Assembly (NCBI RefSeq): GCF_026914185.1
Contig: NC_070562.1
Location: forward strand, 4,526,001 to 4,590,000
Reading direction: 5' to 3'
DNA length: 64,000 bases
Origin: Puccinia triticina
Lineage: Eukaryota > Basidiomycota > Pucciniomycetes > Pucciniales > Pucciniaceae
The position numbers and the translations under genes were made by a program. The first letter of the stretch is position 1; each line of letters opens with the position of its first letter. Of this stretch, positions 1 through 64,000 are shown in pieces. The notes below the pieces were generated by a model. That model saw only the letters and a list, made by a program, of their open reading frames with translations. It had not been told where the DNA came from and did not search any database.

Positions 1-1301
1 GAACCAAGCTCGGCTTTCTGGGCTTCGATCCGCTTGATCATCTGCTCGAGATTCGCCTGTGTGTCAAAAAAAAAAGTCTCTGATCAGCTCAGATCGCTCT
101 TTCTGCTCTCTGAGGCCAAGCTATCCAAACGAACCAATGCAAGTTTATAGCCTTCCATCATCCCCTCAACTGCTTGCAGGTCGCGTTCAGGTTCGCCAGA
201 TTCCGACGGCTTCGGCCGCTCCTCGTCGCCCTTATTGAGAATCAAATCCCCCCCATCAACTTGCTCCATGACCTGTGTGAACATCACCAACCCAACAGGA
301 TCAGAAGCTGTTCTCGGGGACGCGTGCTCAGACACGCGACGAGATCCGATCAAAATCGGATGAGGATAACTACCTTGGAGAGGGAGCGATAGACTAAGGT
401 CTCGATGCCGTCGTAGCCGACCATGTCGTAGGATAGTTGGACATCAATTATCTCGTGCTTGGAGATCGGTGGTGCAACCATGTTCAAGATATCCGTCAGC
501 GACTTGATTCCAGTGGCCTGCAGATCTTTCCCTGATCGGTCATTTGTTTAGAAACAGGTGAGTGGACACCATAATCTGCTGCGGTCCAGGAGAGATGACG
601 GCACATTTACCTAGTTGATCGATCCCACTGGCCTTGACGTAGCCCATGACGCCCTCCTTCCATTTCTTGGCAGCTTCACTCTGGCCACTAATCTGGTTCT
701 GGAAGTTGGAGTTGAAGCTCTTGACGATTTCCGAGGACTTTGAGGGGTCAGAGACGACGGACTGGACCTGGCCGGCGGCGGACTTGGCCTGGCTCAGGAC
801 GGAGGAGGTGGCCTGTTTGAGCACGGAGCCCCAGCCCCAGGAAGAGGAGGGCGGGGCGGTAGGCGAGGTGAGAGGAGTGGTGGCCGGGGCTGGCTCGGGC
901 TCGGCGAGACGGCCATCGGCGGAGCGTGGGCCGAGGGAGGAGGTGGACGGCTTGCGCGAGACCGGCCGGCTGGAGGTCAGCTTTTTGGTGGCGATCGAGG
1001 CCGTCGGCGTCGAGCTTCGTTGGGTGATCTCGTCGATGAAGTCGAGGACGCTTTGGGCGTCGCCAGAGTTGCTCGCCGGGTTGTTGCTGGGCTTGCCGCC
1101 TTTGGGATGAGTCGTCGGAGATGATGATGCTGGCTTGCTGCTGTTGCTCGCGGTCTTGAGGTATTTGGTTGTGTTCGGCTGGGTGGAGGAGGCAGTGTTG
1201 GGCCCTGCTGGGGTGGCTGGCACTGGCGCAAAGGAGTCTAGGTCGTCCAGGATCGAGAGCACCTGATCGTGGGAGGGGCGTTGTTTGGCTGGGTCTGCCA
1301 T
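1..1301 (-). CDS. MTC1: MTC1-like protein (DUF5427), 3' end outside window
   Basis: Homologue of the fungal Mtc1 (maintenance of telomere capping 1) family, a cytosolic protein linked in yeast to COPI vesicles and telomere capping. The ATG at 1301 opens with ADPAKQRPSHDQVLSILDD, the usual short helical start of the family. A Ser/Thr/Pro-rich linker follows, then SSWGWGSVLKQATSSVLSQA and the conserved core SLTDILNMVAPPISKHE, LSYDMVGYDGIETLVYRS and VMEQVDGGDLILNK. Exons read 1301-611, 531-374, 272 to about 85, and 56-1; the first two junctions have clear GTAAAT and GTAGTT donors and keep frame. The third exon runs into an in-frame stop near 84 and no good GT donor is visible there, so that junction is uncertain. 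The last exon (NLEQMIKRIEAQKAEL) leaves the window. The reading frame continues upstream of 1301 without stop for 91 codons, but homology starts at 1301. Confidence 0.85.
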
Positions 1302-2066
1302 CCTTCCGGCGTGGTACGTGGTAGTTTGTAGTGGGTTTGTGGTGTCCGCCGACTTCTCCGCCGCCGTATCCATCCCGCCGACTGCGGAGTCCGAGCTGCT
1401 GCCGACTGCGCCGCACACAGCTGCAACAATGCAGTTCAGCAGTCTGGAATGAAGGGGCAGGAGGCCTCTTCCGAGAAGCACTCCCGCGTCGAATAAATGC
1501 CAAAGTATTCCAGCACATTCACATTGCCTGACAGTGAGTGGACTAGCAACAGGAAGCTGCGCCGAGAGTGTCAAGTTGGTTGGCTTGGACGGAGGACATC
1601 CAGTCCTCCCCCCAAGCAGATGTACTCAAAGACGACAAACGGGAGGAGAATAGAGTGGATGATCATTAATACGTGACTAACTTAGGAGGACTGGAAGATA
1701 TTACACAACGACAAGGACAACGAGCAGACAAAACACATGCATACAAAACACACAACAACACGAGGGAATGGGGTCGGAGAACGAGGGGGATGCGGGGAAG
1801 ATGGACGACGGGATGGGGAATGGAAGCCGACAATGACCGAAAAGCGTCCGGAAAAGAACCGAGTATGTAGGAGAAAAACTCGCGCATACACCATGAAGAA
1901 GGAGAAGAACGAATGGGGGGTGGGGGGAAGAAAGACACGAATGGGGGCGATTACTAGGCTATTAAGTGCGGACGACGACGGGGCGATAAATACTTCAGGC
2001 GGGGGGAAATCTAGCGAGAAAGAGAGATATGTACTGGTTGGATCGGGGGTCGGCTGAGGATTGGAG
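1302..2066. other. Intergenic stretch between MTC1 and ATG26
   Basis: The interval holds the 5' leader/promoter of MTC1 and the 3' flank of ATG26, both on the minus strand. It is rich in purine runs on the plus strand. The open frames here are low-complexity and overlap on both strands, and none resembles a protein family I know. No RNA gene or repeat was recognised. Confidence 0.5.
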
Positions 2067-5000
2067 TCAGCTGACGTTTTGGATGACTTTCGGATGTCTG
2101 CAGCGCCGTGTCGAAAACACAGAGAAAAGGATGTGAGGGACGGCTGGGACGGCTCTGGAGGGCGAGTGAGAGGGAGCTTACAGGAAGATTTTTTTGATTT
2201 TGGACCAGGACTTGACGGGGGAGATGGCGTCGGGGATCTTGATGAGATGGGAGTAGGACCTGAGCGGCCCGACGGTCGTGGATTTCTTGCGATGGAGGTC
2301 TGGACTCTCGTGGTCGTCCTCAGAGCCGCCGGGCTTGTGGGGAGAGGGGAGGGCGGGGAGGGCGTCTGCTGGCAGGCCGACGAGGGCCGGCTGGTTGGGG
2401 TGCTCGTTCTCGAGACAAGAAGACGAGGGGAGCGGGAGCTCGGTCTTCTTGAAGGATGGGCTCTCTTGAAGCTCGGGGTGCGAGCCGTCAACGCTGGCCG
2501 CCGGCTGGCTGGTCGTACAGGCCGACACGCTCGGCACCCACCGCTTCTTGCGCGAGGTCCGCGCGACCCGATGTTCGGTTCGCTCGAGGGCGAAGTCCAG
2601 GTACTGGTAGATGAAGTTCACCGCTCGCGTCGGCCCGTCTTCCGCCCGGATCTTCTCCCCCACTTGACTCGCCTTCTCCTTCATGATTCGGTCCCCCGTC
2701 GCTTTCATGAAGGCATCCGACAGGCTCTGTGTCGTCAACGAATCCACACGCATCCCTGCTCCTAATTTAGTCACCCGCTAAACATCAACAAATAACAAGA
2801 TGGATGATTAGCACTCCTTTCGATCTGCTCAGGATTTATATTTGCTTACGTCAGCCCAGAATGGTTGGTCTGAAAATGAAAATGATAGGGAAAGACAAGA
2901 CAAGAAGAAGAAGAAGGAAAAGATCTGAGCTGTTTGATCCTGCAGATGAAGAGAAGAGGAAGAGGAAACGTACCACCAAAGAAAGGATGGATCAAGGTAG
3001 GCACGCCATATCTCAACGAGATCCCGGTTGTCCCTGCTCCGCCGTGATGACAGACAGCATCGAGCTGGGGAAAGAGCCAATCGTGGGGGACGGAATGGAG
3101 ATCATAGACCTGAGGGGGCGGCTCGATGGGGGCGTCATCAAGGGAGGTTTTAGTGTTCCCCCGTTCGCTCCATCCTTTGGCCACGATAGCTCGGACACCG
3201 GCCTGGGTGACGGCCGCATAGATCGCTTTGGTGACTGCGGTGGGGTCGGAGACGGTGACGGAGCCGAAGCCGATGTAGATCAATGGCACCTGGTCCTTCC
3301 GAGCTGTCGCTATAAACGCGACTAGGTCGGCCGGCGGGACGTACTCCCCATGGGACTGGTCCAGGAACCAGTATCCGGTCACGTCGACATGGTCGCGCCA
3401 GTCCAGCGGCTTCGGGACGACCACCGAGCTGAAGTTGTACAGGAACGGGACCTTGTACGGCTGCATCTTCTCCAACGAGGTCGACGGGATCTTCAGGGTC
3501 TGTTTCCGCCATCGGTTCACTTGGCCGGCCATGGCACGCCAGATCAAGTTGTCGAAGAGCGAGTAGGACAGAAGGTTGTAAGACGGTCCCAGGTCGATAT
3601 TCGAGGCAAACGCTTGAGGATATGTCGACGTGCTCGTCCAGGTCATCGTGAATGCCCGGAAGTAGGGAATCCGAAGAGCCTCGGCGATGTGAATGCCAGC
3701 AAACGTCGAAGGACTCTCGATCAGCAATTCGGCTTCAGAGTCTCGACATGCCAGCCAGGAGTCCATGAAGAGGTCATCCAGCCAGGTTCTAAAACGACCG
3801 AGCCCTTCTTTGAAAAACCCGGTGCTGAAAAATGGATGCTCAACCGACAGTTTCTGAGGGTGAGGTTTGATTAGTATATATCTCGGCCTTTGAATGGAGA
3901 GGCAGAAGGGAAGACTTACCATCAACGCTGCGGGGTCTCCTCCAACGTCCTTGTAGCGGATGCCGAAGGACTCGACCCAAGGGCGGTATTCAGGATGAGA
4001 TGCAATGGTGACGGTGTGGCCGTCCTGGATGAGCCGTTTGGCGAGAGACTAGAGAGGGGAGGCGGTGGGCACGGATTAAGGCACAGCCGAAAGGGGGCGC
4101 AAGTTAGAAGGGAGACTTACGATATACGGCTGGACATCGCCACGGGAGCCGATGGCAAGACAGATGATCTTCATAGCTTTAACAGGTCTCTCGACCTGTT
4201 GCTTGTCGATCACCACCGGCCTCTGTTTCTTCAGGGCGGGCGAGCTGAGCTTGAACTGTTCGGTGTTCTGGCCTAGGGGTTTGGGGATCGGCATGTTACT
4301 GAGCCGTCTGTTGATCCGCTTTTCTTCCGCCTTCGCCGCCTGGGCATGTTCTTCGAGGGCTTGCACGACTTCCTCCCGCGTCGACCTGGATGAAAAATCC
4401 AGTCGGATGTCCGGCGCTCCTGCTAGTTCGATCGCGATCCCAAAACGCGTCAGTCCGAATGCAGTCGCTTCCCGGACTTGTCCAATGTCCTTGATCGGAA
4501 CCCTCAGCTTATAATCTTGAGTGATCACTGTACCCCTCCGCCAAAAGCCTTGTTTAGAAAAAGAAGAGATCAGTAAGTAGAGAGTCACTTCTGATGGCGA
4601 AGTAAACGCGTACAAAAGTAGTCATTGCTGAGGACCATATGGCCCAGAGTTGGCAAAGTGCGCAGCAAAGCACACGTGTATACTAAAAAAAAAAAGTTAC
4701 ATATCAAGAGTTGAGTAACTCGTCAAACTTGATGGGTAGAGATAAGATCCCACCAGTAAGTTTTTCGGACGCATCCAAGCCGAAGGCCTTGATGAATCGA
4801 TTGGCCAACTTGCTATTACTCGAATTATTCGAGTCAGGTTTCCCGGCGGTATTATTCTCGGCCTCAGCCTCGTCTTCAGCCGACGAATGGTCCAAAAGTT
4901 CGAGCAGCGGTGCTGGAGTGGAATCGGGGAAAGGGTGGCCAGACGCGTGAAGTTTGGCCTGGGTGATGGCGGCGATGACAGTGTCGTCGAAGGGGTCGTG

Positions 5001-6663
5001 TTTGAGATAGTAGGACAGCTCGATGGTTGGCCGTTCGGGGCTGCTGGGATGGTCAGATTGCTGCTCGATGACGTCACTCTTGGAGGAGCCGCAGAAGGAG
5101 GGTGCACAGTCGACCTCGAAGACCATCATCTTGGCGATGTTCTCAAACGTCTCGCGGTGGACGCTGTTGATCCGGCTGAGTGGGAGCATCATCCTGATCT
5201 GGTTGGAGTAGTCGGTCTTGAAGCTGAATAAGGCCCGGACAAAGTCTTGGTGCCATAGGTCGGCTGCTTCAGAGGTATCAAATTCAACCACGACCAGCCG
5301 ACCATCCAGAAGCCTGATGGATAGTGTTCTGGATTGTCCGGAACTGATGGGCAGGATTCTTTGGATCTCCGAGAAGTGGTAAGATGACAAGGGGCGGAAT
5401 AATTCGGTGCTCAAGCGGTATTCGGTTAATGAACTAAGAGATAGAGAGAAAGTTAGCTCAAGTTGATCATAAGGGTGGAAGGGGAACAAACTCTGTTCTT
5501 AATTCGACCCATCTCCTCCGGCGTTTGTTGAACCGGCTGTCAGCTTTGACGGTAGCTGGCCCGCTCTGTAAAAAGAAAAGGATGGGTCAGACGGAGGCTT
5601 GTGGAAGAAGGGCCAGCTGAAGACTTACGCGGATGATCTGGCCCTTGTCAAACGTAGGCAGGTATGCAAGATAGCACAGCCTGCGATCGGTGAGTACGAT
5701 GAGACCGTTGACGAGCACGCTCCGATAGAGGACGCCAGGGACTTGGGCGATCCAGGCTTCAGTTTCGGGTTGGCCCTGGGAGTCCTTGCCGGGCCATACG
5801 CCGAACTGTTCTTCCAATCTGTGGAGCCTCTCTTCGCTGCTGACGTACGAGTCGGAGTCGGCGCAGGAGGATTGGATGGTGTTGTTGGAATCGGAGAGCT
5901 TGATCGGCGTGCTGGTGTGGCGGTTGAGCTGGAGAGAGGATCGAGGGGTGGGCTGGTTCAGGGACGATCGATGGGAGGAAGGCTCAGGAGTGAATGTGGT
6001 GGAGTTGATCCCCTTGCGTACTGCCAGGTCTGCGACGCGCTTCTGCTGGTTGATCAGTTCGCAGGCTAGGCCCTGGAGTGCTTTTGGGCTTGGATAGCCG
6101 AGTTGGGATGGCCCGCGGAAGGAGTTGAACCGAGGCGATGTTTCTGGGGGCGTGTCAACAAGGTCGTCTTGAGCACTCTCGCCGTCGTCGTCGTCATCGT
6201 CGTCTTCTTCTTCTGCCGTGTCCTCGTCGTCGTCTTCGTCATCCTCTTCACTGTCAGGCTCAATTAGTTTCCCCTTGTGGGCTGATTTTTGGAGTGCCAT
6301 GGGAGATTTCTTGTCGGGTGTCTGTGATGAGGGATAGAAGTCTGGGTTTTCGAGGTCGCTGAGGGCTGCCTGTGATGGGGCAAGGTGATGGTGAGCACAT
6401 GGTGGATAGGATGGTGCAGATGATGGCTGGGCACTGACCGCTTTGAGGATGCCGACGAATGAGGCGGTGCTGCCGAGGGAGTGTTGGGCAAAGGCCATTG
6501 GGGGGCGGACGGGGGATGGTGAGCTGGGGCCCATCGTTGCGTTTGCGTTTGTGTTGGTGTTGGTGTTGGTGGTGAGTGAGAGGGAAGATGGACGAGGGAA
6601 GATGGGCGAAGGCTTTAAGGGAATCCAAGGGTCCGGTTTCAGCAGGCTAAAGCCATACCCCAT
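2067..6663 (-). CDS. ATG26: Sterol 3-beta-glucosyltransferase, ATG26 type
   Basis: UDP-glucose:sterol glucosyltransferase, which makes steryl glucosides at membranes and in some fungi is needed for pexophagy. Eleven exons: 6663-6439, 6369-5629, 5565-5492, 5433-4754, 4682-4608, 4548-4121, 4048-3920, 3853-2974, 2869-2850, 2777-2182 and 2097-2067. They sum to 3879 nt, 1292 aa plus stop. Order: acidic low-complexity N-terminus; a GRAM segment (EERLHRLEEQFGVWPG to LPTFDKGQIIR); a PH-like segment beginning RFNKRRRRWVELRTDSLTEY; a second GRAM (KLTVYTCALLRTLPTLGH, SNDYFCTR); the GT28 N-domain starting AMKIICLAIGSRGDVQPYI; and the GT1 C-domain with the UDP-sugar signature CHHGGAGTTGISLRYGVP and HPFFGDQPFW. 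The 69-nt intron at 6438-6370 is a multiple of three without a stop, so it is inferred from splice sites. The start could instead be the ATG at 6534 (43 aa shorter). Length and domain order match Atg26. Confidence 0.9.
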
Positions 6664-7663
6664 AGCGATTTCCACAAGAACTGTCTGTATCTTACCGACC
6701 AGCGCATACACCCACCATCCTCAAACCGGCCACTTACATCACACCCTGACTGCCAAAGATGGCCATGTCCCGGCTCAGCCTCGATTGCCGCCGACTAATA
6801 GCACCCTGAGCACAATCCCCCGCTTAGCCGGCACGGCCAGACCCAGCCATCTCTGTGCCAGGCACACACATCCCCTCACCAAAAATGCCGCTTCATGATT
6901 GGATGGAGAACGAGGCTGTCATGGGTGAACGCGGATGCAGGACGCGCATGGCCCGGCTGTCACCATCCACGCGCTTCCCGCCGAGCTTCCACTCCCACCC
7001 CCGCCAACCCGCCCGCCCAGCTTTTTTTGTTTTGTTTTTTTGAGTGCAGTTTTGATTTTACATCGCGCAACGATCCTCTCTCTGTAAAAAAAAAAAGGCA
7101 TTTGATCATTGGACCCGCTCAACCTCTCCAACGATCACATACAGCTCATCCCTTTTTTATGCCAACTCAGGGGCCTCATCTTTCCATCCTAGGAGAGATG
7201 TATGTATTCAAACAAAAATATTTACGTATGTATCAGGCTTACCGCGTGAACCGGTACACATGTACAACATACATTTTTATGTGAGGAAGAAGACAAAGCG
7301 TTGCCGCGATCCAATCCATCCGTTCTCCTGGATCATCTTGTCACCTCCCATTCAAACACTTCACCAGCAACGGGCGGGCTGCCACGTACGTACACACATG
7401 AAACACATAACACGTGCCAGAAAAAATGTGAGGAAAAGTACATGTGGGCGATAGTCCAGTGCAATATGAGACGTATGATCAAAGACGGAAGAAGAAAAGC
7501 CTTGGGCGCATGTAAGAGTCTTGGGCTATCCGAGGTGATCACATGTACTTTCATCATTAGTAGAAGACAATGCTAGAAAAGATAGAATTCAGGGATAACC
7601 AATTGGTGATCTTCTTGTTCACATTTTTTTGTTCTGGGCAACTTGGGAGACCAGAAGAAAGGA
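6664..7663. other. Promoter region of ATG26 and 3' flank of the Myb gene
   Basis: This kilobase lies upstream of ATG26 and downstream of the next minus-strand gene. It contains T-rich tracts (for example near 7020 and 7085 on the plus strand) but no supported coding exon, RNA gene or repeat. Confidence 0.5.
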
Positions 7664-10162
7664 TCAGTCGGCGTCTGAATCGTCGGTGTGGATAATTGAC
7701 TTGCTGCGATGGATCTTCTTCTTGTAGCTCTTCTTGGTTTGGCCCGTCTTCTTTCCGCTTGCCTTCTTTTCACTCGCCTTTCGTTGGCTGGCCGTCTTTT
7801 GGCTCTTCTTATCTGAGGAGGCTCCCTCCTCCTTGCCCTCTTCCTCCTTGCCCGCTTGATCCTTGCTCTCCTCCTCATTGCCCTCTTCATCGGTATCCTC
7901 TTCCTCTACGATTGCCTTCGATTTTCTTTGCCTCTTGGTGATCGCGCGGGAGTCGAGAAGCTCGTCGTCTTCACTGCTCCATTTCTCGATCAATTTATCT
8001 ATGGTCTGTTGATTGCCGAGCGCTGGAGTGGCATACATATCCCAAATCAGTTTCACATCTGCTCGCCTAAATACAGACAACAAACTGATTTGGCAATCGA
8101 GCAGATGAGAGAGAGAGACGTACGTGGAGGATCACTGGAATCGGCGGATTCCCGCGAGCACTCCCAATCGTTGCAGTGCTTCTTCTGCTCATACTTCTGA
8201 ATCATCTTCCATTTTTGTCGCATATATTGTTTACTATAAACCTCCCAGCCTTCGACTGCATTCAAGAGTTGTTTCCAATCGAACTCTACTTCATCAACTA
8301 GACCCAATTTCTTTAGTCTGTTGTGTTCAAACGGTAAGGAATTCGGTCAAAGTCCTGGACACCCTACAGAAGAGTAGCGAGGGGCTTTGTGCTCAACTGT
8401 TGTGCCAAGTGTAAAGTGTCTCTATTCGTCCAAAGCCTTATTTCGCCATCCTTGGCACATCTACATTGTAAGGTCCGGACCCTAAATGCAAAGAAAGAGA
8501 TATGAGCATAATAATAAATCGAGGAGCAGTAGAGAGGAAAAGGAGGAGTGGGTCACAAACCATTTGTTTCTACACTGAAGTGGAGAACGACGACCCTTCA
8601 TTTCCTGACTGATCCAAGTCCACAGGCCATCCCAGCTGAGAGACTTCGGGTCAGAGTAAATCGATTTGGATTTGACCATCAGTTGCCTCAGATGCTCTAT
8701 TTCCTCCTGAGACCATTTATTTTGATTCTTAACGTCCCGAATAGAGCTTTGATTCTTCCACCGGTCCCTGCAGTCATCCGCGGACCGGCCAACGGCTGCA
8801 CTGATCGCCGTCCAGGACTGGCCATGCTTCCTGTGCGCCTCCACCAACGCGGCCTCTTCCTCCGGAGTCCATGGGCCCAGCCTGCACCGCGTATCGTACG
8901 CCCTACGGATGTACTTCCATACCGAGATCAACGGCCGCCCCGGAAGTTCGTCCGATATCGTCGGCACTATCTCTTTCACCTTGTGCCCCTCCCCTTTCTT
9001 CTTCTTTTGCGTCAACAGCTCCCTAAATTGCTGCATGCTTATCCTCTGCTCTTGGCAATACTTTTGAATCATATTCGCGATCGTCGTTTTCTCCGCCGTA
9101 CTAAATATCCCCTTTTTAAATTTCAGTCCTGAACCCATATCCAATCATTTGTTAGAACAATAATCATCTTTTTCGTATTCTCCGTTGTAAGGAAAAAAAA
9201 GAACAAGCTAGCATCCCCCTCTGTCTTAGGGATGACTGACCGAAGAGAGCGGTGAGCTCGTTTAGATGAGTGATGTCTAACCATTTAGTCGCCAACATCT
9301 CGCGACAGGTAATATTTACGATTTTTTCTTGAAAGAAGAGAGGCAAGTGAGATGCTTGCAAGAGTTCTTGATTTGAGGAATCGATCAAGATTCGATCTAA
9401 ATCGGGGTCCTCTACTGCATCTTTGGCTTTCAGAGTTGAGTCTACCTGATCTTTTCGCGACGCTGTCTTGAGACCCTTGTCCGAAGTTGCTGTGTCGGAA
9501 CTCCTGGCCTTCTTCTGGGGAGCATCAAGTTTGGTTGCGGACGTGGCCGAGGATTCAGGGGCCGGAATCGAGTCGCTCGTGCTCTGAGTTGCTTTCCGCG
9601 ATTTCTTAGCCTTCTCGGGAGAATGAAGTTTTCTGGCGGCCTTGTCCGAGAATTCAGACGGTGGAATCGGCTCCCTCGCCGCTGAACTAGAGATGACAGT
9701 CATTTGGACACGATTATTAAAATAGCCCGGTGGTCGATCGTCCTGAGCTTCATCGTTGGCAATCACCGAAGGTATCAAATCGTCCAAAGGTCGATTTTGT
9801 TCCTTTCGTTTCTTCTTCTTCGGGGGAACCAGTTCATTGGTGGATCCAACTAAGGCTTCCGTTTTTGGCGAACTATCCGTTTGTCCCAAAGAGCTAGTAG
9901 TGATCGGAAGGCTATTATCAGCTGGACAGGTCTGAGGCTTGGCGACTCGGTCGTGATTATGTGGGGATTGATGTTTGTCAGTGGTCGGGTGTGGTCCTTC
10001 CGCTTGGGGTTCTTCGGGCTCATCTCGTTTCCGTTTTCTCTCCAACTGTCTGAGCTTTTTCTTCTCTTTCCTCTGCTTCTTCCACTCCGCCTCCGCCGCG
10101 TTCGTCTCGCTCTCGACCTGCATCTTGCTCTTCTGTTGTCGATCAGGTCGTTGGCCGCACAT
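7664..10162 (-). CDS. Reb1/TTF-I-like Myb DNA-binding protein
   Basis: Nuclear protein of the Reb1/Nsi1/TTF-I type, which in yeasts and animals binds rDNA terminators and arrests replication forks and Pol I; function here is inferred from the domain. Exon 1 (10162-9241) is a Lys/Arg-rich N-terminus (KKQRKEKKKLRQLERKRKR) ending TKWLDITHLNELTALFG. Exon 2 (9128-8561) starts GLKFKKGIFSTAEKTTI, the typical pre-Myb helical segment. It then has two Myb/SANT repeats: GPWTPEEEAALVEAHRKHG...SWTAISAAVGRSADDCRDRW, and KWSQEEIEHLRQLM...SPLQCRNKW. A later exon (about 8310-8124) encodes DEVEFDWKQLLNAVEGWEVY. The last (about 8058-7664) ends in an acidic, then Lys/Ser-rich tail finishing DDSDAD. The splice between 8561 and about 8310 is not resolved: joining the best sites directly gives a stop, so a small exon may lie between. 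The start could be the ATG at 10162 or 10123. Confidence 0.75.
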
Positions 10163-10290
10163 CAGCGCGCAGCCTTGAAATATCAATTCACCACAAATTG
10201 CATATTCAATTTCCGACTGTACCCCCTCATGAACAAACCTAAGCCCCTAATCACTAGTCCTCATATCCAACAAAATAAATATTTATGTAA

Positions 10291-10440
10291 CACCCAATCA
10301 CTCAAAACAGAGCAATGAATATTAAATGGTACATGAAAAATTATCACTCAAAAGTGCTATGATGTGATGTTTAAAAAAAAATTATAATTTCAACTAACAT
10401 TCAACACCCTGATGTATTCTCTGTTTTGAGTGATTGGATG
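10291..10440. mobile_element. 150-bp MITE-like inverted-repeat element
   Basis: Bases 10291-10312 and 10419-10440 are inverted copies of each other (CAYCCAATCACTCAAAACAG). The interior is AT-rich and noncoding. The right end abuts an integrase fragment exactly. No target duplication is visible, so it may be a relic or a recombined end. Confidence 0.55.
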
Positions 10441-10441
10441 T

Positions 10442-10521
10442 CTTGGCGGAGCTGGACGGCACGGAGCTCAAGCGGCGCTTCACCGCGGATCAAGTGAAGA
10501 AGTTCTTTTCCTTGATCAGAA
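10442..10521 (+). pseudogene. Ty3/gypsy integrase C-terminal relic
   Basis: About 27 codons read LAELDGTELKRRF then TADQVKKFFSLIR. This is the beta-barrel tail seen at the C-terminus of many Ty3/gypsy integrases, after the catalytic core. No upstream integrase sequence is present because the inverted-repeat element at 10291-10440 abuts it. It is a fragment only and the parent family is not certain. Confidence 0.55.
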
Positions 10522-11066
10522 GTAAGTTCCTCTCCAAGTGTGCACTTCTCGGGTAGTTACTACCGCAATTCCAAAAACTCTACTTTATGCCACGCTTGTG
10601 AGCACTGCTGTGAGCCCGCTTCCCGCGAGCTCACAAGGACAATCACGGGGATGTCGCAGATCCAGTCCTGGCAGGACTCTTAGACCTCGACCGCCCGCAC
10701 CCTCCTAGCTCAGCAGGGAAGAACTAACCACTTCCCCTGAGCTAGGTACGCCTCGACCATTTTCCTTCTATATCATCCTTGTTTCCTCATCTCCCTCTTC
10801 AGTTGTACATAGAGGGAAGAACTAACCACTTCCCCTTTGCAAATTCAGAGTTACAGTGGTTCTAGAATCCCTCCAAGGCATAATTGCCTTGCCCCCTGCA
10901 CTCTGTCCCAAACCAGCCCTGCCCAGACCCAGAAAGATTAGCCTCAGCCCCAGACCAGTGAAGAGGACCATCGTAGCCTCTTACACTTTTTTTTTCTTGA
11001 ACTGATTCCACTCCGTTTTGTTTTGCCTGGACGACACGAACATCCCACACCTGCACTACGCACGGA
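10522..11066. repeat. Noncoding, hairpin-rich retroelement flank
   Basis: No supported gene. Several different perfect hairpins occur: AAGTGTGCACTT near 10536, TGTGAGC/GCTCACA around 10608-10634, AGTCCTGGCAGGACT near 10666, and a long one at 10704-10745 with stems CCTAGCTCAG/CTGAGCTAGG and GGGAAG/CTTCCC. The loop region GGGAAGAACTAACCACTTCCC recurs as a direct copy near 10813. The position after an integrase tail and before a protease fragment suggests LTR or leader sequence of a gypsy element, but no LTR ends are identified. Confidence 0.4.
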
Positions 11067-11906
11067 ATGCCAACCTCAGGTGGCAGAAGACCACCCCCAC
11101 GAGTCATCCTCACTCTAAAACTGGCAAACACCCCCTTACGCGTCCTGATCGACTCCGGTTCTGAGATTAATCTCATCTCACCCAAAGCAGCAACGGCGAC
11201 CAGCCTCCCCATCCGACCTCTACCCACCCCAACCCAAGTGAACCTAGCCTTGAAAAAAAGTTCAGGATCCCCCTTCCTTCTACCAACGGTGAAACAAATA
11301 CAATACATGTATCTGTATCTGCCTGTATTTGTATCTGTTTTGCACCCAATACTATTTATTTGTATTGTATTCAAAGACCAATACTATACAAATGTATTCA
11401 AACTTTGGTATCTTGTTGAAAATACAGCCCAATACAAGATACTGTATTTTTACGTTTTTTGATCGTTTTTCTGTATACAGTCCACAGTGGCCAAAAACAA
11501 GAAAATCAAGTTTTAATAATTTATTGATACAATACTGTGGTATTGTATCTTCAGGCAGATACAATACATTTGTATTTACAATTTTGTATTTTTCAACAGA
11601 TACAATACACAAGTATCTGAAGATACCGTATTGTATAGTAGCTGTTTCACCGTTGCTTCTACACACCTACACCATTGGTACTCTCACGGCCGATAACTCT
11701 CCCCTGGAGTTCGAGGCAGTTTGGCTACGGATTGGACCAGTTGCAGGAGATTACGACGTCATACTCGGCACCCCTTTTCTGTACCGGTTCGACATCCTGA
11801 TCTCAATCCGCGGCCGCTCGATCACACACAAACCGTGCGGATTGCGGATTCTAGCCAAGCTTGTCCCTGATCTAGACGTCGCGGCGATTACAACTGACCC
11901 CCCAAA
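11067..11906 (+). pseudogene. Ty3/gypsy retropepsin fragment (element G0, 5' part)
   Basis: Aspartic protease of a Ty3/gypsy polyprotein. The active-site motif VLIDSGSEINLIS lies near residues 27-39. After a 372-bp MITE the fold resumes with TYTIGTLTADNSPLEFEAVW and DYDVILGTPFLYRFDI, the second half of a retropepsin. Without the MITE plus one copy of its target duplication the two parts are in one frame. The frame stops at AAITTDPP, where the giant foldback element begins at 11907. It continues in the same frame at 35816, making this the 5' part of the G0 element. No gag is recognisable upstream. Confidence 0.8.
11284..11655. mobile_element. 372-bp MITE inside the G0 protease
   Basis: Terminal inverted repeats of 13 bp (CAACGGTGAAACA) bound an AT-rich, noncoding interior full of ATACAATAC-like motifs. 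A 7-bp target duplication, CTTCTAC, lies at 11277-11283 and 11656-11662. Removing the element and one duplication restores the protease reading frame. A hAT-like or other TIR transposase is the probable source; the family is not known to me. Confidence 0.88.
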
Positions 11907-12004
11907 CACTACAAACATGGATGAACTAGAGGCCAAGCGGCTTTGCCGCTGCGGGGCCGCCCCGCACCTGACGCCAAAACCCCGTGACCCTAGAGACGGC
12001 TTGT

Positions 12005-12902
<898 letters not shown>

Positions 12903-13099
12903 CTAATTACTGAGCCCAGCGGACATCCTGGCCCCTATCCAAGGTTTGAAACCATCGATGAAACAAACCCCAACTGGTCATAGGGACTTGGCTCTAGGTG
13001 CTTTTATGTACTACGAGATGTATGGGATGGAAAAGGTTATGCAGGGATCACGGAGAATGTGTGTATCTCAATTGACCAATGATGTCGGAATATGTATCA

Positions 13100-13240
13100 C
13101 AGATGGTCCAAAAATTGGGCGCATTGCAACCTTCGAGCAATCACATCTTGTCGTCCATAGGCATCAGCCGCGTGTCCACATATGTAACGGCCTGAGAGCA
13201 TCGCCGGTAGAGCGTCGAGGAACCCAGATAAAACGTTGAT
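13100..13240 (-). pseudogene. Possible MFS transporter fragment inside Helitron 1
   Basis: An open stretch reads VLSGFLDALPAMLSGRY then GHAADAYGRQDVI, ending at a stop. The second part resembles the cytoplasmic loop motif GxxaDryGRr of major facilitator transporters and the first part a membrane helix. It is short and lacks further helices, so this is a tentative second captured fragment. Confidence 0.3.
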
Positions 13241-13259
13241 AGAAGCCCAAAATAACCTT

Positions 13260-14689
13260 TCAAATCAAGGGGCTGGTAGCTGCGTCGCCTTCGAGAATGA
13301 TCAAGATGGCACCAAGTAGCGGTGAGAGCAGAAGGAAGGTTGGACCCCTAGGGCTGGGTGCTGTAAGCCCCCGATTGGAACTGTTTATGTGTTGTGATCT
13401 CCCACTTGATTCTAAATGATGAGACGCGCCCTTTTCTAAATCTAACGACCTAACGCTCGCATGATCCAAAATTCTCACGAGCAAATGATCAGGACTAACA
13501 GTGGAGGGTACGGTATGTGAGCACGACCTCGAAACCTGACATCGTCATGCAAATCCGAGCATGCAAGAGCGTTTCTTGAGCTGACAATAGCGCAATGAAA
13601 CGGTATCGTTACACATATTTACGTTATAGATGCACCTTGCTTCGAACTTGCGAAGACCTCGCTTCGAGCTTGCGAAGTTGTGGGACTAGCCTGATGTCAA
13701 GCGAGACGAGATTCGGCTACTGGTAGGATTTGAATCTGTTAGGGTGGAAAATAATGGCAAGGGATATCTTAATTCAAATGGGCTAGGCGAGTCGTTGGCG
13801 CCAGGATGGTGAAAACCGGGTGATACCCCTGAGGTATTGGTGCAGGACGGCTTGTGCGAGTCAATTGGCGAGGGAGTTAGTCTGACGGTGGGCTTGGCGT
13901 TTGTAGAGTGAATTGCAGTGGGGGATCGATGCGTTTGGTGAGTAGGTGGCTTGGGTAAGCCCGTTGCTGGTTACGATGGCTAAGACCGGTGGAAAATCAG
14001 GGTGGTTGGCGAGGCGATGGCGAGGGGGGTGGCGCGGCAGAGTGTCATTTTTGGGTATAGACATTCAATTTGGGGTCGGATTGCGGAATGCCGTGGTGGG
14101 GAGGGCGCCTAGCTTAACAAAGCTTCTCGAGCGGAGGGTCCGGGGGACCCCGCCCGGAGGGCTCTCCGCAGGAGAGGCTTATGAGTTATGTCTTGATTTA
14201 AGCAGGAGCAGAAAGGATCTGCTACACTAAAAATCCCAACCAATATAGAAAAACTGAATACACAGAGTTTTAGTTTCTGTTCTTGCAAGGAATTTGAGCC
14301 ACTCATTTATCTTGTAGCCAGAAAAACAACTCCTGGAGTCCCAAACAAGTGGAGCCTCATTTGGAAGACTTGTGCATTTTTTATCTTTTGAAAAGGTCAA
14401 CAGATTGGGATAGAAAAAATCTGAGTAGACCAAATTGTAGAGAAAGAAAATTAGCATAGGGTCCAGATAGGGCATAGTGGTGGAGAGGCTGGGGGAGGAG
14501 CTATAAAAATTTTAAAAACCTCTCAGCCAAATGAACTTTCTGCTCCCGCGTAAAATTTGGGATAATGCGCAAGTCCCTCCCTGCGGGAGGGGCGGCTTCG
14601 CCGCCAGCCACAGCGCTCCCACCAGGGGGGACTTGTGTTAAGTTAGGAGGGCGCAGGGTTTGATGTTTCGTCAACGTGCGCGCTGGGGA
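13260..14689. other. Helitron 1 interior without recognisable gene
   Basis: No family was recognised in this stretch. It contains two GC-rich hairpin clusters, near 14128-14168 and 14575-14610 (CCCTCCCTGCGGGAGGG, GGCGGCTTCGCCGCC). Open frames are short and in conflict between strands. Confidence 0.4.
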
Positions 14690-15234
14690 GGGGATTGTTT
14701 GAGGAGGGGGCCCCGCGGCGTGTTGCGAGGGATGTGACGTAGCAGTGAATTGGTGAAGCGGTGTAGGCGACAGGTGGGGTCCGAGGCGCCTGGATGCACT
14801 ATAAAAAGAGGGCCGGAGCAGGATTTGCTTCCCCAGACGACTCGAATGCTGTGTTTTCCAGCTGACAGGTCGTCTCACCCCCGTCCGCTGTAGCATTTGC
14901 GCAGTCCGGCGGGGGATATTCGGGGGCCCCCCTGTGCTTTTGGGCTGGGAGTCCTCTTCCCAACGCTTTTTAACCCTGCTAGACAGGGATGGGTGTTGGG
15001 CCACGGTGCGTCAGCTTGCTGCGCTAGGTGGCTGGGTGTGGGTTTTTGGAGTGGAGATTGTTGGAATTGTGGGGGATTTTTTTGTAATTATTCTGTTTGT
15101 ATGATATTTGCGGCTTGTGGGTTCTCTGTTTTGACAGAAGGGAAACCTGTGACCTTTTTTTTTGTATTTGAGCAGATTGTAGGGTGAACCCTTGATTTTT
15201 TTTTCTACGAACCTGAGACTTTAGTATACTTGGA
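14690..15234 (-). repeat. Helitron 5' region shared with Helitron 2
   Basis: This block aligns by eye with about 55290-55844. Shared landmarks on the plus strand are a TATA-like box (ATAAAAAG near 14800, TATAAAAGG near 55412), ACCCTGCTAGACAGGGATGG, GGGCCACGGTGC, TAGGTGGCTGGGTG, and the common end ACTTGGA. Being the 5' end of both Helitrons, it probably contains the initiation site of rolling-circle transposition. Confidence 0.7.
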
Positions 15235-15252
15235 TTTGGGGAGGCATATATT

Positions 15253-15433
15253 TATGGTGTTCAAAGTTGGCTTGCATAATTTTATGCATGCATAATTCAT
15301 AAAATCATAAAAATATTTTGCTGAGGAAATTTTGTATTACATAATCAGACAGTCATATCCCCTGCAAAGATGATTTTATGATTTTATGATTTACGCATGC
15401 ATAAAATTATGCAAACCAACTTTGAACACCATA
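15253..15433. mobile_element. 181-bp palindromic MITE
   Basis: Arms of about 60 bp are inverted copies, starting TATGGTGTTCAAAGTTGG at the left and ending with the complement at 15433. A 3-bp duplication ATT flanks it (15250-15252, 15434-15436). The empty site GCATATATTGATC is visible in the foldback element's other arm. Its end motif TTCAAAGTTGGC recurs in the MITE at 26544. Confidence 0.85.
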
Positions 15434-16080
15434 ATTGATCAATATGGCATATATTGATCAAATTATATTGATCATTTTTTTTTTTTGAAATTTCTCTTTA
15501 ATTTGTTTCCTTCCTGCAACATCATAACCCTTCTATCATCTCTCTTTCTCTTGATTTCCTCCTTTCTTAGTTTTCAACCATAGTAAAAGCTTCATTTTGT
15601 TGCCAGATCAAACAGGGCATTTTTACATACTCAATATATGAATTATTCCTGAGAACAAATAGTCTGTTAAGTCAGGCAGGGAGGGGAAGGGGGGAGGAGG
15701 AATGGGGAGGCATGAATTATTGTCACTTGAACCTTGCAGAAGTGTTGAAATCTACTTTCCAAAGAAAAAAATAAAAAAAACAAACCAAAAAGAAAATAAG
15801 TCTCAATATATCATGCTACATCAGTTTGGTTCAAATTTAATGGCTTTTATATATGACTCATCATATCCAATATTGTAAATTTCTACTAGGCCTGAGATTG
15901 ATTTAATGTTTGTACCAGATTTGAGTAAGGTGTCTTTTGCTTCTGTTGTTCAATCAAAGACTAATGGGAGATGTTGCCATTCAATGGGTCAACTGATGTT
16001 ATCTCAGAATCTGAGGTTCAACATTTTTTGAATCTAAAGAGATTGATTGAGTATGGTTGGTTTGAAACTATCCCCTAAAA
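15434..16080. repeat. Left subterminal repeat of foldback element 1
   Basis: It starts with copies of ATTGATCAAT separated by TATGGC and AATTAT, then a T-run and a unique-looking stretch. The reverse complement of nearly all of this is found at about 34370-35790 (interrupted there by the snapback element). No coding potential. Confidence 0.8.
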
Positions 16081-19000
16081 TTATCAGGCAGTGTTTTTTG
16101 TGCTTCTGCCACTGTGTCTCAACCAGGGCTAAAATTTATTTCATGATATTGGTACCATGAGGATCAGAAATATCTAAACAATAATCTGAGAAATTTTTGT
16201 TCTATGAAAGTCCCAAAATGTTGCAGTTACAGTCTGATCAGTGTGAAATATTGCCTAATTGGTTGGTTTTGTTGTGTTTCTGCAACTATATCTCAACTAG
16301 CAATGGGGATGAATTCATGATATTAGTACCATAATGATGAGAAAAGTTGAAAGATTAATTTAGGAAGTCTTTTTGCCAATGAAAATCTCCCAATGTAGCA
16401 GCCCCATTTAATCAGTCACAAACTATTGCGTCATTTTTTGTGTTTCTGCCATTATATCTCCACCAGGAATGTTGATTATTCCATGATATTGGTACCAGAA
16501 TGGTCATCCATTTGCAAAGAGTATTTTGGTATAGCTTTCATGGATTAAAATGCCAAAACCGAGCGGCTAAAGTCTGATTAGTTTCAAAATATTGCCTAAT
16601 TGGGTATTTTTTGGTGTTTCTGCCACTGTATCTCAACCAGGGCTAACATTTATTTTATGATATTGATACCATTATAATAAGATATGTTGAGAGAGTAATT
16701 TGGGTCAGCTCTTGACCATGAAAATCCAAAAATGTGGCAGCTAAAGTCTCGTGAGTCTCAAAATATCACCAAATTGGGGTTTTCTTTCTGTTTCTGCCAC
16801 TATATCTCAACCAGGAATGGTGATTATTTCATGATATTGGAACCAGAATATTCATCCGTTTCCAAAGATTATTCTGGTGTAGCTTTCATGTATGGAAATG
16901 CCCAAAAGGAGCTGCTATAGTCTGATTAGTCTCCAAATATTGCCTAATTGGGTATTTTTTGGTGTTTCTGCCACTTTATCTCAACCCAAAATGTGAATGA
17001 TTTCATGATATTGATACCATTATGATAAGACATGTTGAGAATTAATTTTGGTCAGCTCTTGACCATGAAAATCCCAAAATGTGGCAGCTACATTCTCATG
17101 AGTCTCAAAATATCACCAAATTGGGGTTTTCTTTGTCTTTTGGCCACTATATCTCAACCGGGAATGGTGATTATTTCATGATATTGGAACCAGAATATTC
17201 ATCCATTTCCAAAGATTATTTTGGTATATCTTTCATGTATGGAAATGCCCAAAAGGAGCTGCTATAGTCTGATTAGTCTCAAAATATTGCCTAATTGGGT
17301 ACGTTTTGGTGTTTCTGCCACTGTATCTCAACCCGCAATGGGAATGATTTCATGATATTAATACCATTATGATAAGAGATTTTGAGAGATTAATTTGGGT
17401 GAGCTCATTCCCATGAAAAACCCAAAATGTGGCAGCTACAGTCTCATGGGTCTCAAACAATCACCAAAGTAGGTTTTTCTTTGTGTTTCTGCCACTATAT
17501 CTCAACCAGGAATGATGATAATTTCATGATATTGGTACCAGAATATTGATACATTCCTAAAGAATATTTTGGTATAGAGTTCATGGATTGAAATGCCGAA
17601 GAGGAGATGCTATAGTCCAATTAGTCTCACAATGTTGCCTAATTGGGTATTTTATGGTGTTTATGCCACTGTATCTGAACCTGGGCTAACATTTATTTCA
17701 TGATATTGATACCATTATAATAAGACATGTTGAGATATTAATATGGGTCAGCTCTTGACCATGAAAATCCCAAAATGAGGCAGCTTCATTCTCATTAGTT
17801 TCAAAATATCACCAAATTGGGCTTTTCTTTCTGTTTCTGCCACCATATCTCAACCGGGAATGGTGATCACTTCATGATATTGGGACCAGAATATTCATCC
17901 TTTTCCAAAGATTATTTTGGTATACCTTTATGTATGGAAATGCCCAAAATTAGGAGCTGCTATAGTCTGATTAGTCTCAAAATATTGCCTAATTGGGTAT
18001 GTTTTGGTGTTTCTGCCACTGTATCTCAACCCAAAATGCAAATGATTTCCTGATATTGATACCATTATAATAAGAGATGTTGAAAGAGTAATATGGGTCA
18101 GCTCTTGACCATGAAAATCCCAAAATGAGGCAGCTACCGTCTCATGAGTCTCAAAATATCACCAAATTGGGGTTTTCTTTGTGTTTCTGCCACTATATCT
18201 CAACCGGGAACCGTGATGACTTCATGACATTGGGACCAAAATATCCATCCTTTTCCAAAGATTGTTTTGGTATAGCTTTCATGTATGGAAATGCCCAAAA
18301 GGAGCTGCTATAGTCTGATTAGTCTCAAAATATTGCCTAATTGGGTATTGTTTGTTTCTGCCACTGTATCTCAACCCACAATGCGAGTGATTTCATGATA
18401 TTGATACCATTATGATGAGACATGTTGCGGGATTAATTTGGGTCGTCTCTTTACCATGAAACTCCCAAAATGTGGCAGCTACATTCTCATGAGTCTCAAA
18501 ATATCACCAAATTGGGGTTTTCTTTGTGTTTCTGCCACTTTATCTCAACCGGGAATGGTGATTATTTCATGATATTGGTACCAGAATATTAATCCATTTC
18601 CAAAGATTATTTTGGTATAGCTTGCATGTATGGAAATGCCCAAAAGGAGCTGCTATAGTCTGATTAGTCTCAAAATATTGCCTCATTGGGTATTTTTTGG
18701 TGTTTCTGCCACTGTATCTCAACTCAAAATGTGAATGATTTCATGATATTGATACCATTATGATAAGAAATGTTGAGAGATTAATTTTGTTCAGCTCTTG
18801 CCCATGAAAAACCCAAAATGAGCCAGTTACAGTCTCATGAGTCTCAAAATATTACCAAATTGGGCTTTTCTTTCTGTTTCTGCCACCATATCTGAACCAG
18901 GAATGGTGATTATTTCATGATATTGGGACAAGAATATCAATCTACTTCCAAAGATTATTTTGGTATAGTTTTCATGTATGGAAATGCCCAAAAGGAGCTG

Positions 19001-20352
19001 CTATAGTCTGATTAGTCTCAAAATATTGCCTAATTGGGTAATTTTTGATGTTTCTGCCACTGTATCTCAACTCACAATGGGAATAATTTCATGATATTGA
19101 TACCATTATGATAAGCAATGTTGACAGATTAATTTGGGTCAGCTCTTCCCCATGAAACTCCCAAAATGTGGCAGCTACATTCTCATGAGTCTCAAAATAT
19201 CACCAAATTGGTGTTTTATTTGTGTTTCTGCCACCATATCTGAACCAGGAATGGTGATTATTTCATGATATTGGGACCAGAATATTCATCCACCTTCAAA
19301 GAGTATTTTGGTATAGCTTTCATGGATGGAAATTCCCAAAAGGAGCTGCTACAGTCTGATTAGTCTCAAAATATTGCCCAATTGGGTATTTTTTGGTGTT
19401 TCTGCCACTGTATCTCAACCCACAATGCAAGTGATTTCATGATATTGATACTATTACGATAAGAGATTTTGAGAGATTAATTTGGGTCAGCTCATTCCCA
19501 TGAAAAACCCAAAATGTGGCACCTACAGTCTCATAGGTCTCAAACAATCACCAAATTAGGTTTTGCTTTGTGTTTCTGCCACTATATATCAACCAGGAAT
19601 GGTGATCATTTCATGATATTGGTACCAGAATATTGATACATTTCCAAAGATTATTTTGGTATAGAGTTCATGGATTGGAATCCCAAAAAGGAGCTGCTAT
19701 AGTCTAATTAGTCTCACAATATTGCCTAATTGGTATTTTATGGTGTTTCTGCCACTGTATCTGGACTGGGGCTAACATTTATTTCATGATATTGATACCA
19801 TTATAATAAGAAATTTTGAGAGATCAATTTGGGTCAGCACTTGACCATGAAAATCCCAAAATGAGGCAGCTACAGTCTCATGAGTCTTGAAATATCACCA
19901 AATTGGGCTTTTCTTTCTGTTTCTGCCACCATATCTCAACCAGGAATGGTGATTATTTCATGATATTGGTGCCAACATATTCATCCATTCCCAAAGATTA
20001 TTTTTGTATAGCTTTCATGCATGGAAATGCCCAAAAGGAGCTGCTATAGTCTGATTAGTCTCAAAATATTGCATAATTGGGTATTTTTTGGTGTTTCTGC
20101 CACCTATCTTGACCGGCAATGGGAATGATTTCATGATATTGATACCATTATAATGAAAGATGTTGAGAGAGTAATTTGTTTCAGCTCTTGACCATGAAAA
20201 TCCCAACATGTGACAGCTACATTCTCATGAGTCTCAAAATATCACCAAATTGGGGTTTTCCTTGTGTTTCTGCCAGTATATCTCAACCTGGAATGGTGAT
20301 CATTGCATGATATTGGTACCAGAATATTCATCCATTTCAAAAGATTATTACG
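16081..20352 (+). repeat. Satellite array, plus-oriented arm of foldback 1
   Basis: Tandem array of a ~173-bp monomer arranged as ~347-bp dimers: the phrase GCTGCTATAGTCTGATTAG recurs at 16911 and 17258, and onward at about that spacing. Every monomer carries TTTCTGCCACTATATCTCA and CATGATATTG. The alternating monomers differ, for example ending in GTGGCAGCTACAGTCTCATG or GGAGCTGCTATAGTC. Repeated 62-codon frames here are translations of the satellite, not genes. Confidence 0.9.
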
Positions 20353-21266
20353 GTTTAGTCTGTTAATCAATATCATGAAATCCTTCCCATAGCCGGTTGA
20401 GATGCAGTGGTAGAAACACCAAAATATAACCAATTAGGCAATATTTTGAGACTAATCAGACTATAGCAGCTCCTTTTGGGCATTTCCATTCAGGGAAGCT
20501 ATACCAAAATAATGCTTGGAAAAGGAATAATATTCTGGTCCCAGTACCATGAAATGATCACCATTCCCGTTAGAGATATGGTGGCAGAAACAGAAAGAAA
20601 AGCCCAATTTGGCAATATTTTGAGACTCATGAGACTGTAACTGACTCATTTTGGGATTTTCATGGTCAAGAGCTGACCCAACTTAATCCCTCAACATTTT
20701 TTATCATAATTGTATCAATATCATGAAATCATTCACATTTTGGGTTGAGATAAAGTGGCAGAAACACCAAAAAATACCCAATTAGGCAATATTTTGAGAC
20801 TAATCAGACTATAGCAGCTCCTTTTGGGCATTTCCATACATGAAAGATATACCAAAATAATCTTTGGAAATGAATGAACATTCTGGTACCAATATCATGA
20901 AATAATCACCATTCCCGGTCAAGGTATAGTGGCAGAAACTGAAAGAAAACCCCTATTTGGTGATATTTTGAGACTCATGAGAATGTAGCTGCCTCATTTT
21001 GGGATTTTCATGGTCAAGAGCTGACCAAAATTAATCCTCAACATGTCTTATCACAATGGTACAAACATCATGAAATCATTCTTATTGCGGGGTTAAGATA
21101 CAGCGGCAGAAACACCAAAAAATACCCAATTAGGTGATATTTTGAGATTAATCAGACTATAGCAGCTCCTTTTGGGCATTTCCATACATGAAAGCTATAC
21201 CAAAGTAATCTTTGGAAATAGGTGAATATTCTGGTCCCAACATCATGAAATAATCACCATTACCGG

Positions 21267-22049
21267 TGTGGTACTCAAAAATGTGAAAAATCAAAAGTTT
21301 TTCTCATGTACATATAGAAGGCCTCAAGATACTATCCATTGGACACCATGAATGGACTCCACGGCTAAATTAACCCTTATTCCCCACTGGAAGCATCACT
21401 GGAGCCCCAGTACACTAGAAGTTAGACCCTCTGGACAACCTGTAGCACCCAGTCAACCACCCCGTCAGGCGCCTCAAGTCACATTCCCCGTACCATTCTA
21501 TCCCCACTACATATATTGGTTTGGGTTTGTTTGTTATGTACATGACATCATGCAGCACTGCCCCCGCAGGCTGTGCCCCTTCAACTGAATGGTTCCCCAC
21601 ATTCTAGTTCCTTCTAACTCCACTTTGTTTTGTCTTATTACATCACCTGATCATTCCCTGCACAGCTTATGCGCCCCTTGCATGAACTATGACATCATTT
21701 GGCACAGCCCCTCCTCATGTATGCAACCCTTGCATAAATTGTACACAGCCACTCCCTCTTAACTCCCTCATGTTGTACAGCCCAGGCCAGCTAAAATACC
21801 TCACTCAGGGGCTTCCCTGGAGCCAAAATCCCTCACATTTGTCTATATAAGGAGCTCTCTCCCCCCCCCCATTTGTAGTTCTCCAGTTTATGACTCATCA
21901 AGTTTTACACTCACCCATCACCCAAAACACTTACGTACCCACTCAACCCTCTTACTTACATATAACAACTTTTACATACTGAATAACAACCTTTTTATAC
22001 TGTGTCACGAGAAACTTGTCTTGAGCTAACCACTCCTATCACTTATTAA

Positions 22050-22080
<31 letters not shown>

Positions 22081-22170
22081 AGCTGGTAGTATAGAAGGGC
22101 AGAGCTTGCACCTCCTTCATCCCCTTCTCCATTCAGCAAAATGGTTTCACAACCACTTTTGAGTCTTACA
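21267..22170 (+). mobile_element. Solo LTR 1 (904 bp)
   Basis: It begins TGTGGTACTC and ends GAGTCTTACA. The 4-bp duplication CCGG flanks it (21263-21266, 22171-22174), splitting the satellite phrase CCCGGTTGAG. A TATA-like CTATATAAGG lies near 21843, preceded by GGGGCTTCCCTGGAGCC. The same arrangement occurs in the LTR at 26498-27954, so they are one family. No internal retroelement genes. Confidence 0.82.
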
Positions 22171-23384
22171 CCGGTTGAGATATAGTGGCCAAAAGACAAA
22201 GAAAACCCCAATTTGGTGATATTTTGAGACCCATGAGACTGTAGCTGCCACATTTTTGGTTTTTCATGGGAAATAGCTGATTCAAATCAATCTCTCAACA
22301 TCTCTTATCATAATGGTATCAATATCATGAAATCATGCCCATTGCGGGTTGAGATACAGTGGCAGAAACACCAAAAAATACCCATTTAGGCAATATTTCT
22401 AGACTAATCAGACTATAGCAGCTCCTTTTGGGCATTTCCATTCATGAAAGCTATACCAAAATAATCCTTGGAAAAGAGAGAATATTCTGGTCCCAATATC
22501 ATGAAATAATCCCCATTCTTGGTTGAGATATAGTGGCAGAAACAGAAAGAAAACCCCAATTTGGTGATATTTTGAGACTCATGAGACTGTAGCTGCCTCA
22601 TTTTGGGATTTTAATGGTCAAAAGCTGAACAAAATTACTCTCTCAACATCTCTTATTATAATGGTATCAATATCATGGAATCATTCCCATTGCGGGGTGA
22701 GATACAGTGGCAGAAACACCAAAACAAATACCCAATTGGGCAATATTTTGAGACTAATCAGACTATAGCAGCTCCTTTTGGGCATTTACATACATGAAAG
22801 CTATACAAAAATAATCTTTGGAAAAGGATCAATATTTTGGTCTTAATATCATGAAATAATCACCATTCCCGGTTGAGATATGGTGGCAGAAACAGAAAGA
22901 AAAGCCCAATTTGGTAATATTTTGAGACTCATGAGACTGTAACTGACTCATTTTGGGATTTTCATGGTCAAGAGCTGACCCAAATCAATCTCTCAACATG
23001 TCTTATCATAATGGTATCAATATCATGAAATCATTTGCATTTTGGGTTGAGATACAGTGGCAGAAACACCAAAAAATACCCAATTAGGCAATATTTTGAG
23101 ACTAATCAGACTATAGCAGCTCCTTTTGGGCATTTCCATACATGAAAGCTATACCAAAATAATCTTTGGAAAAGGATCAATATTTTGGTCTTAATATCAT
23201 GAAATAATCACCATTCCCGGTTGAGATATGGTGGCAGAAACAGAAAGAAAAGCCCAATTTGGTAATATTTTGAGACCCATGAGACTGTAACTGACTCATT
23301 TTGGGATTTTCATGGTCAAGAGCTGATCCAAATTACTCTCTCAACATGTCTTATCATAATGGTATCAATATCATGAAATCATTT

Positions 23385-24178
23385 CACTGCAAGAAAAACT
23401 CTAGAAACTGCTTGCAGTTGAGATGCAAGAGCTCAAGGCAAGCTGTGCCTCATGCATGAATCAAGCACTGGTTGATTCCATGCACATTGCCTAATTTATG
23501 CAAGAGTGAGTTTAAGGTACAAAAAACTGAGTACAAGAGTTGATACCTGTGCAAATTCCCCTTTCATGTGAAAATTCCCCTTTCATGTGCACATACCCCT
23601 TTCATGTGCACAGATCCCTTTTTTATGCATTCACCCCTTTCATAATGTGTACATAGTCCTTTATGTGCGCATACCCCTTTGATGTGTGCATATCCCTTTC
23701 ATGTGCATGTATCCCTTTCACAATGTGTACATACCCCTTTCATCATGTGTTCATGACCCTTTCATGTTTACATTTCCCCTTTGAGTTTTTTACATCTCTT
23801 TCAATACCCCTTTCATCATTCAGGTTTACATACCCCTTTGATGTTTATATATCCCTTTCATGTGCAAATACCCCTTACTGCACATACCCCTTTCATGCAT
23901 GAATACCCCTGCCATGCATACATACCCCTTTCATCATGTGTACATATCCCTTTTATGTGTTAATACACCTTCTCACATTCCCCTTTCATGCGTACATATT
24001 TCTTTCATCTGTACATATCCCTTTCACGTGTACATACCCTTTTTATTTTATTCTGGCTGGAGTCAATGGCGCGTGCACCAGCATGTCATTTGGGTGCTTG
24101 ACTCCAGCTTGAGCTGATCCTTGATTGAAGCTTGCTGCATCTCAACTACAAGCAGTTTCTAGAGTTTTTCTTGCAGTG
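23385..24178. mobile_element. CACTG-ended MITE with a minisatellite core
   Basis: Inverted ends of about 44 bp start CACTGCAAGAAAAACTCTAG on both strands, and a 3-bp duplication TTT flanks it (23382-23384, 24179-24181). This is the CACTA-superfamily signature. The core (about 23545-24040) is a degenerate ~20-bp tandem repeat built on ACCCCTTTCATGTG. Open frames here are repeat translations. Confidence 0.85.
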
Positions 24179-24736
24179 TTTGCATTTTGGGTTGAGATAC
24201 TAGTGGCAGAAACACCAAAAAATACCCAATTAGGCAATATTTTGAGACTAATCAGACTATAGCAGCTCCTTTTGGGCATTTCCATACATGAAAGCTACAC
24301 CAGAATAATCTTTGGAAATGGATGAATATTCTGGTTCCAATATCATGAAATAATCACCATTCCTGGTTGAGATATAGTGGCAGAAACAGAAAGAAAAGCC
24401 CAATTTGGTGATATTTTGAGACTCATGAGACTGTAGCTGCCTCATTTTTTGATTTTCATGGTCAAGAGCTGACCCAAATTACTCTCTCATGAACATCTCT
24501 TATTATAATGGTATCAATATCATAAAATAAATGTTAGCCCTGGTTGAGATACAGTGGCAGAAACACCAAAAAATACCCAATTAGGCAATATTTTGAAACT
24601 AATCAGATCTTAGCCGCTTGGTTTTGGCATTTTAATCCATGAAAGCTACACCAAAATACTCTTTGCAAATGGATGACCATTCTGGTACCAATATCATGGA
24701 ATAATCAACATTCCTGGTTGAGATATAATGGCAGAA

Positions 24737-24924
24737 TGTTATGAGCTGCGCTTGCGCGCCTGGCTTACTCCAAGGGGCATGTTACTTGTTGTATGTACAT
24801 GTCACAGGTCCTCAGCATTAGAGGGACCTGGGGGGGAGATCATCTTGCTTCCCCATCGAGCAATCAACTATTTAGCTAGACAGATCAGACAGCGCCTCCT
24901 CACCCCGACAGACAGACCAATACA
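24737..24924 (+). repeat. 5' LTR of the chromovirus
   Basis: 188 bp, starting TGTTATGAGCTGCGC and ending GACAGACCAATACA. It contains the small inverted repeats GCGCTTGCGC and CAGGTCC/GGACCTG. It differs from the 3' copy at one T/C and one G/T position. Confidence 0.95.
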
Positions 24925-25086
24925 TATTGCTAGATCACCAAACGGGGGACAAGGCCGAAACCAGAACAAACCAAACTCCAGAAGAGACAGAACCAAACGA
25001 ACCGAACTCCAGAAGAAAAGAACCGCACCCCAGAACGCCTACCTTGATTGTTTGAATCACCAATCTTCAAGCCAACAGTTCACCGG

Positions 25087-26097
25087 ATGGCCAACGATGC
25101 GGCAGCACTACGCGCCCAAATCGAGGAACTAGCGGCTTCCATCCAGGAGGAGAGAGGACTCCGACAACGTGCCAAGGCCAAACTCGCAACAGCGCGGACG
25201 GGTATGGTCGCACCCGCCGTTGTACCCATCGTTCTGGGACAGCCCCCTAACGCGCCTCCAATGCAAGATGAGATCCCGGCAAAGGGCCCCAAGGTCGGCC
25301 TCCCGGACAAATACGACGGCACGAGAGGGCTGAAGGCCAAAGTTTACGTGACGCAGATCGGCCTCTACGTCCTCTCCAACCCCCGCATTTTCCCGGACGA
25401 CCGCAGTAAGGTGATCTTTTCAATCTTGTATCTTACTGGGCAGGCTAGCGAGTGGGCCCAGCCCTACACGATCAAACTATTCGTGGGCTAACCAGTATCC
25501 TACCTCAAATTCGCCACGGCCTTCCAGATGATGTACTACGACACCAAACAAAAGTCCAGAGCCGAGAAGGCGCTCCGACAGCTGAAGCAGACCAGGTTGG
25601 TGGCGCACTACACATTTCAATTCAATCAACAAGCATCCAACACGGGATGGGAGATGTCAACCCTCATGAGCCAGTATCAACAGGGACTCAAGAAAGACAT
25701 TCAACTAGCGCTGGTCCTTGCACGAACCCAATTCACCGCGCTCACCGACCTCAGCAACCTCGCCCTGAAGATCGACAACGAGATCAATGGAGCCGATACG
25801 GGCATGGCCGACTCTAACCCCGCGACGACAGACCCCAAAGCCATGGACATCTTGGCTATGAAGGTACCTCTCTCCAGCTCGGATAAAGCCGCCATGATGC
25901 GGGCCGGCCAGTGCTTCTACTGCGGCGAAAAGGGCCACTTGGCGAGGGGATGCCCGAAGAAGGGGAAGGGCAAGAACAAGGCGGACGCGAGGATCGCCGA
26001 ACTGGAGGACCAAGTCCGGCGACTAACCATGGGCAAAGGGACAAGCGGTGGAGCGGGAAGAGCGGACGAATCAAAAAATGGCGATGCTCAGGAGTGA
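25087..26097 (+). pseudogene. Chromovirus gag with one in-frame stop
   Basis: Capsid/nucleocapsid protein of about 336 codons from the ATG at 25087 (MANDAAALRAQIEELAASI, a coiled-coil start). The capsid region includes VGLPDKYDGTRGLKA and the conserved LTGQASEWAQPY. A CCHC zinc knuckle (CFYCGEKGHLARGC) lies near the C-terminus, followed by a short coiled coil (ARIAELEDQVRRL). A TAA at 25489-25491 interrupts the frame after KLFVG; the frame then continues unchanged with SYLKFATAFQ. The stop either inactivates gag or, less likely, is read through. Confidence 0.88.
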
Positions 26098-26497
26098 CGG
26101 TTGTGCCTCCCCCGAGCAGTAGGGATACTGTAGTAGCTAAAGTAGGAACTTGTAAACTAGTCGTCCGGAATGCAATGGATTCACGGCTGTTTGCAAGCCT
26201 CAGCTTCTCCACACTACATGATCCCCAAGCCACAACCCCCTTTTCCGCCACATTTCTCATAGACTCAGGAGCCACCCACAACATCCTGAGTGGGGCCTTT
26301 GCTGCGAGAGCGGGCCTGGCACTGACCGATTCGGTCGCTGTGAGGACCATTTCTGGTTTTGACGGCTCGGGGAGCCAGGCCTCCCAGGAGGTGGACCTCA
26401 TACTCGACCAAGACCCAAACCCCTCGACATTCATTATCACGACTCTGAAGGACAGCTACGACGGGATCCTAGGGATGCCGTGGATCAAACAGCACAG
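26098..26497 (+). pseudogene. Chromovirus protease (start of pol)
   Basis: Retropepsin in the -1 frame relative to gag. Key motifs are FLIDSGATHNILS (active site near 26269) and DGILGMPWIKQH at the end. The frame is cut at 26498 by the solo LTR. Downstream pol resumes at 27955 in the same frame (insertion plus duplication is 1461 bp, a multiple of three). Confidence 0.85.
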
Positions 26498-26543
26498 TGT
26501 GGTGTTCCATATGCGTGACAATGCCAAAAGCTCATTGCAGAGG

Positions 26544-26775
26544 TATTAGGGGGTTTCAAAGTTGGCCAGGTCTGACTTGCATGCACCTTTTCAAGTCAGT
26601 GTTCAAGTTCATTCTTGAACACTGAGTTGCAAAAGTGCATGCAAGTCATATTGTACTACACCCCCCAAACCTGCTTGAAGTTTTTTTTGAATGTTGGTGC
26701 TGAGGGAAATTCTTGAAAACCAACTTGCAACAGTACATGCAAGTCATGCATGGCCAACTTTGAATCCCCCTATTA
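26544..26775. mobile_element. ~230-bp MITE inside solo LTR 2
   Basis: The inverted ends read TATTAGGGGG then TTCAAAGTTGGCCA at the left, and the complement at the right (GGCCAACTTTGAATCCCCC). It also contains a small inner inverted repeat (TTCAAGTTCATTCTTGAA). Exact borders and duplication are uncertain by a few bases. Confidence 0.72.
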
Positions 26776-26949
26776 TAGTGGAGGGAGTGTCTAATACAGT
26801 GCGGGGGAAGAAGGGAAGAAGGAGCAAGAGGGGAGGAGAGGCCTTGACCCCCAACATTGGAAGTGGAACAGGTTAGACAATGGATGCAGAGTGTGTGGAA
26901 GAGGATGGAAGATGGCTTGGTTGCATAGCAACACATGACATCATGCAGC

Positions 26950-27370
26950 GCAGTACATGCATGAAAGTGCTGTGTAGCTCAAGCGCCTCATGCAGTATAT
27001 ATCCCTCATTGTTTGTACGCATAGTACAGCATATGCAGGTAGATAAGCTGTACAGGAAGTGTCTCCCGCAGCATAAATCCCTCATTTTTTGTAAATGTAG
27101 CACAGCATATGCAGGCAGATAAGCTGTACAGGAAGTGTCTCCTGCAGCATAAATCCCTCATTGTTTGTACACAAAGCACATCATATGCAGGTAGATAAGA
27201 TGTACAGGAGGTGTCTCCTGCAGCATAAATCCCTCATTGTTTGTAAGGCAGTGCAGCACATGCATGCAGATGCTGTGTAGTTGAGTGTCTCCTGCAGCAT
27301 AAACCCCTCGTTGTTTGTACATGCATCGCAGTACATGCATGAGAGGCTGTGTAGTTGAGATCCCCTGCAG
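26950..27370 (+). repeat. ~80-bp minisatellite in solo LTR 2
   Basis: About five to six imperfect copies of a unit containing GTCTCCTGCAGCATAAATCC, CTCATTGTTTGTAC and GCAGGTAGATAAGCTGTACA. It lies just upstream of the TATA-like box, so it may act as an enhancer-type repeat of the LTR. Confidence 0.8.
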
Positions 27371-27954
27371 CAATAATCCCTCATGAGGAGCTTCCCTGGA
27401 GCAAAAAATCCCTCACCCTTCAATATATAAGGATGCCCTTTCTCCCCTCATCAGATGTTTCGCCATCAGCCTACAGAGGTTTGGTCACAAGTGGTTAGTT
27501 AGTTTAGTCAGCAGTGGTTATTAGCGGTATTAGTGATTAGTACAAGTACCGTAGAAGTTTAGTAGTGGTATAAGTGTGTCAGCAGTAGTAGAACCAATCA
27601 TAACACAACAACAAATTCGAGTTAAGCAGCATATTAGTAACGTGTAGTACGAGTATAACAAAGTAAGTATATTGTCTGCGAGCAAAGAAGTTATAACAGA
27701 TTTACTAGCCTGTTGAATCAAGTGATCTAGGTCTGATAGAGATTACTATATGAAAGTAAGATCTATCTTGGAATCAGCCATATCTTTATAACTATTGATT
27801 ACAAGACTCTTAGATATTTGCATAGTATTATTAGAGGGGCAGGTCTTTCAAACCACCCGTAAGTTGTAATAGCCTTTCAACCTATTAAGCAATTTATTTC
27901 CCCCTCAGCGGATATTCCACCAAATTATATTTAGTGTCCCACACGAGTCCTACA

Positions 27955-30042
27955 ACGGAAACAGGATCAACTGGCGCAACCGCCAACTGACACCCCTCTC
28001 AACAAGGATCGCCACTGCCGAGACAGTGTTGTCAACTCTGAAAACAACCTCGCAGGACGGGGAGGAGCCTGTAGTGAGGCAAGTGAGGAGAATTGACGAG
28101 GGGGTGCGTGCTTTATGCCGATCAACACCCCCGCGATGTGAGTCCCACCAACCTCCCACTCCACATGCCCATATAAGAACAACTGGCAAGCGGATACATC
28201 CGCTAGAACTTCTCACACAGGTATCAACAACAACACCCCCTCACAAGGGGCCGGCCGGCGGCGAGATTCCAGCGGGACAGCCCGTAGGGGCGACACCAAT
28301 GGGTACCACTGCGACCGCTCCAGCGGTTTTGTCTATACCAAAATCGACCTCCACCGACGGGGAGGAGCCCGTAGGGAGGTAAGCAAGGTTAAATGACGAG
28401 GGGGTGCGCGCTTTATGCGGAACAACGCCCCCGCAATGTGAGTCCCCAACCATCACCCCATTACCCCTGTATCCCGCAGATTTAAGGGCAACTGGCAAGC
28501 GGATACGTTTTCCGGATCTGGTGGAACAGGTACCCGGGTCGATTTGTGTGGATAAGACATCCTGGTCCACATTGGCGAGGCTGGCAGCGGAGGCTAAGGG
28601 AGCCGAGCCGGCGAGAGCACTGGAGGAAATGGTACCGTCGAGGTACCACTCTTACCTCCACATGTTTCGCAAGACGGAGGCCCAACAACTGCCTCCACAA
28701 CGCAAATACGACTTCTGAGTGGATCTAGTCCCGGGAGCGGTACCGCAAGCCAGCTGGGTGATCCCACTATCCCCGGCGGAGAACGAAACGTTGGACAAGC
28801 TCATCAGAGAGGGCCTCGACAACGGGACGATCAGGCGGACGACGTTTCCGTGGGCAGCGCCGGTGCTATTTACGGGGAAGAAGGACGGTAACCTGAGACC
28901 GTGCTTTGACTATCGGAAATTGAACGCACTTACCGTGAAGAATAAGTACCCACTTCCCTTGACAATGGACTTAGTGGATAGCCTACTTGACGCTGATAGG
29001 TTCACCAAACTCAACCTGTGCAATGCTTATGGCAACCTCAGAGTGGCCAAGGGTGACGAGGAAAAATTGGCTTTTGTGTGCCGCGCTGGTCAGTTTGCGC
29101 CGTTGACGATGCCGTTCGGACCGACGGGGGCGCCTGGTTTTTTCCAATTCTTCATACAGGATATCCTACTGGGCAGGATCGGAAGAGATACGGCGGCGTA
29201 CCTGGACAACATCATGATCTATACGCAGCGGGGGACCGACCATGAAGAAGCGGTCAGCGGAGTGCTTGAGACACTTAGCAAGCACCAGCTTTGGCTTAAG
29301 CCGGAGAAATGCGAGTTCTTGCGAGAGGAGGTCGAATACCTCGGCCTGCTCATATTGTGTAACCGAGTGCGGATGGACCCAGCAAAGGTCAAAGCGGTAA
29401 CGGACTGGCCGGCCCCCACCAACGTCACAGAACTGCAACGTTTTGTGGGGTTCACTAATTTCTACCGGCGGTTCATAGATCAATTTTCGAGGACAACACG
29501 GCCGCTCCATGAACGCACAAGAATGGACACGCGCTTCATTTGGGATAAACGTTGTGATGCGGCTTTCAAATCCCTCAAAACGGCGTTCACAAAAGCCCCG
29601 ATTTTGACGATCGCGGACCCTTACCGACCATTCCTGCTGGAGTGTGACTTCTCGGACTTCGCATTGGGAGCGGTATTGTCTCAGGTATGCGAGAAGGACA
29701 AAGAATTACACCCAGTAGCTTACCTATTGAGATCCCTCATCCAAGCGGAGCGGAATTACGAAATATTTGACAAAGAGCTCCTGGCGATCGTGGCGGCATT
29801 CAAGGAGTGGCGCCACTACTTGGAAGGCAACCCCAACAGGTTGAAAGCTATAGTGTACACGGATCACAGGAACCTCGAGAGATTTATGACCACCAAAAGC
29901 TTGTCACGTCGGCAAGCGCGCTGGGCCGAAACGCTGGGGAATTTCGATTTCGAGATCATCTTCCGCCCCGGGAGACAAGGGACGAAGCCTGATGCTTTGT
30001 CTAGGCGTCCAGACCTAGCGCCTAGCAAGGAGGACAAGCTGT
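27955..30042 (+). pseudogene. Chromovirus reverse transcriptase and RNase H
   Basis: Middle part of pol. A linker (27955 to about 28540) contains a ~300-bp imperfect tandem duplication (DGEEPV...DEGVRALC twice). RT starts around 28620 (YHSYLHMFRKTEAQQLPPQR) and includes PCFDYRKLNALTVKNKYPLP, LTMPFGPTGAPGFFQ and AYLDNIMIYT. RNase H follows with LLECDFSDFALGAVLSQ, YEIFDKELLAIVAAFKEWR and YTDHRNLERF, ending GRQGTKPDALSRRPD. In-frame stops are at 28380 (TAA) and 28716 (TGA, where tryptophan or a related codon is expected). Two RT catalytic positions are changed: TKLD is TKLN (codon 29013-29015) and YLDD is YLDN (codon 29208-29210). The frame ends where the hairpin array inserted. Confidence 0.9.
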
Positions 30043-31131
30043 GTCAGCCGGGCTACTATAATAAGTTAGAGCCCGGCTAACTATTGTAGCATTACAAAAA
30101 TTATATGTAATAATAGCGGCGCAGAGCGCCGCGTAAAAAATAGACTTCTTTCTTGTAAAGAGACCTAGCTGCGGCGCGGAGCGCCGCGCACATAATAATA
30201 AAGATTCCTTAGACGAGTAAGGAAAATAAAGCTCCGGCCGAAGAATCGGCAGGAGAAAGAATATTAGTTAAAACCCGTTCTCAAGCCAAGAGAACGGGTC
30301 GTCAGAAACTCTCAAGAGACTACTAAACAGAGAGTAGTCTCTATGAGAAATAGAAGCACTTCGGTTGGGGAGGAGAGAAACAGAATTATACTACTCCTCC
30401 TCCCCCGGCCGAGGATAGAACATAAACCACGCTATTCCTCGAGCCGAGGAATAGCAAATAGATCACAGGACAAATAACCATGAAAGAGAGCGAAGGGACT
30501 AGTAGAATCCCCCTTCACTCCCGTCATCCTTGTTAGAAGCACGGCTTCCTCCGGCCGAGAAACGGAGGAAGTATTTGCAATAAGAGCTACAACCCTATTG
30601 GTTGTAGCTTGAATATATAATAGAGGGCCTTCGGGCGAAGGAAGGCCCCTCAGATACCTTCATAACCGACTCGCCGCTTCGCCAGACCCGCCCTCGTCCT
30701 ATCCGACCAGCGCGCCTTCTGACCCAGCTCCGATTACGGTTTCTTAAGGAATCAACAGTCTTTTTTTTTCCGCAAACATACTTCAAAAAGTAAGTTTGCG
30801 TTTTTTTTGTCTTTCTACCGGGATCTATATCCCTATCATTATCCTGGGAGCGAACCATCGCTCAATCACCCCCTTTTCAAGGGCCCCAGACGCCACAGGT
30901 CACGAAAACCCCTGCGCATTTCGTGCGCAGGCCCTGTAAGAACTGCGGAGGGCACTAAAACACCCCAGGCGCCCCTGGCCCCTCCGTTAAACCTATTTTT
31001 TTGGTTCATTAGAAATAGCTTTCTAAGCTATTTCACACTTTTTACCGCGCTTTTGCTGCGCGCGCTACTGTACCGTGCTCTGTCGTCGGCGTAGCTAGAA
31101 GAGCACTCGTGCTCTTGGCATCACCAAGCCT
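30043..31131. mobile_element. Mobile hairpin array (1089 bp) with 10-bp target duplication
   Basis: The 10-bp GACAAGCTGT occurs on both sides (30033-30042 and 31132-31141), and removal restores pol in frame (EDKLSFGQLL). The insert is a string of about twenty different, mostly perfect hairpins. Examples: GCGGCGC-AGA-GCGCCGC (30116), ACCCGTTCTC/GAGAACGGGT (30272-30299), AGAGACTACT/AGTAGTCTCT (30315), GCTATTCCTCG/CGAGGAATAGC (30431), CTTCCTCCG/CGGAGGAAG (30545), AGCTACAACC/GGTTGTAGCT (30585), CCTGCGCA/TGCGCAGG (30910), GAAATAGCTT/AAGCTATTTC (31011) and AGAGCAC/GTGCTCT (31099). Stems share no common sequence. No terminal inverted repeat, LTR ends or protein gene are seen. I cannot place it in a known transposon class. 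Confidence 0.8.
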
Positions 31132-32720
31132 GACAAGCTGTCATTTGGCCAGCTACTACGACCGGAGAACATCACGCCGGAAACATTCGCGGCGGTCTCC
31201 GTACTGGAGTGGGCCGAGGTGGATTAGTGGTTTGTCGACGAGACGATCGAGTTGGAGGACGCCGAAAGGTACTTCAAGGTGGATGTGCTTGGCAGCGGGG
31301 AAGGGGACCACTTAAATCCTTCAGATAGGGACATAGCGCCAACAGACGCCGAGCTGATAAGTCTCATCCGCGCTTCCACACATAAGGATCAACGACTGAT
31401 GGCCCTTTTACAAAGGATGCAGGCAGGCGACGCTAGTCTGGGCGAATACACGTACACGGATGGGGTGATGTACCGGAACGGGCTGATTGAGGTACTGGCG
31501 GACAAGTCAATTAAGCGAGCCGTCACGCAAAGTCGTCACGACTGCCAGCCGGTGGGACACCCAGGCAGGACCAAGACGCTGGCGCTGATCCAACGTTGCT
31601 TTACTTGGCCGTCGATGAAACGCTTTGTGAACGGATATGTCGACGGCTGCGACTCGTGCCAGAGGGTTAAGTCATCAACGCAAAAGCCGCTTGGGACCCT
31701 TGAACCGCTGCCCATACCAGCGGGCCCGTGGACCGACATCTCCTACGACCTAATCACAGATCTGCCGAATCCAAATGGAGCTGATAGCATCCTGACGGTA
31801 GTAGACCGTCTCACGAAGATGGCCCATTTCATACCTTGTAAAAAGACCACGAACGCGGGAGAGCTGGCGGATCTAATGCTACGACACGTGTGGAAACTCC
31901 ACGGGACGCCCAAAACAATTGTATCGGATAGAGGAAGCATCTTTATCTCACAGATCACAAGAGAGCTTAGCAAAGCTCTGGGTATCCGACTAAGCCCCTT
32001 GACAGCGTTCCACCCACAGACTGACGGCCAGTCCGAAATAGTCAACAAAGCCGTCGAGCAGTACTTACAACATTTTGTGAATTACCATCAAGACAACTGG
32101 GAACCGCTACTCGCCATTGCGGAATTCGCGTATAACAACCATGACCATTCCTCAACAGGTATGTCACCGTTCAAAGCTAATTACGGTTTCGACGCGACAA
32201 TAGGGGGCGTACCCTTGACAGGACAGTGTCTCCCAGCGGTCGAGAAGAGATTAGAAGACCTAGTCGAGGTACAACAAGAGCTGAAGGCAAACCTGGAGGG
32301 GGCACAACTTACCATGAAAAGACATTTTGACAAACGGGTGCGGGAAACACCATCGCGGAGCGTCGGCGACGCGGTCTGGCTCAGTAGCAGGAACATCTCA
32401 ACGACGAGGCCCAGTCCAAAATTATCTCACCGGTGGCTAGGACCGTATTTTATCTCTAATAAGGTTTCCCCATTGGTGTACACGCTGACACTACCGCCCT
32501 CAATGAAGGGGGTGCATCCAAACTTTTATGTTTCTTTGCTTAGGAAGGCTAGTCAAGACACCATAGAAGGAATAGCCGCGGCGGAACAAGGACCAGTCAA
32601 GGTAGAAGGGGAAGAAGAGTGGGAAGTTGAGGAAATTTTGGACAGTAGGAAATGGCGAGGAAAAAAGGAGTATCTAGTGGGATGGAAGGGCTACGGACCG
32701 GAAGCTGTGGTGATCAATCT
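31132..32720 (+). pseudogene. Chromovirus integrase with truncated chromodomain
   Basis: Last part of pol. HHCC zinc domain: HDCQPVGHPGRTKTLAL ... CDSCQRVK. Catalytic DDE core: DISYDLITDLPNPNG, TIVSDRGSIF, and FHPQTDGQSEIVNKAVEQYL with the glutamate present. GPY-type module: KLSHRWLGPYFI. The chromodomain starts WEVEEILDSRKWRGKKEYL and VGWKGYGPE but loses the family at the next residues, where the usual WEP box should be. A TAG at 31225-31227 replaces the expected tryptophan in AEVD-WFVDE; the open frame then runs from about 31252. The catalytic triad itself looks complete. Confidence 0.9.
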
Positions 32721-33762
32721 TGTGGCGCCGGTGGCGCATTCAGTTTCCAATTTTTTTCTTTTCACTCCCCTCTTCTCAGATTTCCACTCTTACTTCCTCT
32801 CAGCTCACCAGCTTTTGTTTTCAGCTTTCTTGGTCCTAACACAGCGCCTGCTGTGGGTTTTATTTCCTTGTTTGTTTTTTGGTTTCTGTTTCTTTCTTGT
32901 TTGTCATTGCCTGCCCTAAGTGTTTTCTGTCTTTTCCCTTTTTCTCTTTTCCTGTTTTGTTTCACTTTTGGTTCTTTTCTTTCTGCTTCCCATCACTGTG
33001 TTTTCCTTCTTTCTGTGTTGTTTTCTTTTTTTTCCTTCTGTTTCTCCTGGTTTTTGTCGCGCGCTTGTGCGCGCGGGGGTATGATGACTTGTCCGCAGCA
33101 TGTCACAGTCCCCAGAGTCTGAGTTCAGCTCGAACTCAGATGATGGGGCGGCATGGACTTCGTCTGAACCATAGAATTTTATCTCAGATCATCCATCAAC
33201 CTCAGAATCCCGAATCCAAAGTTTATTGATCCGACTGTTTGCCAATATACTCGCGGAGCTTCTGAGTTCATCCTCTCAGCCCCGCGCCAATCCTCTTCTA
33301 GATCCCTTTGCTTTTTTTTAGATCACTTTTCTCCGGCTAAGTTCGCCGGCTTTCCTTTTCCCTCAGACTCACAACACCAAAACCACCACCGACGGAAATC
33401 TACTTTCCGTCGTCTCTCAAAAATCCCCCTTCCCAAACGCTACCCCCTTCGAATCCCAGAATCCTCAGTTTTTCCTATACCACCGCAAAGGCAGCGCATC
33501 AGCGCAACATCCCTTCCAGTAACTGCCGACGGCCCAGCACCGGTCGGAGTTCCACAACGCCAATTCATGGGAAACAAGCGCCAATCTCACCCACTGTTGA
33601 CAATTAACCCAGGAATTCAACAACAATTTTCCCAACGCGGCGGATCAACACCGGAGGTCACGGCGGTTTAAATGAGGGTTGGCTTTTTCCCTGCGGGGTT
33701 TTTTGACGCCGCCCGGGGATCAGAGCGCAGAGCCGGGGGCTTGGGCGTTAAGGGCGGAGTAA
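32721..33762. other. Noncoding chromovirus tail, T-rich then hairpin-bearing
   Basis: From the broken chromodomain to the 3' LTR. 32745-33055 is strongly pyrimidine-rich on the plus strand. Hairpins include GCGCC-GGT-GGCGC near 32734, GCGCGCTTGTGCGCGC near 33060, and CTGAGTTCAGCTCGAACTCAG near 33119. A purine-rich GTTAAGGGCGGAGTAA directly before the 3' LTR is a plausible polypurine tract. No gene was recognised. Confidence 0.5.
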
Positions 33763-33950
33763 TGTTATGAGCTGCGCTTGCGCGCCTGGCTTACTCCAAG
33801 GGGCATGTTACTTGTTGTATGTACATGTCACAGGTCCCCAGCATTAGAGGGACCTGGGGGGGAGATCATCTTGCTTCCCCATCTAGCAATCAACTATTTA
33901 GCTAGACAGATCAGACAGCGCCTCCTCACCCCGACAGACAGACCAATACA
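33763..33950 (+). repeat. 3' LTR of the chromovirus
   Basis: 188 bp, same ends as the 5' LTR and two substitutions from it. The right duplication CAGAA follows at 33951-33955, after which the satellite sequence of foldback 1 resumes. Confidence 0.95.
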
Positions 33951-33955
33951 CAGAA

Positions 33956-35380
33956 ACACAAAAAATGACGCAATAGTTTGTGACTGATTAAATGGGGCTG
34001 CTACATTGGGAGATTTCATTGGCAAAAAAACTTCCTAAATTAATCTTTCAGCTTTTCTCATCATTACGGTACTAATATCATGAATTCATCCCCATTTCTA
34101 GTTGAGATATAGTTGCAGAAACACAACAAAACCAACCAACTAGGCAATATTTCACACTGATCAGACTGTAACTGCAACATTTTGGGACTTTCATAGAACA
34201 AAAATTTCTCAGATTATTGTTCAGATATTGCTGATCCTCATGGTACCAATATCATGAAATAAATCTTAGCCCTGGTTGAGACACAGTGGCAGAAGCACAA
34301 AAAACACTGCCTGATAATTTTAGGGGATAGTTTCAAACCAACCATACTCAATCAATCTCTTTAGATTCAAAAAATGTTGAACCTCAGATTCTGAGATAAC
34401 ATCAGTTGACCCATTGAATATATTGGGGCAACACCTCCCATTAGTCTTTGATTGAACAACAGAAGCAAAAGACACCTTACTCAAATCTGGTACAAACATT
34501 AAATCAATCTCAGGCCTAGTAGAAATTTACGATATTGGATATGATGAGTCATATATAAAAGCCATTAAGTTTGAACAAAATTGATGTAGCATGATATATT
34601 GAGACTTATTTTTTTGGACTTACTTCGCGCACTGCGAAAAGCTCTTCGCGCACTGTGCAGTGCGCGAAGTTTGCAAACACTTCGCGCACTGCGCGTGAAG
34701 GGCGCAACTTTTTCAAATTATTTTTTGACCAATCAATAGAAAAGCTTATTATTGTCCTCTGTGAATTTATTTGGAGTTTTTTGAAGCTTCCTTGTATGCT
34801 TAAAAATCACACCAATAAAAAAAACAAGTACAGCCATTTGGGGACCTGGAATTCATATTCCCACCAGTCAAAAAATCCAAATAATTTAGTGAATAATGAT
34901 ACATATGAATTCAAACTTTTTAGAATTTTTTGGCCACTTTGTGCAAGAATAAGGCTTTCAAAAATTAGGAAAGTTCACCACTTACTGGCGCATTTTGGCA
35001 TATCTTGAGAAACAGTTACTGGTTTTTGAAAGCCTTGTCCTTGTACAAAGTGGCCAAAAAGTTCTAAAACTTTTAAATACATGTTTAATATGATTCAATA
35101 AATTAATTGGATTTTTTGGCCTGTGGGAATATGAATTCCAGGTCCCCAAATGGCTGTACTTGTTTTTTTTATTGGTGGGATTTTTAAGCATACAAGGAAG
35201 CTTCAAAAAACTCCAAATAAATTCACAGAGGACAATAATAAGCTTGTCTATTGATTGGTCAAAAAATAATTTGAAAAAGTTGCGCCCTTCACGCGCAGTG
35301 CGCGAAGTGTTTGCAAACTTCGCGCACTGCACAGTGCGCGAAGAGCTTTTCGCAGGGCGCGAAGTAAGTCCGTATTTTTT

Positions 35381-35411
<31 letters not shown>

Positions 35412-35812
35412 CTTTGGAAAGTAGATTTCAACACTTCTGCAAGTTTCAAGTGACAATAATTCATGCTTCCCCATTCCTCCTCCCCCCTACCCCTTACCGC
35501 CTGACTTAAAAGACTATTCTTTCTCAGGAATAATTCATATGAGTATGTAAAAATGACCTATTTGATCTGGCAACAAAATGAAACTTTTACTATGGTTGAA
35601 AACTAAGAAAGGAGGAAATCAAGAGAAATAGAGATGATAGAAGGTCTATGATGCTGCAGGAAGGAAACAAATTAAAGAGAAATTTCAAAAAAAAAAAAAA
35701 CATGATCAATATAATTTGATCAATATATGCCATATTGATCAATATAATTTGATCAATATATGCCATATTGATCAATATATGCCTCCCCAAATTCATCCAT
35801 GTTTGTAGTGTT
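33956..35812. repeat. Right arm and terminus of foldback element 1
   Basis: Satellite remnants to about 34370, then the reverse complement of the left subterminal repeat (landmarks such as AGTCTTTGATTGAACAACAG and CTCAGGCCTAGTAGAAATTT mirror 15880-15960). The ATTGATCAAT repeats lie at 35703-35780. It ends at 35810 with the complement of CACTACAAACATGG. The snapback element at 34615-35372 is inserted in it. Confidence 0.85.
34615..35372. mobile_element. 758-bp snapback (near-perfect palindrome) element
   Basis: The two halves are inverted copies over almost the whole length, meeting near 34995. The ends read GGACTTACTTCGCGC, followed by nested GC palindromes such as CTTCGCGCACTGTGCAG. An 8-bp duplication TATTTTTT flanks it (34607-34614, 35373-35380). 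No protein gene; the long frames on each strand are mirror translations. The 8-bp duplication suggests a hAT or Mutator-type transposase in trans. Confidence 0.82.
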
Positions 35813-35815
35813 AAA

Positions 35816-38169
35816 GCACAACTGCAAGGCTGCGGAAGAAGCCATCCTGCGAGAATTCCAAGACCTTTTTCCAGCAGACATACCAGCGGTCTCCGACAAA
35901 GCTGAGGAAGCGGGCAAATTCACAGATGGTTCTTTCCCGAAAACGATGCAATCGGCCAGCTCGAGAGTCAGACATAAGATTATCCTGACCAACCCCGACG
36001 CCATTATCAACGAGAAGCAATACACTTACCCCCGCAAACATCTCGCCGCCTGGCGAACCCTTCTTTATCAACACCTTGACGCCGGCCGCATACGCAGATC
36101 AACTAGCCAATACGCATCCCGCAGTCTAATCATACCAAAAAAAGACCCCGCCGCCCTGCCTCGTTGGGTCTGTGACTACCACAAAATGAACAGCATTACA
36201 GTCCGCAACCGGTCCCCGTTACCCAATGTCGACAAGTTGGTCCGGATGGTAGCCACAGGACGGGTTTTTTCAATCCTCAACCAAACCAACGCCTTCTTCC
36301 AAACGCGGATGCGCGAAGAAGATATCCCCCTAACAGCCGTGAAGACGCCCTGGGGCCTCATGGAATGGGTTGTAATGCCCATGGGCTTAACCAACGCTCC
36401 AGCCACACACCAAGCGAGGCTTGAGGAAGCGCTAGGCGATCTACTCAACGTCATTTGCGTCATTTACTTAGACGACATTGTGGTGTTCTCAGACTTGTTT
36501 GACAAACACGAAAAGCACCTACGACTGGTTCTCAACCGCCTCCGCCAAGCACATCTGTACTGCAGCCCAAAGAAGACTCAACTGTTCAGACAAGAAATCA
36601 AATTTTTTGGTCACTGGGTCTCGGCCAATGGAATCAAACCAGATAACAGCAAGGTACAAGCAGTGCAAAACTGGCCTCCCCTAAGTCGGCAAAAGGAGTG
36701 AAACGATTCCTAGGTACCGTCCAGTGGATGAAAAAATTCATCTGGGGCCTCCAGAAGTACGTTGGAACTTTAACCCCGCTCACCAGCTCTAAAGCTGACC
36801 AGAAAAATTTCAAATGGGGCGAAAAAGAAGAAACAGCTTTCAATAATATCAAGCGCATCATGACCAGCCTCCCGGCCTTAAAAAACGTGGATTTTGACTC
36901 CGACGATCCCCTCTGGGTTTTTACAGACACAAGCGGCGCTGGCTTGGGTGCTGCCCTCTTTCAGGGAGCTGAATGGAAAAGCGCCTCCCCCATAGCGTAC
37001 AAATCTCGCCAGATGTCACCTGCGGAGCGAAACTACCCGGTTCACAAACAAGAATTACTCGCCGTAGTACACGCACTACAGAAATGGAAGATGCTACTTC
37101 TAGGCATGAAAGTGAACATCATGACGGACCACCACTCCCTCACCCATCTCTTACGACAACGCAACCTTAGCCGGCAACAAGCGCGCTGGACTGAACTCTT
37201 AGCCGACTTCGATCTTCACGTCGAATACATCCGCGGCGAAGACAACACGGTGGCCGATGCACTCTCCTGGGAAGACTCTAACGATGAAGCCCAACCAGTC
37301 AACGTCAAAGATGTTGCCTGTGTAGCCGCGTTGACCAAAATGAAATCAGCTCTATACAAAGAGCTGCGTCACCAAATTTTGACAGGTTATGCAGTGGACC
37401 AGTTCTGCCTCTTGGTACGGAAAATCATGCCCCTGCAAGATGACTGCCCCGAAGTGGACAGACTCCTCTTCATCGACGGACGCCTCCTTATCCCGTCAAT
37501 CGGCAACACCCGCAAATTGTTGATCAGTGAAGCACACGCACGGCTCGGACACCTGGGATACCAGAAGACACTAGATGAACTGCGTCTAGACTTCTTCTGG
37601 CCCCAAATGCCCGCAGACGTGGCAAAATTCACCGCTTCCTGCTTGACTTGCCAGAAAACAAAGGCCCCAACCACCAATCCAACTGGAAAGATGCTAACAC
37701 CCCCTGTTCCCCGCGTTCCCCTCTCGGATATTGCCATTGATTTTGTAGGCCCCCTCAAACAATCCGGTCACTACAACATGATCTTGACAAGCACATGCAG
37801 GCTCTCCGGATTCACCCACATCATTCCCGCCCTCCAAGCCGACTCCGCCGAAAAAAAAAACCGCAACCCGGTTTTTCGCCCGTTGGATCGCAACATTTGG
37901 CGCCCCCCCAATCAATCCTCAGCGACCGGGACAAAACATGGACATCAAAGTTCTGGAAAACACTCATGGAAAAACTTTGCATCAAGTTTCACATGACGTC
38001 AGCTTTCCACCCTCAAGCCGACGGCCACAGCAAAAGAACCAACAAGACAGCCGGCCAAATAGTCCGGACTACAACCTGTAAACGCCAGGGTAAGTGGCTG
38101 GAAGCCATACCCGCGGTGGAATTTGCCATCAACTCGGCAGTCAACGTGTCCACCGGGAAAAGCCCTTTA
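35816..38169 (+). pseudogene. Ty3/gypsy RT, RNase H and integrase (element G0, 3' part)
   Basis: Continues the protease fragment at 11067-11906. It starts KHNCKAAEEAILREFQDLFP. RT motifs include PRWVCDYHKMNSITVRNR, VVMPMGLTNAPATHQ and the intact CVIYLDDIVVFS. A one-base frameshift near 36675 precedes KGVKRFLGTVQWMKKF. RNase H has VFTDTSGAGLGAALFQ and YPVHKQELLAVVHALQ. The integrase has HARLGHLGYQKTLDEL, CLTCQK, IAIDFVGPL and ILSDRDKTW. A second frameshift falls in the A-run at 37851-37860. The catalytic glutamate of the DDE triad is lysine (codon 38032-38034). The frame stops at STGKSPLH, where the next foldback terminus begins. Sequence differs clearly from the chromovirus, so it is another gypsy lineage. 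Confidence 0.9.
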
Positions 38170-38820
38170 CACTACCAAGATGGATGAATTTGCGATGTTG
38201 TATATTGATCAATATAGCGTATATTGATCAATTTTTTTTTTTATTATTCTTCTTGATACGTTTGTCTGTTTTCCATGTCTCCTTAATACCATTCTATAAT
38301 CTCTCTCCTTCCCCTTGTGTTAGCTTCAAGCCACAGGAATCTTTTTTTTTTGCCTGATAGAATTCATAAATTTCTACATACACCATTCAATTCTTCCTGA
38401 AAAAAATACATTGCAAGTTTTAGGATTAATCCAGGGTGGCTGAGGGGTTTCAATTTTTTTTTTCTTTTTTTTTTTTACTTCAACAATTGGTCTGTTATCA
38501 GAAGTCTGCAAATCGACTTTTTTTTCCAAAAAGGAAAAACATTGACCCCTGACCTCTCTCATGATACCATCCTGCACACATTTTTAATTTGGTTGGTTGA
38601 ACTTGCTCAAGATATTGCATATCATACTTGAAGTGATACATGCATAGGAGGCCTTTTGAAATTAGTTTACCATGGTTTAGCATATTTTTGTCAGGTTCCT
38701 TTTTTTAACTACTTTTGTTATCAACCACAGATTAATGAGGAATATTTCCACATAAAATTTCATTGGACAATTTTTCTGCATGTAAAACCCAGGAATGATT
38801 TATTTGGGGTCACATCCATT
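38170..38820 (+). repeat. Left subterminal repeat of foldback A
   Basis: It holds the terminus, the iteron-like block TATATTGATCAATATAGCG (38200-38232), a T-run, and a stretch shared with 43052-43690, 57638-58310 and the inverted right ends at 48171-48879 and 62090-62725. Common landmarks are GTGTTAGCTTCAAGCC, TTGACCCCTGACCTCTCTC and ATCAACCACAGATT. Confidence 0.85.
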
Positions 38821-40108
38821 ATGCAGCAGCTGCAATCTGATCAGTTGCCAAATCTCACTACTTTGTTAGTTTCTTGGTATTTCTGCAACTATATCTCAAC
38901 ACAGCCTTGGAATTTTTCCATGAAATTGGTACCAAAATGTTTAAAAGCCCCCATAGATTCATTGTGTACCTTAAATGACCACAAAATCCCCAAATGTAGC
39001 TGCTACAATCTGATCAGTGGCCAAATATCACTAATTTGGTAGTTTCTTGGTGTTTCTGACACTATATCTCAACACAGCCTGGGAGTTCTTCCATGATATT
39101 GGTTTCGAAATGATCAATAGTCCCCAAGGATTCATTGTGTACCTTAAGTGACCACAAAACTACCTAATGTAGCCCCTACAACCTGATCAGTTGCCAAATA
39201 TCACTAATTTGGTAGTTTCTTAGTGTTTGTGCCACTATATCTCAACACAGCCTAGGATTCTTCCATGATATTGGTATCAAAATGTTCAGTAGCCCCCAAG
39301 GATCCATTGTACCTTAAATGACCACAAAACCCCCAAATGTAGCAGCTACAATCTGATCAGTTGCCAAATCTCACTAATTTGGTAGTTTCTTGGTGTTTCT
39401 GCAACTATATCTCAATGCAGCCTGGCAGTTCTTCCATGATATTGGTTTCAAAATGATTGATAGTTCCCAAGGATTCATTTTGTACCTTATATGTCCATAA
39501 AACCCCCTAATGTAGCCCCTACGACCTGATCAGTTGCCAAATATCACTAATTTGGTAGTTTCTTGGTGTTTCTGCCACTATATCTCAAAGCGGCATGGGA
39601 GTTCTTCCATGATATTGGTATCAAAATGATAAATAGCCCCCAAGGATTCATTGTGTACCTTAAATGACCACAAAACCCCCAAATGTAGCAGCTACAATCT
39701 GATCAGTTGCCAAATCTCACTAATTTGGTAGTTTCTTGGTGTGACTGCCACTATATCTCAAAGAAGCCTGGAATTCTTCCATGATATTGGTATCAAAATG
39801 ATACATAGCCCCCAAGGATTCATTGTGTCCCTTGAATGACCACAAAACCCCCAAATGTAGCAGCCACAATGTGATCAGTTGCCAAATATCACTAATTTGG
39901 TAGTTTCTTGGTGTTTCTGCCACTATATCTCAGGCCAGCATGGGATTTCTTCCATGATATTGGTACCAAAATGATCAAATTCCCCTGAAGATTTATTGTG
40001 TACCTTGGATGACCACAATACCCCCAAATGTAGCAGCTACGATGTGATCAGTTGAAGAATATCACCAATTTGGTAGTTTCTTGGTGTTTCTGCCACTATA
40101 TGTCAGCC
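38821..40108 (+). repeat. Satellite array (foldback A, plus arm)
   Basis: About seven monomers of roughly 173 bp beginning GATCAGTTGCCAAATATCAC, each with TTTCTGCCACTATATCTCA, CATGATATTGGTAYC and ACCACAAAACCCCCAAATG. It shares the core phrase with the foldback 1 satellite but is a distinct subfamily. Confidence 0.88.
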
Positions 40109-40998
40109 TACGTGATGCCAAAGACAGAAACTTCTAGCTACACGTGGTGCAATAATAATATGAAAGAGTATAAAACTCTCAGACAAAAGTATAAGGGATA
40201 ATTCCAATGGATATATTGGTAATTAATATATGAAAAAATGACGTAATTATATTAATAAAATTAATATAGTTAAATAAAGAGAGGCCTGATAAAATCAGGG
40301 GTGTTTAAGCCCTCAAAAGCAAAAACTGGGGCCTGTAAACAGGTGTGGTTTAAATCCCAGCAAGGAATGGCGAAGAATCTCAAGAGAAAGGGGTTTGAAC
40401 TTACTAGTAAAAAGCCCTTAAAGTCTTGAGGTTCTTCAGGGTAGAAACTGGGCAGTTGAAAGCGCTTGAAGAGGTTGATTCTGAAGGCTTGGTGGACACT
40501 GGGCAATTTCTGGCGACAAAATGAGGCTAAAAACAACTGCTAAGGGACTTACCAGGCTAGAAACAGGCTATTGAGCACGTGTTGAAGGCGGGTAAATTCA
40601 AGTAGGTATGTAAAAGCGTGAGAAAAGGCCTTTTGGGGCGGCCAGAGGGCCCTTTGAATACCCGTGGTAGCTCTCTGGGGCGCCTGGGGAGCTACAGGGC
40701 CACTGGCCAACTTGTGGGCGCTTTTTGGCCAGGCTGTTGACGCTACAAGGGCTAATTCTTCTTTGGGAAGATGTACTAGCCTGTTTGGGGCGCCTCCAGG
40801 CGGATTTCCATCCTGGCTGATGGCGCCATAGAAGCTAGTCTTCTTTGGGAATATGTACTGGCCATTTGTGGGCGCCTACAGTTCAGGATTCCCTCATCCA
40901 GGCAGATGAGCTGTTACATGTCTCATATTTATTCAAATGGGCCACAGTGCTTCCCAATTGTTCTGTACTATGTATGCATTAGGTATTGAATTGTTTTA

Positions 40999-41345
40999 GG
41001 GTCAGCCTAAATGCACTCCACATATTTACTTCATGCACTCCAAATATGAGTGCCTAGAATGTGCACTCACAACAAAGCTGGCGTGGGGACCAGTGCACTC
41101 CAAAAGACTATGAGTGATGACATCACCACTCCAAAAAAGGAGGAGTGCGCAACCAGACACTCCAAAGGCCCCCAAAAACAATGAGTGCACAATTCATTCA
41201 CTCCCTTAGTTTTGAGTGCAAAAACACCGCACTCCCTTTTAGATTTATTGTCCCCCTGAAAAGGGAGTGCATTACTGTGAACTCCAGTTATATATGGAGT
41301 TCACAGTTCTGCACTCCCTTTTTGGTGCATTTAGATTGACTCACA
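40999..41345. repeat. Left MULE subterminal motif array
   Basis: About fifteen occurrences of GCACTCC or GAGTGC in both orientations within 350 bp, and a palindrome ACTGTGAACTCC...GGAGTTCACAGT near 41277-41310. Such arrays usually bind the element's transposase. The ATG of the transposase gene follows at 41457. Confidence 0.75.
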
Positions 41346-41456
41346 AGTCCACGTGTCCCACTCAGCAAGACTCACACTCCTCCCTCAAGACGACCAGAAA
41401 CATCTTACCCCACCAAGCAGTACTCTTGACAATCTCGACAAACCCCAAAGTCAACA

Positions 41457-43051
41457 TGTCTAACCAACAAGTTAACCCATCCAAACAAACAACATCGAAT
41501 GGCGGTACTCAAACAACATCAAACGGCGGTACTCCATCGACCACAAGCGCGATAGGTAAAAACTCTGGAATTGGCACTCCAATGACCGCCGGAATGACCG
41601 CCGGCGTGACTGTTACTCCAGAGGTTTGGGCACAAATGCAAAGCCTCCTTGCTTTGTCTCCAATTCAACAAGTCCAACCAAACACAATCAGCAGTTGTCC
41701 GGAAGCTCTTTCAATAGGATCTGCAGCTCCAACCGATCTTGCGATGGCTTCCGATTCCACATTGTTGATACCATCTTTGGACCATTCTTTGTTGAACTCT
41801 GGCTTGGACAACGGTGGCTCTAAAAACAAAGAAGTCAAATCAGATTCCAACTGCGGCAAACAACTCTCCACCAATTCCGAAGCCAATCAAGCAGCCAAGG
41901 AAACCGTCTCTTATTCCGAAGCTAATCAAGCAGCCAAGGAAACCATCTCCGAAGCTAATCATTTCGGCGCCTGTCCTGACACTGAAGTCCTCAAACCTGT
42001 TACTCAAGTCCTTAACAAAACGCTTGATTTTTTGAAAAAAAGTGACTTTGATAAGTATGATTTCAAAGCCGGAGGTAATATCTTAGTTGTTTTAGACTGC
42101 CTTTTTCTGCCGATCTGATATTTTACTAATTTTTTTGCTATGTAGGGCCATTGGACCCTCCCCCGTCCACTTGCTTTGCCTCGATGGATGATGTTGTTTG
42201 CTTCTGTCAATTGTGGGCGAAAACGCACGGATATGCTGTTTCCAAGTCAAACTCTCACCCCGGCAAAAACATTTACATCAAATGCGACCGCTCAGGTCAT
42301 TTTTGTGGCTCGATAATAAACAAATCCGGCCGAAAAACATCCTCAACCAAGATCAACTGCCCTTTTCACCTTAAAGCCTCAATCCCGACCAGCAAAAAAA
42401 TCACCAACAAAGTATGGACTCTGGAAGTCTTGAATGGAACCCACAACCATGGCCCATCCGATGTACCTGCCAGTCACTCTTCTCACAAACAGCTTATACC
42501 AGAGCAGGTAGAGGAGATCAGAAAGCTTTCACAAGCAAATCTGAAGCCCGCCCAGATCTTATTACAACAAAACATTTGCAACTAACAAAACTATTAGTAA
42601 CGCTCTCCAGAAGATTTGTCGAGAAGAACTCAACGGTAGGGACCCAATACAAGCCTTATTGGCCGTCCTGAGGGAATTGAACTGGGCCTACGACGTAAAG
42701 GTGAACTCGAGTGGTGTGGTTGTCAATCTTTTCTTTGCTCATCCGGGGGCAATTCACCTTGCACGCATAAACCATCATGTTGCTCTCTTGGATTCAACGT
42801 ACAAGACAAACCGCTACGACATTCCGCTCCTACACGTAATTGGTCAAACGGCAACAAACCGATCTTTTTTGATTGCATTCTGCTTTCTGACTTTTGAGGA
42901 CAATGATAACTATCTCTGGGCTGTGAATACCCTGAAAAAGCTTGTCTGGCGACCTCAACGCATACCAAAGGTCTTTATTACTGATCGGGACTCTGCCTTA
43001 CGGAAAGCTTTGGCCGCCATCTTCCATGAATCACAAGCAAACCTGTGCATG
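41457..43051 (+). pseudogene. MULE transposase, N-terminal part
   Basis: From ATG 41457 (MSNQQVNPSKQTTSNGG), a low-complexity N-terminus, then an intron (donor near 42077, acceptor near 42146) and a FAR1-type zinc-binding domain: FASMDDVVCFCQLWAKTHGY, IKCDRSGHFCG, CPFHLKAS, GTHNHGPSD. A one-base shift near 42568 separates it from FATNKTISNALQKICREELN. The MULE catalytic domain follows with HHVALLDSTYKTNRY and VFITDRDSALRKALAAIF, providing the first two acidic residues. The frame is cut after QANLCMH by foldback B and resumes at 48883. Frameshift and insertion make it a pseudogene. Confidence 0.85.
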
Positions 43052-43689
43052 CACTACCAAGATGGATGAATTTGCAATGTCGTATATTGATCAATTTATA
43101 TTGATCAATTTTTTTTTATTCCTGTTGATACCTTTGTCTGTGTTCCATGTCTCCTTAAGACTCTCCTATAATCTCTATCCTTCCCCCTGTGTTAGCTTCA
43201 AGCCGCAGGAATCTTTTTTTTTTTTTTTTTTTTTGCCTGATAAAATTCATGAATTTCTACATAAACCATTCAATTCTTCCTGAAAATGCAAGTTTTAGGA
43301 TTGATCCAGGGTAGCTGAGGGGTCTCAATTTTTTTTCTTCTTTTTTTTACATCAAAAATTGATGTTTGATGAAGTCTCCAAATCTACTTTTTTTCAAAGA
43401 AGGAAAAACATTGACCCCTGACCTCTCTCATGATACCATCCTGCACTCATTCTTCACTTGGTTGGTTGAACTTCCTGAAGATATTGCATATCATACTGGG
43501 AGTACTACATGCATAGAAGGCCTTTTTGAGATTAGTTTACCATGGTTTAGCATATTTTTGTCAGGTTCTTTTTTTATCTACTTTTGTTATCAACCACAGA
43601 TTGATGAGGAATATTTCCTCAGAAAATTTCATTGGGAAATTTTTCTGCATATAAAACCCAGAAGTATTATATTTGGGGTCACATCCCTT

Positions 43690-45028
43690 ATGCAGCAGCT
43701 ATAATCTGATCAGTTGCCAAATAGCACTAGTTTGGTTGTTTCTTGGTGTTTCTGCGACTATATCTCATCCCAGCCTGAAAATTCTTCCAGAATATTGGTA
43801 CAAAAATGTTTAAAAGCGCACAAAGTTTCATAATTTACCTTTGCTGACCACAAACCCCCCAAATGTAGCAGCTACAGTCTGATCAGTATCCAAATATCAC
43901 TACTTTGGCAGTTTCTGGGTGTTTCTGCCACTATATCTCATCCCAGCGTGGGTATTCTTCTGCCATATGGTTACCAAAATGTTTACAAGCCCCCAAGGTT
44001 TCATTATGTACCTCTGCTGACCACAAAACCCCCAAATGTAGCAGCTAAAGTTTGATCAGTTTCCAAATATCACTACTTTGGCAGTTTCTGGGTGTTTCTG
44101 CCACTATATCTCATCCCAGCGTGGGAATTCTTCTGCCATATGGTTACAAAAATGTTGAAAAGCCATCAAAGTTCCATTATGTTCCTTTTATGACCACAAA
44201 ATCCCCACATTGAGCAGGTACAGTATGATCAGTTTCCTAATATCACTACTTTAGTAGTTTCTGGTTGTTCCTGTCACTATATCTCATCCCAGCGTGGGAA
44301 TTCTTCTGCCACAGTGTTACCAAAAAGTTCACAAGCGGAGAAATTTCCATCATGTACCTTTACTGACCACAAAACCCCCAAATGTAGCAGCTACAGTCTG
44401 ATCAGTTTCCAAATATCACTACTTTGGTAGTTTCTGGGTGTTTCTGCCACTGTATCTCATCCCAGCGTGGGAATTCTTCTGCCATATGGTTACCGAAATG
44501 TTTAAAAGCGTCCAAAATTTCATTACGTACCTTTACTGACCACAAAACCCCCAAATGTAGCAGCTACAGTCTGATAAGTTTCCAAATATCACTACTTTGG
44601 CAGTTTCTGGGTGTTTCTGCCACTATATCTCATCCTACCATGGGTATTCTTCTGCCATATGGTTACCAAAATGTTTAGAAGCCCCCAAAGTTTCATTATG
44701 TACCTTTGCTGACTGCAAAACCACCAAATGTAGCAGCCACAGTCTGATCAGTTTCCAAATATCACTACTTTGGCAGTTTCTGGGTGTTTCTGCCACTATA
44801 TCTCATCCCAGCGTGGGAATTCTTCTGCCACATGGTTACCAAAATGTTGACAAGCCTTCAAAGTATCATTATGTACCTTTGCTGACCACAAAACCCCCAA
44901 GCGTAGCAGCTACAGTATGATCAGTTTGCAAATATCACTACTTTGGTAGTTTTTGGGTGTTTCTGCCACTGTATCTCATCCCAGCGTGGGACTTCTTCTG
45001 CCATATGTGTACCAAAATGTTTACTACA
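43690..45028 (+). repeat. Satellite array (foldback B, plus arm)
   Basis: About seven to eight ~173-bp monomers starting GATCAGTTTCCAAATATCAC, with CTGCCACTATATCTCATCCC and TTCTTCTGCCATATGGTTAC. This is a third subfamily of the same satellite. Repeated ~107-codon frames (GCFCHYISS...) are satellite translation. Confidence 0.9.
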
Positions 45029-48000
45029 TTTGGGGGTTTTGTGGTCAGCAAAGGTACATAATAAACCTTTGGGGGCTTTTCAAACTTTTGGTAACCATAT
45101 GGTAGAAAAAAACCCACGCTGGGATGAGATATAGTGGCAGAAACACCCAGAACATGCCAAGGTAGTGATATTTGGAAACTGATCAGACTGTAGCTGCTAC
45201 ATTTGGGGGTTTTGTGGTCAGCAAACACCAGGACAAAAAAATAGTCACTTGATGGCAAAGCTTTGGTTTCTGCTCCAGAGCTACTCCAGTGCTGCTCCAA
45301 GTCTGCTCCTCCAGCACTTGTAGAGCTTGCAGGACTGCACCAGAGCACTCAATGTGGCACAGTCAGCTGATCGTAATTTTTTCCCAGGAACAGCTGATGC
45401 TCATCATAAGCTGAGCAGTAGGCATTGACTGAGCCTGGGCCAAAGCTGAGCATTGGCTGAGCCTGGGCCACAGCTGAGCATTGGATATTCCAAGCCTGAA
45501 ACAAATCGAAGTGTCAGCTGGACCAAGAATATTCCAAATCTGAGCATCAGCTTAGCCAACAATGGCCCAAAGCTGAGCATACAAAGCTGAGCATTGGCTG
45601 AGCCAAGGCTGTTCCAAAGCTGAGTATCAGATTTTTTGAGACTATTCAAAAGATTAATATCACCTGAGCCAAGGCTGGTCCACAGCTGAGCATCAGCTGA
45701 GCCAAGGCTGGTCCACAGCTGAGCATCAGCTGAGCCAAGGCTGGTCCGCAGCTGAGTATCAGCTGAGCCAAGGCTGGTCCACAGCTGAGCATCAGCTGAG
45801 CCAAGGCTGGTCCACAGCTGAGCATCAGCTGAGCCAAGGCTGGTCCACAGCTGAGGATCAGCTGAGCCAAGGCTGGTCCACAGCTGAGGATCAGCTGAGC
45901 CAAGGCTGGTCCACAGCTGAGCATTGTCTTAGCCAAGATTGGTCCACAGCTGAGCATCAGCTGAGCCAAGGCTGGTCCACAGGTGAGCATAAGCTGTTAC
46001 AGGAGTGGTCAGACTCAGAATCTGAGCATTTGCTGGGCCGAGATTTATCCAAAGCTGAAAATCAGCTGAGCCAATACTGGTCCAAAGCTGAGCATTGGCT
46101 GGGCCAATGATAGTCCTAATCTGAGTGTAAGCTGAGCCATGACTGGAATAAAGCTGAAAATAAGCTGGGCCAGGACTGGTTCTGATCTGGGCAACAAAGC
46201 TGAGCATGAGCTGGGCACCAAAGCTGAGCATAAGCTGGGAGCTAAAGCTGAGTATCAGCTGACCAGAAATGGGGATCAGTGGTGCCCAGCAAAAACTGAG
46301 GATCTCCTGTGGAAATTCTTAAACTGGTGAGATGGTGGGTAGATGGTGGGTAGATGATGGGTAGATGGTGGGTAGATGGTGGGTAGATGGTGGGTAGCCC
46401 GCTGGAGCTGGCATGATGTCACTTGTCATCAAGTGACTATTTTTTTTTCCTGGTGAAAGGTACATATTCAAACTTTGGGGGCTTGTAAACATTTTGGTAA
46501 TCATATGGCAGAAGAATACCCACGGTGGGATAAGATATAGTGGCCAAAACACCCAGAACATGCCAAGGTAGTGATATTTGGAAACTGATCAGACTGTAGC
46601 TGCTACATTTGGGGGTTTTGTGGTGAACAAAGGTATGTAATGAAATTTTGGACGCTGGTAAACATTTTGGTTACCCTATGGCAGAAGAATACACACGCTG
46701 GGATGAGATATAGTGGCAGAAACACCCAGAAACTGCCAAAGTAGTGATATTTGGGAACTGATCAGACTGTAGCTGCTACATTTGGCGGCTTTGTGGTCAG
46801 CAAAGGTACATAATAAACCTTTGGGGGCTTTTCAACATTTTGGTAACCATATGGCAGAAGAATACCCACGCTGGGATGAGATATAGTGGCAGAAACACCC
46901 AGAAACTGCCAAAGTAGTGATATTTGGAAACTGATCAGACTGTAGCTGCTACATTTGGGGGTTTTGTGGTGAACAAAGGTACGTAATGAAATTTTGGACG
47001 CTCGTAAACATTTTGATGCCCATATGGCAGAAGGATACCCACGCTGGGATGAGATATACTCGCAGAAACACCCAGAAACTGCCAAAGTAGTGATATTTGG
47101 AAACTGATCAGACTGTAGCTGCTACATTTGGGGGCTTTGTGGTCAGCAAAGGTACCTAATAAACCTTTGGGGGCTTTGAAACATTTTGGTAACCATATGG
47201 CAGAAGGATACCCACGCTGGGATGAGATACAGTGGCAGAAACACCCAGAAAATGCCAAAGTAGTGATATTTGGAAACTGATCAGACTGTAGCTGCTACAT
47301 TGGGGGTTTTGTGGTCAGTAAAGGTACATAATGAAATTTTGGGGGCTTGTCAACATTTTGGTAACCATATGGCAGAAGAATACCCATGCTGGGATGAGAT
47401 ATAGTGGCAGAAACACCCAGAAACTGCCAAAGTAGTGATATTTGGAAACTGATCAGACTGTAGCTGCTACATTTGGTGGTTTTGCAGTCAGCAAAGGTAC
47501 ATAATGAAACTTTGGGGGCTTCTAAACATTTTGGTAACCATATGGCAGAAGAATACCCACGGTGGGATGAGATATAGTGGCAGAAACACCCAGAAACTAC
47601 CAAAGTAGTGATATTTGGAAACTGATCAGACTGTAGCTGCTACATTTGGGGGTTTTTTGGTCAGCAAAGGTACGTAATGAAATTTTGGACGCTCGTAAAC
47701 ATTTTGGTGCCCATATGGCAGAAGAAGTCCCACGCTGGGATGAGATATAGCAACAGAAACACCCAGAAACTACCAAAGTAGTGATATTTGGAAACTGATC
47801 AGACTGTAGCTGCTAAATTTGGGGGTTTTGTGGTCAGTAAAGGTACATAGTGAAACTTTTGAGGCTTGTCAATTTTTTTGTTACAATATGACAGAAGAAT
47901 TCCCACACTGGGATGAGATATAGTGGCAGAAAAACCAAGAAGCTACCAAAGTAGTGATATTTGGAAACTGATTAGACTGTAGGTGCTACATTTGGGGGTT

Positions 48001-48170
48001 TTGTGGTCAACAAAGGTACATTATGAAACTTTGTGTGCTTGTCAACATTTTGGTACCAATATTTTGGAAGAATTACCAGGCTGGGATGAGATATAGTCGC
48101 AGAAACACCAAGAAACAACCAAAGTAGTGCTATGTGGCAACTGATCAGATTATAGCTGCTGCATAAGGGA
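45029..48170 (-). repeat. Satellite array (foldback B, minus arm)
   Basis: Same monomers in reverse orientation at 45029-45225 and 46456-48170. The break between is the CACCAGG element. Monomer ends such as GACTGTAGCTGCTACATTTG recur at about 173-bp spacing. Confidence 0.9.
45226..46455. mobile_element. CACCAGG-ended element with minisatellites
   Basis: Inverted ends start CACCAGGA, then an A-run, then TAGTCACTTGATG on both strands. A 3-bp duplication AAA (45223-45225, 46456-46458) splits the satellite phrase GTCAGCAAAGGTAC. The core is a ~36-bp minisatellite of AGCTGAGCCAAGGCTGGTCC (about ten copies, 45660-45990), more diverged copies to 46260, and a 12-bp GGTGGGTAGATG repeat at 46325-46395. 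The open frame on the minus strand (repeat of MLSCGPALAQ) is repeat translation. Confidence 0.85.
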
Positions 48171-48882
48171 TGTGACCCCAAATATAATATTTATGGGTTT
48201 TATATGCAGAAAAATTTCCCAATGAAATTTTCTGAGGAATATTCCTCATCAATCTGTGGTTGATAACAAAAGTAGATAAAAAAAGAACCTGACAAAAATA
48301 TGCTAAACCATGGTAAACTAATTTCAAAAAGGCCTTCTATGCATGTAGTACTCCCAGTATGATATGCAATATCTTCAAGAAGTTCAACCAACAAAGTTAA
48401 GAATGAGTGCAGGATGGTATCATGAGAGAGGTCAGGGGTCAATGTTTTTCCTTTTTCAAAAAAAGTAGATTCTGAGACTTCTGATAAGATCAATTGTTGA
48501 TGTAAAAAAAAGAAAAAAGAATTTGAGACCCCTCAGCTACCCTGGATTAATCTCAAAACTTGCATTTTCAGGAAGAATTGAATGGTGTATGTAGAAATTC
48601 ATGAATTTTATCAGGCAAAAAAAAAAAAAGATTCCTGTGGCTTGAAGCTAACACAGGGCGAAGGAGAGAGATTATAGAAGAGTATTAAGGAGACATGGAA
48701 CACAGAAAAAGGTATCAACAGGAATAAAAAAAAAAAAAAGATCAATATAAATTGATCAATATACGCTATATTGATCAATATAAATTGATCAATATACGCT
48801 ATATTGATCAATATAAATTGATCAATATACGCTATATTGATCAATATACGACATCGCAAATTCATCCATCTTGGTAGTGGCA

Positions 48883-50063
48883 CATGGCACATCAACAATA
48901 ATTTTACCTCAAACTGCAAGAAGTATTTTCCTGCGAACCCCAAGAGTGCTGCTAAAAAATCAGATGAACCCGCTCAAATCCCGAAAAATCAGACCAAAAG
49001 TCCTGAAGATTGATGTAGTCAAAAATCTTGGGATAAGAAGCCCAAAGCTCCCTGGGATGTCTTCATGCAACTTTGGCAGCAAGTCACCAGCGCGAAAACA
49101 GAAGATCTATACAACAAGCACTTCAATACTTTGAAATCCTTCCTTGCGACTTGGCCTGCGGTGCTCTATTACCTCGAAAAAAATATCATCCCACTTAAAC
49201 ATCTCTTTGTCGTTGCCTGGGCTGTCAGTATCCGCACCTTTGAAATCTCAACACCTCAAGAGTGGAATCTGGCCATGCTTACGTTAAAAACTTCATAAAA
49301 AACTCGACTGGCGACTTGCTCACTGTCTTCCATTCCCTGTCCCACGCAGTTGACACCCAACTCAACCATGTTCACAAAGCAATTGGACGAGATACTGTCA
49401 AGAATCTTGTCAATGTCCCCAAACCGTTTGTTCCTCTCCTTGGCAAGATATCTACGTTTGCATTGAATGAATGCGTGGACCAATACAAGAGGCTTGCCGA
49501 TCTTGATCCAACCAAGCCGTGCTCTAAAACTCTTACCGTAGGAATTGGTATTCCGTGTGCCCACAAGCTATTTGATATACTCGAAAACGGTGATGTGTTG
49601 TCTCCGTCGGATTTTCACTCCCAGTGGAGTCTCAAATATAACCCAGAGATAACTGTAGGAGATTGTTTTTTCAACATTATATTGTTTTTTACAGTTGCTA
49701 ATATTATGAAGTGGTCCTCTTTCAAAACAACAACAGCATACCAATGACACTGGGATCGATTTGGATGAAGAATTGAAGAAGATAAGTCTTGTACTCTCTC
49801 AAGAAGATCCCAGCACCCTTGCAAGGATTCTTGAGCAATTTGATCAAATTATTGCCGGAACTCACATAGCGGTTCCAATTAAAGCTCCCAGCGTGAAAAA
49901 ACAAACAAAAGGGAGGCCATCATTGAAGAAAGCGCGATCAACATCGACTAAAAGAAATCCTTCGACCTTTGAACTAGTCGAAGCAAAGTTAAAAAAGCAG
50001 CAATCGGCGGCCAGAAAGCGCGCCTTGAAGGCTCCGGAGCGAAAGTCCAAGCGAATCAAATAA
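48883..50063 (+). pseudogene. MULE transposase, C-terminal part
   Basis: Resumes after foldback B with TWHINNNFTSNCKKYF, the third segment of the MULE catalytic fold. A frameshift follows near 49010, then KPKAPWDVFMQLWQQV...WAVSIRTFEIS. Another shift near 49250 precedes SRVESGHAYVKNFIKNSTGD, which carries the expected catalytic glutamate. An intron probably lies around 49660-49745; then LDEELKKISLVLSQEDPSTL and a basic tail KRALKAPERKSKRIK end at a TAA. The three acidic positions of the DDE triad can all be traced but are spread over broken frames. Confidence 0.78.
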
Positions 50064-50080
50064 GGTACCAACAGTTATAA

Positions 50081-50975
50081 AGCCGCCTCCGAATCAGAAG
50101 CGGCCTCCGAATCAGAAGCGGCCTCCAAATCAGAGGAATTTGCCGATGAAGTAAGCAATAAAGAGAGTGAAGAAGAAAGTGGAGAAGAAAGCAATGAAGT
50201 TTCTGACCAAGAAAGTGGAGAGGAAGGCGAAAACCGTGCTTCTGAGAATGGACGCAGCGGATTGGCTAATGAATCCGGGCAAGATGGTGGAGTTACTTCG
50301 TCTCCCAAAGTGATTTTTTTTCCTCTGCTTTGCCTTTTTATGCAATAATTGCCTGACAATGTACTGATTTTCGCGTTTTTTTAGCCTTATTATGCTTCTC
50401 AGATCCCGTCACATCTTCAACAGTATGTCAAATCGATTTTTGATCCTTCAGCCAACAGCAATTGTGGATTTAGATGCATTGCCAAAGCGCTCGGGTACAA
50501 TCACGACGATGGTTGGTTCCGCGTCAGGAATGATATCTTGGACGAGGTCAAAACAAACAAGACACTTTACTCTAAGCTACAGGGCGGCGAGACGGAGATG
50601 GAGAGGATCATTGCGGGCCTCAAGGTGGAAAGCTTGGAAGCCGAGATTGACCGCAGTCAATGGCTCGACAAACTTTTGCATGGACAGATGCTTGCAAATG
50701 CATATGTCCAACCGATAATCTTTCTTTCTGTAGAGTCCTGCAGCACCTATCTTCTGCTGCGACTTGGTCCTGTCTCTGGAGCTTCGGAGCCCATCTACCT
50801 GCTTCACGTAAATGGCAATCATTGGGTCCTCCCTAATGTCGAGGGGGAAGATGGGGTACAACCAATTCCCCCTATCATGAAGGCCACGAGAAATACTACT
50901 AAGAACGCAAAGATCTGGGACAATTTCATCCAGAAGGGCCTGGATCTCTTTGTGGCCGGGCAACTTGAAATGTAG
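50081..50975 (+). CDS. OTU-like cysteine protease domain of the MULE
   Basis: An acidic repeat region (EAASESEAAS, EESGEESNEV) spans 50081-50308, then an intron (donor GTGATT near 50309, acceptor at 50384), and then PYYASQIPSHLQQYVKSIF and the OTU box NSNCGFRCIAKALGYNHDDG with the nucleophilic cysteine. The catalytic histidine is in LLHVNGNHWVLPN. The frame ends FVAGQLEM with TAG at 50973. OTU proteases remove ubiquitin; here the domain belongs to the MULE, downstream of its transposase. The frame is open through the domain. Whether it is fused to the transposase or separate depends on the TAA at 50060-50062. Confidence 0.75.
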
Positions 50976-51134
50976 TTTTTTTCTATTGTTTCTTGATTTT
51001 CAAATCTTATTGCTTGGTTTTCTTCCCTTTTTACTTTCTTTCAGATGCTTGTGTCCGGATGATGACTGGTCCCATATGAAACTTATCCTCCCCAGCCAAT
51101 ATGGCTTGCTTCACTTGCAATTGCACCAGTTTCA

Positions 51135-51482
51135 GTTTCTTGGAGTGCACTCCAAGGTTCCTTCTAAATATTGGAGTGCACTGAAATGCACTCCATCTAG
51201 CATTGTGCTAGCTGGAATGCACTCCAATTCACCTTTGTGGGAAATTGGAGTGCATGCCCCAGCACTCCAATGTTATTGGAGTGCTTTGACCCTCACTCCA
51301 AAATAAATGGCTTTTTGGAGTGGCCATGCTGGTACTCCAATAAATATGGAGTGCCAAGGCAGGCACTCCTACATTTGGGAGTGCGATAACCCAGTACTCC
51401 AGAATTTTTGGAGTACCATGTCAAATTAGCCAAAAACATGGAGTGCATGAAGTAAAAAAGTGGGGTGCATTTAGGCCGACCC
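51135..51482. repeat. Right MULE subterminal motif array
   Basis: Around twenty GGAGTGC or GCACTCC motifs in both orientations, often paired around short spacers, ending in the inverted terminus GGCCTAAATGCACC complement at 51482. It mirrors the left array in motif content but not in exact sequence. Confidence 0.75.
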
Positions 51483-52110
51483 TTGTTTTAATGCGTCAGG
51501 AATATTCTGTTTGCATTCACGTGACATCATTACATATGTACAGCTTATGTAATGTGTGTAGTGTTTTACGTGGAGGGGCAGAATTGATGTCATTACTTCC
51601 CTGGAGGGCGTGCTGTAATGTACAGGTAGCCCTTCTTGGGGTTTCATTCCTTTTTAGAGCTCTGCGCCGTCTTCAGGCATAGCGCGCAGCCCGCGGGTTT
51701 AGAGTTAACTCAACCTGAGTTGGGCTATCTTCTAAACTTAACATAACACTTCAGTTTTGTGGCTATTGAAGTGTTATAAGCATATGTACATATGTATACA
51801 AGCAAGAAGGTTGCTCAATTCGAGGATACCTTGTAAATTCTAATTGGGTGATTACATAATGAAGCAGTAAGAATTAAGGGTATCTGTGAGTGGGGTACCC
51901 TAGGTTAATTTAGGCGCAGATTAAGAATATACAATAATATTCAGATTTTTACTTATGTAAGAGACAGTAATAATGTCTCTTTCATAGGTAATTATTTTTT
52001 ATGTTTTTATTTTATGGTATTACATGTGTAAGAGTGTAATAATATCTCTTTTATATGTAATATACTTTTTATTTTTATGTTACGGTGGCTCTGCTATAAT
52101 AGCCAGCTGA

Positions 52111-53121
52111 CACTATATCTCAGCCCAGCATGGGAGTTCTTCCATGATATTGGTACCAAAATGATCAAATTCTCTCAAAGATTTATTGTGTACCTTGAAT
52201 GACCACAAAACCGCCAAATGTAGCAGCTAAAATGTGATTGGTTGCCAAATTTCACTAATTTGGTTGTTTATTGGTGTTTCTGCCACTATATCTCAGCACA
52301 GCGTGGGATTTCTTCCATTATATTGGTGCCAAAATGATCAAATTCCCTCAAAGATTCATTGAGTACTTTGAATGACCACAAAAACCCCAAATGTAGCAGC
52401 CACAATGTAATCAGTTGCCAAATATCACTAATTTGGTAGTTTTTTGGTGTTTCTGCCACTATATCTCAGCGCAGCGTGGGAGTTCTTCAATGATATTGGT
52501 ACCAAAATTATTGAATGCCCTCAAAGATGAATTGTGTACCTTGAATGACCACAAAACACCCAAATGTAGCAGCTACAATGTGAATGGTTGCCAAATATCA
52601 CCAATTTGGCAACTAATCACATTGTGGCTGCTACACTTGGGTGTTTTGTGGTCATTCAAGGTACTCAATCAATCTTTGAGGGAGTTTGATCATTTTGGTA
52701 CCAATATCTTGGAAGAACTCCCAAGCTGCGCTGAGATGTAGTGGCAGAAACACCAAGACACTACCAAATTAGTGATGTTTGGCAACTGATCACATTGTGG
52801 CTGCTACACTTGGGGGTTTTGGTCATTCGAGGTACTCAATCAATCTTTGAGGGCATTTGATCATTGTGGCACCAATATCATGGAAGAATTCCCATGCTGC
52901 GCTGAGATAAAGTGGCAGAAACACCAAAAAACTACCAAATTAGTGATATTTGGCAACTGATCAAATTGTGGCTGCTACATATGGGGGTTTTGTGGTCATT
53001 TGAGGGACTCAATCAATCTTTGAGGGCATTTGATCATCTTTGTACCAATATTATGGAAGAACTCCCATGCTGCGCTGAGATATAGTGGCAGAAACACCAA
53101 GAAACTACCAAATTAGTGATA
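52111..53121. repeat. Satellite array with symmetry point (foldback A)
   Basis: Plus-oriented monomers to about 52600, then minus-oriented monomers to 53121. The turn at CACCAATTTGGCAACTAATC marks the centre of foldback A. Confidence 0.85.
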
Positions 53122-53125
53122 CTAG

Positions 53126-54059
53126 AGGCCAAGGCAGCTGCGCCGCTGCAGAGTTCAAGAAAAATGGTTGTCTTGCTGCACCGGTATCCAATTGGCAAAA
53201 CCACTGGAAAATCAATAATACCTCTTGAATCAGCACAATTGATGAATTTTTTTTTCCCATCTCATTTGCTTTTTTATGTAAAAAGTTATCCAGTTGGCAG
53301 TCATTTTCCAAATGAGCCCTCCGCCCGTCGCTTAAATTTCATCCTCTGGTGAAAAAACATCATTGCCAATGGTTTAACAGCTCAAATAATATGCAACACT
53401 GAAGAATTACTGAAAGTTTTGGACTGTTTGGGTGTGCAAAACATTGTTTATACATGTTAGCAGTCATTTTCCTTCTAATCCTGCAGCATATCACTTATAA
53501 TTCATTTTTCTCCTGTTATAAAATCAAAAAATCATCAACTCTACAATACTTCACAATCCCTTACAATCCCTTACAATTTGTTTCAGGCTGTATTTGAAGA
53601 AACCAACCTGTAACTGCTGTTGTCAAGGGTATTCTTTTATTCCTCAAGTCTACCATTAGCTAACTATTTTATTTTATTTTATTTTATTTTATTTTATTTT
53701 ATGATATGTTTAAGTCATGGGTAAATGTAACAGACCTGTGTTGTAGAGCACAATTCCCACCTGCAAAGGGCTGTCATGGGCTTGCTTGGGAAGATCACAT
53801 GCCCACTGACAAGAGAGGCTTCGTTGAGTTTAAATCTGCTCATGATAATTCATTGGTTTGGCTCAGGAGTTAAGCAGTAAAGCTTTTAAAGATGCAGGGA
53901 GAAAATTGACCAAAAATATCCAAACATATCTGTACCAACATTTGGGTAGATCAGCAACAAACATGACATTGATCACGCGGACAGAGAAATAAGGGAGGGA
54001 GAGACTATAAGAGAGAATTACTGTTATCACAAAACTTGAGGGGTTATTGACTGTGGGGA
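53126..54059. other. Helitron 2 interior, no gene recognised
   Basis: A noncoding stretch with a (TTTTA)n microsatellite at about 53662-53702. I saw no domain in any frame that I would support. Confidence 0.5.
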
Positions 54060-54920
54060 CTGACCAATGTTAGTGGTGTAGTTGGTTGCCCCAAAAATCA
54101 GCTTTGGTGCTCGGTAGTACCTTGAACAAACTGAGGTTCGGTTCTCCAGCCACCAAGATCTTTGCTGATCCAAAATCACACGACTCAAGCACTCCAGTCG
54201 AGGGGTTTAATAACAAGTTCTGAGGCTTGATGTCTCGATGGCATATTCCAAGCGAGTGGACGTAGGCTAGCGATTGCAAGAGCTGATAGACGTATAGCTT
54301 GATGTTCAAGATCGGCATGACCTGAAGCATGAGTGGTACCAACGGATTGATTAGACCATATTGGACGAGATGCGAGAGCGATCAGTCGGCGATGAGAGCC
54401 AGCCGCCTGATACACTGGAGCATGGACTGGGGGACTGACCTGCTTTAATTTGGAGGAGTGGCGGGAGGCCCGGTACACGGTTTCGGGCACATCCTCAATC
54501 ACCAAGTTCAAAAAGACTTCATTGCGCTTTGCCTGCCGAGGATCGTATGGGGGGGTGATGTAAGCAACCAAGAATATCAATACTCTAGGAGCTTGGATAG
54601 GAGTGGCTCGCCTTATCTCCACTCCAATAGAAATAAGCACGTAGATTGACGACGTTTGGATGGATCAGCAGTTTCATAATTTGGAGCTCTCAATTCTGGG
54701 GCCGTGCATAGATACAGGTGAGCAGGTCTGGGGGGAACGAGGAGAAGGATGCGACGGACTTTGAATTGTTTATCTTGCAAGACTTTCTTGATCGCGACCT
54801 CTTCTTTGCCAGAGGGATGGACGGATCCAACGACTAGTTGAGCGCTGAGGAAAACGCCAAAGGAGCCGTTCCCAACGGCCGGTGTAGCCAATCTCGCGTT
54901 GCTCGCCCGTCCGCCCATTG
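54060..54920 (-). pseudogene. Captured GSK-3/shaggy-type kinase fragment
   Basis: Intron-containing exons of a glycogen synthase kinase 3 homologue. Exon to about 54760: VGNGSFGVFLSAQL (P-loop) and EEVAIKKVLQDKQFK (ATP-binding lysine). Next exon, about 54695-54640: ELQIMKLLIHPNVVNLRAYF. Next, about 54570-54440: RNEVFLNLVIEDVPETVYRASRH. Last, about 54327-54060: [20 protein letters not shown] (catalytic loop), [15 protein letters not shown] (DFG), then the activation loop. The codon for arginine in the usual NRELQ is TGA (54690-54692), and a small deletion after GEPN shifts the frame so that the expected RYYRAP is out of frame. The C-lobe is missing. It is a captured, decaying copy. Confidence 0.85.
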
Positions 54921-55289
54921 CAGGCCAGGTCCTTCATTACTTTGTTTGGTTTGTTGACTGTGTGTGGCGGGGTGGTAGGTCAGCCGCTGTTTTGGTAGTC
55001 AGTTTGCTTCTGGCTAGGATGGTGGCTGGACAAATCAGAGGTGTTAGAGCCTGCGCGGAGTGAATTATCAGCTGCAAGGACAAAGATGTCAGCATGGACA
55101 AAAACACAGACAAAGTTGAGTGTGCAGTTCGAGGTTAGTGGTTGCGCGGGAGTGGCGTTGGTGCAAAGGAACATGGCAGTGGCGCCACGATGCCCCCGAC
55201 AGGTCAAATTCTACGGTCAATTTCAGCTTCCAGTAGCGCACATCAGATGTGTTGACCAGGATGGCCAGAAGATCTGAGATGTAGCTAAT
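54921..55289. other. Helitron 2 interior, no gene recognised
   Basis: Between the kinase fragment and the shared Helitron 5' block. A minus-strand open frame contains SYISDLLAILVNTSDVRY, which could be another captured piece, but I cannot name a family. Confidence 0.3.
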
Positions 55290-55844
55290 GCCTTGCGGGT
55301 CAAAAATTTGTACAGCGGCGGCGTGGCGGAGGCATTGTTGTTGAGGATACATGCGGGGGGATCCCAGGGGAAGGCTTGAGGCGAGCTTGGCACTGCTGGT
55401 TGATGGTGTATAAAAGGGGGTTGTTGTGTTCAAATGATCCCCCAGGCGTCCTCTGCCGCTGTACTTCCAGGTGCGGTTCATCCTCACCCCCTCCGCTGTT
55501 GCACTTGTGCAGTTTGAGGGGTTAAACTTGTTGGCCCCCCTTTGCATAATGCCTTAAATGCCGCGCGCTTGGGGTCATCCTCTCATTGTTTTTTAACCCT
55601 GCTAGACAGGGATGGACGGTGGGCCACGGTGCATCAGCTTGCTGATACTAGGTGGCTGGGTGCAGGTTGTTGTAAAATTGTGTTTTTTTGTTGATTTTGG
55701 CATTTGTAGAGGGAAAACCCTTCATGTCTTTTTCTGGAAGTTGTAGAGGGGAAAACCTTCATTTTTTGTTTGTGATTTTTGGAGATTTGTAGGGGAAACC
55801 CTTGAATTTTTGTTTTGTGATTCAGAGGCTTTAATAAACTTGGA

Positions 55845-57395
55845 TTTTGCAACTGATCACAGTGTGGCTGCTACATTTGGGGGTTTTGTGGTCATTCAAG
55901 GTACACAAGTCATCCTGAGGGCATTTGATCATTTTGGTACCAATATCATGGAAAAAATCCCACGCTGCGCTGAGATGTAGTGGCAGAAACACCAAGAAAC
56001 TACCAAATTAGTGATATTTGGCAACTGATCAAATTGTGGCTGCTACATATATTTGGGGGTTTTGTGGTCATTCAAGGTACACAAGTCATCCTTGAGGGCA
56101 TTTAATCATTTTGGTACCAATATCATCAAAGAACCCCCACGCCGGGCTGAGATGTAGTGGCAGAAACACCAAGAAACTACCACATTAGTGATATTTTGCA
56201 ACTGATCACAGTGTGGCTGCTACATTTGGGGATTTTGTGGTCATTTGAGGTACTCAATTAATCTGTGAGGGAATTTTATCATTTTGGTACCAATATCATG
56301 GAAGAACTCCCATGCTGCGCTGAGATATAGTGGCAGAAACACCAAGAAACTACCAAATTAGTGATATTTTGCAACTGATCACATTGTAGCTGCTACATTT
56401 GGGGGTTTTGTTGTCATTCAAGGCACTCAATTAATCTTTGAGGGAATTCATCATTTTGGTACCAATATCATGGAAGAAATCCCACGCTGCGCTGAGATAT
56501 AGTGGCAGAAACACCAAGAAACTACAAAATTAGTGATATTCGGCAACTGATCACATTGTGGCTCCTACACTTGGGGGTTTTGTGGTCATTCAAGGTATTC
56601 AATCAATATTCGAGGGCATTTGATCATCTTGGTACCAATATCATGGAAGAACTCCCATGCTGCGCTGAGATATAGCAGCAGAAACACCAAAAAACTACCA
56701 AATTAGTGATATTTTGCAACTCATCACAGTGTGGCTGCTACATTTGGGGGTATTGTGGCCATTCAAGGTACACAATGAATCTTCAGGGGCATTTGATCCT
56801 TTTGGTACCAATATCATGGAAGAAATCCCACGCTGCGCTGAGATATAGTGGCAGAAACACCAATAAATGACCAAATTAGTGATTTTTGGCAACCGATCAC
56901 ATTGTAGCTGCTACATTTGGGGGTTTTGTGGTCATTCAAGGAACACAATGAATCTTTGAGGCATTTGATCATTTTGGTACCAATATCATCAAAGAAATTC
57001 CACACTGGGCTGAGATATAGTGGCAGAAACACCAAGAAACTACCAAATTAGTGATATTTGGCAACTGATCACATTGTGGCTGCTCCATTTGGGGGTTTTG
57101 TGGTCATTCAAGGTACTCGATGGATCTTTGAGGGAATTTCATCATTTTGGTACCAATATCATGAAAGAAATCCCACCCTGCGCTGAGATATAGTGGCAGA
57201 AACACCAATAAACAACCAAATTAGTGATATTTGGCAACCAATCACATTTTAGCTGCTACATTTGGCGTTTTGTGGTCATTCAAGGTACACAATGAATCTT
57301 TGAGGGCATTTGATCATTTTGGTACCAATAACATGGAAGAACTCCCACACTGCGCTGAGATATAGTGGCAGGAACACCAAGAAACTACCAACAAC
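55845..57395 (-). repeat. Satellite array (foldback A, minus arm)
   Basis: About nine minus-oriented monomers, continuing exactly from 53121 once Helitron 2 is removed. It breaks off at ACTACCAA near 57395. Confidence 0.85.
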
Positions 57396-57637
57396 ACTGC
57401 AAGAGCTACGCTGCGCTACGAAAAGCGGCGCTTTTGCGTAGCAAAGCGGAAACACGCTACTCTGGATCCAGAATAGCGTTAGCGCTAGCGGAAAATTGCT
57501 ACTTTGAGCAGTAGGAAAGCACCAGAACCGCTACTGCAGTTTTGGCCTCCGCGTAGCGAAGCGCTTTCTTTTGCCGCTTTGCTACAGTATAGCGCAGCGG
57601 AAAAATTGACGCTTTTGGGCGCATTTTGGCGCTAATA
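57396..57637. repeat. GC-rich hairpin fragment beginning CACTGCAAGAG
   Basis: It contains repeated GCTACGC/GCGTAGC and GCGCTT motifs that pair with each other (for example AAAAGCGGCGCTTTT near 57419 and GGATCC-centred CTACTCTGGATCCAGAATAG). The start CACTGCAAGAG resembles the CACTG element at 23385, but no matching right end is found before foldback C begins. It is probably half of a MITE. Confidence 0.45.
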
Positions 57638-58309
57638 CACTACCAAGATGGATGAATTTGCGATGTCGTATATTGGCCAATATAGCGTATATTGATCAAT
57701 TTTTTTTTTTTGATTATTCCTCTTGATACCTTTGTCTGTTTTCCATGTCTCCTTGATACTATTCTATAATCTATCTCCTTCTGAATGTGTTAGCTTCAAG
57801 CCACAGGATTTTTTTTTTCTTTTGCCTGATAACATTCATAAATTTCTACATACACCACTCAATTCTTCCTGAAAAAAAGATGTTGCAAGTTTTAGGATTA
57901 ATCCAGGGTAGCTGAGGGGTCTCAAATTTTTTTTCTTTTTTTTTTTACTTCAACAATTGATGTTATCAGAAGTCTCCAAATCAACTTTTTTTCAAAAGAG
58001 GAAAAACATTGACCCCTGACCTCTCTCATGATACCATCCTGCACACATTTTTAATTTGGTTGGTTGAACTTGCTCATGATATTGCATATCATACTTGAAG
58101 TGCTACATGCATAGAAGGCCTTTTTGGAATTAGTTTACCATGGTTTAGCATCTTTTTGTCAGGTTCTTTTTTTTCTCTACTTTTGTTATCAACCACAGAT
58201 TAATGAGGAATATTTCTACATAAAATTTCATCGGACGATTGTTCTGCATATAAAACCCAGAAATATTTTAACATATAATTTCTTTGGGGTCGCATCCATT
58301 ATGCAGCAG

Positions 58310-60861
58310 CAACAATGTGATCAGTTCCCAAATATCACTAATTTGGTAGTTTCTGGCCATTTCTGCCACTATATCTCAACACAGCGTGGGAGTTCTTCCA
58401 TGATATTATTATCAAAATGATCAATAGCCACCAAGAATTCATTGTGTACCTTAAATGACCACAAAACCTCCAAATGTAGCAGCTACAATCTGACCAGTTG
58501 CCAAATCTCACTAATTTGGTATTTTCTTGGTGTTTCTGCCACTATATCTCTGCGCAGCATGGGAGTTCTTCCATGATATTGGTACCAAGATGATCAAATG
58601 CCCTCAAAGATTGATTGAGTACCTCCAATGAGCACAAAACCCCCAATTGTAGCAGGCACAATGTGATCAGTTGCCAAATATCACTAATTTGGTAGTTTCT
58701 TGGTGTTTCTGCCACTATATCTCAGCGGAGAATGGGGGTTCTTCCATGATATTGGTACCAAAATGATCAAATGCCCCTGAAGATTCATTGTGTACCTTGT
58801 ATGACCACAAAACCCCCAAATGTAGCAGCCACAGCGCAGCATGGGAGTTCTTCCATGATATTGGTACCAAAATGATCAAATGCCCTCAAACATTCAGTGA
58901 GTACCTTGAATGACCACAATACCCCCAAATGTAGCAGCCACACTGTGATCAGTTGCAAAATATCACTAATTTGGTAGTTTCTTGGTGTTTCTGCCACTAT
59001 ATCTTAGCACAGCATGGGAGTTCTTCCATGATATTGGTACCAAAATTATCACACGCCCTCAAACATTTATTGAGGCCCTTGGGTGACCACAAAACCCCCA
59101 AATGTAGCAGCCACAATGTGATAGGTTTCCAAATATCACTAATTTGGTAGTTTGTTGGTGTTTCTGCCACTATATCTCGGCCCAGCATGGGAGTTCTTTC
59201 ATGATATAGGTATATCAAAATGATCACCTGCCCTCACAAATTCATTGAGTACCTTGGATGACCACAAAACCCCCAAATGTAGCAGCCACAATGTGATCAG
59301 TTGACAAATATCACTAATTGGTAGTTTCTTGATGTTCCTGCCACTATATCTCAGCACAGCGTGGCATTTTTTCCATGATATTGGTACCAAAATGATCACT
59401 TGCCCTCAAACATTCATTGAGGACCTTGGATGATCACAAAACCCCCAAATGTAGCAGCCACAATGTGATCAGTTGACGAATATCACTAATCTGGTAGTTT
59501 CTTGATGTTTCCGCCACTATATCTCAGCGCAGCGTGGGATTTCTTCCATGATATTTGTACCAAAATGATCACATGCCCTCAAGCATCTATTGGGTACCTT
59601 GGATGACCACAAAACCCCCAAATGTAGCAGCCACAATGTGATCAGTTGCCAAATATCACTAATTTGGTAGTTTCTTGGTGTTTCTGCCACTATATCTCAG
59701 CGCAGCATAGGAGTTCTTCCATGATAATTGTACCAAAATGATCAAATGCCCTCAAACATTCATTGAGTACCTTGGATGACCACAAAACCCCCAATTGTAG
59801 CAGCCACAATGTGAGCAGTTGCCAAATATCACTAATTTGGTAGTTTCTTGGTGTTTCTGCCACTATATCTCAGCGCAGCATAGGAGTTCTTCCATGATAT
59901 TGGTACCAAAGGTTACATGCCCTCAAGGATTCTTGGAGTACCTTGGATGACCACAAAACCCCCAAATGTAGCAGCCACAATGTGACCAGTTGACAAATAT
60001 CACTAATTTGGTAGTTTCTTGATGTTTCCGCCACTATATCTCAGCACAGCGTGGGAGTTCTTCCATGATATTGGTACCAAAATGATTAATCAACGCTAGA
60101 GATTTATCGTGTACCTTGAATGACCACAAAACCCCCAAATGTAGCAGCGACACTGTGATCAGTTGCCAAATATCACTAATTTGGTAGTTTCTTGGTGTTT
60201 CTGCCACTATATCTCAGTGCAGCATGGGAGTTCTTCCATGATATTGGTACCAAAATGATCACATGCCCTTTAACATTTATTGAGTATCTTGGATGACCAC
60301 CAAACCCCCAAATGTAGCAGCCACAATGTGATCAGTTGACGATTCACTGATTTGGTAGTTTCTTGGTGTTTCTGCCACTATATCTCAGCACAGTGGGGGA
60401 GTTCTTCCATGATATTGGTACCAAAATGATCAAATGCCATCAAAAATTCATTGAGTATCTTGTATGACCACAAAACCCCCAAATGTAGCAGCCACAATGT
60501 GATCAGTTGGCAAATGTTCTAATTTGGTAGTTTCTTGGTGTTTCTGCCACTATATCTCAGCGCAGCATGGGAGTTCTTCCATGATATTGGTATCAAAATG
60601 ATCACATGCCCTCGAAAATTCATTGAGTACCTTGGATGACCACAAAACCCCCAAATGTAGCAGCCACAATGTGATCATTTGCCAAATATCACTAATTTGG
60701 TAGTTTCTTGGTGTTTCTGCCACTATATCTCAGCTCAGCGTGGGAGTTCTTCCATGATGTTGGTACCAAAATGATCAAATTCCCCTGAAGATTCATTGTG
60801 TACCTTGAATGACCACAATACCCCCAAATGTAGCAGCCACACTGTGATCAGTTGCCAAATC
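58310..60861 (+). repeat. Satellite array (foldback C, plus arm)
   Basis: About fifteen ~173-bp monomers starting GATCAGTTGCCAAATATCAC with TTTCTGCCACTATATCTCAG and GGGAGTTCTTCCATGATATT. Monomer sequence is very even, which suggests recent amplification or conversion. Confidence 0.9.
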
Positions 60862-62090
60862 AGTGATATTTGGCAATCATGACATTGTAGCTGCTACATT
60901 TGGGGGTTTTGTGGTCATTCAAGGTACACAATTCATCTTTGAGGGCATTCAATAATTTTGGTACCAATATCATTGAAGAATTCCCACGCTGCGCTGAGAT
61001 ATAGTGGCAGAAACACCAAGAAACTACCAAATTGGTGATATTTGGCAACTGATCACATTGTGGCTGCTACATATGGAGGTTTTGTGGTCATTCCAGGTAC
61101 TCAATGAATCTTTGAGGGAATTTAATCATTTTGATACCAATATTATGGAATAAATCCCACGCTGCGCTGAGATATAGTGGCAGAAACACCAGAAACTACC
61201 AAATTAGTGTTATTTTGCAACTGATCACATCCTAGCTGCTACATTTGGGGGTATTGTGGTCATTCAAGGTACAAAATTAATCTTCAGGGGAATTTGATCA
61301 TTTTGGTACCACTATCATGGAAGAACTCCCACGCTGTGCTGAGATATAGTGGCAGAAACACCAAGAAACTACCAAATTAGTGATATTTGGCAACTCATCA
61401 CATTGTGGCTGCTACATTTGGGAGTTTTGTGTTCATTCAAGGCACAGAATGAATCTTCAGGGGCATTTGATCATTTTGGTACCAATATCATGGAAGAACT
61501 CCCACGCTGTGCTGAGATATAGTGGCAGAAACACCAAGAAACTACCAAATTAGTGATATTTGGTAACTGATCACATTGTGGCTGCTACATTTGGGGGTTT
61601 TGTGGTCATCAAAGGTGCTCAATGAATGATTGAGGGCATGTGATTATTTTGGTACCAATATCATGGAAGAACTCCCAGGTTGCTTTGAGATATAGTGGCA
61701 GAAACACCAAGAAACTACCAAATTAGTGATATTTGGCAACTGATCAGATCGTAGGGCTACATTAGGGAGTTTCATGGTAATTTAAGGTACACAATCAATC
61801 CTTGGGGACTATTGATCATTTTGAAACCAATATCATGGAAGAACTCCCAGGTTGTGTTGAGATATAAATTAGTGAGATTTGGCAACTGATGAGATTGTAG
61901 CTGCCACATTTGGGGGTTTTGTGGTCATTTAAGGTACACAATGGATCCTTGGGGGCTACTGAACATTTTGATACCAATATCATGGAAGAACCCCCAGGCT
62001 GTGTTGAGATATAGTGGCAGAAACACCAAGAAACTACCAAATTAGTGATATTTGGCAACTGATCAGATTGCAGCTGCTGCATAATGGATA
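60862..62090 (-). repeat. Satellite array (foldback C, minus arm)
   Basis: About seven minus-oriented monomers from the turn near 60862. The minus arm is about half the length of the plus arm, so the palindrome is lopsided. Confidence 0.9.
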
Positions 62091-62725
62091 TGACCCCAAA
62101 AACATTATTTCTGGGTTTTATTTTCAAAAAAATTGTCCAAAAAAATTTTATGTGGAAATATTCCCCATTAATCTGTGGTTGATAACAAAAGTAGATAAAA
62201 AAAAGAACCTGACAAAAATATGCTAACCCATGGTAAACTAATTTCAAAAAGGCCTCCTATGCATGTAGCACTTCAAGTATGATATGCAACATCTTGAGCA
62301 AGTTCAACCAACCAAATTCAAAATGTGTGCAGGATGGTATCATGAGAGAGGCCAGGGGTCAATGTTTTTCCTTTTTTGAAAAAAAAGTCAATTTGCAGAC
62401 TTCTGATAACAGATCAATTGTTGAAGTAAAAAAAAAAGAAAAAAAAAATTGAGACCCCTCAGCCACCCTGGATTAATCCTAAAACTTGCAATGTCTTTTT
62501 TTCAGGAAGAATTGAATGGTGTATGTAGAAATTTATGAATTCTATCAGGCAAAAAAAAAAGATTCCTGTGGCTTGAAGCTAACACAAGGGGAAGGAGAGA
62601 GATTATAGAATGGTATTAAGGAGACATGGAAAACAGACAAAGGTATAAAGAAGAATAATAAAAAAAAATTGATCAATATAAATTGATCAATATACGACAT
62701 TGCAAATTCATCCATCTTGGTAGTG

Positions 62726-64000
62726 AAGGAGGAGGAGGGATGGTCGTCGGCGTCGGAGCAGAAGCCAATGTTGAAGGGGATGCCCTCGAGCACGGAGCCG
62801 TAGCCGGAGCGGACCGAGGAAGTGGACGAGAGACGGACCAGACTGGCCGCCGGCGAGCCCTCCGAGCCTCGCGCTGTCGCCCCCAATTGCCCACTCGGCC
62901 GCTGCGGCTTTTGGCCCGCAAACGGCTTGAACGGCTCCGGCAGACTGCCCGAGGGACTCCCGCCTGCGGAAGGCGTGGAAGGAACAAAGCCGGCGCAGGC
63001 GGGGAGCGAGGTCATCGGCGGGGGCGAGCCGTTGCGAGACGTCCGTCGGGCCTCCTCAGTGATGATCGAGGAGAGCGAGATAGCCCTGTTGCGTCCGAGA
63101 GCCTTGAGATTCACATGGTGATGCGCAGTCTCGCTGGCCGCGCCCTGCATCTGGTCGTGCTGTTGTCGAGGATGCGTTGGGCGAGGGTGGCGGCGGAGCG
63201 GCCGAGGACGGTGGGAAACTCGACCTCCTTGTCTTCGATAAAGCTGTCGCAGACGCTGCTGCCGCCAAAGCTGGAGCTAGCAATCGAGTAGGCGGCCGTC
63301 AAGCGGGCCCTGCGCAGGTTGGTACTGCTCTTCCTGCCCACATGCTCGTTCTTGTTGTTGCTGGGGAGACTGCCGATGTCTTCGCGGCCTTCGTTGTGCT
63401 GCTCCTCCTCCTGCCCCATTTTGTCCATCACAGCCAGGGCCGAGAGATCTGAAAACGGGTCAAGAGTGCTGCCTCTCAGTCCGGCCGCCGACGGGTGTTC
63501 AAAGTCAAAGGCCTGGTGGATGGACAGGGAAGGGAAGGGCTGGTGAGCAGAGTGGGGGCGGGCCAGTGTGTCCTGGGCCCGGCCGATGCCGGGCGTGGTA
63601 GGCAAGAAGCCGAAGGTCTCGCGGACGTTGGCGGTCGGGGAGCGGATGGTGCTGGAGGTGGTGCCGTTGGAGAGCAAGAGCGGGGAGGTTCCGTGGGGGT
63701 GGCCGCTGGGGGGCAGCCGGACGACGCGGGCCTTCTCCTGACCGCGCAGGGCGACCTGCTGGACGGCGGCCTGCCTTCCCAAGGCCGTCCCGACCAGGGT
63801 GACGGGGGTGACGATCATGGCGGGGTCGAGGATGCTGCTCAGATGGCTGTTGTGGGTGGTGGCGTCGGCGGAGCCGGAGAGCCGGCAGAGGCTGCTCTGC
63901 TGGGTGTCCTGGCCGGGGGAGAGGTACGAGTTGTTGTTAGCCGGCTTGGCGCCTCCCGTCAGCTCCTTCTTCTTGGCCTCGTCGCTCTCTACCTGGGCCG
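62726..64000 (-). pseudogene. Ser-rich protein gene, cut by foldback terminus; 5' end outside window
   Basis: A minus-strand coding stretch entering from beyond 64000. It reads through KKKELTGGAKPANNN, NSHLSSILDPAMIVTP, TSSTIRSPTANVRETFGFLP and DLSALAVMDKMGQEEEQ. It carries Ser/Thr/Pro-rich, mostly disordered sequence typical of a cytoplasmic tail. A one-base shift near 63163 (after LAQRILDNS) moves the sensible frame to MQGAASETAHHHVNLKALG and onward to SVRSGYGSVLEGIPFNIGF. It ends at HPSSSF where foldback C begins. I do not recognise the family. The frameshift could be real or an assembly error. With its 3' end missing it is probably a broken gene. Confidence 0.55.

What the first reader, a model, noticed from the sequence alone, without database searches (positions are those of the whole stretch)
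43052..48879. A family of CACTA-type foldback transposons whose arms are inverted satellite arrays
Seen: three to four copies (11907-35812, 38170-57395, 43052-48879, 57638-62725) share the terminus CACTAC...ATGGATGAA, ATTGATCAAT iterons, a 0.6-1 kb subterminal block, and arms of ~173-bp satellite monomers running in opposite directions. Known: CACTA elements make 3-bp duplications, and foldback elements of insects have tandem repeats in their inverted arms. Inference: satellite DNA in this genome is mobile and can form hairpins of kilobases. I know no described fungal family of this form.
Basis: partly seen in the sequence, partly recalled or inferred. Interest (0 to 1): 0.92.

Follow-up and report, generated by a model that had tools for sequence, protein, structure and literature searches.

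The report
Satellite-armed foldback transposons of a rust
This rust-like fungal genome carries some two hundred or more jumping DNA elements built almost wholly from two satellite-repeat arrays facing each other, so that the satellite DNA is itself mobile and, as far as checked, lives almost only inside or beside these elements.

Summary
Element 43052-48879 is a non-autonomous DNA transposon: CACTAC...GTAGTG ends, ~640-bp subterminal blocks, arms of ~173-bp satellite monomers in opposite directions. Its insertion left a 3-bp duplication (GCA) plus a 2-bp TG filler, shown by three uninterrupted copies of the target gene. The 23-bp terminus occurs 434 times at up to one mismatch in a 122.8-Mb genome (reversed-pattern control 0); 72 of 100 listed termini form convergent pairs under 30 kb. 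Of 25 elements examined, 18 have exact 3-bp duplications, 4 one after a 2-bp filler, 3 none. All 22 examined members have exactly one polarity switch (>>> <<<). 99 and 94 of 100 listed satellite words lie in or beside such elements (4.4% of random positions). In subfamily A the arms meet at the monomer's only 6-bp inverted repeat (loops 3-12), as expected from snap-back synthesis. A sister family (CACTACAAACATGG) carries the same satellite inside-out (<<< >>>) around remnants of the first family's terminal block. No transposase gene with these ends was found. Closest known: Tetris, Galileo (Drosophila foldbacks) and satellite-bearing CACTA elements of Chenopodium.

The parts
43052..48879 (.). 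complete non-autonomous foldback element (family T1, satellite subfamily B)
   Evidence: CACTAC/GTAGTG ends, duplication GCA plus TG filler with three empty target paralogues
43052..43689 (+). left terminus and subterminal block with ATTGATCAAT iterons
   Evidence: genome search gave 672 first-look candidates, 40 of them scored, 49 matches
43690..45023 (+). left arm: ~7.7 satellite monomers of 173 bp, direction >
45024..45225 (-). start of right-arm satellite (direction <), interrupted by a nested insertion
45226..46455 (.). nested element with CACCAGG...CCTGGTG ends, 33-bp minisatellite inside, AAA target duplication; not part of the foldback element
   Evidence: tandem-repeat rows
46456..48164 (-). 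right arm: ~9.9 satellite monomers of 173 bp, direction <
48165..48879 (-). right subterminal block and terminus; 33-bp tandem iteron unit at 48740-48848
42545..43051 (+). target: MULE transposase gene interrupted by the element (left part; right part resumes at 48880)
   Evidence: PF10551 E 4.8e-22; 35 other places match the last 200 bases; L069-L071 uninterrupted
57638..62725 (.). complete T1 element, subfamily A; arms meet at the monomer hairpin (element position ~3214); no target duplication found
38170..40114 (+). left end, block and left-arm satellite of a third T1 element without a right end
52104..53121 (.). satellite > then <, likely the middle of the 38170 element beyond inserted DNA that holds the MULE gene
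55844..57391 (-). satellite < array, likely the right arm of the 38170 element; terminal block missing
11907..35810 (.). element of sister family T2 (CACTACAAACATGG) with ~174/348-bp divergent satellite, converging arms, nested insertions; duplication AAA with TT filler

Best explanation
These are non-autonomous foldback DNA transposons, most likely of the CACTA (CMC) group. Shown: they insert as units at 3-bp duplicated targets, sometimes with 2 extra bases at one end; their termini occur in hundreds of dispersed places; the examined copies are made mostly of terminal blocks and inverted satellite arms. Inferred: a CACTA-type transposase encoded elsewhere acts in trans on the CACTAC ends and ATTGATCAAT iterons. 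The ancestor had a satellite array behind one end; replication or repair snapped back at the hairpin CCAAAT-ATCACTA-ATTTGG of the A-type monomer and copied the arm and terminal block in reverse, giving two identical ends and a foldback. Transposition then multiplied the unit, and unequal exchange changed arm lengths. A second family (T2) re-used T1 arms inside-out.
For: 434 termini at up to 1 mismatch, control 0. Of 100 listed termini, neighbours under 30 kb are 36 convergent, 6 divergent, 1 same; 10,000 label shuffles give mean 10.7, maximum 22 convergent. Duplications: 18 exact and 4 with a 2-bp filler of 25; mismatched-flank control 2.2% and 3.5%. Empty target in three paralogues. 22 of 22 T1 elements examined have one > to < switch. 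Satellite words: 99 of 100 and 94 of 100 listed places in a pair or within 15 kb inward of a terminus, versus 4.4% of random positions on C1-C5. Junction GTTGCCAAAT-loop-ATTTGGCAAC in 10 of 13 A-type elements, plus a diverged form in L029; its core is the monomer's only inverted repeat of 6 bp or more with a loop of 3-12. A-type monomers are no closer within than between elements (0.127-0.131 versus 0.127), so whole arrays were spread by transposition.
Against: No transposase gene with these ends was found: of 150 scored PF02992 places 1 lies in 80 terminus pairs (1.24 expected), and of 150 tallied PF13359 places 2 do (1.24 expected). This test is partial: the 80 pairs come from capped lists and cover 0.8% of the genome, and PF02992 places in wider or one-sided intervals (C3:589101 in a 40-kb interval, two on C13 in a 59-kb interval, C6:2728597 near a single T2 end) were not counted. 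3 of 25 elements show no duplication; 28 of 100 listed termini are unpaired within 30 kb, some having a variant partner. The nine B-type elements lack the hairpin junction, so snap-back is supported for subfamily A only, effectively as one event. In B-type elements monomers are slightly closer within an element (0.108-0.110) than between (0.129). Assembly was not checked against reads.
Confidence: 0.82

Rival explanations
1. Ordinary satellite arrays in which single transposon ends happen to sit in inverted pairs through ectopic recombination; the arrays, not the transposon, are the unit.
For: Arm lengths and junction positions vary widely; 28 of 100 listed termini were unpaired within 30 kb; three of 25 elements lack duplications; 1 and 6 of 100 listed satellite words lie away from listed termini.
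Against: Exact 3-bp duplications, an empty target gene in three paralogues, and little satellite outside elements.
Confidence: 0.04
2. The transposition machinery is not CACTA but another 3-bp-duplicating group such as PIF/Harbinger.
For: Two T1 pairs contain PF13359 places; PF13359 genes are abundant; no CACTA gene with these ends was found.
Against: Two inside versus 1.24 expected; the C6 place resembles other stop-containing PF13359 copies elsewhere in coverage and length, so nesting is likely. Only 1 of 18 exact duplications is TWA, the PIF/Harbinger preference as recalled. Ends begin CACTAC.
Confidence: 0.13
3. Foldback form arose without snap-back, by ectopic recombination or end-to-end joining of two arms, with the hairpin position a coincidence or a later product of palindrome revision.
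For: B-type junctions differ among elements and lack the hairpin; T2 has a T1-block centre rather than a satellite hairpin.
Against: The A-type junction falls exactly on the monomer's only inverted repeat of 6 bp or more with a loop of 3-12.
Confidence: 0.3
4. Assembly artefact: collapsed or mirror-joined satellite reads.
For: Reads were not available to me.
Against: One polarity switch in each of 22 elements, matching duplications across kilobases, and the same junction in ten loci.
Confidence: 0.02

Closest known systems
Tetris (Drosophila virilis foldback; PMC4079207: abstract, section 10 and part 1 of section 16 read)
   Same: Non-autonomous foldback, long inverted repeats with a flanking domain and ~220-bp tandem repeats, transposase not found, linked to satellite DNA.
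   Different: 8-10 bp duplications (authors suggest Mutator), three structurally complete copies, satellite also expanded into longer arrays. Here 3-bp duplications, hundreds of termini, satellite almost only in or beside elements where checked, an inside-out sister family, and a fungus.
Galileo (Drosophila, P superfamily; PMC3573991: abstract and outline seen) and FB (recalled)
   Same: Long internally repetitive inverted repeats, several structural subfamilies, exchange among copies.
   Different: Galileo has a known P-type transposase; no such gene was found here; 3-bp duplication.
CACTA-like Jozin with a 171-bp satellite array inside (Chenopodium quinoa; PMC8978399: passages and section 10 read)
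   Same: CACTA ends, satellite of almost the same monomer length inside the element.
   Different: 16.5-kb element with a tnp2 gene and one array near the 3' end; no inverted arms described in what I read.

Membership tests
CACTA (En/Spm, CMC) superfamily | CACTA terminal motif in inverted repeats | tested here: met
   CACTAC...GTAGTG
CACTA (En/Spm, CMC) superfamily | 3-bp target site duplication | tested here: met
   18 of 25 exact, 4 more with a 2-bp filler, 3 none; control 2.2% and 3.5%
CACTA (En/Spm, CMC) superfamily | subterminal short repeats | tested here: met
   ATTGATCAAT iterons, 33-bp unit at 48740-48848
CACTA (En/Spm, CMC) superfamily | tnp2-type transposase in an autonomous member with the same ends | tested here: inconclusive
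   none found: PF02992 is abundant, but 1 of 150 scored places lies in 80 listed pairs, and that one reads as a nested element; the pair list is incomplete, so membership is called likely, not shown
Foldback element (structural class) | long inverted arms with internal tandem repeats | tested here: met
   22 of 22 T1 elements examined; longest inverted alignments ~2.3 kb (T1) and ~4.5 kb (T2)
Mutator-type foldback | long duplication (8-10 bp for Tetris, PMC4079207) | tested here: not met
   3 bp
PIF/Harbinger | TWA-type 3-bp duplication and PF13359 transposase (recalled) | tested here: not met
   1 of 18 TWA; PF13359 2 inside versus 1.24 expected
Satellite DNA in the classical sense | long free arrays in heterochromatin or centromeres | tested here: inconclusive
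   99 and 94 of 100 listed words are in or beside elements; only the first 100 of 4,121 and 324 places were listed, on C1 and on C1-C5

The most novel reading that the evidence does not exclude
The satellite monomer is a foldback generator: its hairpin and its TGATCA-cored sites, resembling the ATTGATCAAT iterons, let arms snap back, be re-ended and be re-mobilised, so that new transposon families (T1-A, T1-B, inside-out T2) keep being made from one satellite under different CACTA ends, and satellite DNA in this fungus persists only by transposition.
Probability: 0.3. Interest if true: 0.8.

Novelty: new variant of a known kind. Interest (0 to 1): 0.62.

Why it matters
It gives a case in which satellite arrays and transposons are nearly the same thing, with hundreds of termini and clean insertion scars, so the question of how satellites spread and how foldback elements form can be tested directly. 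The hairpin-centred junction is a readable trace of how an inverted duplication may arise. The inside-out sister family suggests that satellite arms can be moved from one set of ends to another. Long inverted arms could also feed small-RNA silencing and rearrangements, which was not tested.

Tried and rejected
Considered and rejected: L051 (C6) as the autonomous T2 element. It begins with 33 bp shared with the T2 end, followed by a SNF2-tnp2 element, but the sequence shared by L051, L054 and L055 starts at L051:233-234, so the SNF2-tnp2 element is probably nested in a T2 end. No right T2 end was found in the next 9 kb (L053). Fourteen 801-base stretches upstream of SNF2 genes showed no T1- or T2-like terminus by eye. 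PF13359 and PF02992 are not enriched in listed terminus pairs; PF18758 places were listed but not tallied against pairs. The search for other termini allowed one mismatch and so mostly returned T1 and T2 again, with a few variants (CACTACTAAG, CACTACGAAG, CACTACCAAC); its list covers C1-C3 plus one exact C12 place. A possible 8-bp repeat around the inserted DNA in the 38170 element was not conclusive. TGATCA is tenfold above a first-order Markov expectation in the arms (629 versus 61), but that follows from repetition of one monomer and is weak evidence for binding sites. Literature searches in which I saw no fungal family of this form: (open-licence PMC library only; listings of the best-ranked papers, not all hits).
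Full report
What is there. Window 1-64000 is G000:C5:4526001-4590000 of a 122.8-Mb assembly in 18 contigs. A Gypsy-type open frame in the window (36647-37993) has its two best named matches in Puccinia coronata (69% and 58% identity); the best matches overall are unnamed. I take the genome as a Puccinia-like rust; the species was not given. The element at 43052-48879 has ends CACTAC/GTAGTG, a ~640-bp block with ATTGATCAAT iterons at each end, and arms of 173-bp monomers pointing towards each other. A 1,230-bp element with CACCAGG ends and an AAA duplication sits in its right arm, so the element itself has almost no unique centre.

It is a transposon. The left flank is a MULE transposase gene. 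35 other places match the last 200 bases of this flank, and the alignments of the nine best of them all end at base 198. Three of these copies, read directly, run through without interruption: CCTGTGCACATGGCAC. In the window the order is CCTGTGCA-TG-element-GCACATGGCAC. So the duplication is GCA, and two bases, TG, lie between it and the left end. Among 25 elements (20 fetched T1 pairs, two T1 and one T2 in the window, two fetched T2) 18 have exact 3-bp duplications, 4 have one after a 2-bp filler, none after 1 or 3 bp, and 3 have none. With flanks of different elements combined (600 combinations) the rates are 2.2% exact and 3.5% for a 2-bp filler. Inference: cleavage sometimes takes 2 bp of the donor flank along.

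Genome-wide. The 23-bp terminus occurs 214 + 220 times at up to 1 mismatch, and the reversed pattern 0 times. Of the 100 places listed (C1-C5), neighbours within 30 kb are 36 convergent, 6 divergent and 1 same; shuffled labels give a mean of 10.7 and a maximum of 22 convergent in 10,000. The 36 spans run from 3.5 to 26 kb; 24 are under 9 kb. I fetched 20 of these 24 and two more lie in the window; all 22 have left-arm monomers > and right-arm monomers < with exactly one switch at up to 4 mismatches to the core word. At 6 mismatches stray opposite hits appear in the window element. The 20-bp core word of the satellite occurs 2,069 + 2,052 times. Of the first 100 places (C1), 78 lie in a terminus pair, 21 within 15 kb inward of one terminus, and 1 elsewhere; for a rarer word (324 places, first 100 on C1-C5) the numbers are 77, 17 and 6. 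Random positions on C1-C5 fall in such intervals 4.4% of the time. The satellite is therefore almost confined to these elements and their surroundings, as far as these places show.

Subfamilies and junctions. Monomers fall into type A (13 of the 22 elements) and type B (9 of 22), about 22% apart. Within type A, distances inside an element (0.127-0.131) equal those between elements (0.127); in type B they are slightly smaller inside (0.108-0.110 versus 0.129). So arrays were mostly carried whole by transposition, with at most mild local homogenisation. In 10 of 13 A-type elements the arms meet at GTTGCCAAAT-(ATCACTA or its reverse)-ATTTGGCAAC, five in each orientation, some with a few substitutions; L029 has a more diverged form, and L024 and L040 differ. 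The A monomer contains CCAAAT-ATCACTA-ATTTGG, its only inverted repeat of 6 bp or more with a loop of 3-12. The junction is thus the monomer's own hairpin, with the sequence turning back on itself there. That is what self-primed synthesis from a folded-back end would leave. B-type junctions are diverse and show no such hairpin; L026/L037 and L032/L038 look alike in pairs by eye.

A sister family turned inside-out. The terminus CACTACAAACATGG... occurs 94 + 89 times at up to 1 mismatch over 19 bp. Two complete copies, L049 and L050 (9.4 kb, duplications TAG and CTT), have A-type satellite (0.139 from T1-A, which is 0.127 within itself) but in order <<< >>>, with inverted alignments of about 4.5 and 3.4 kb. 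The L049 centre holds pieces of the T1 terminal block at 82-85% identity: the reverse of 211-270, then 319-417 and 441-506; the L050 centre reads alike. Among 17 listed T2 pairs, 9 have listed satellite words in both directions and all 9 diverge (3 one direction, 5 no word); among 38 T1 pairs, 4 have both and all 4 converge (16 one direction, 18 no word); none is mixed. Exceptions: the window's own T2 element (11907-35810), which carries an older satellite about 40% divergent and none of the listed words, converges, and so by eye does a one-ended T2 place on C1 near 3661767. The simplest reading is that T1 arms were placed under T2 ends in reversed order.

What moves them. Not found. PF02992 (tnp2) has 150 scored places of 179 candidates. 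Many belong to a large family that also carries a SNF2 helicase gene: 28 of the 30 best SNF2 places have a PF02992 place downstream on the same strand within 15 kb, typically at 5.9-6.9 kb. Those elements seem to have their own ends. One of 150 PF02992 places lies in 80 listed terminus pairs (1.24 expected), apparently nested; PF13359 has two of 150 tallied (1.24 expected). The pair list is incomplete, and PF02992 places in wider or one-sided intervals (C3:589101, two on C13, C6:2728597) were not counted. CACTA membership is therefore likely, by ends, duplication and iterons, but not proven.

Literature. Tetris, Galileo and a satellite-bearing CACTA of Chenopodium are the nearest published things that I saw; passages of a review (PMC9659126) list Tetris and Jozin among transposons that gave rise to satellites. 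No fungal family of this form appeared in the listings, which cover only open-licence papers. In two rust genome papers the word CACTA does not occur in the main text (PMC12129025, PMC10977897; passages seen). Verdict: real, well supported, a new variant of the foldback kind.

Noticed in passing
G000 genome-wide; examples L051, L052, L043: A large family of CACTA tnp2 transposons that carries a SNF2 helicase gene upstream of tnp2: 28 of the 30 best SNF2 places have a PF02992 place downstream on the same strand, typically 5.9-6.9 kb away; SNF2 query 116 matches. Probable left end near L051:233 reads CACCAGGGAAGC.
   Followed up: partly
window 45226-46455: Nested 1.2-kb element with CACCAGGA(C/A)AAAAAAATAGTCACTTGATG inverted ends, AAA duplication and a 33-bp minisatellite.
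   Followed up: partly
window 34616-35371: A 756-bp palindrome (90.7% self-inverse) inserted in the T2 right end beside a poly-T run.
   Followed up: no
window 43052 and 11907-35810; L025, L036: Target duplications separated from one element end by exactly 2 bp (TG, TT, TC, AA) in 4 of 25 elements, never 1 or 3 bp.
   Followed up: partly
G000:C2:372510, 2853784, 3296413-3326154; C3:3549734-3555512: A third terminus variant CACTACCAACATGGATGAATT, twice in a convergent pair in the part listed.
   Followed up: no
window 23548-24043: 19-bp tandem repeat (CCCCTTTCATGTGTACATA) inside the T2 element between satellite blocks.
   Followed up: no
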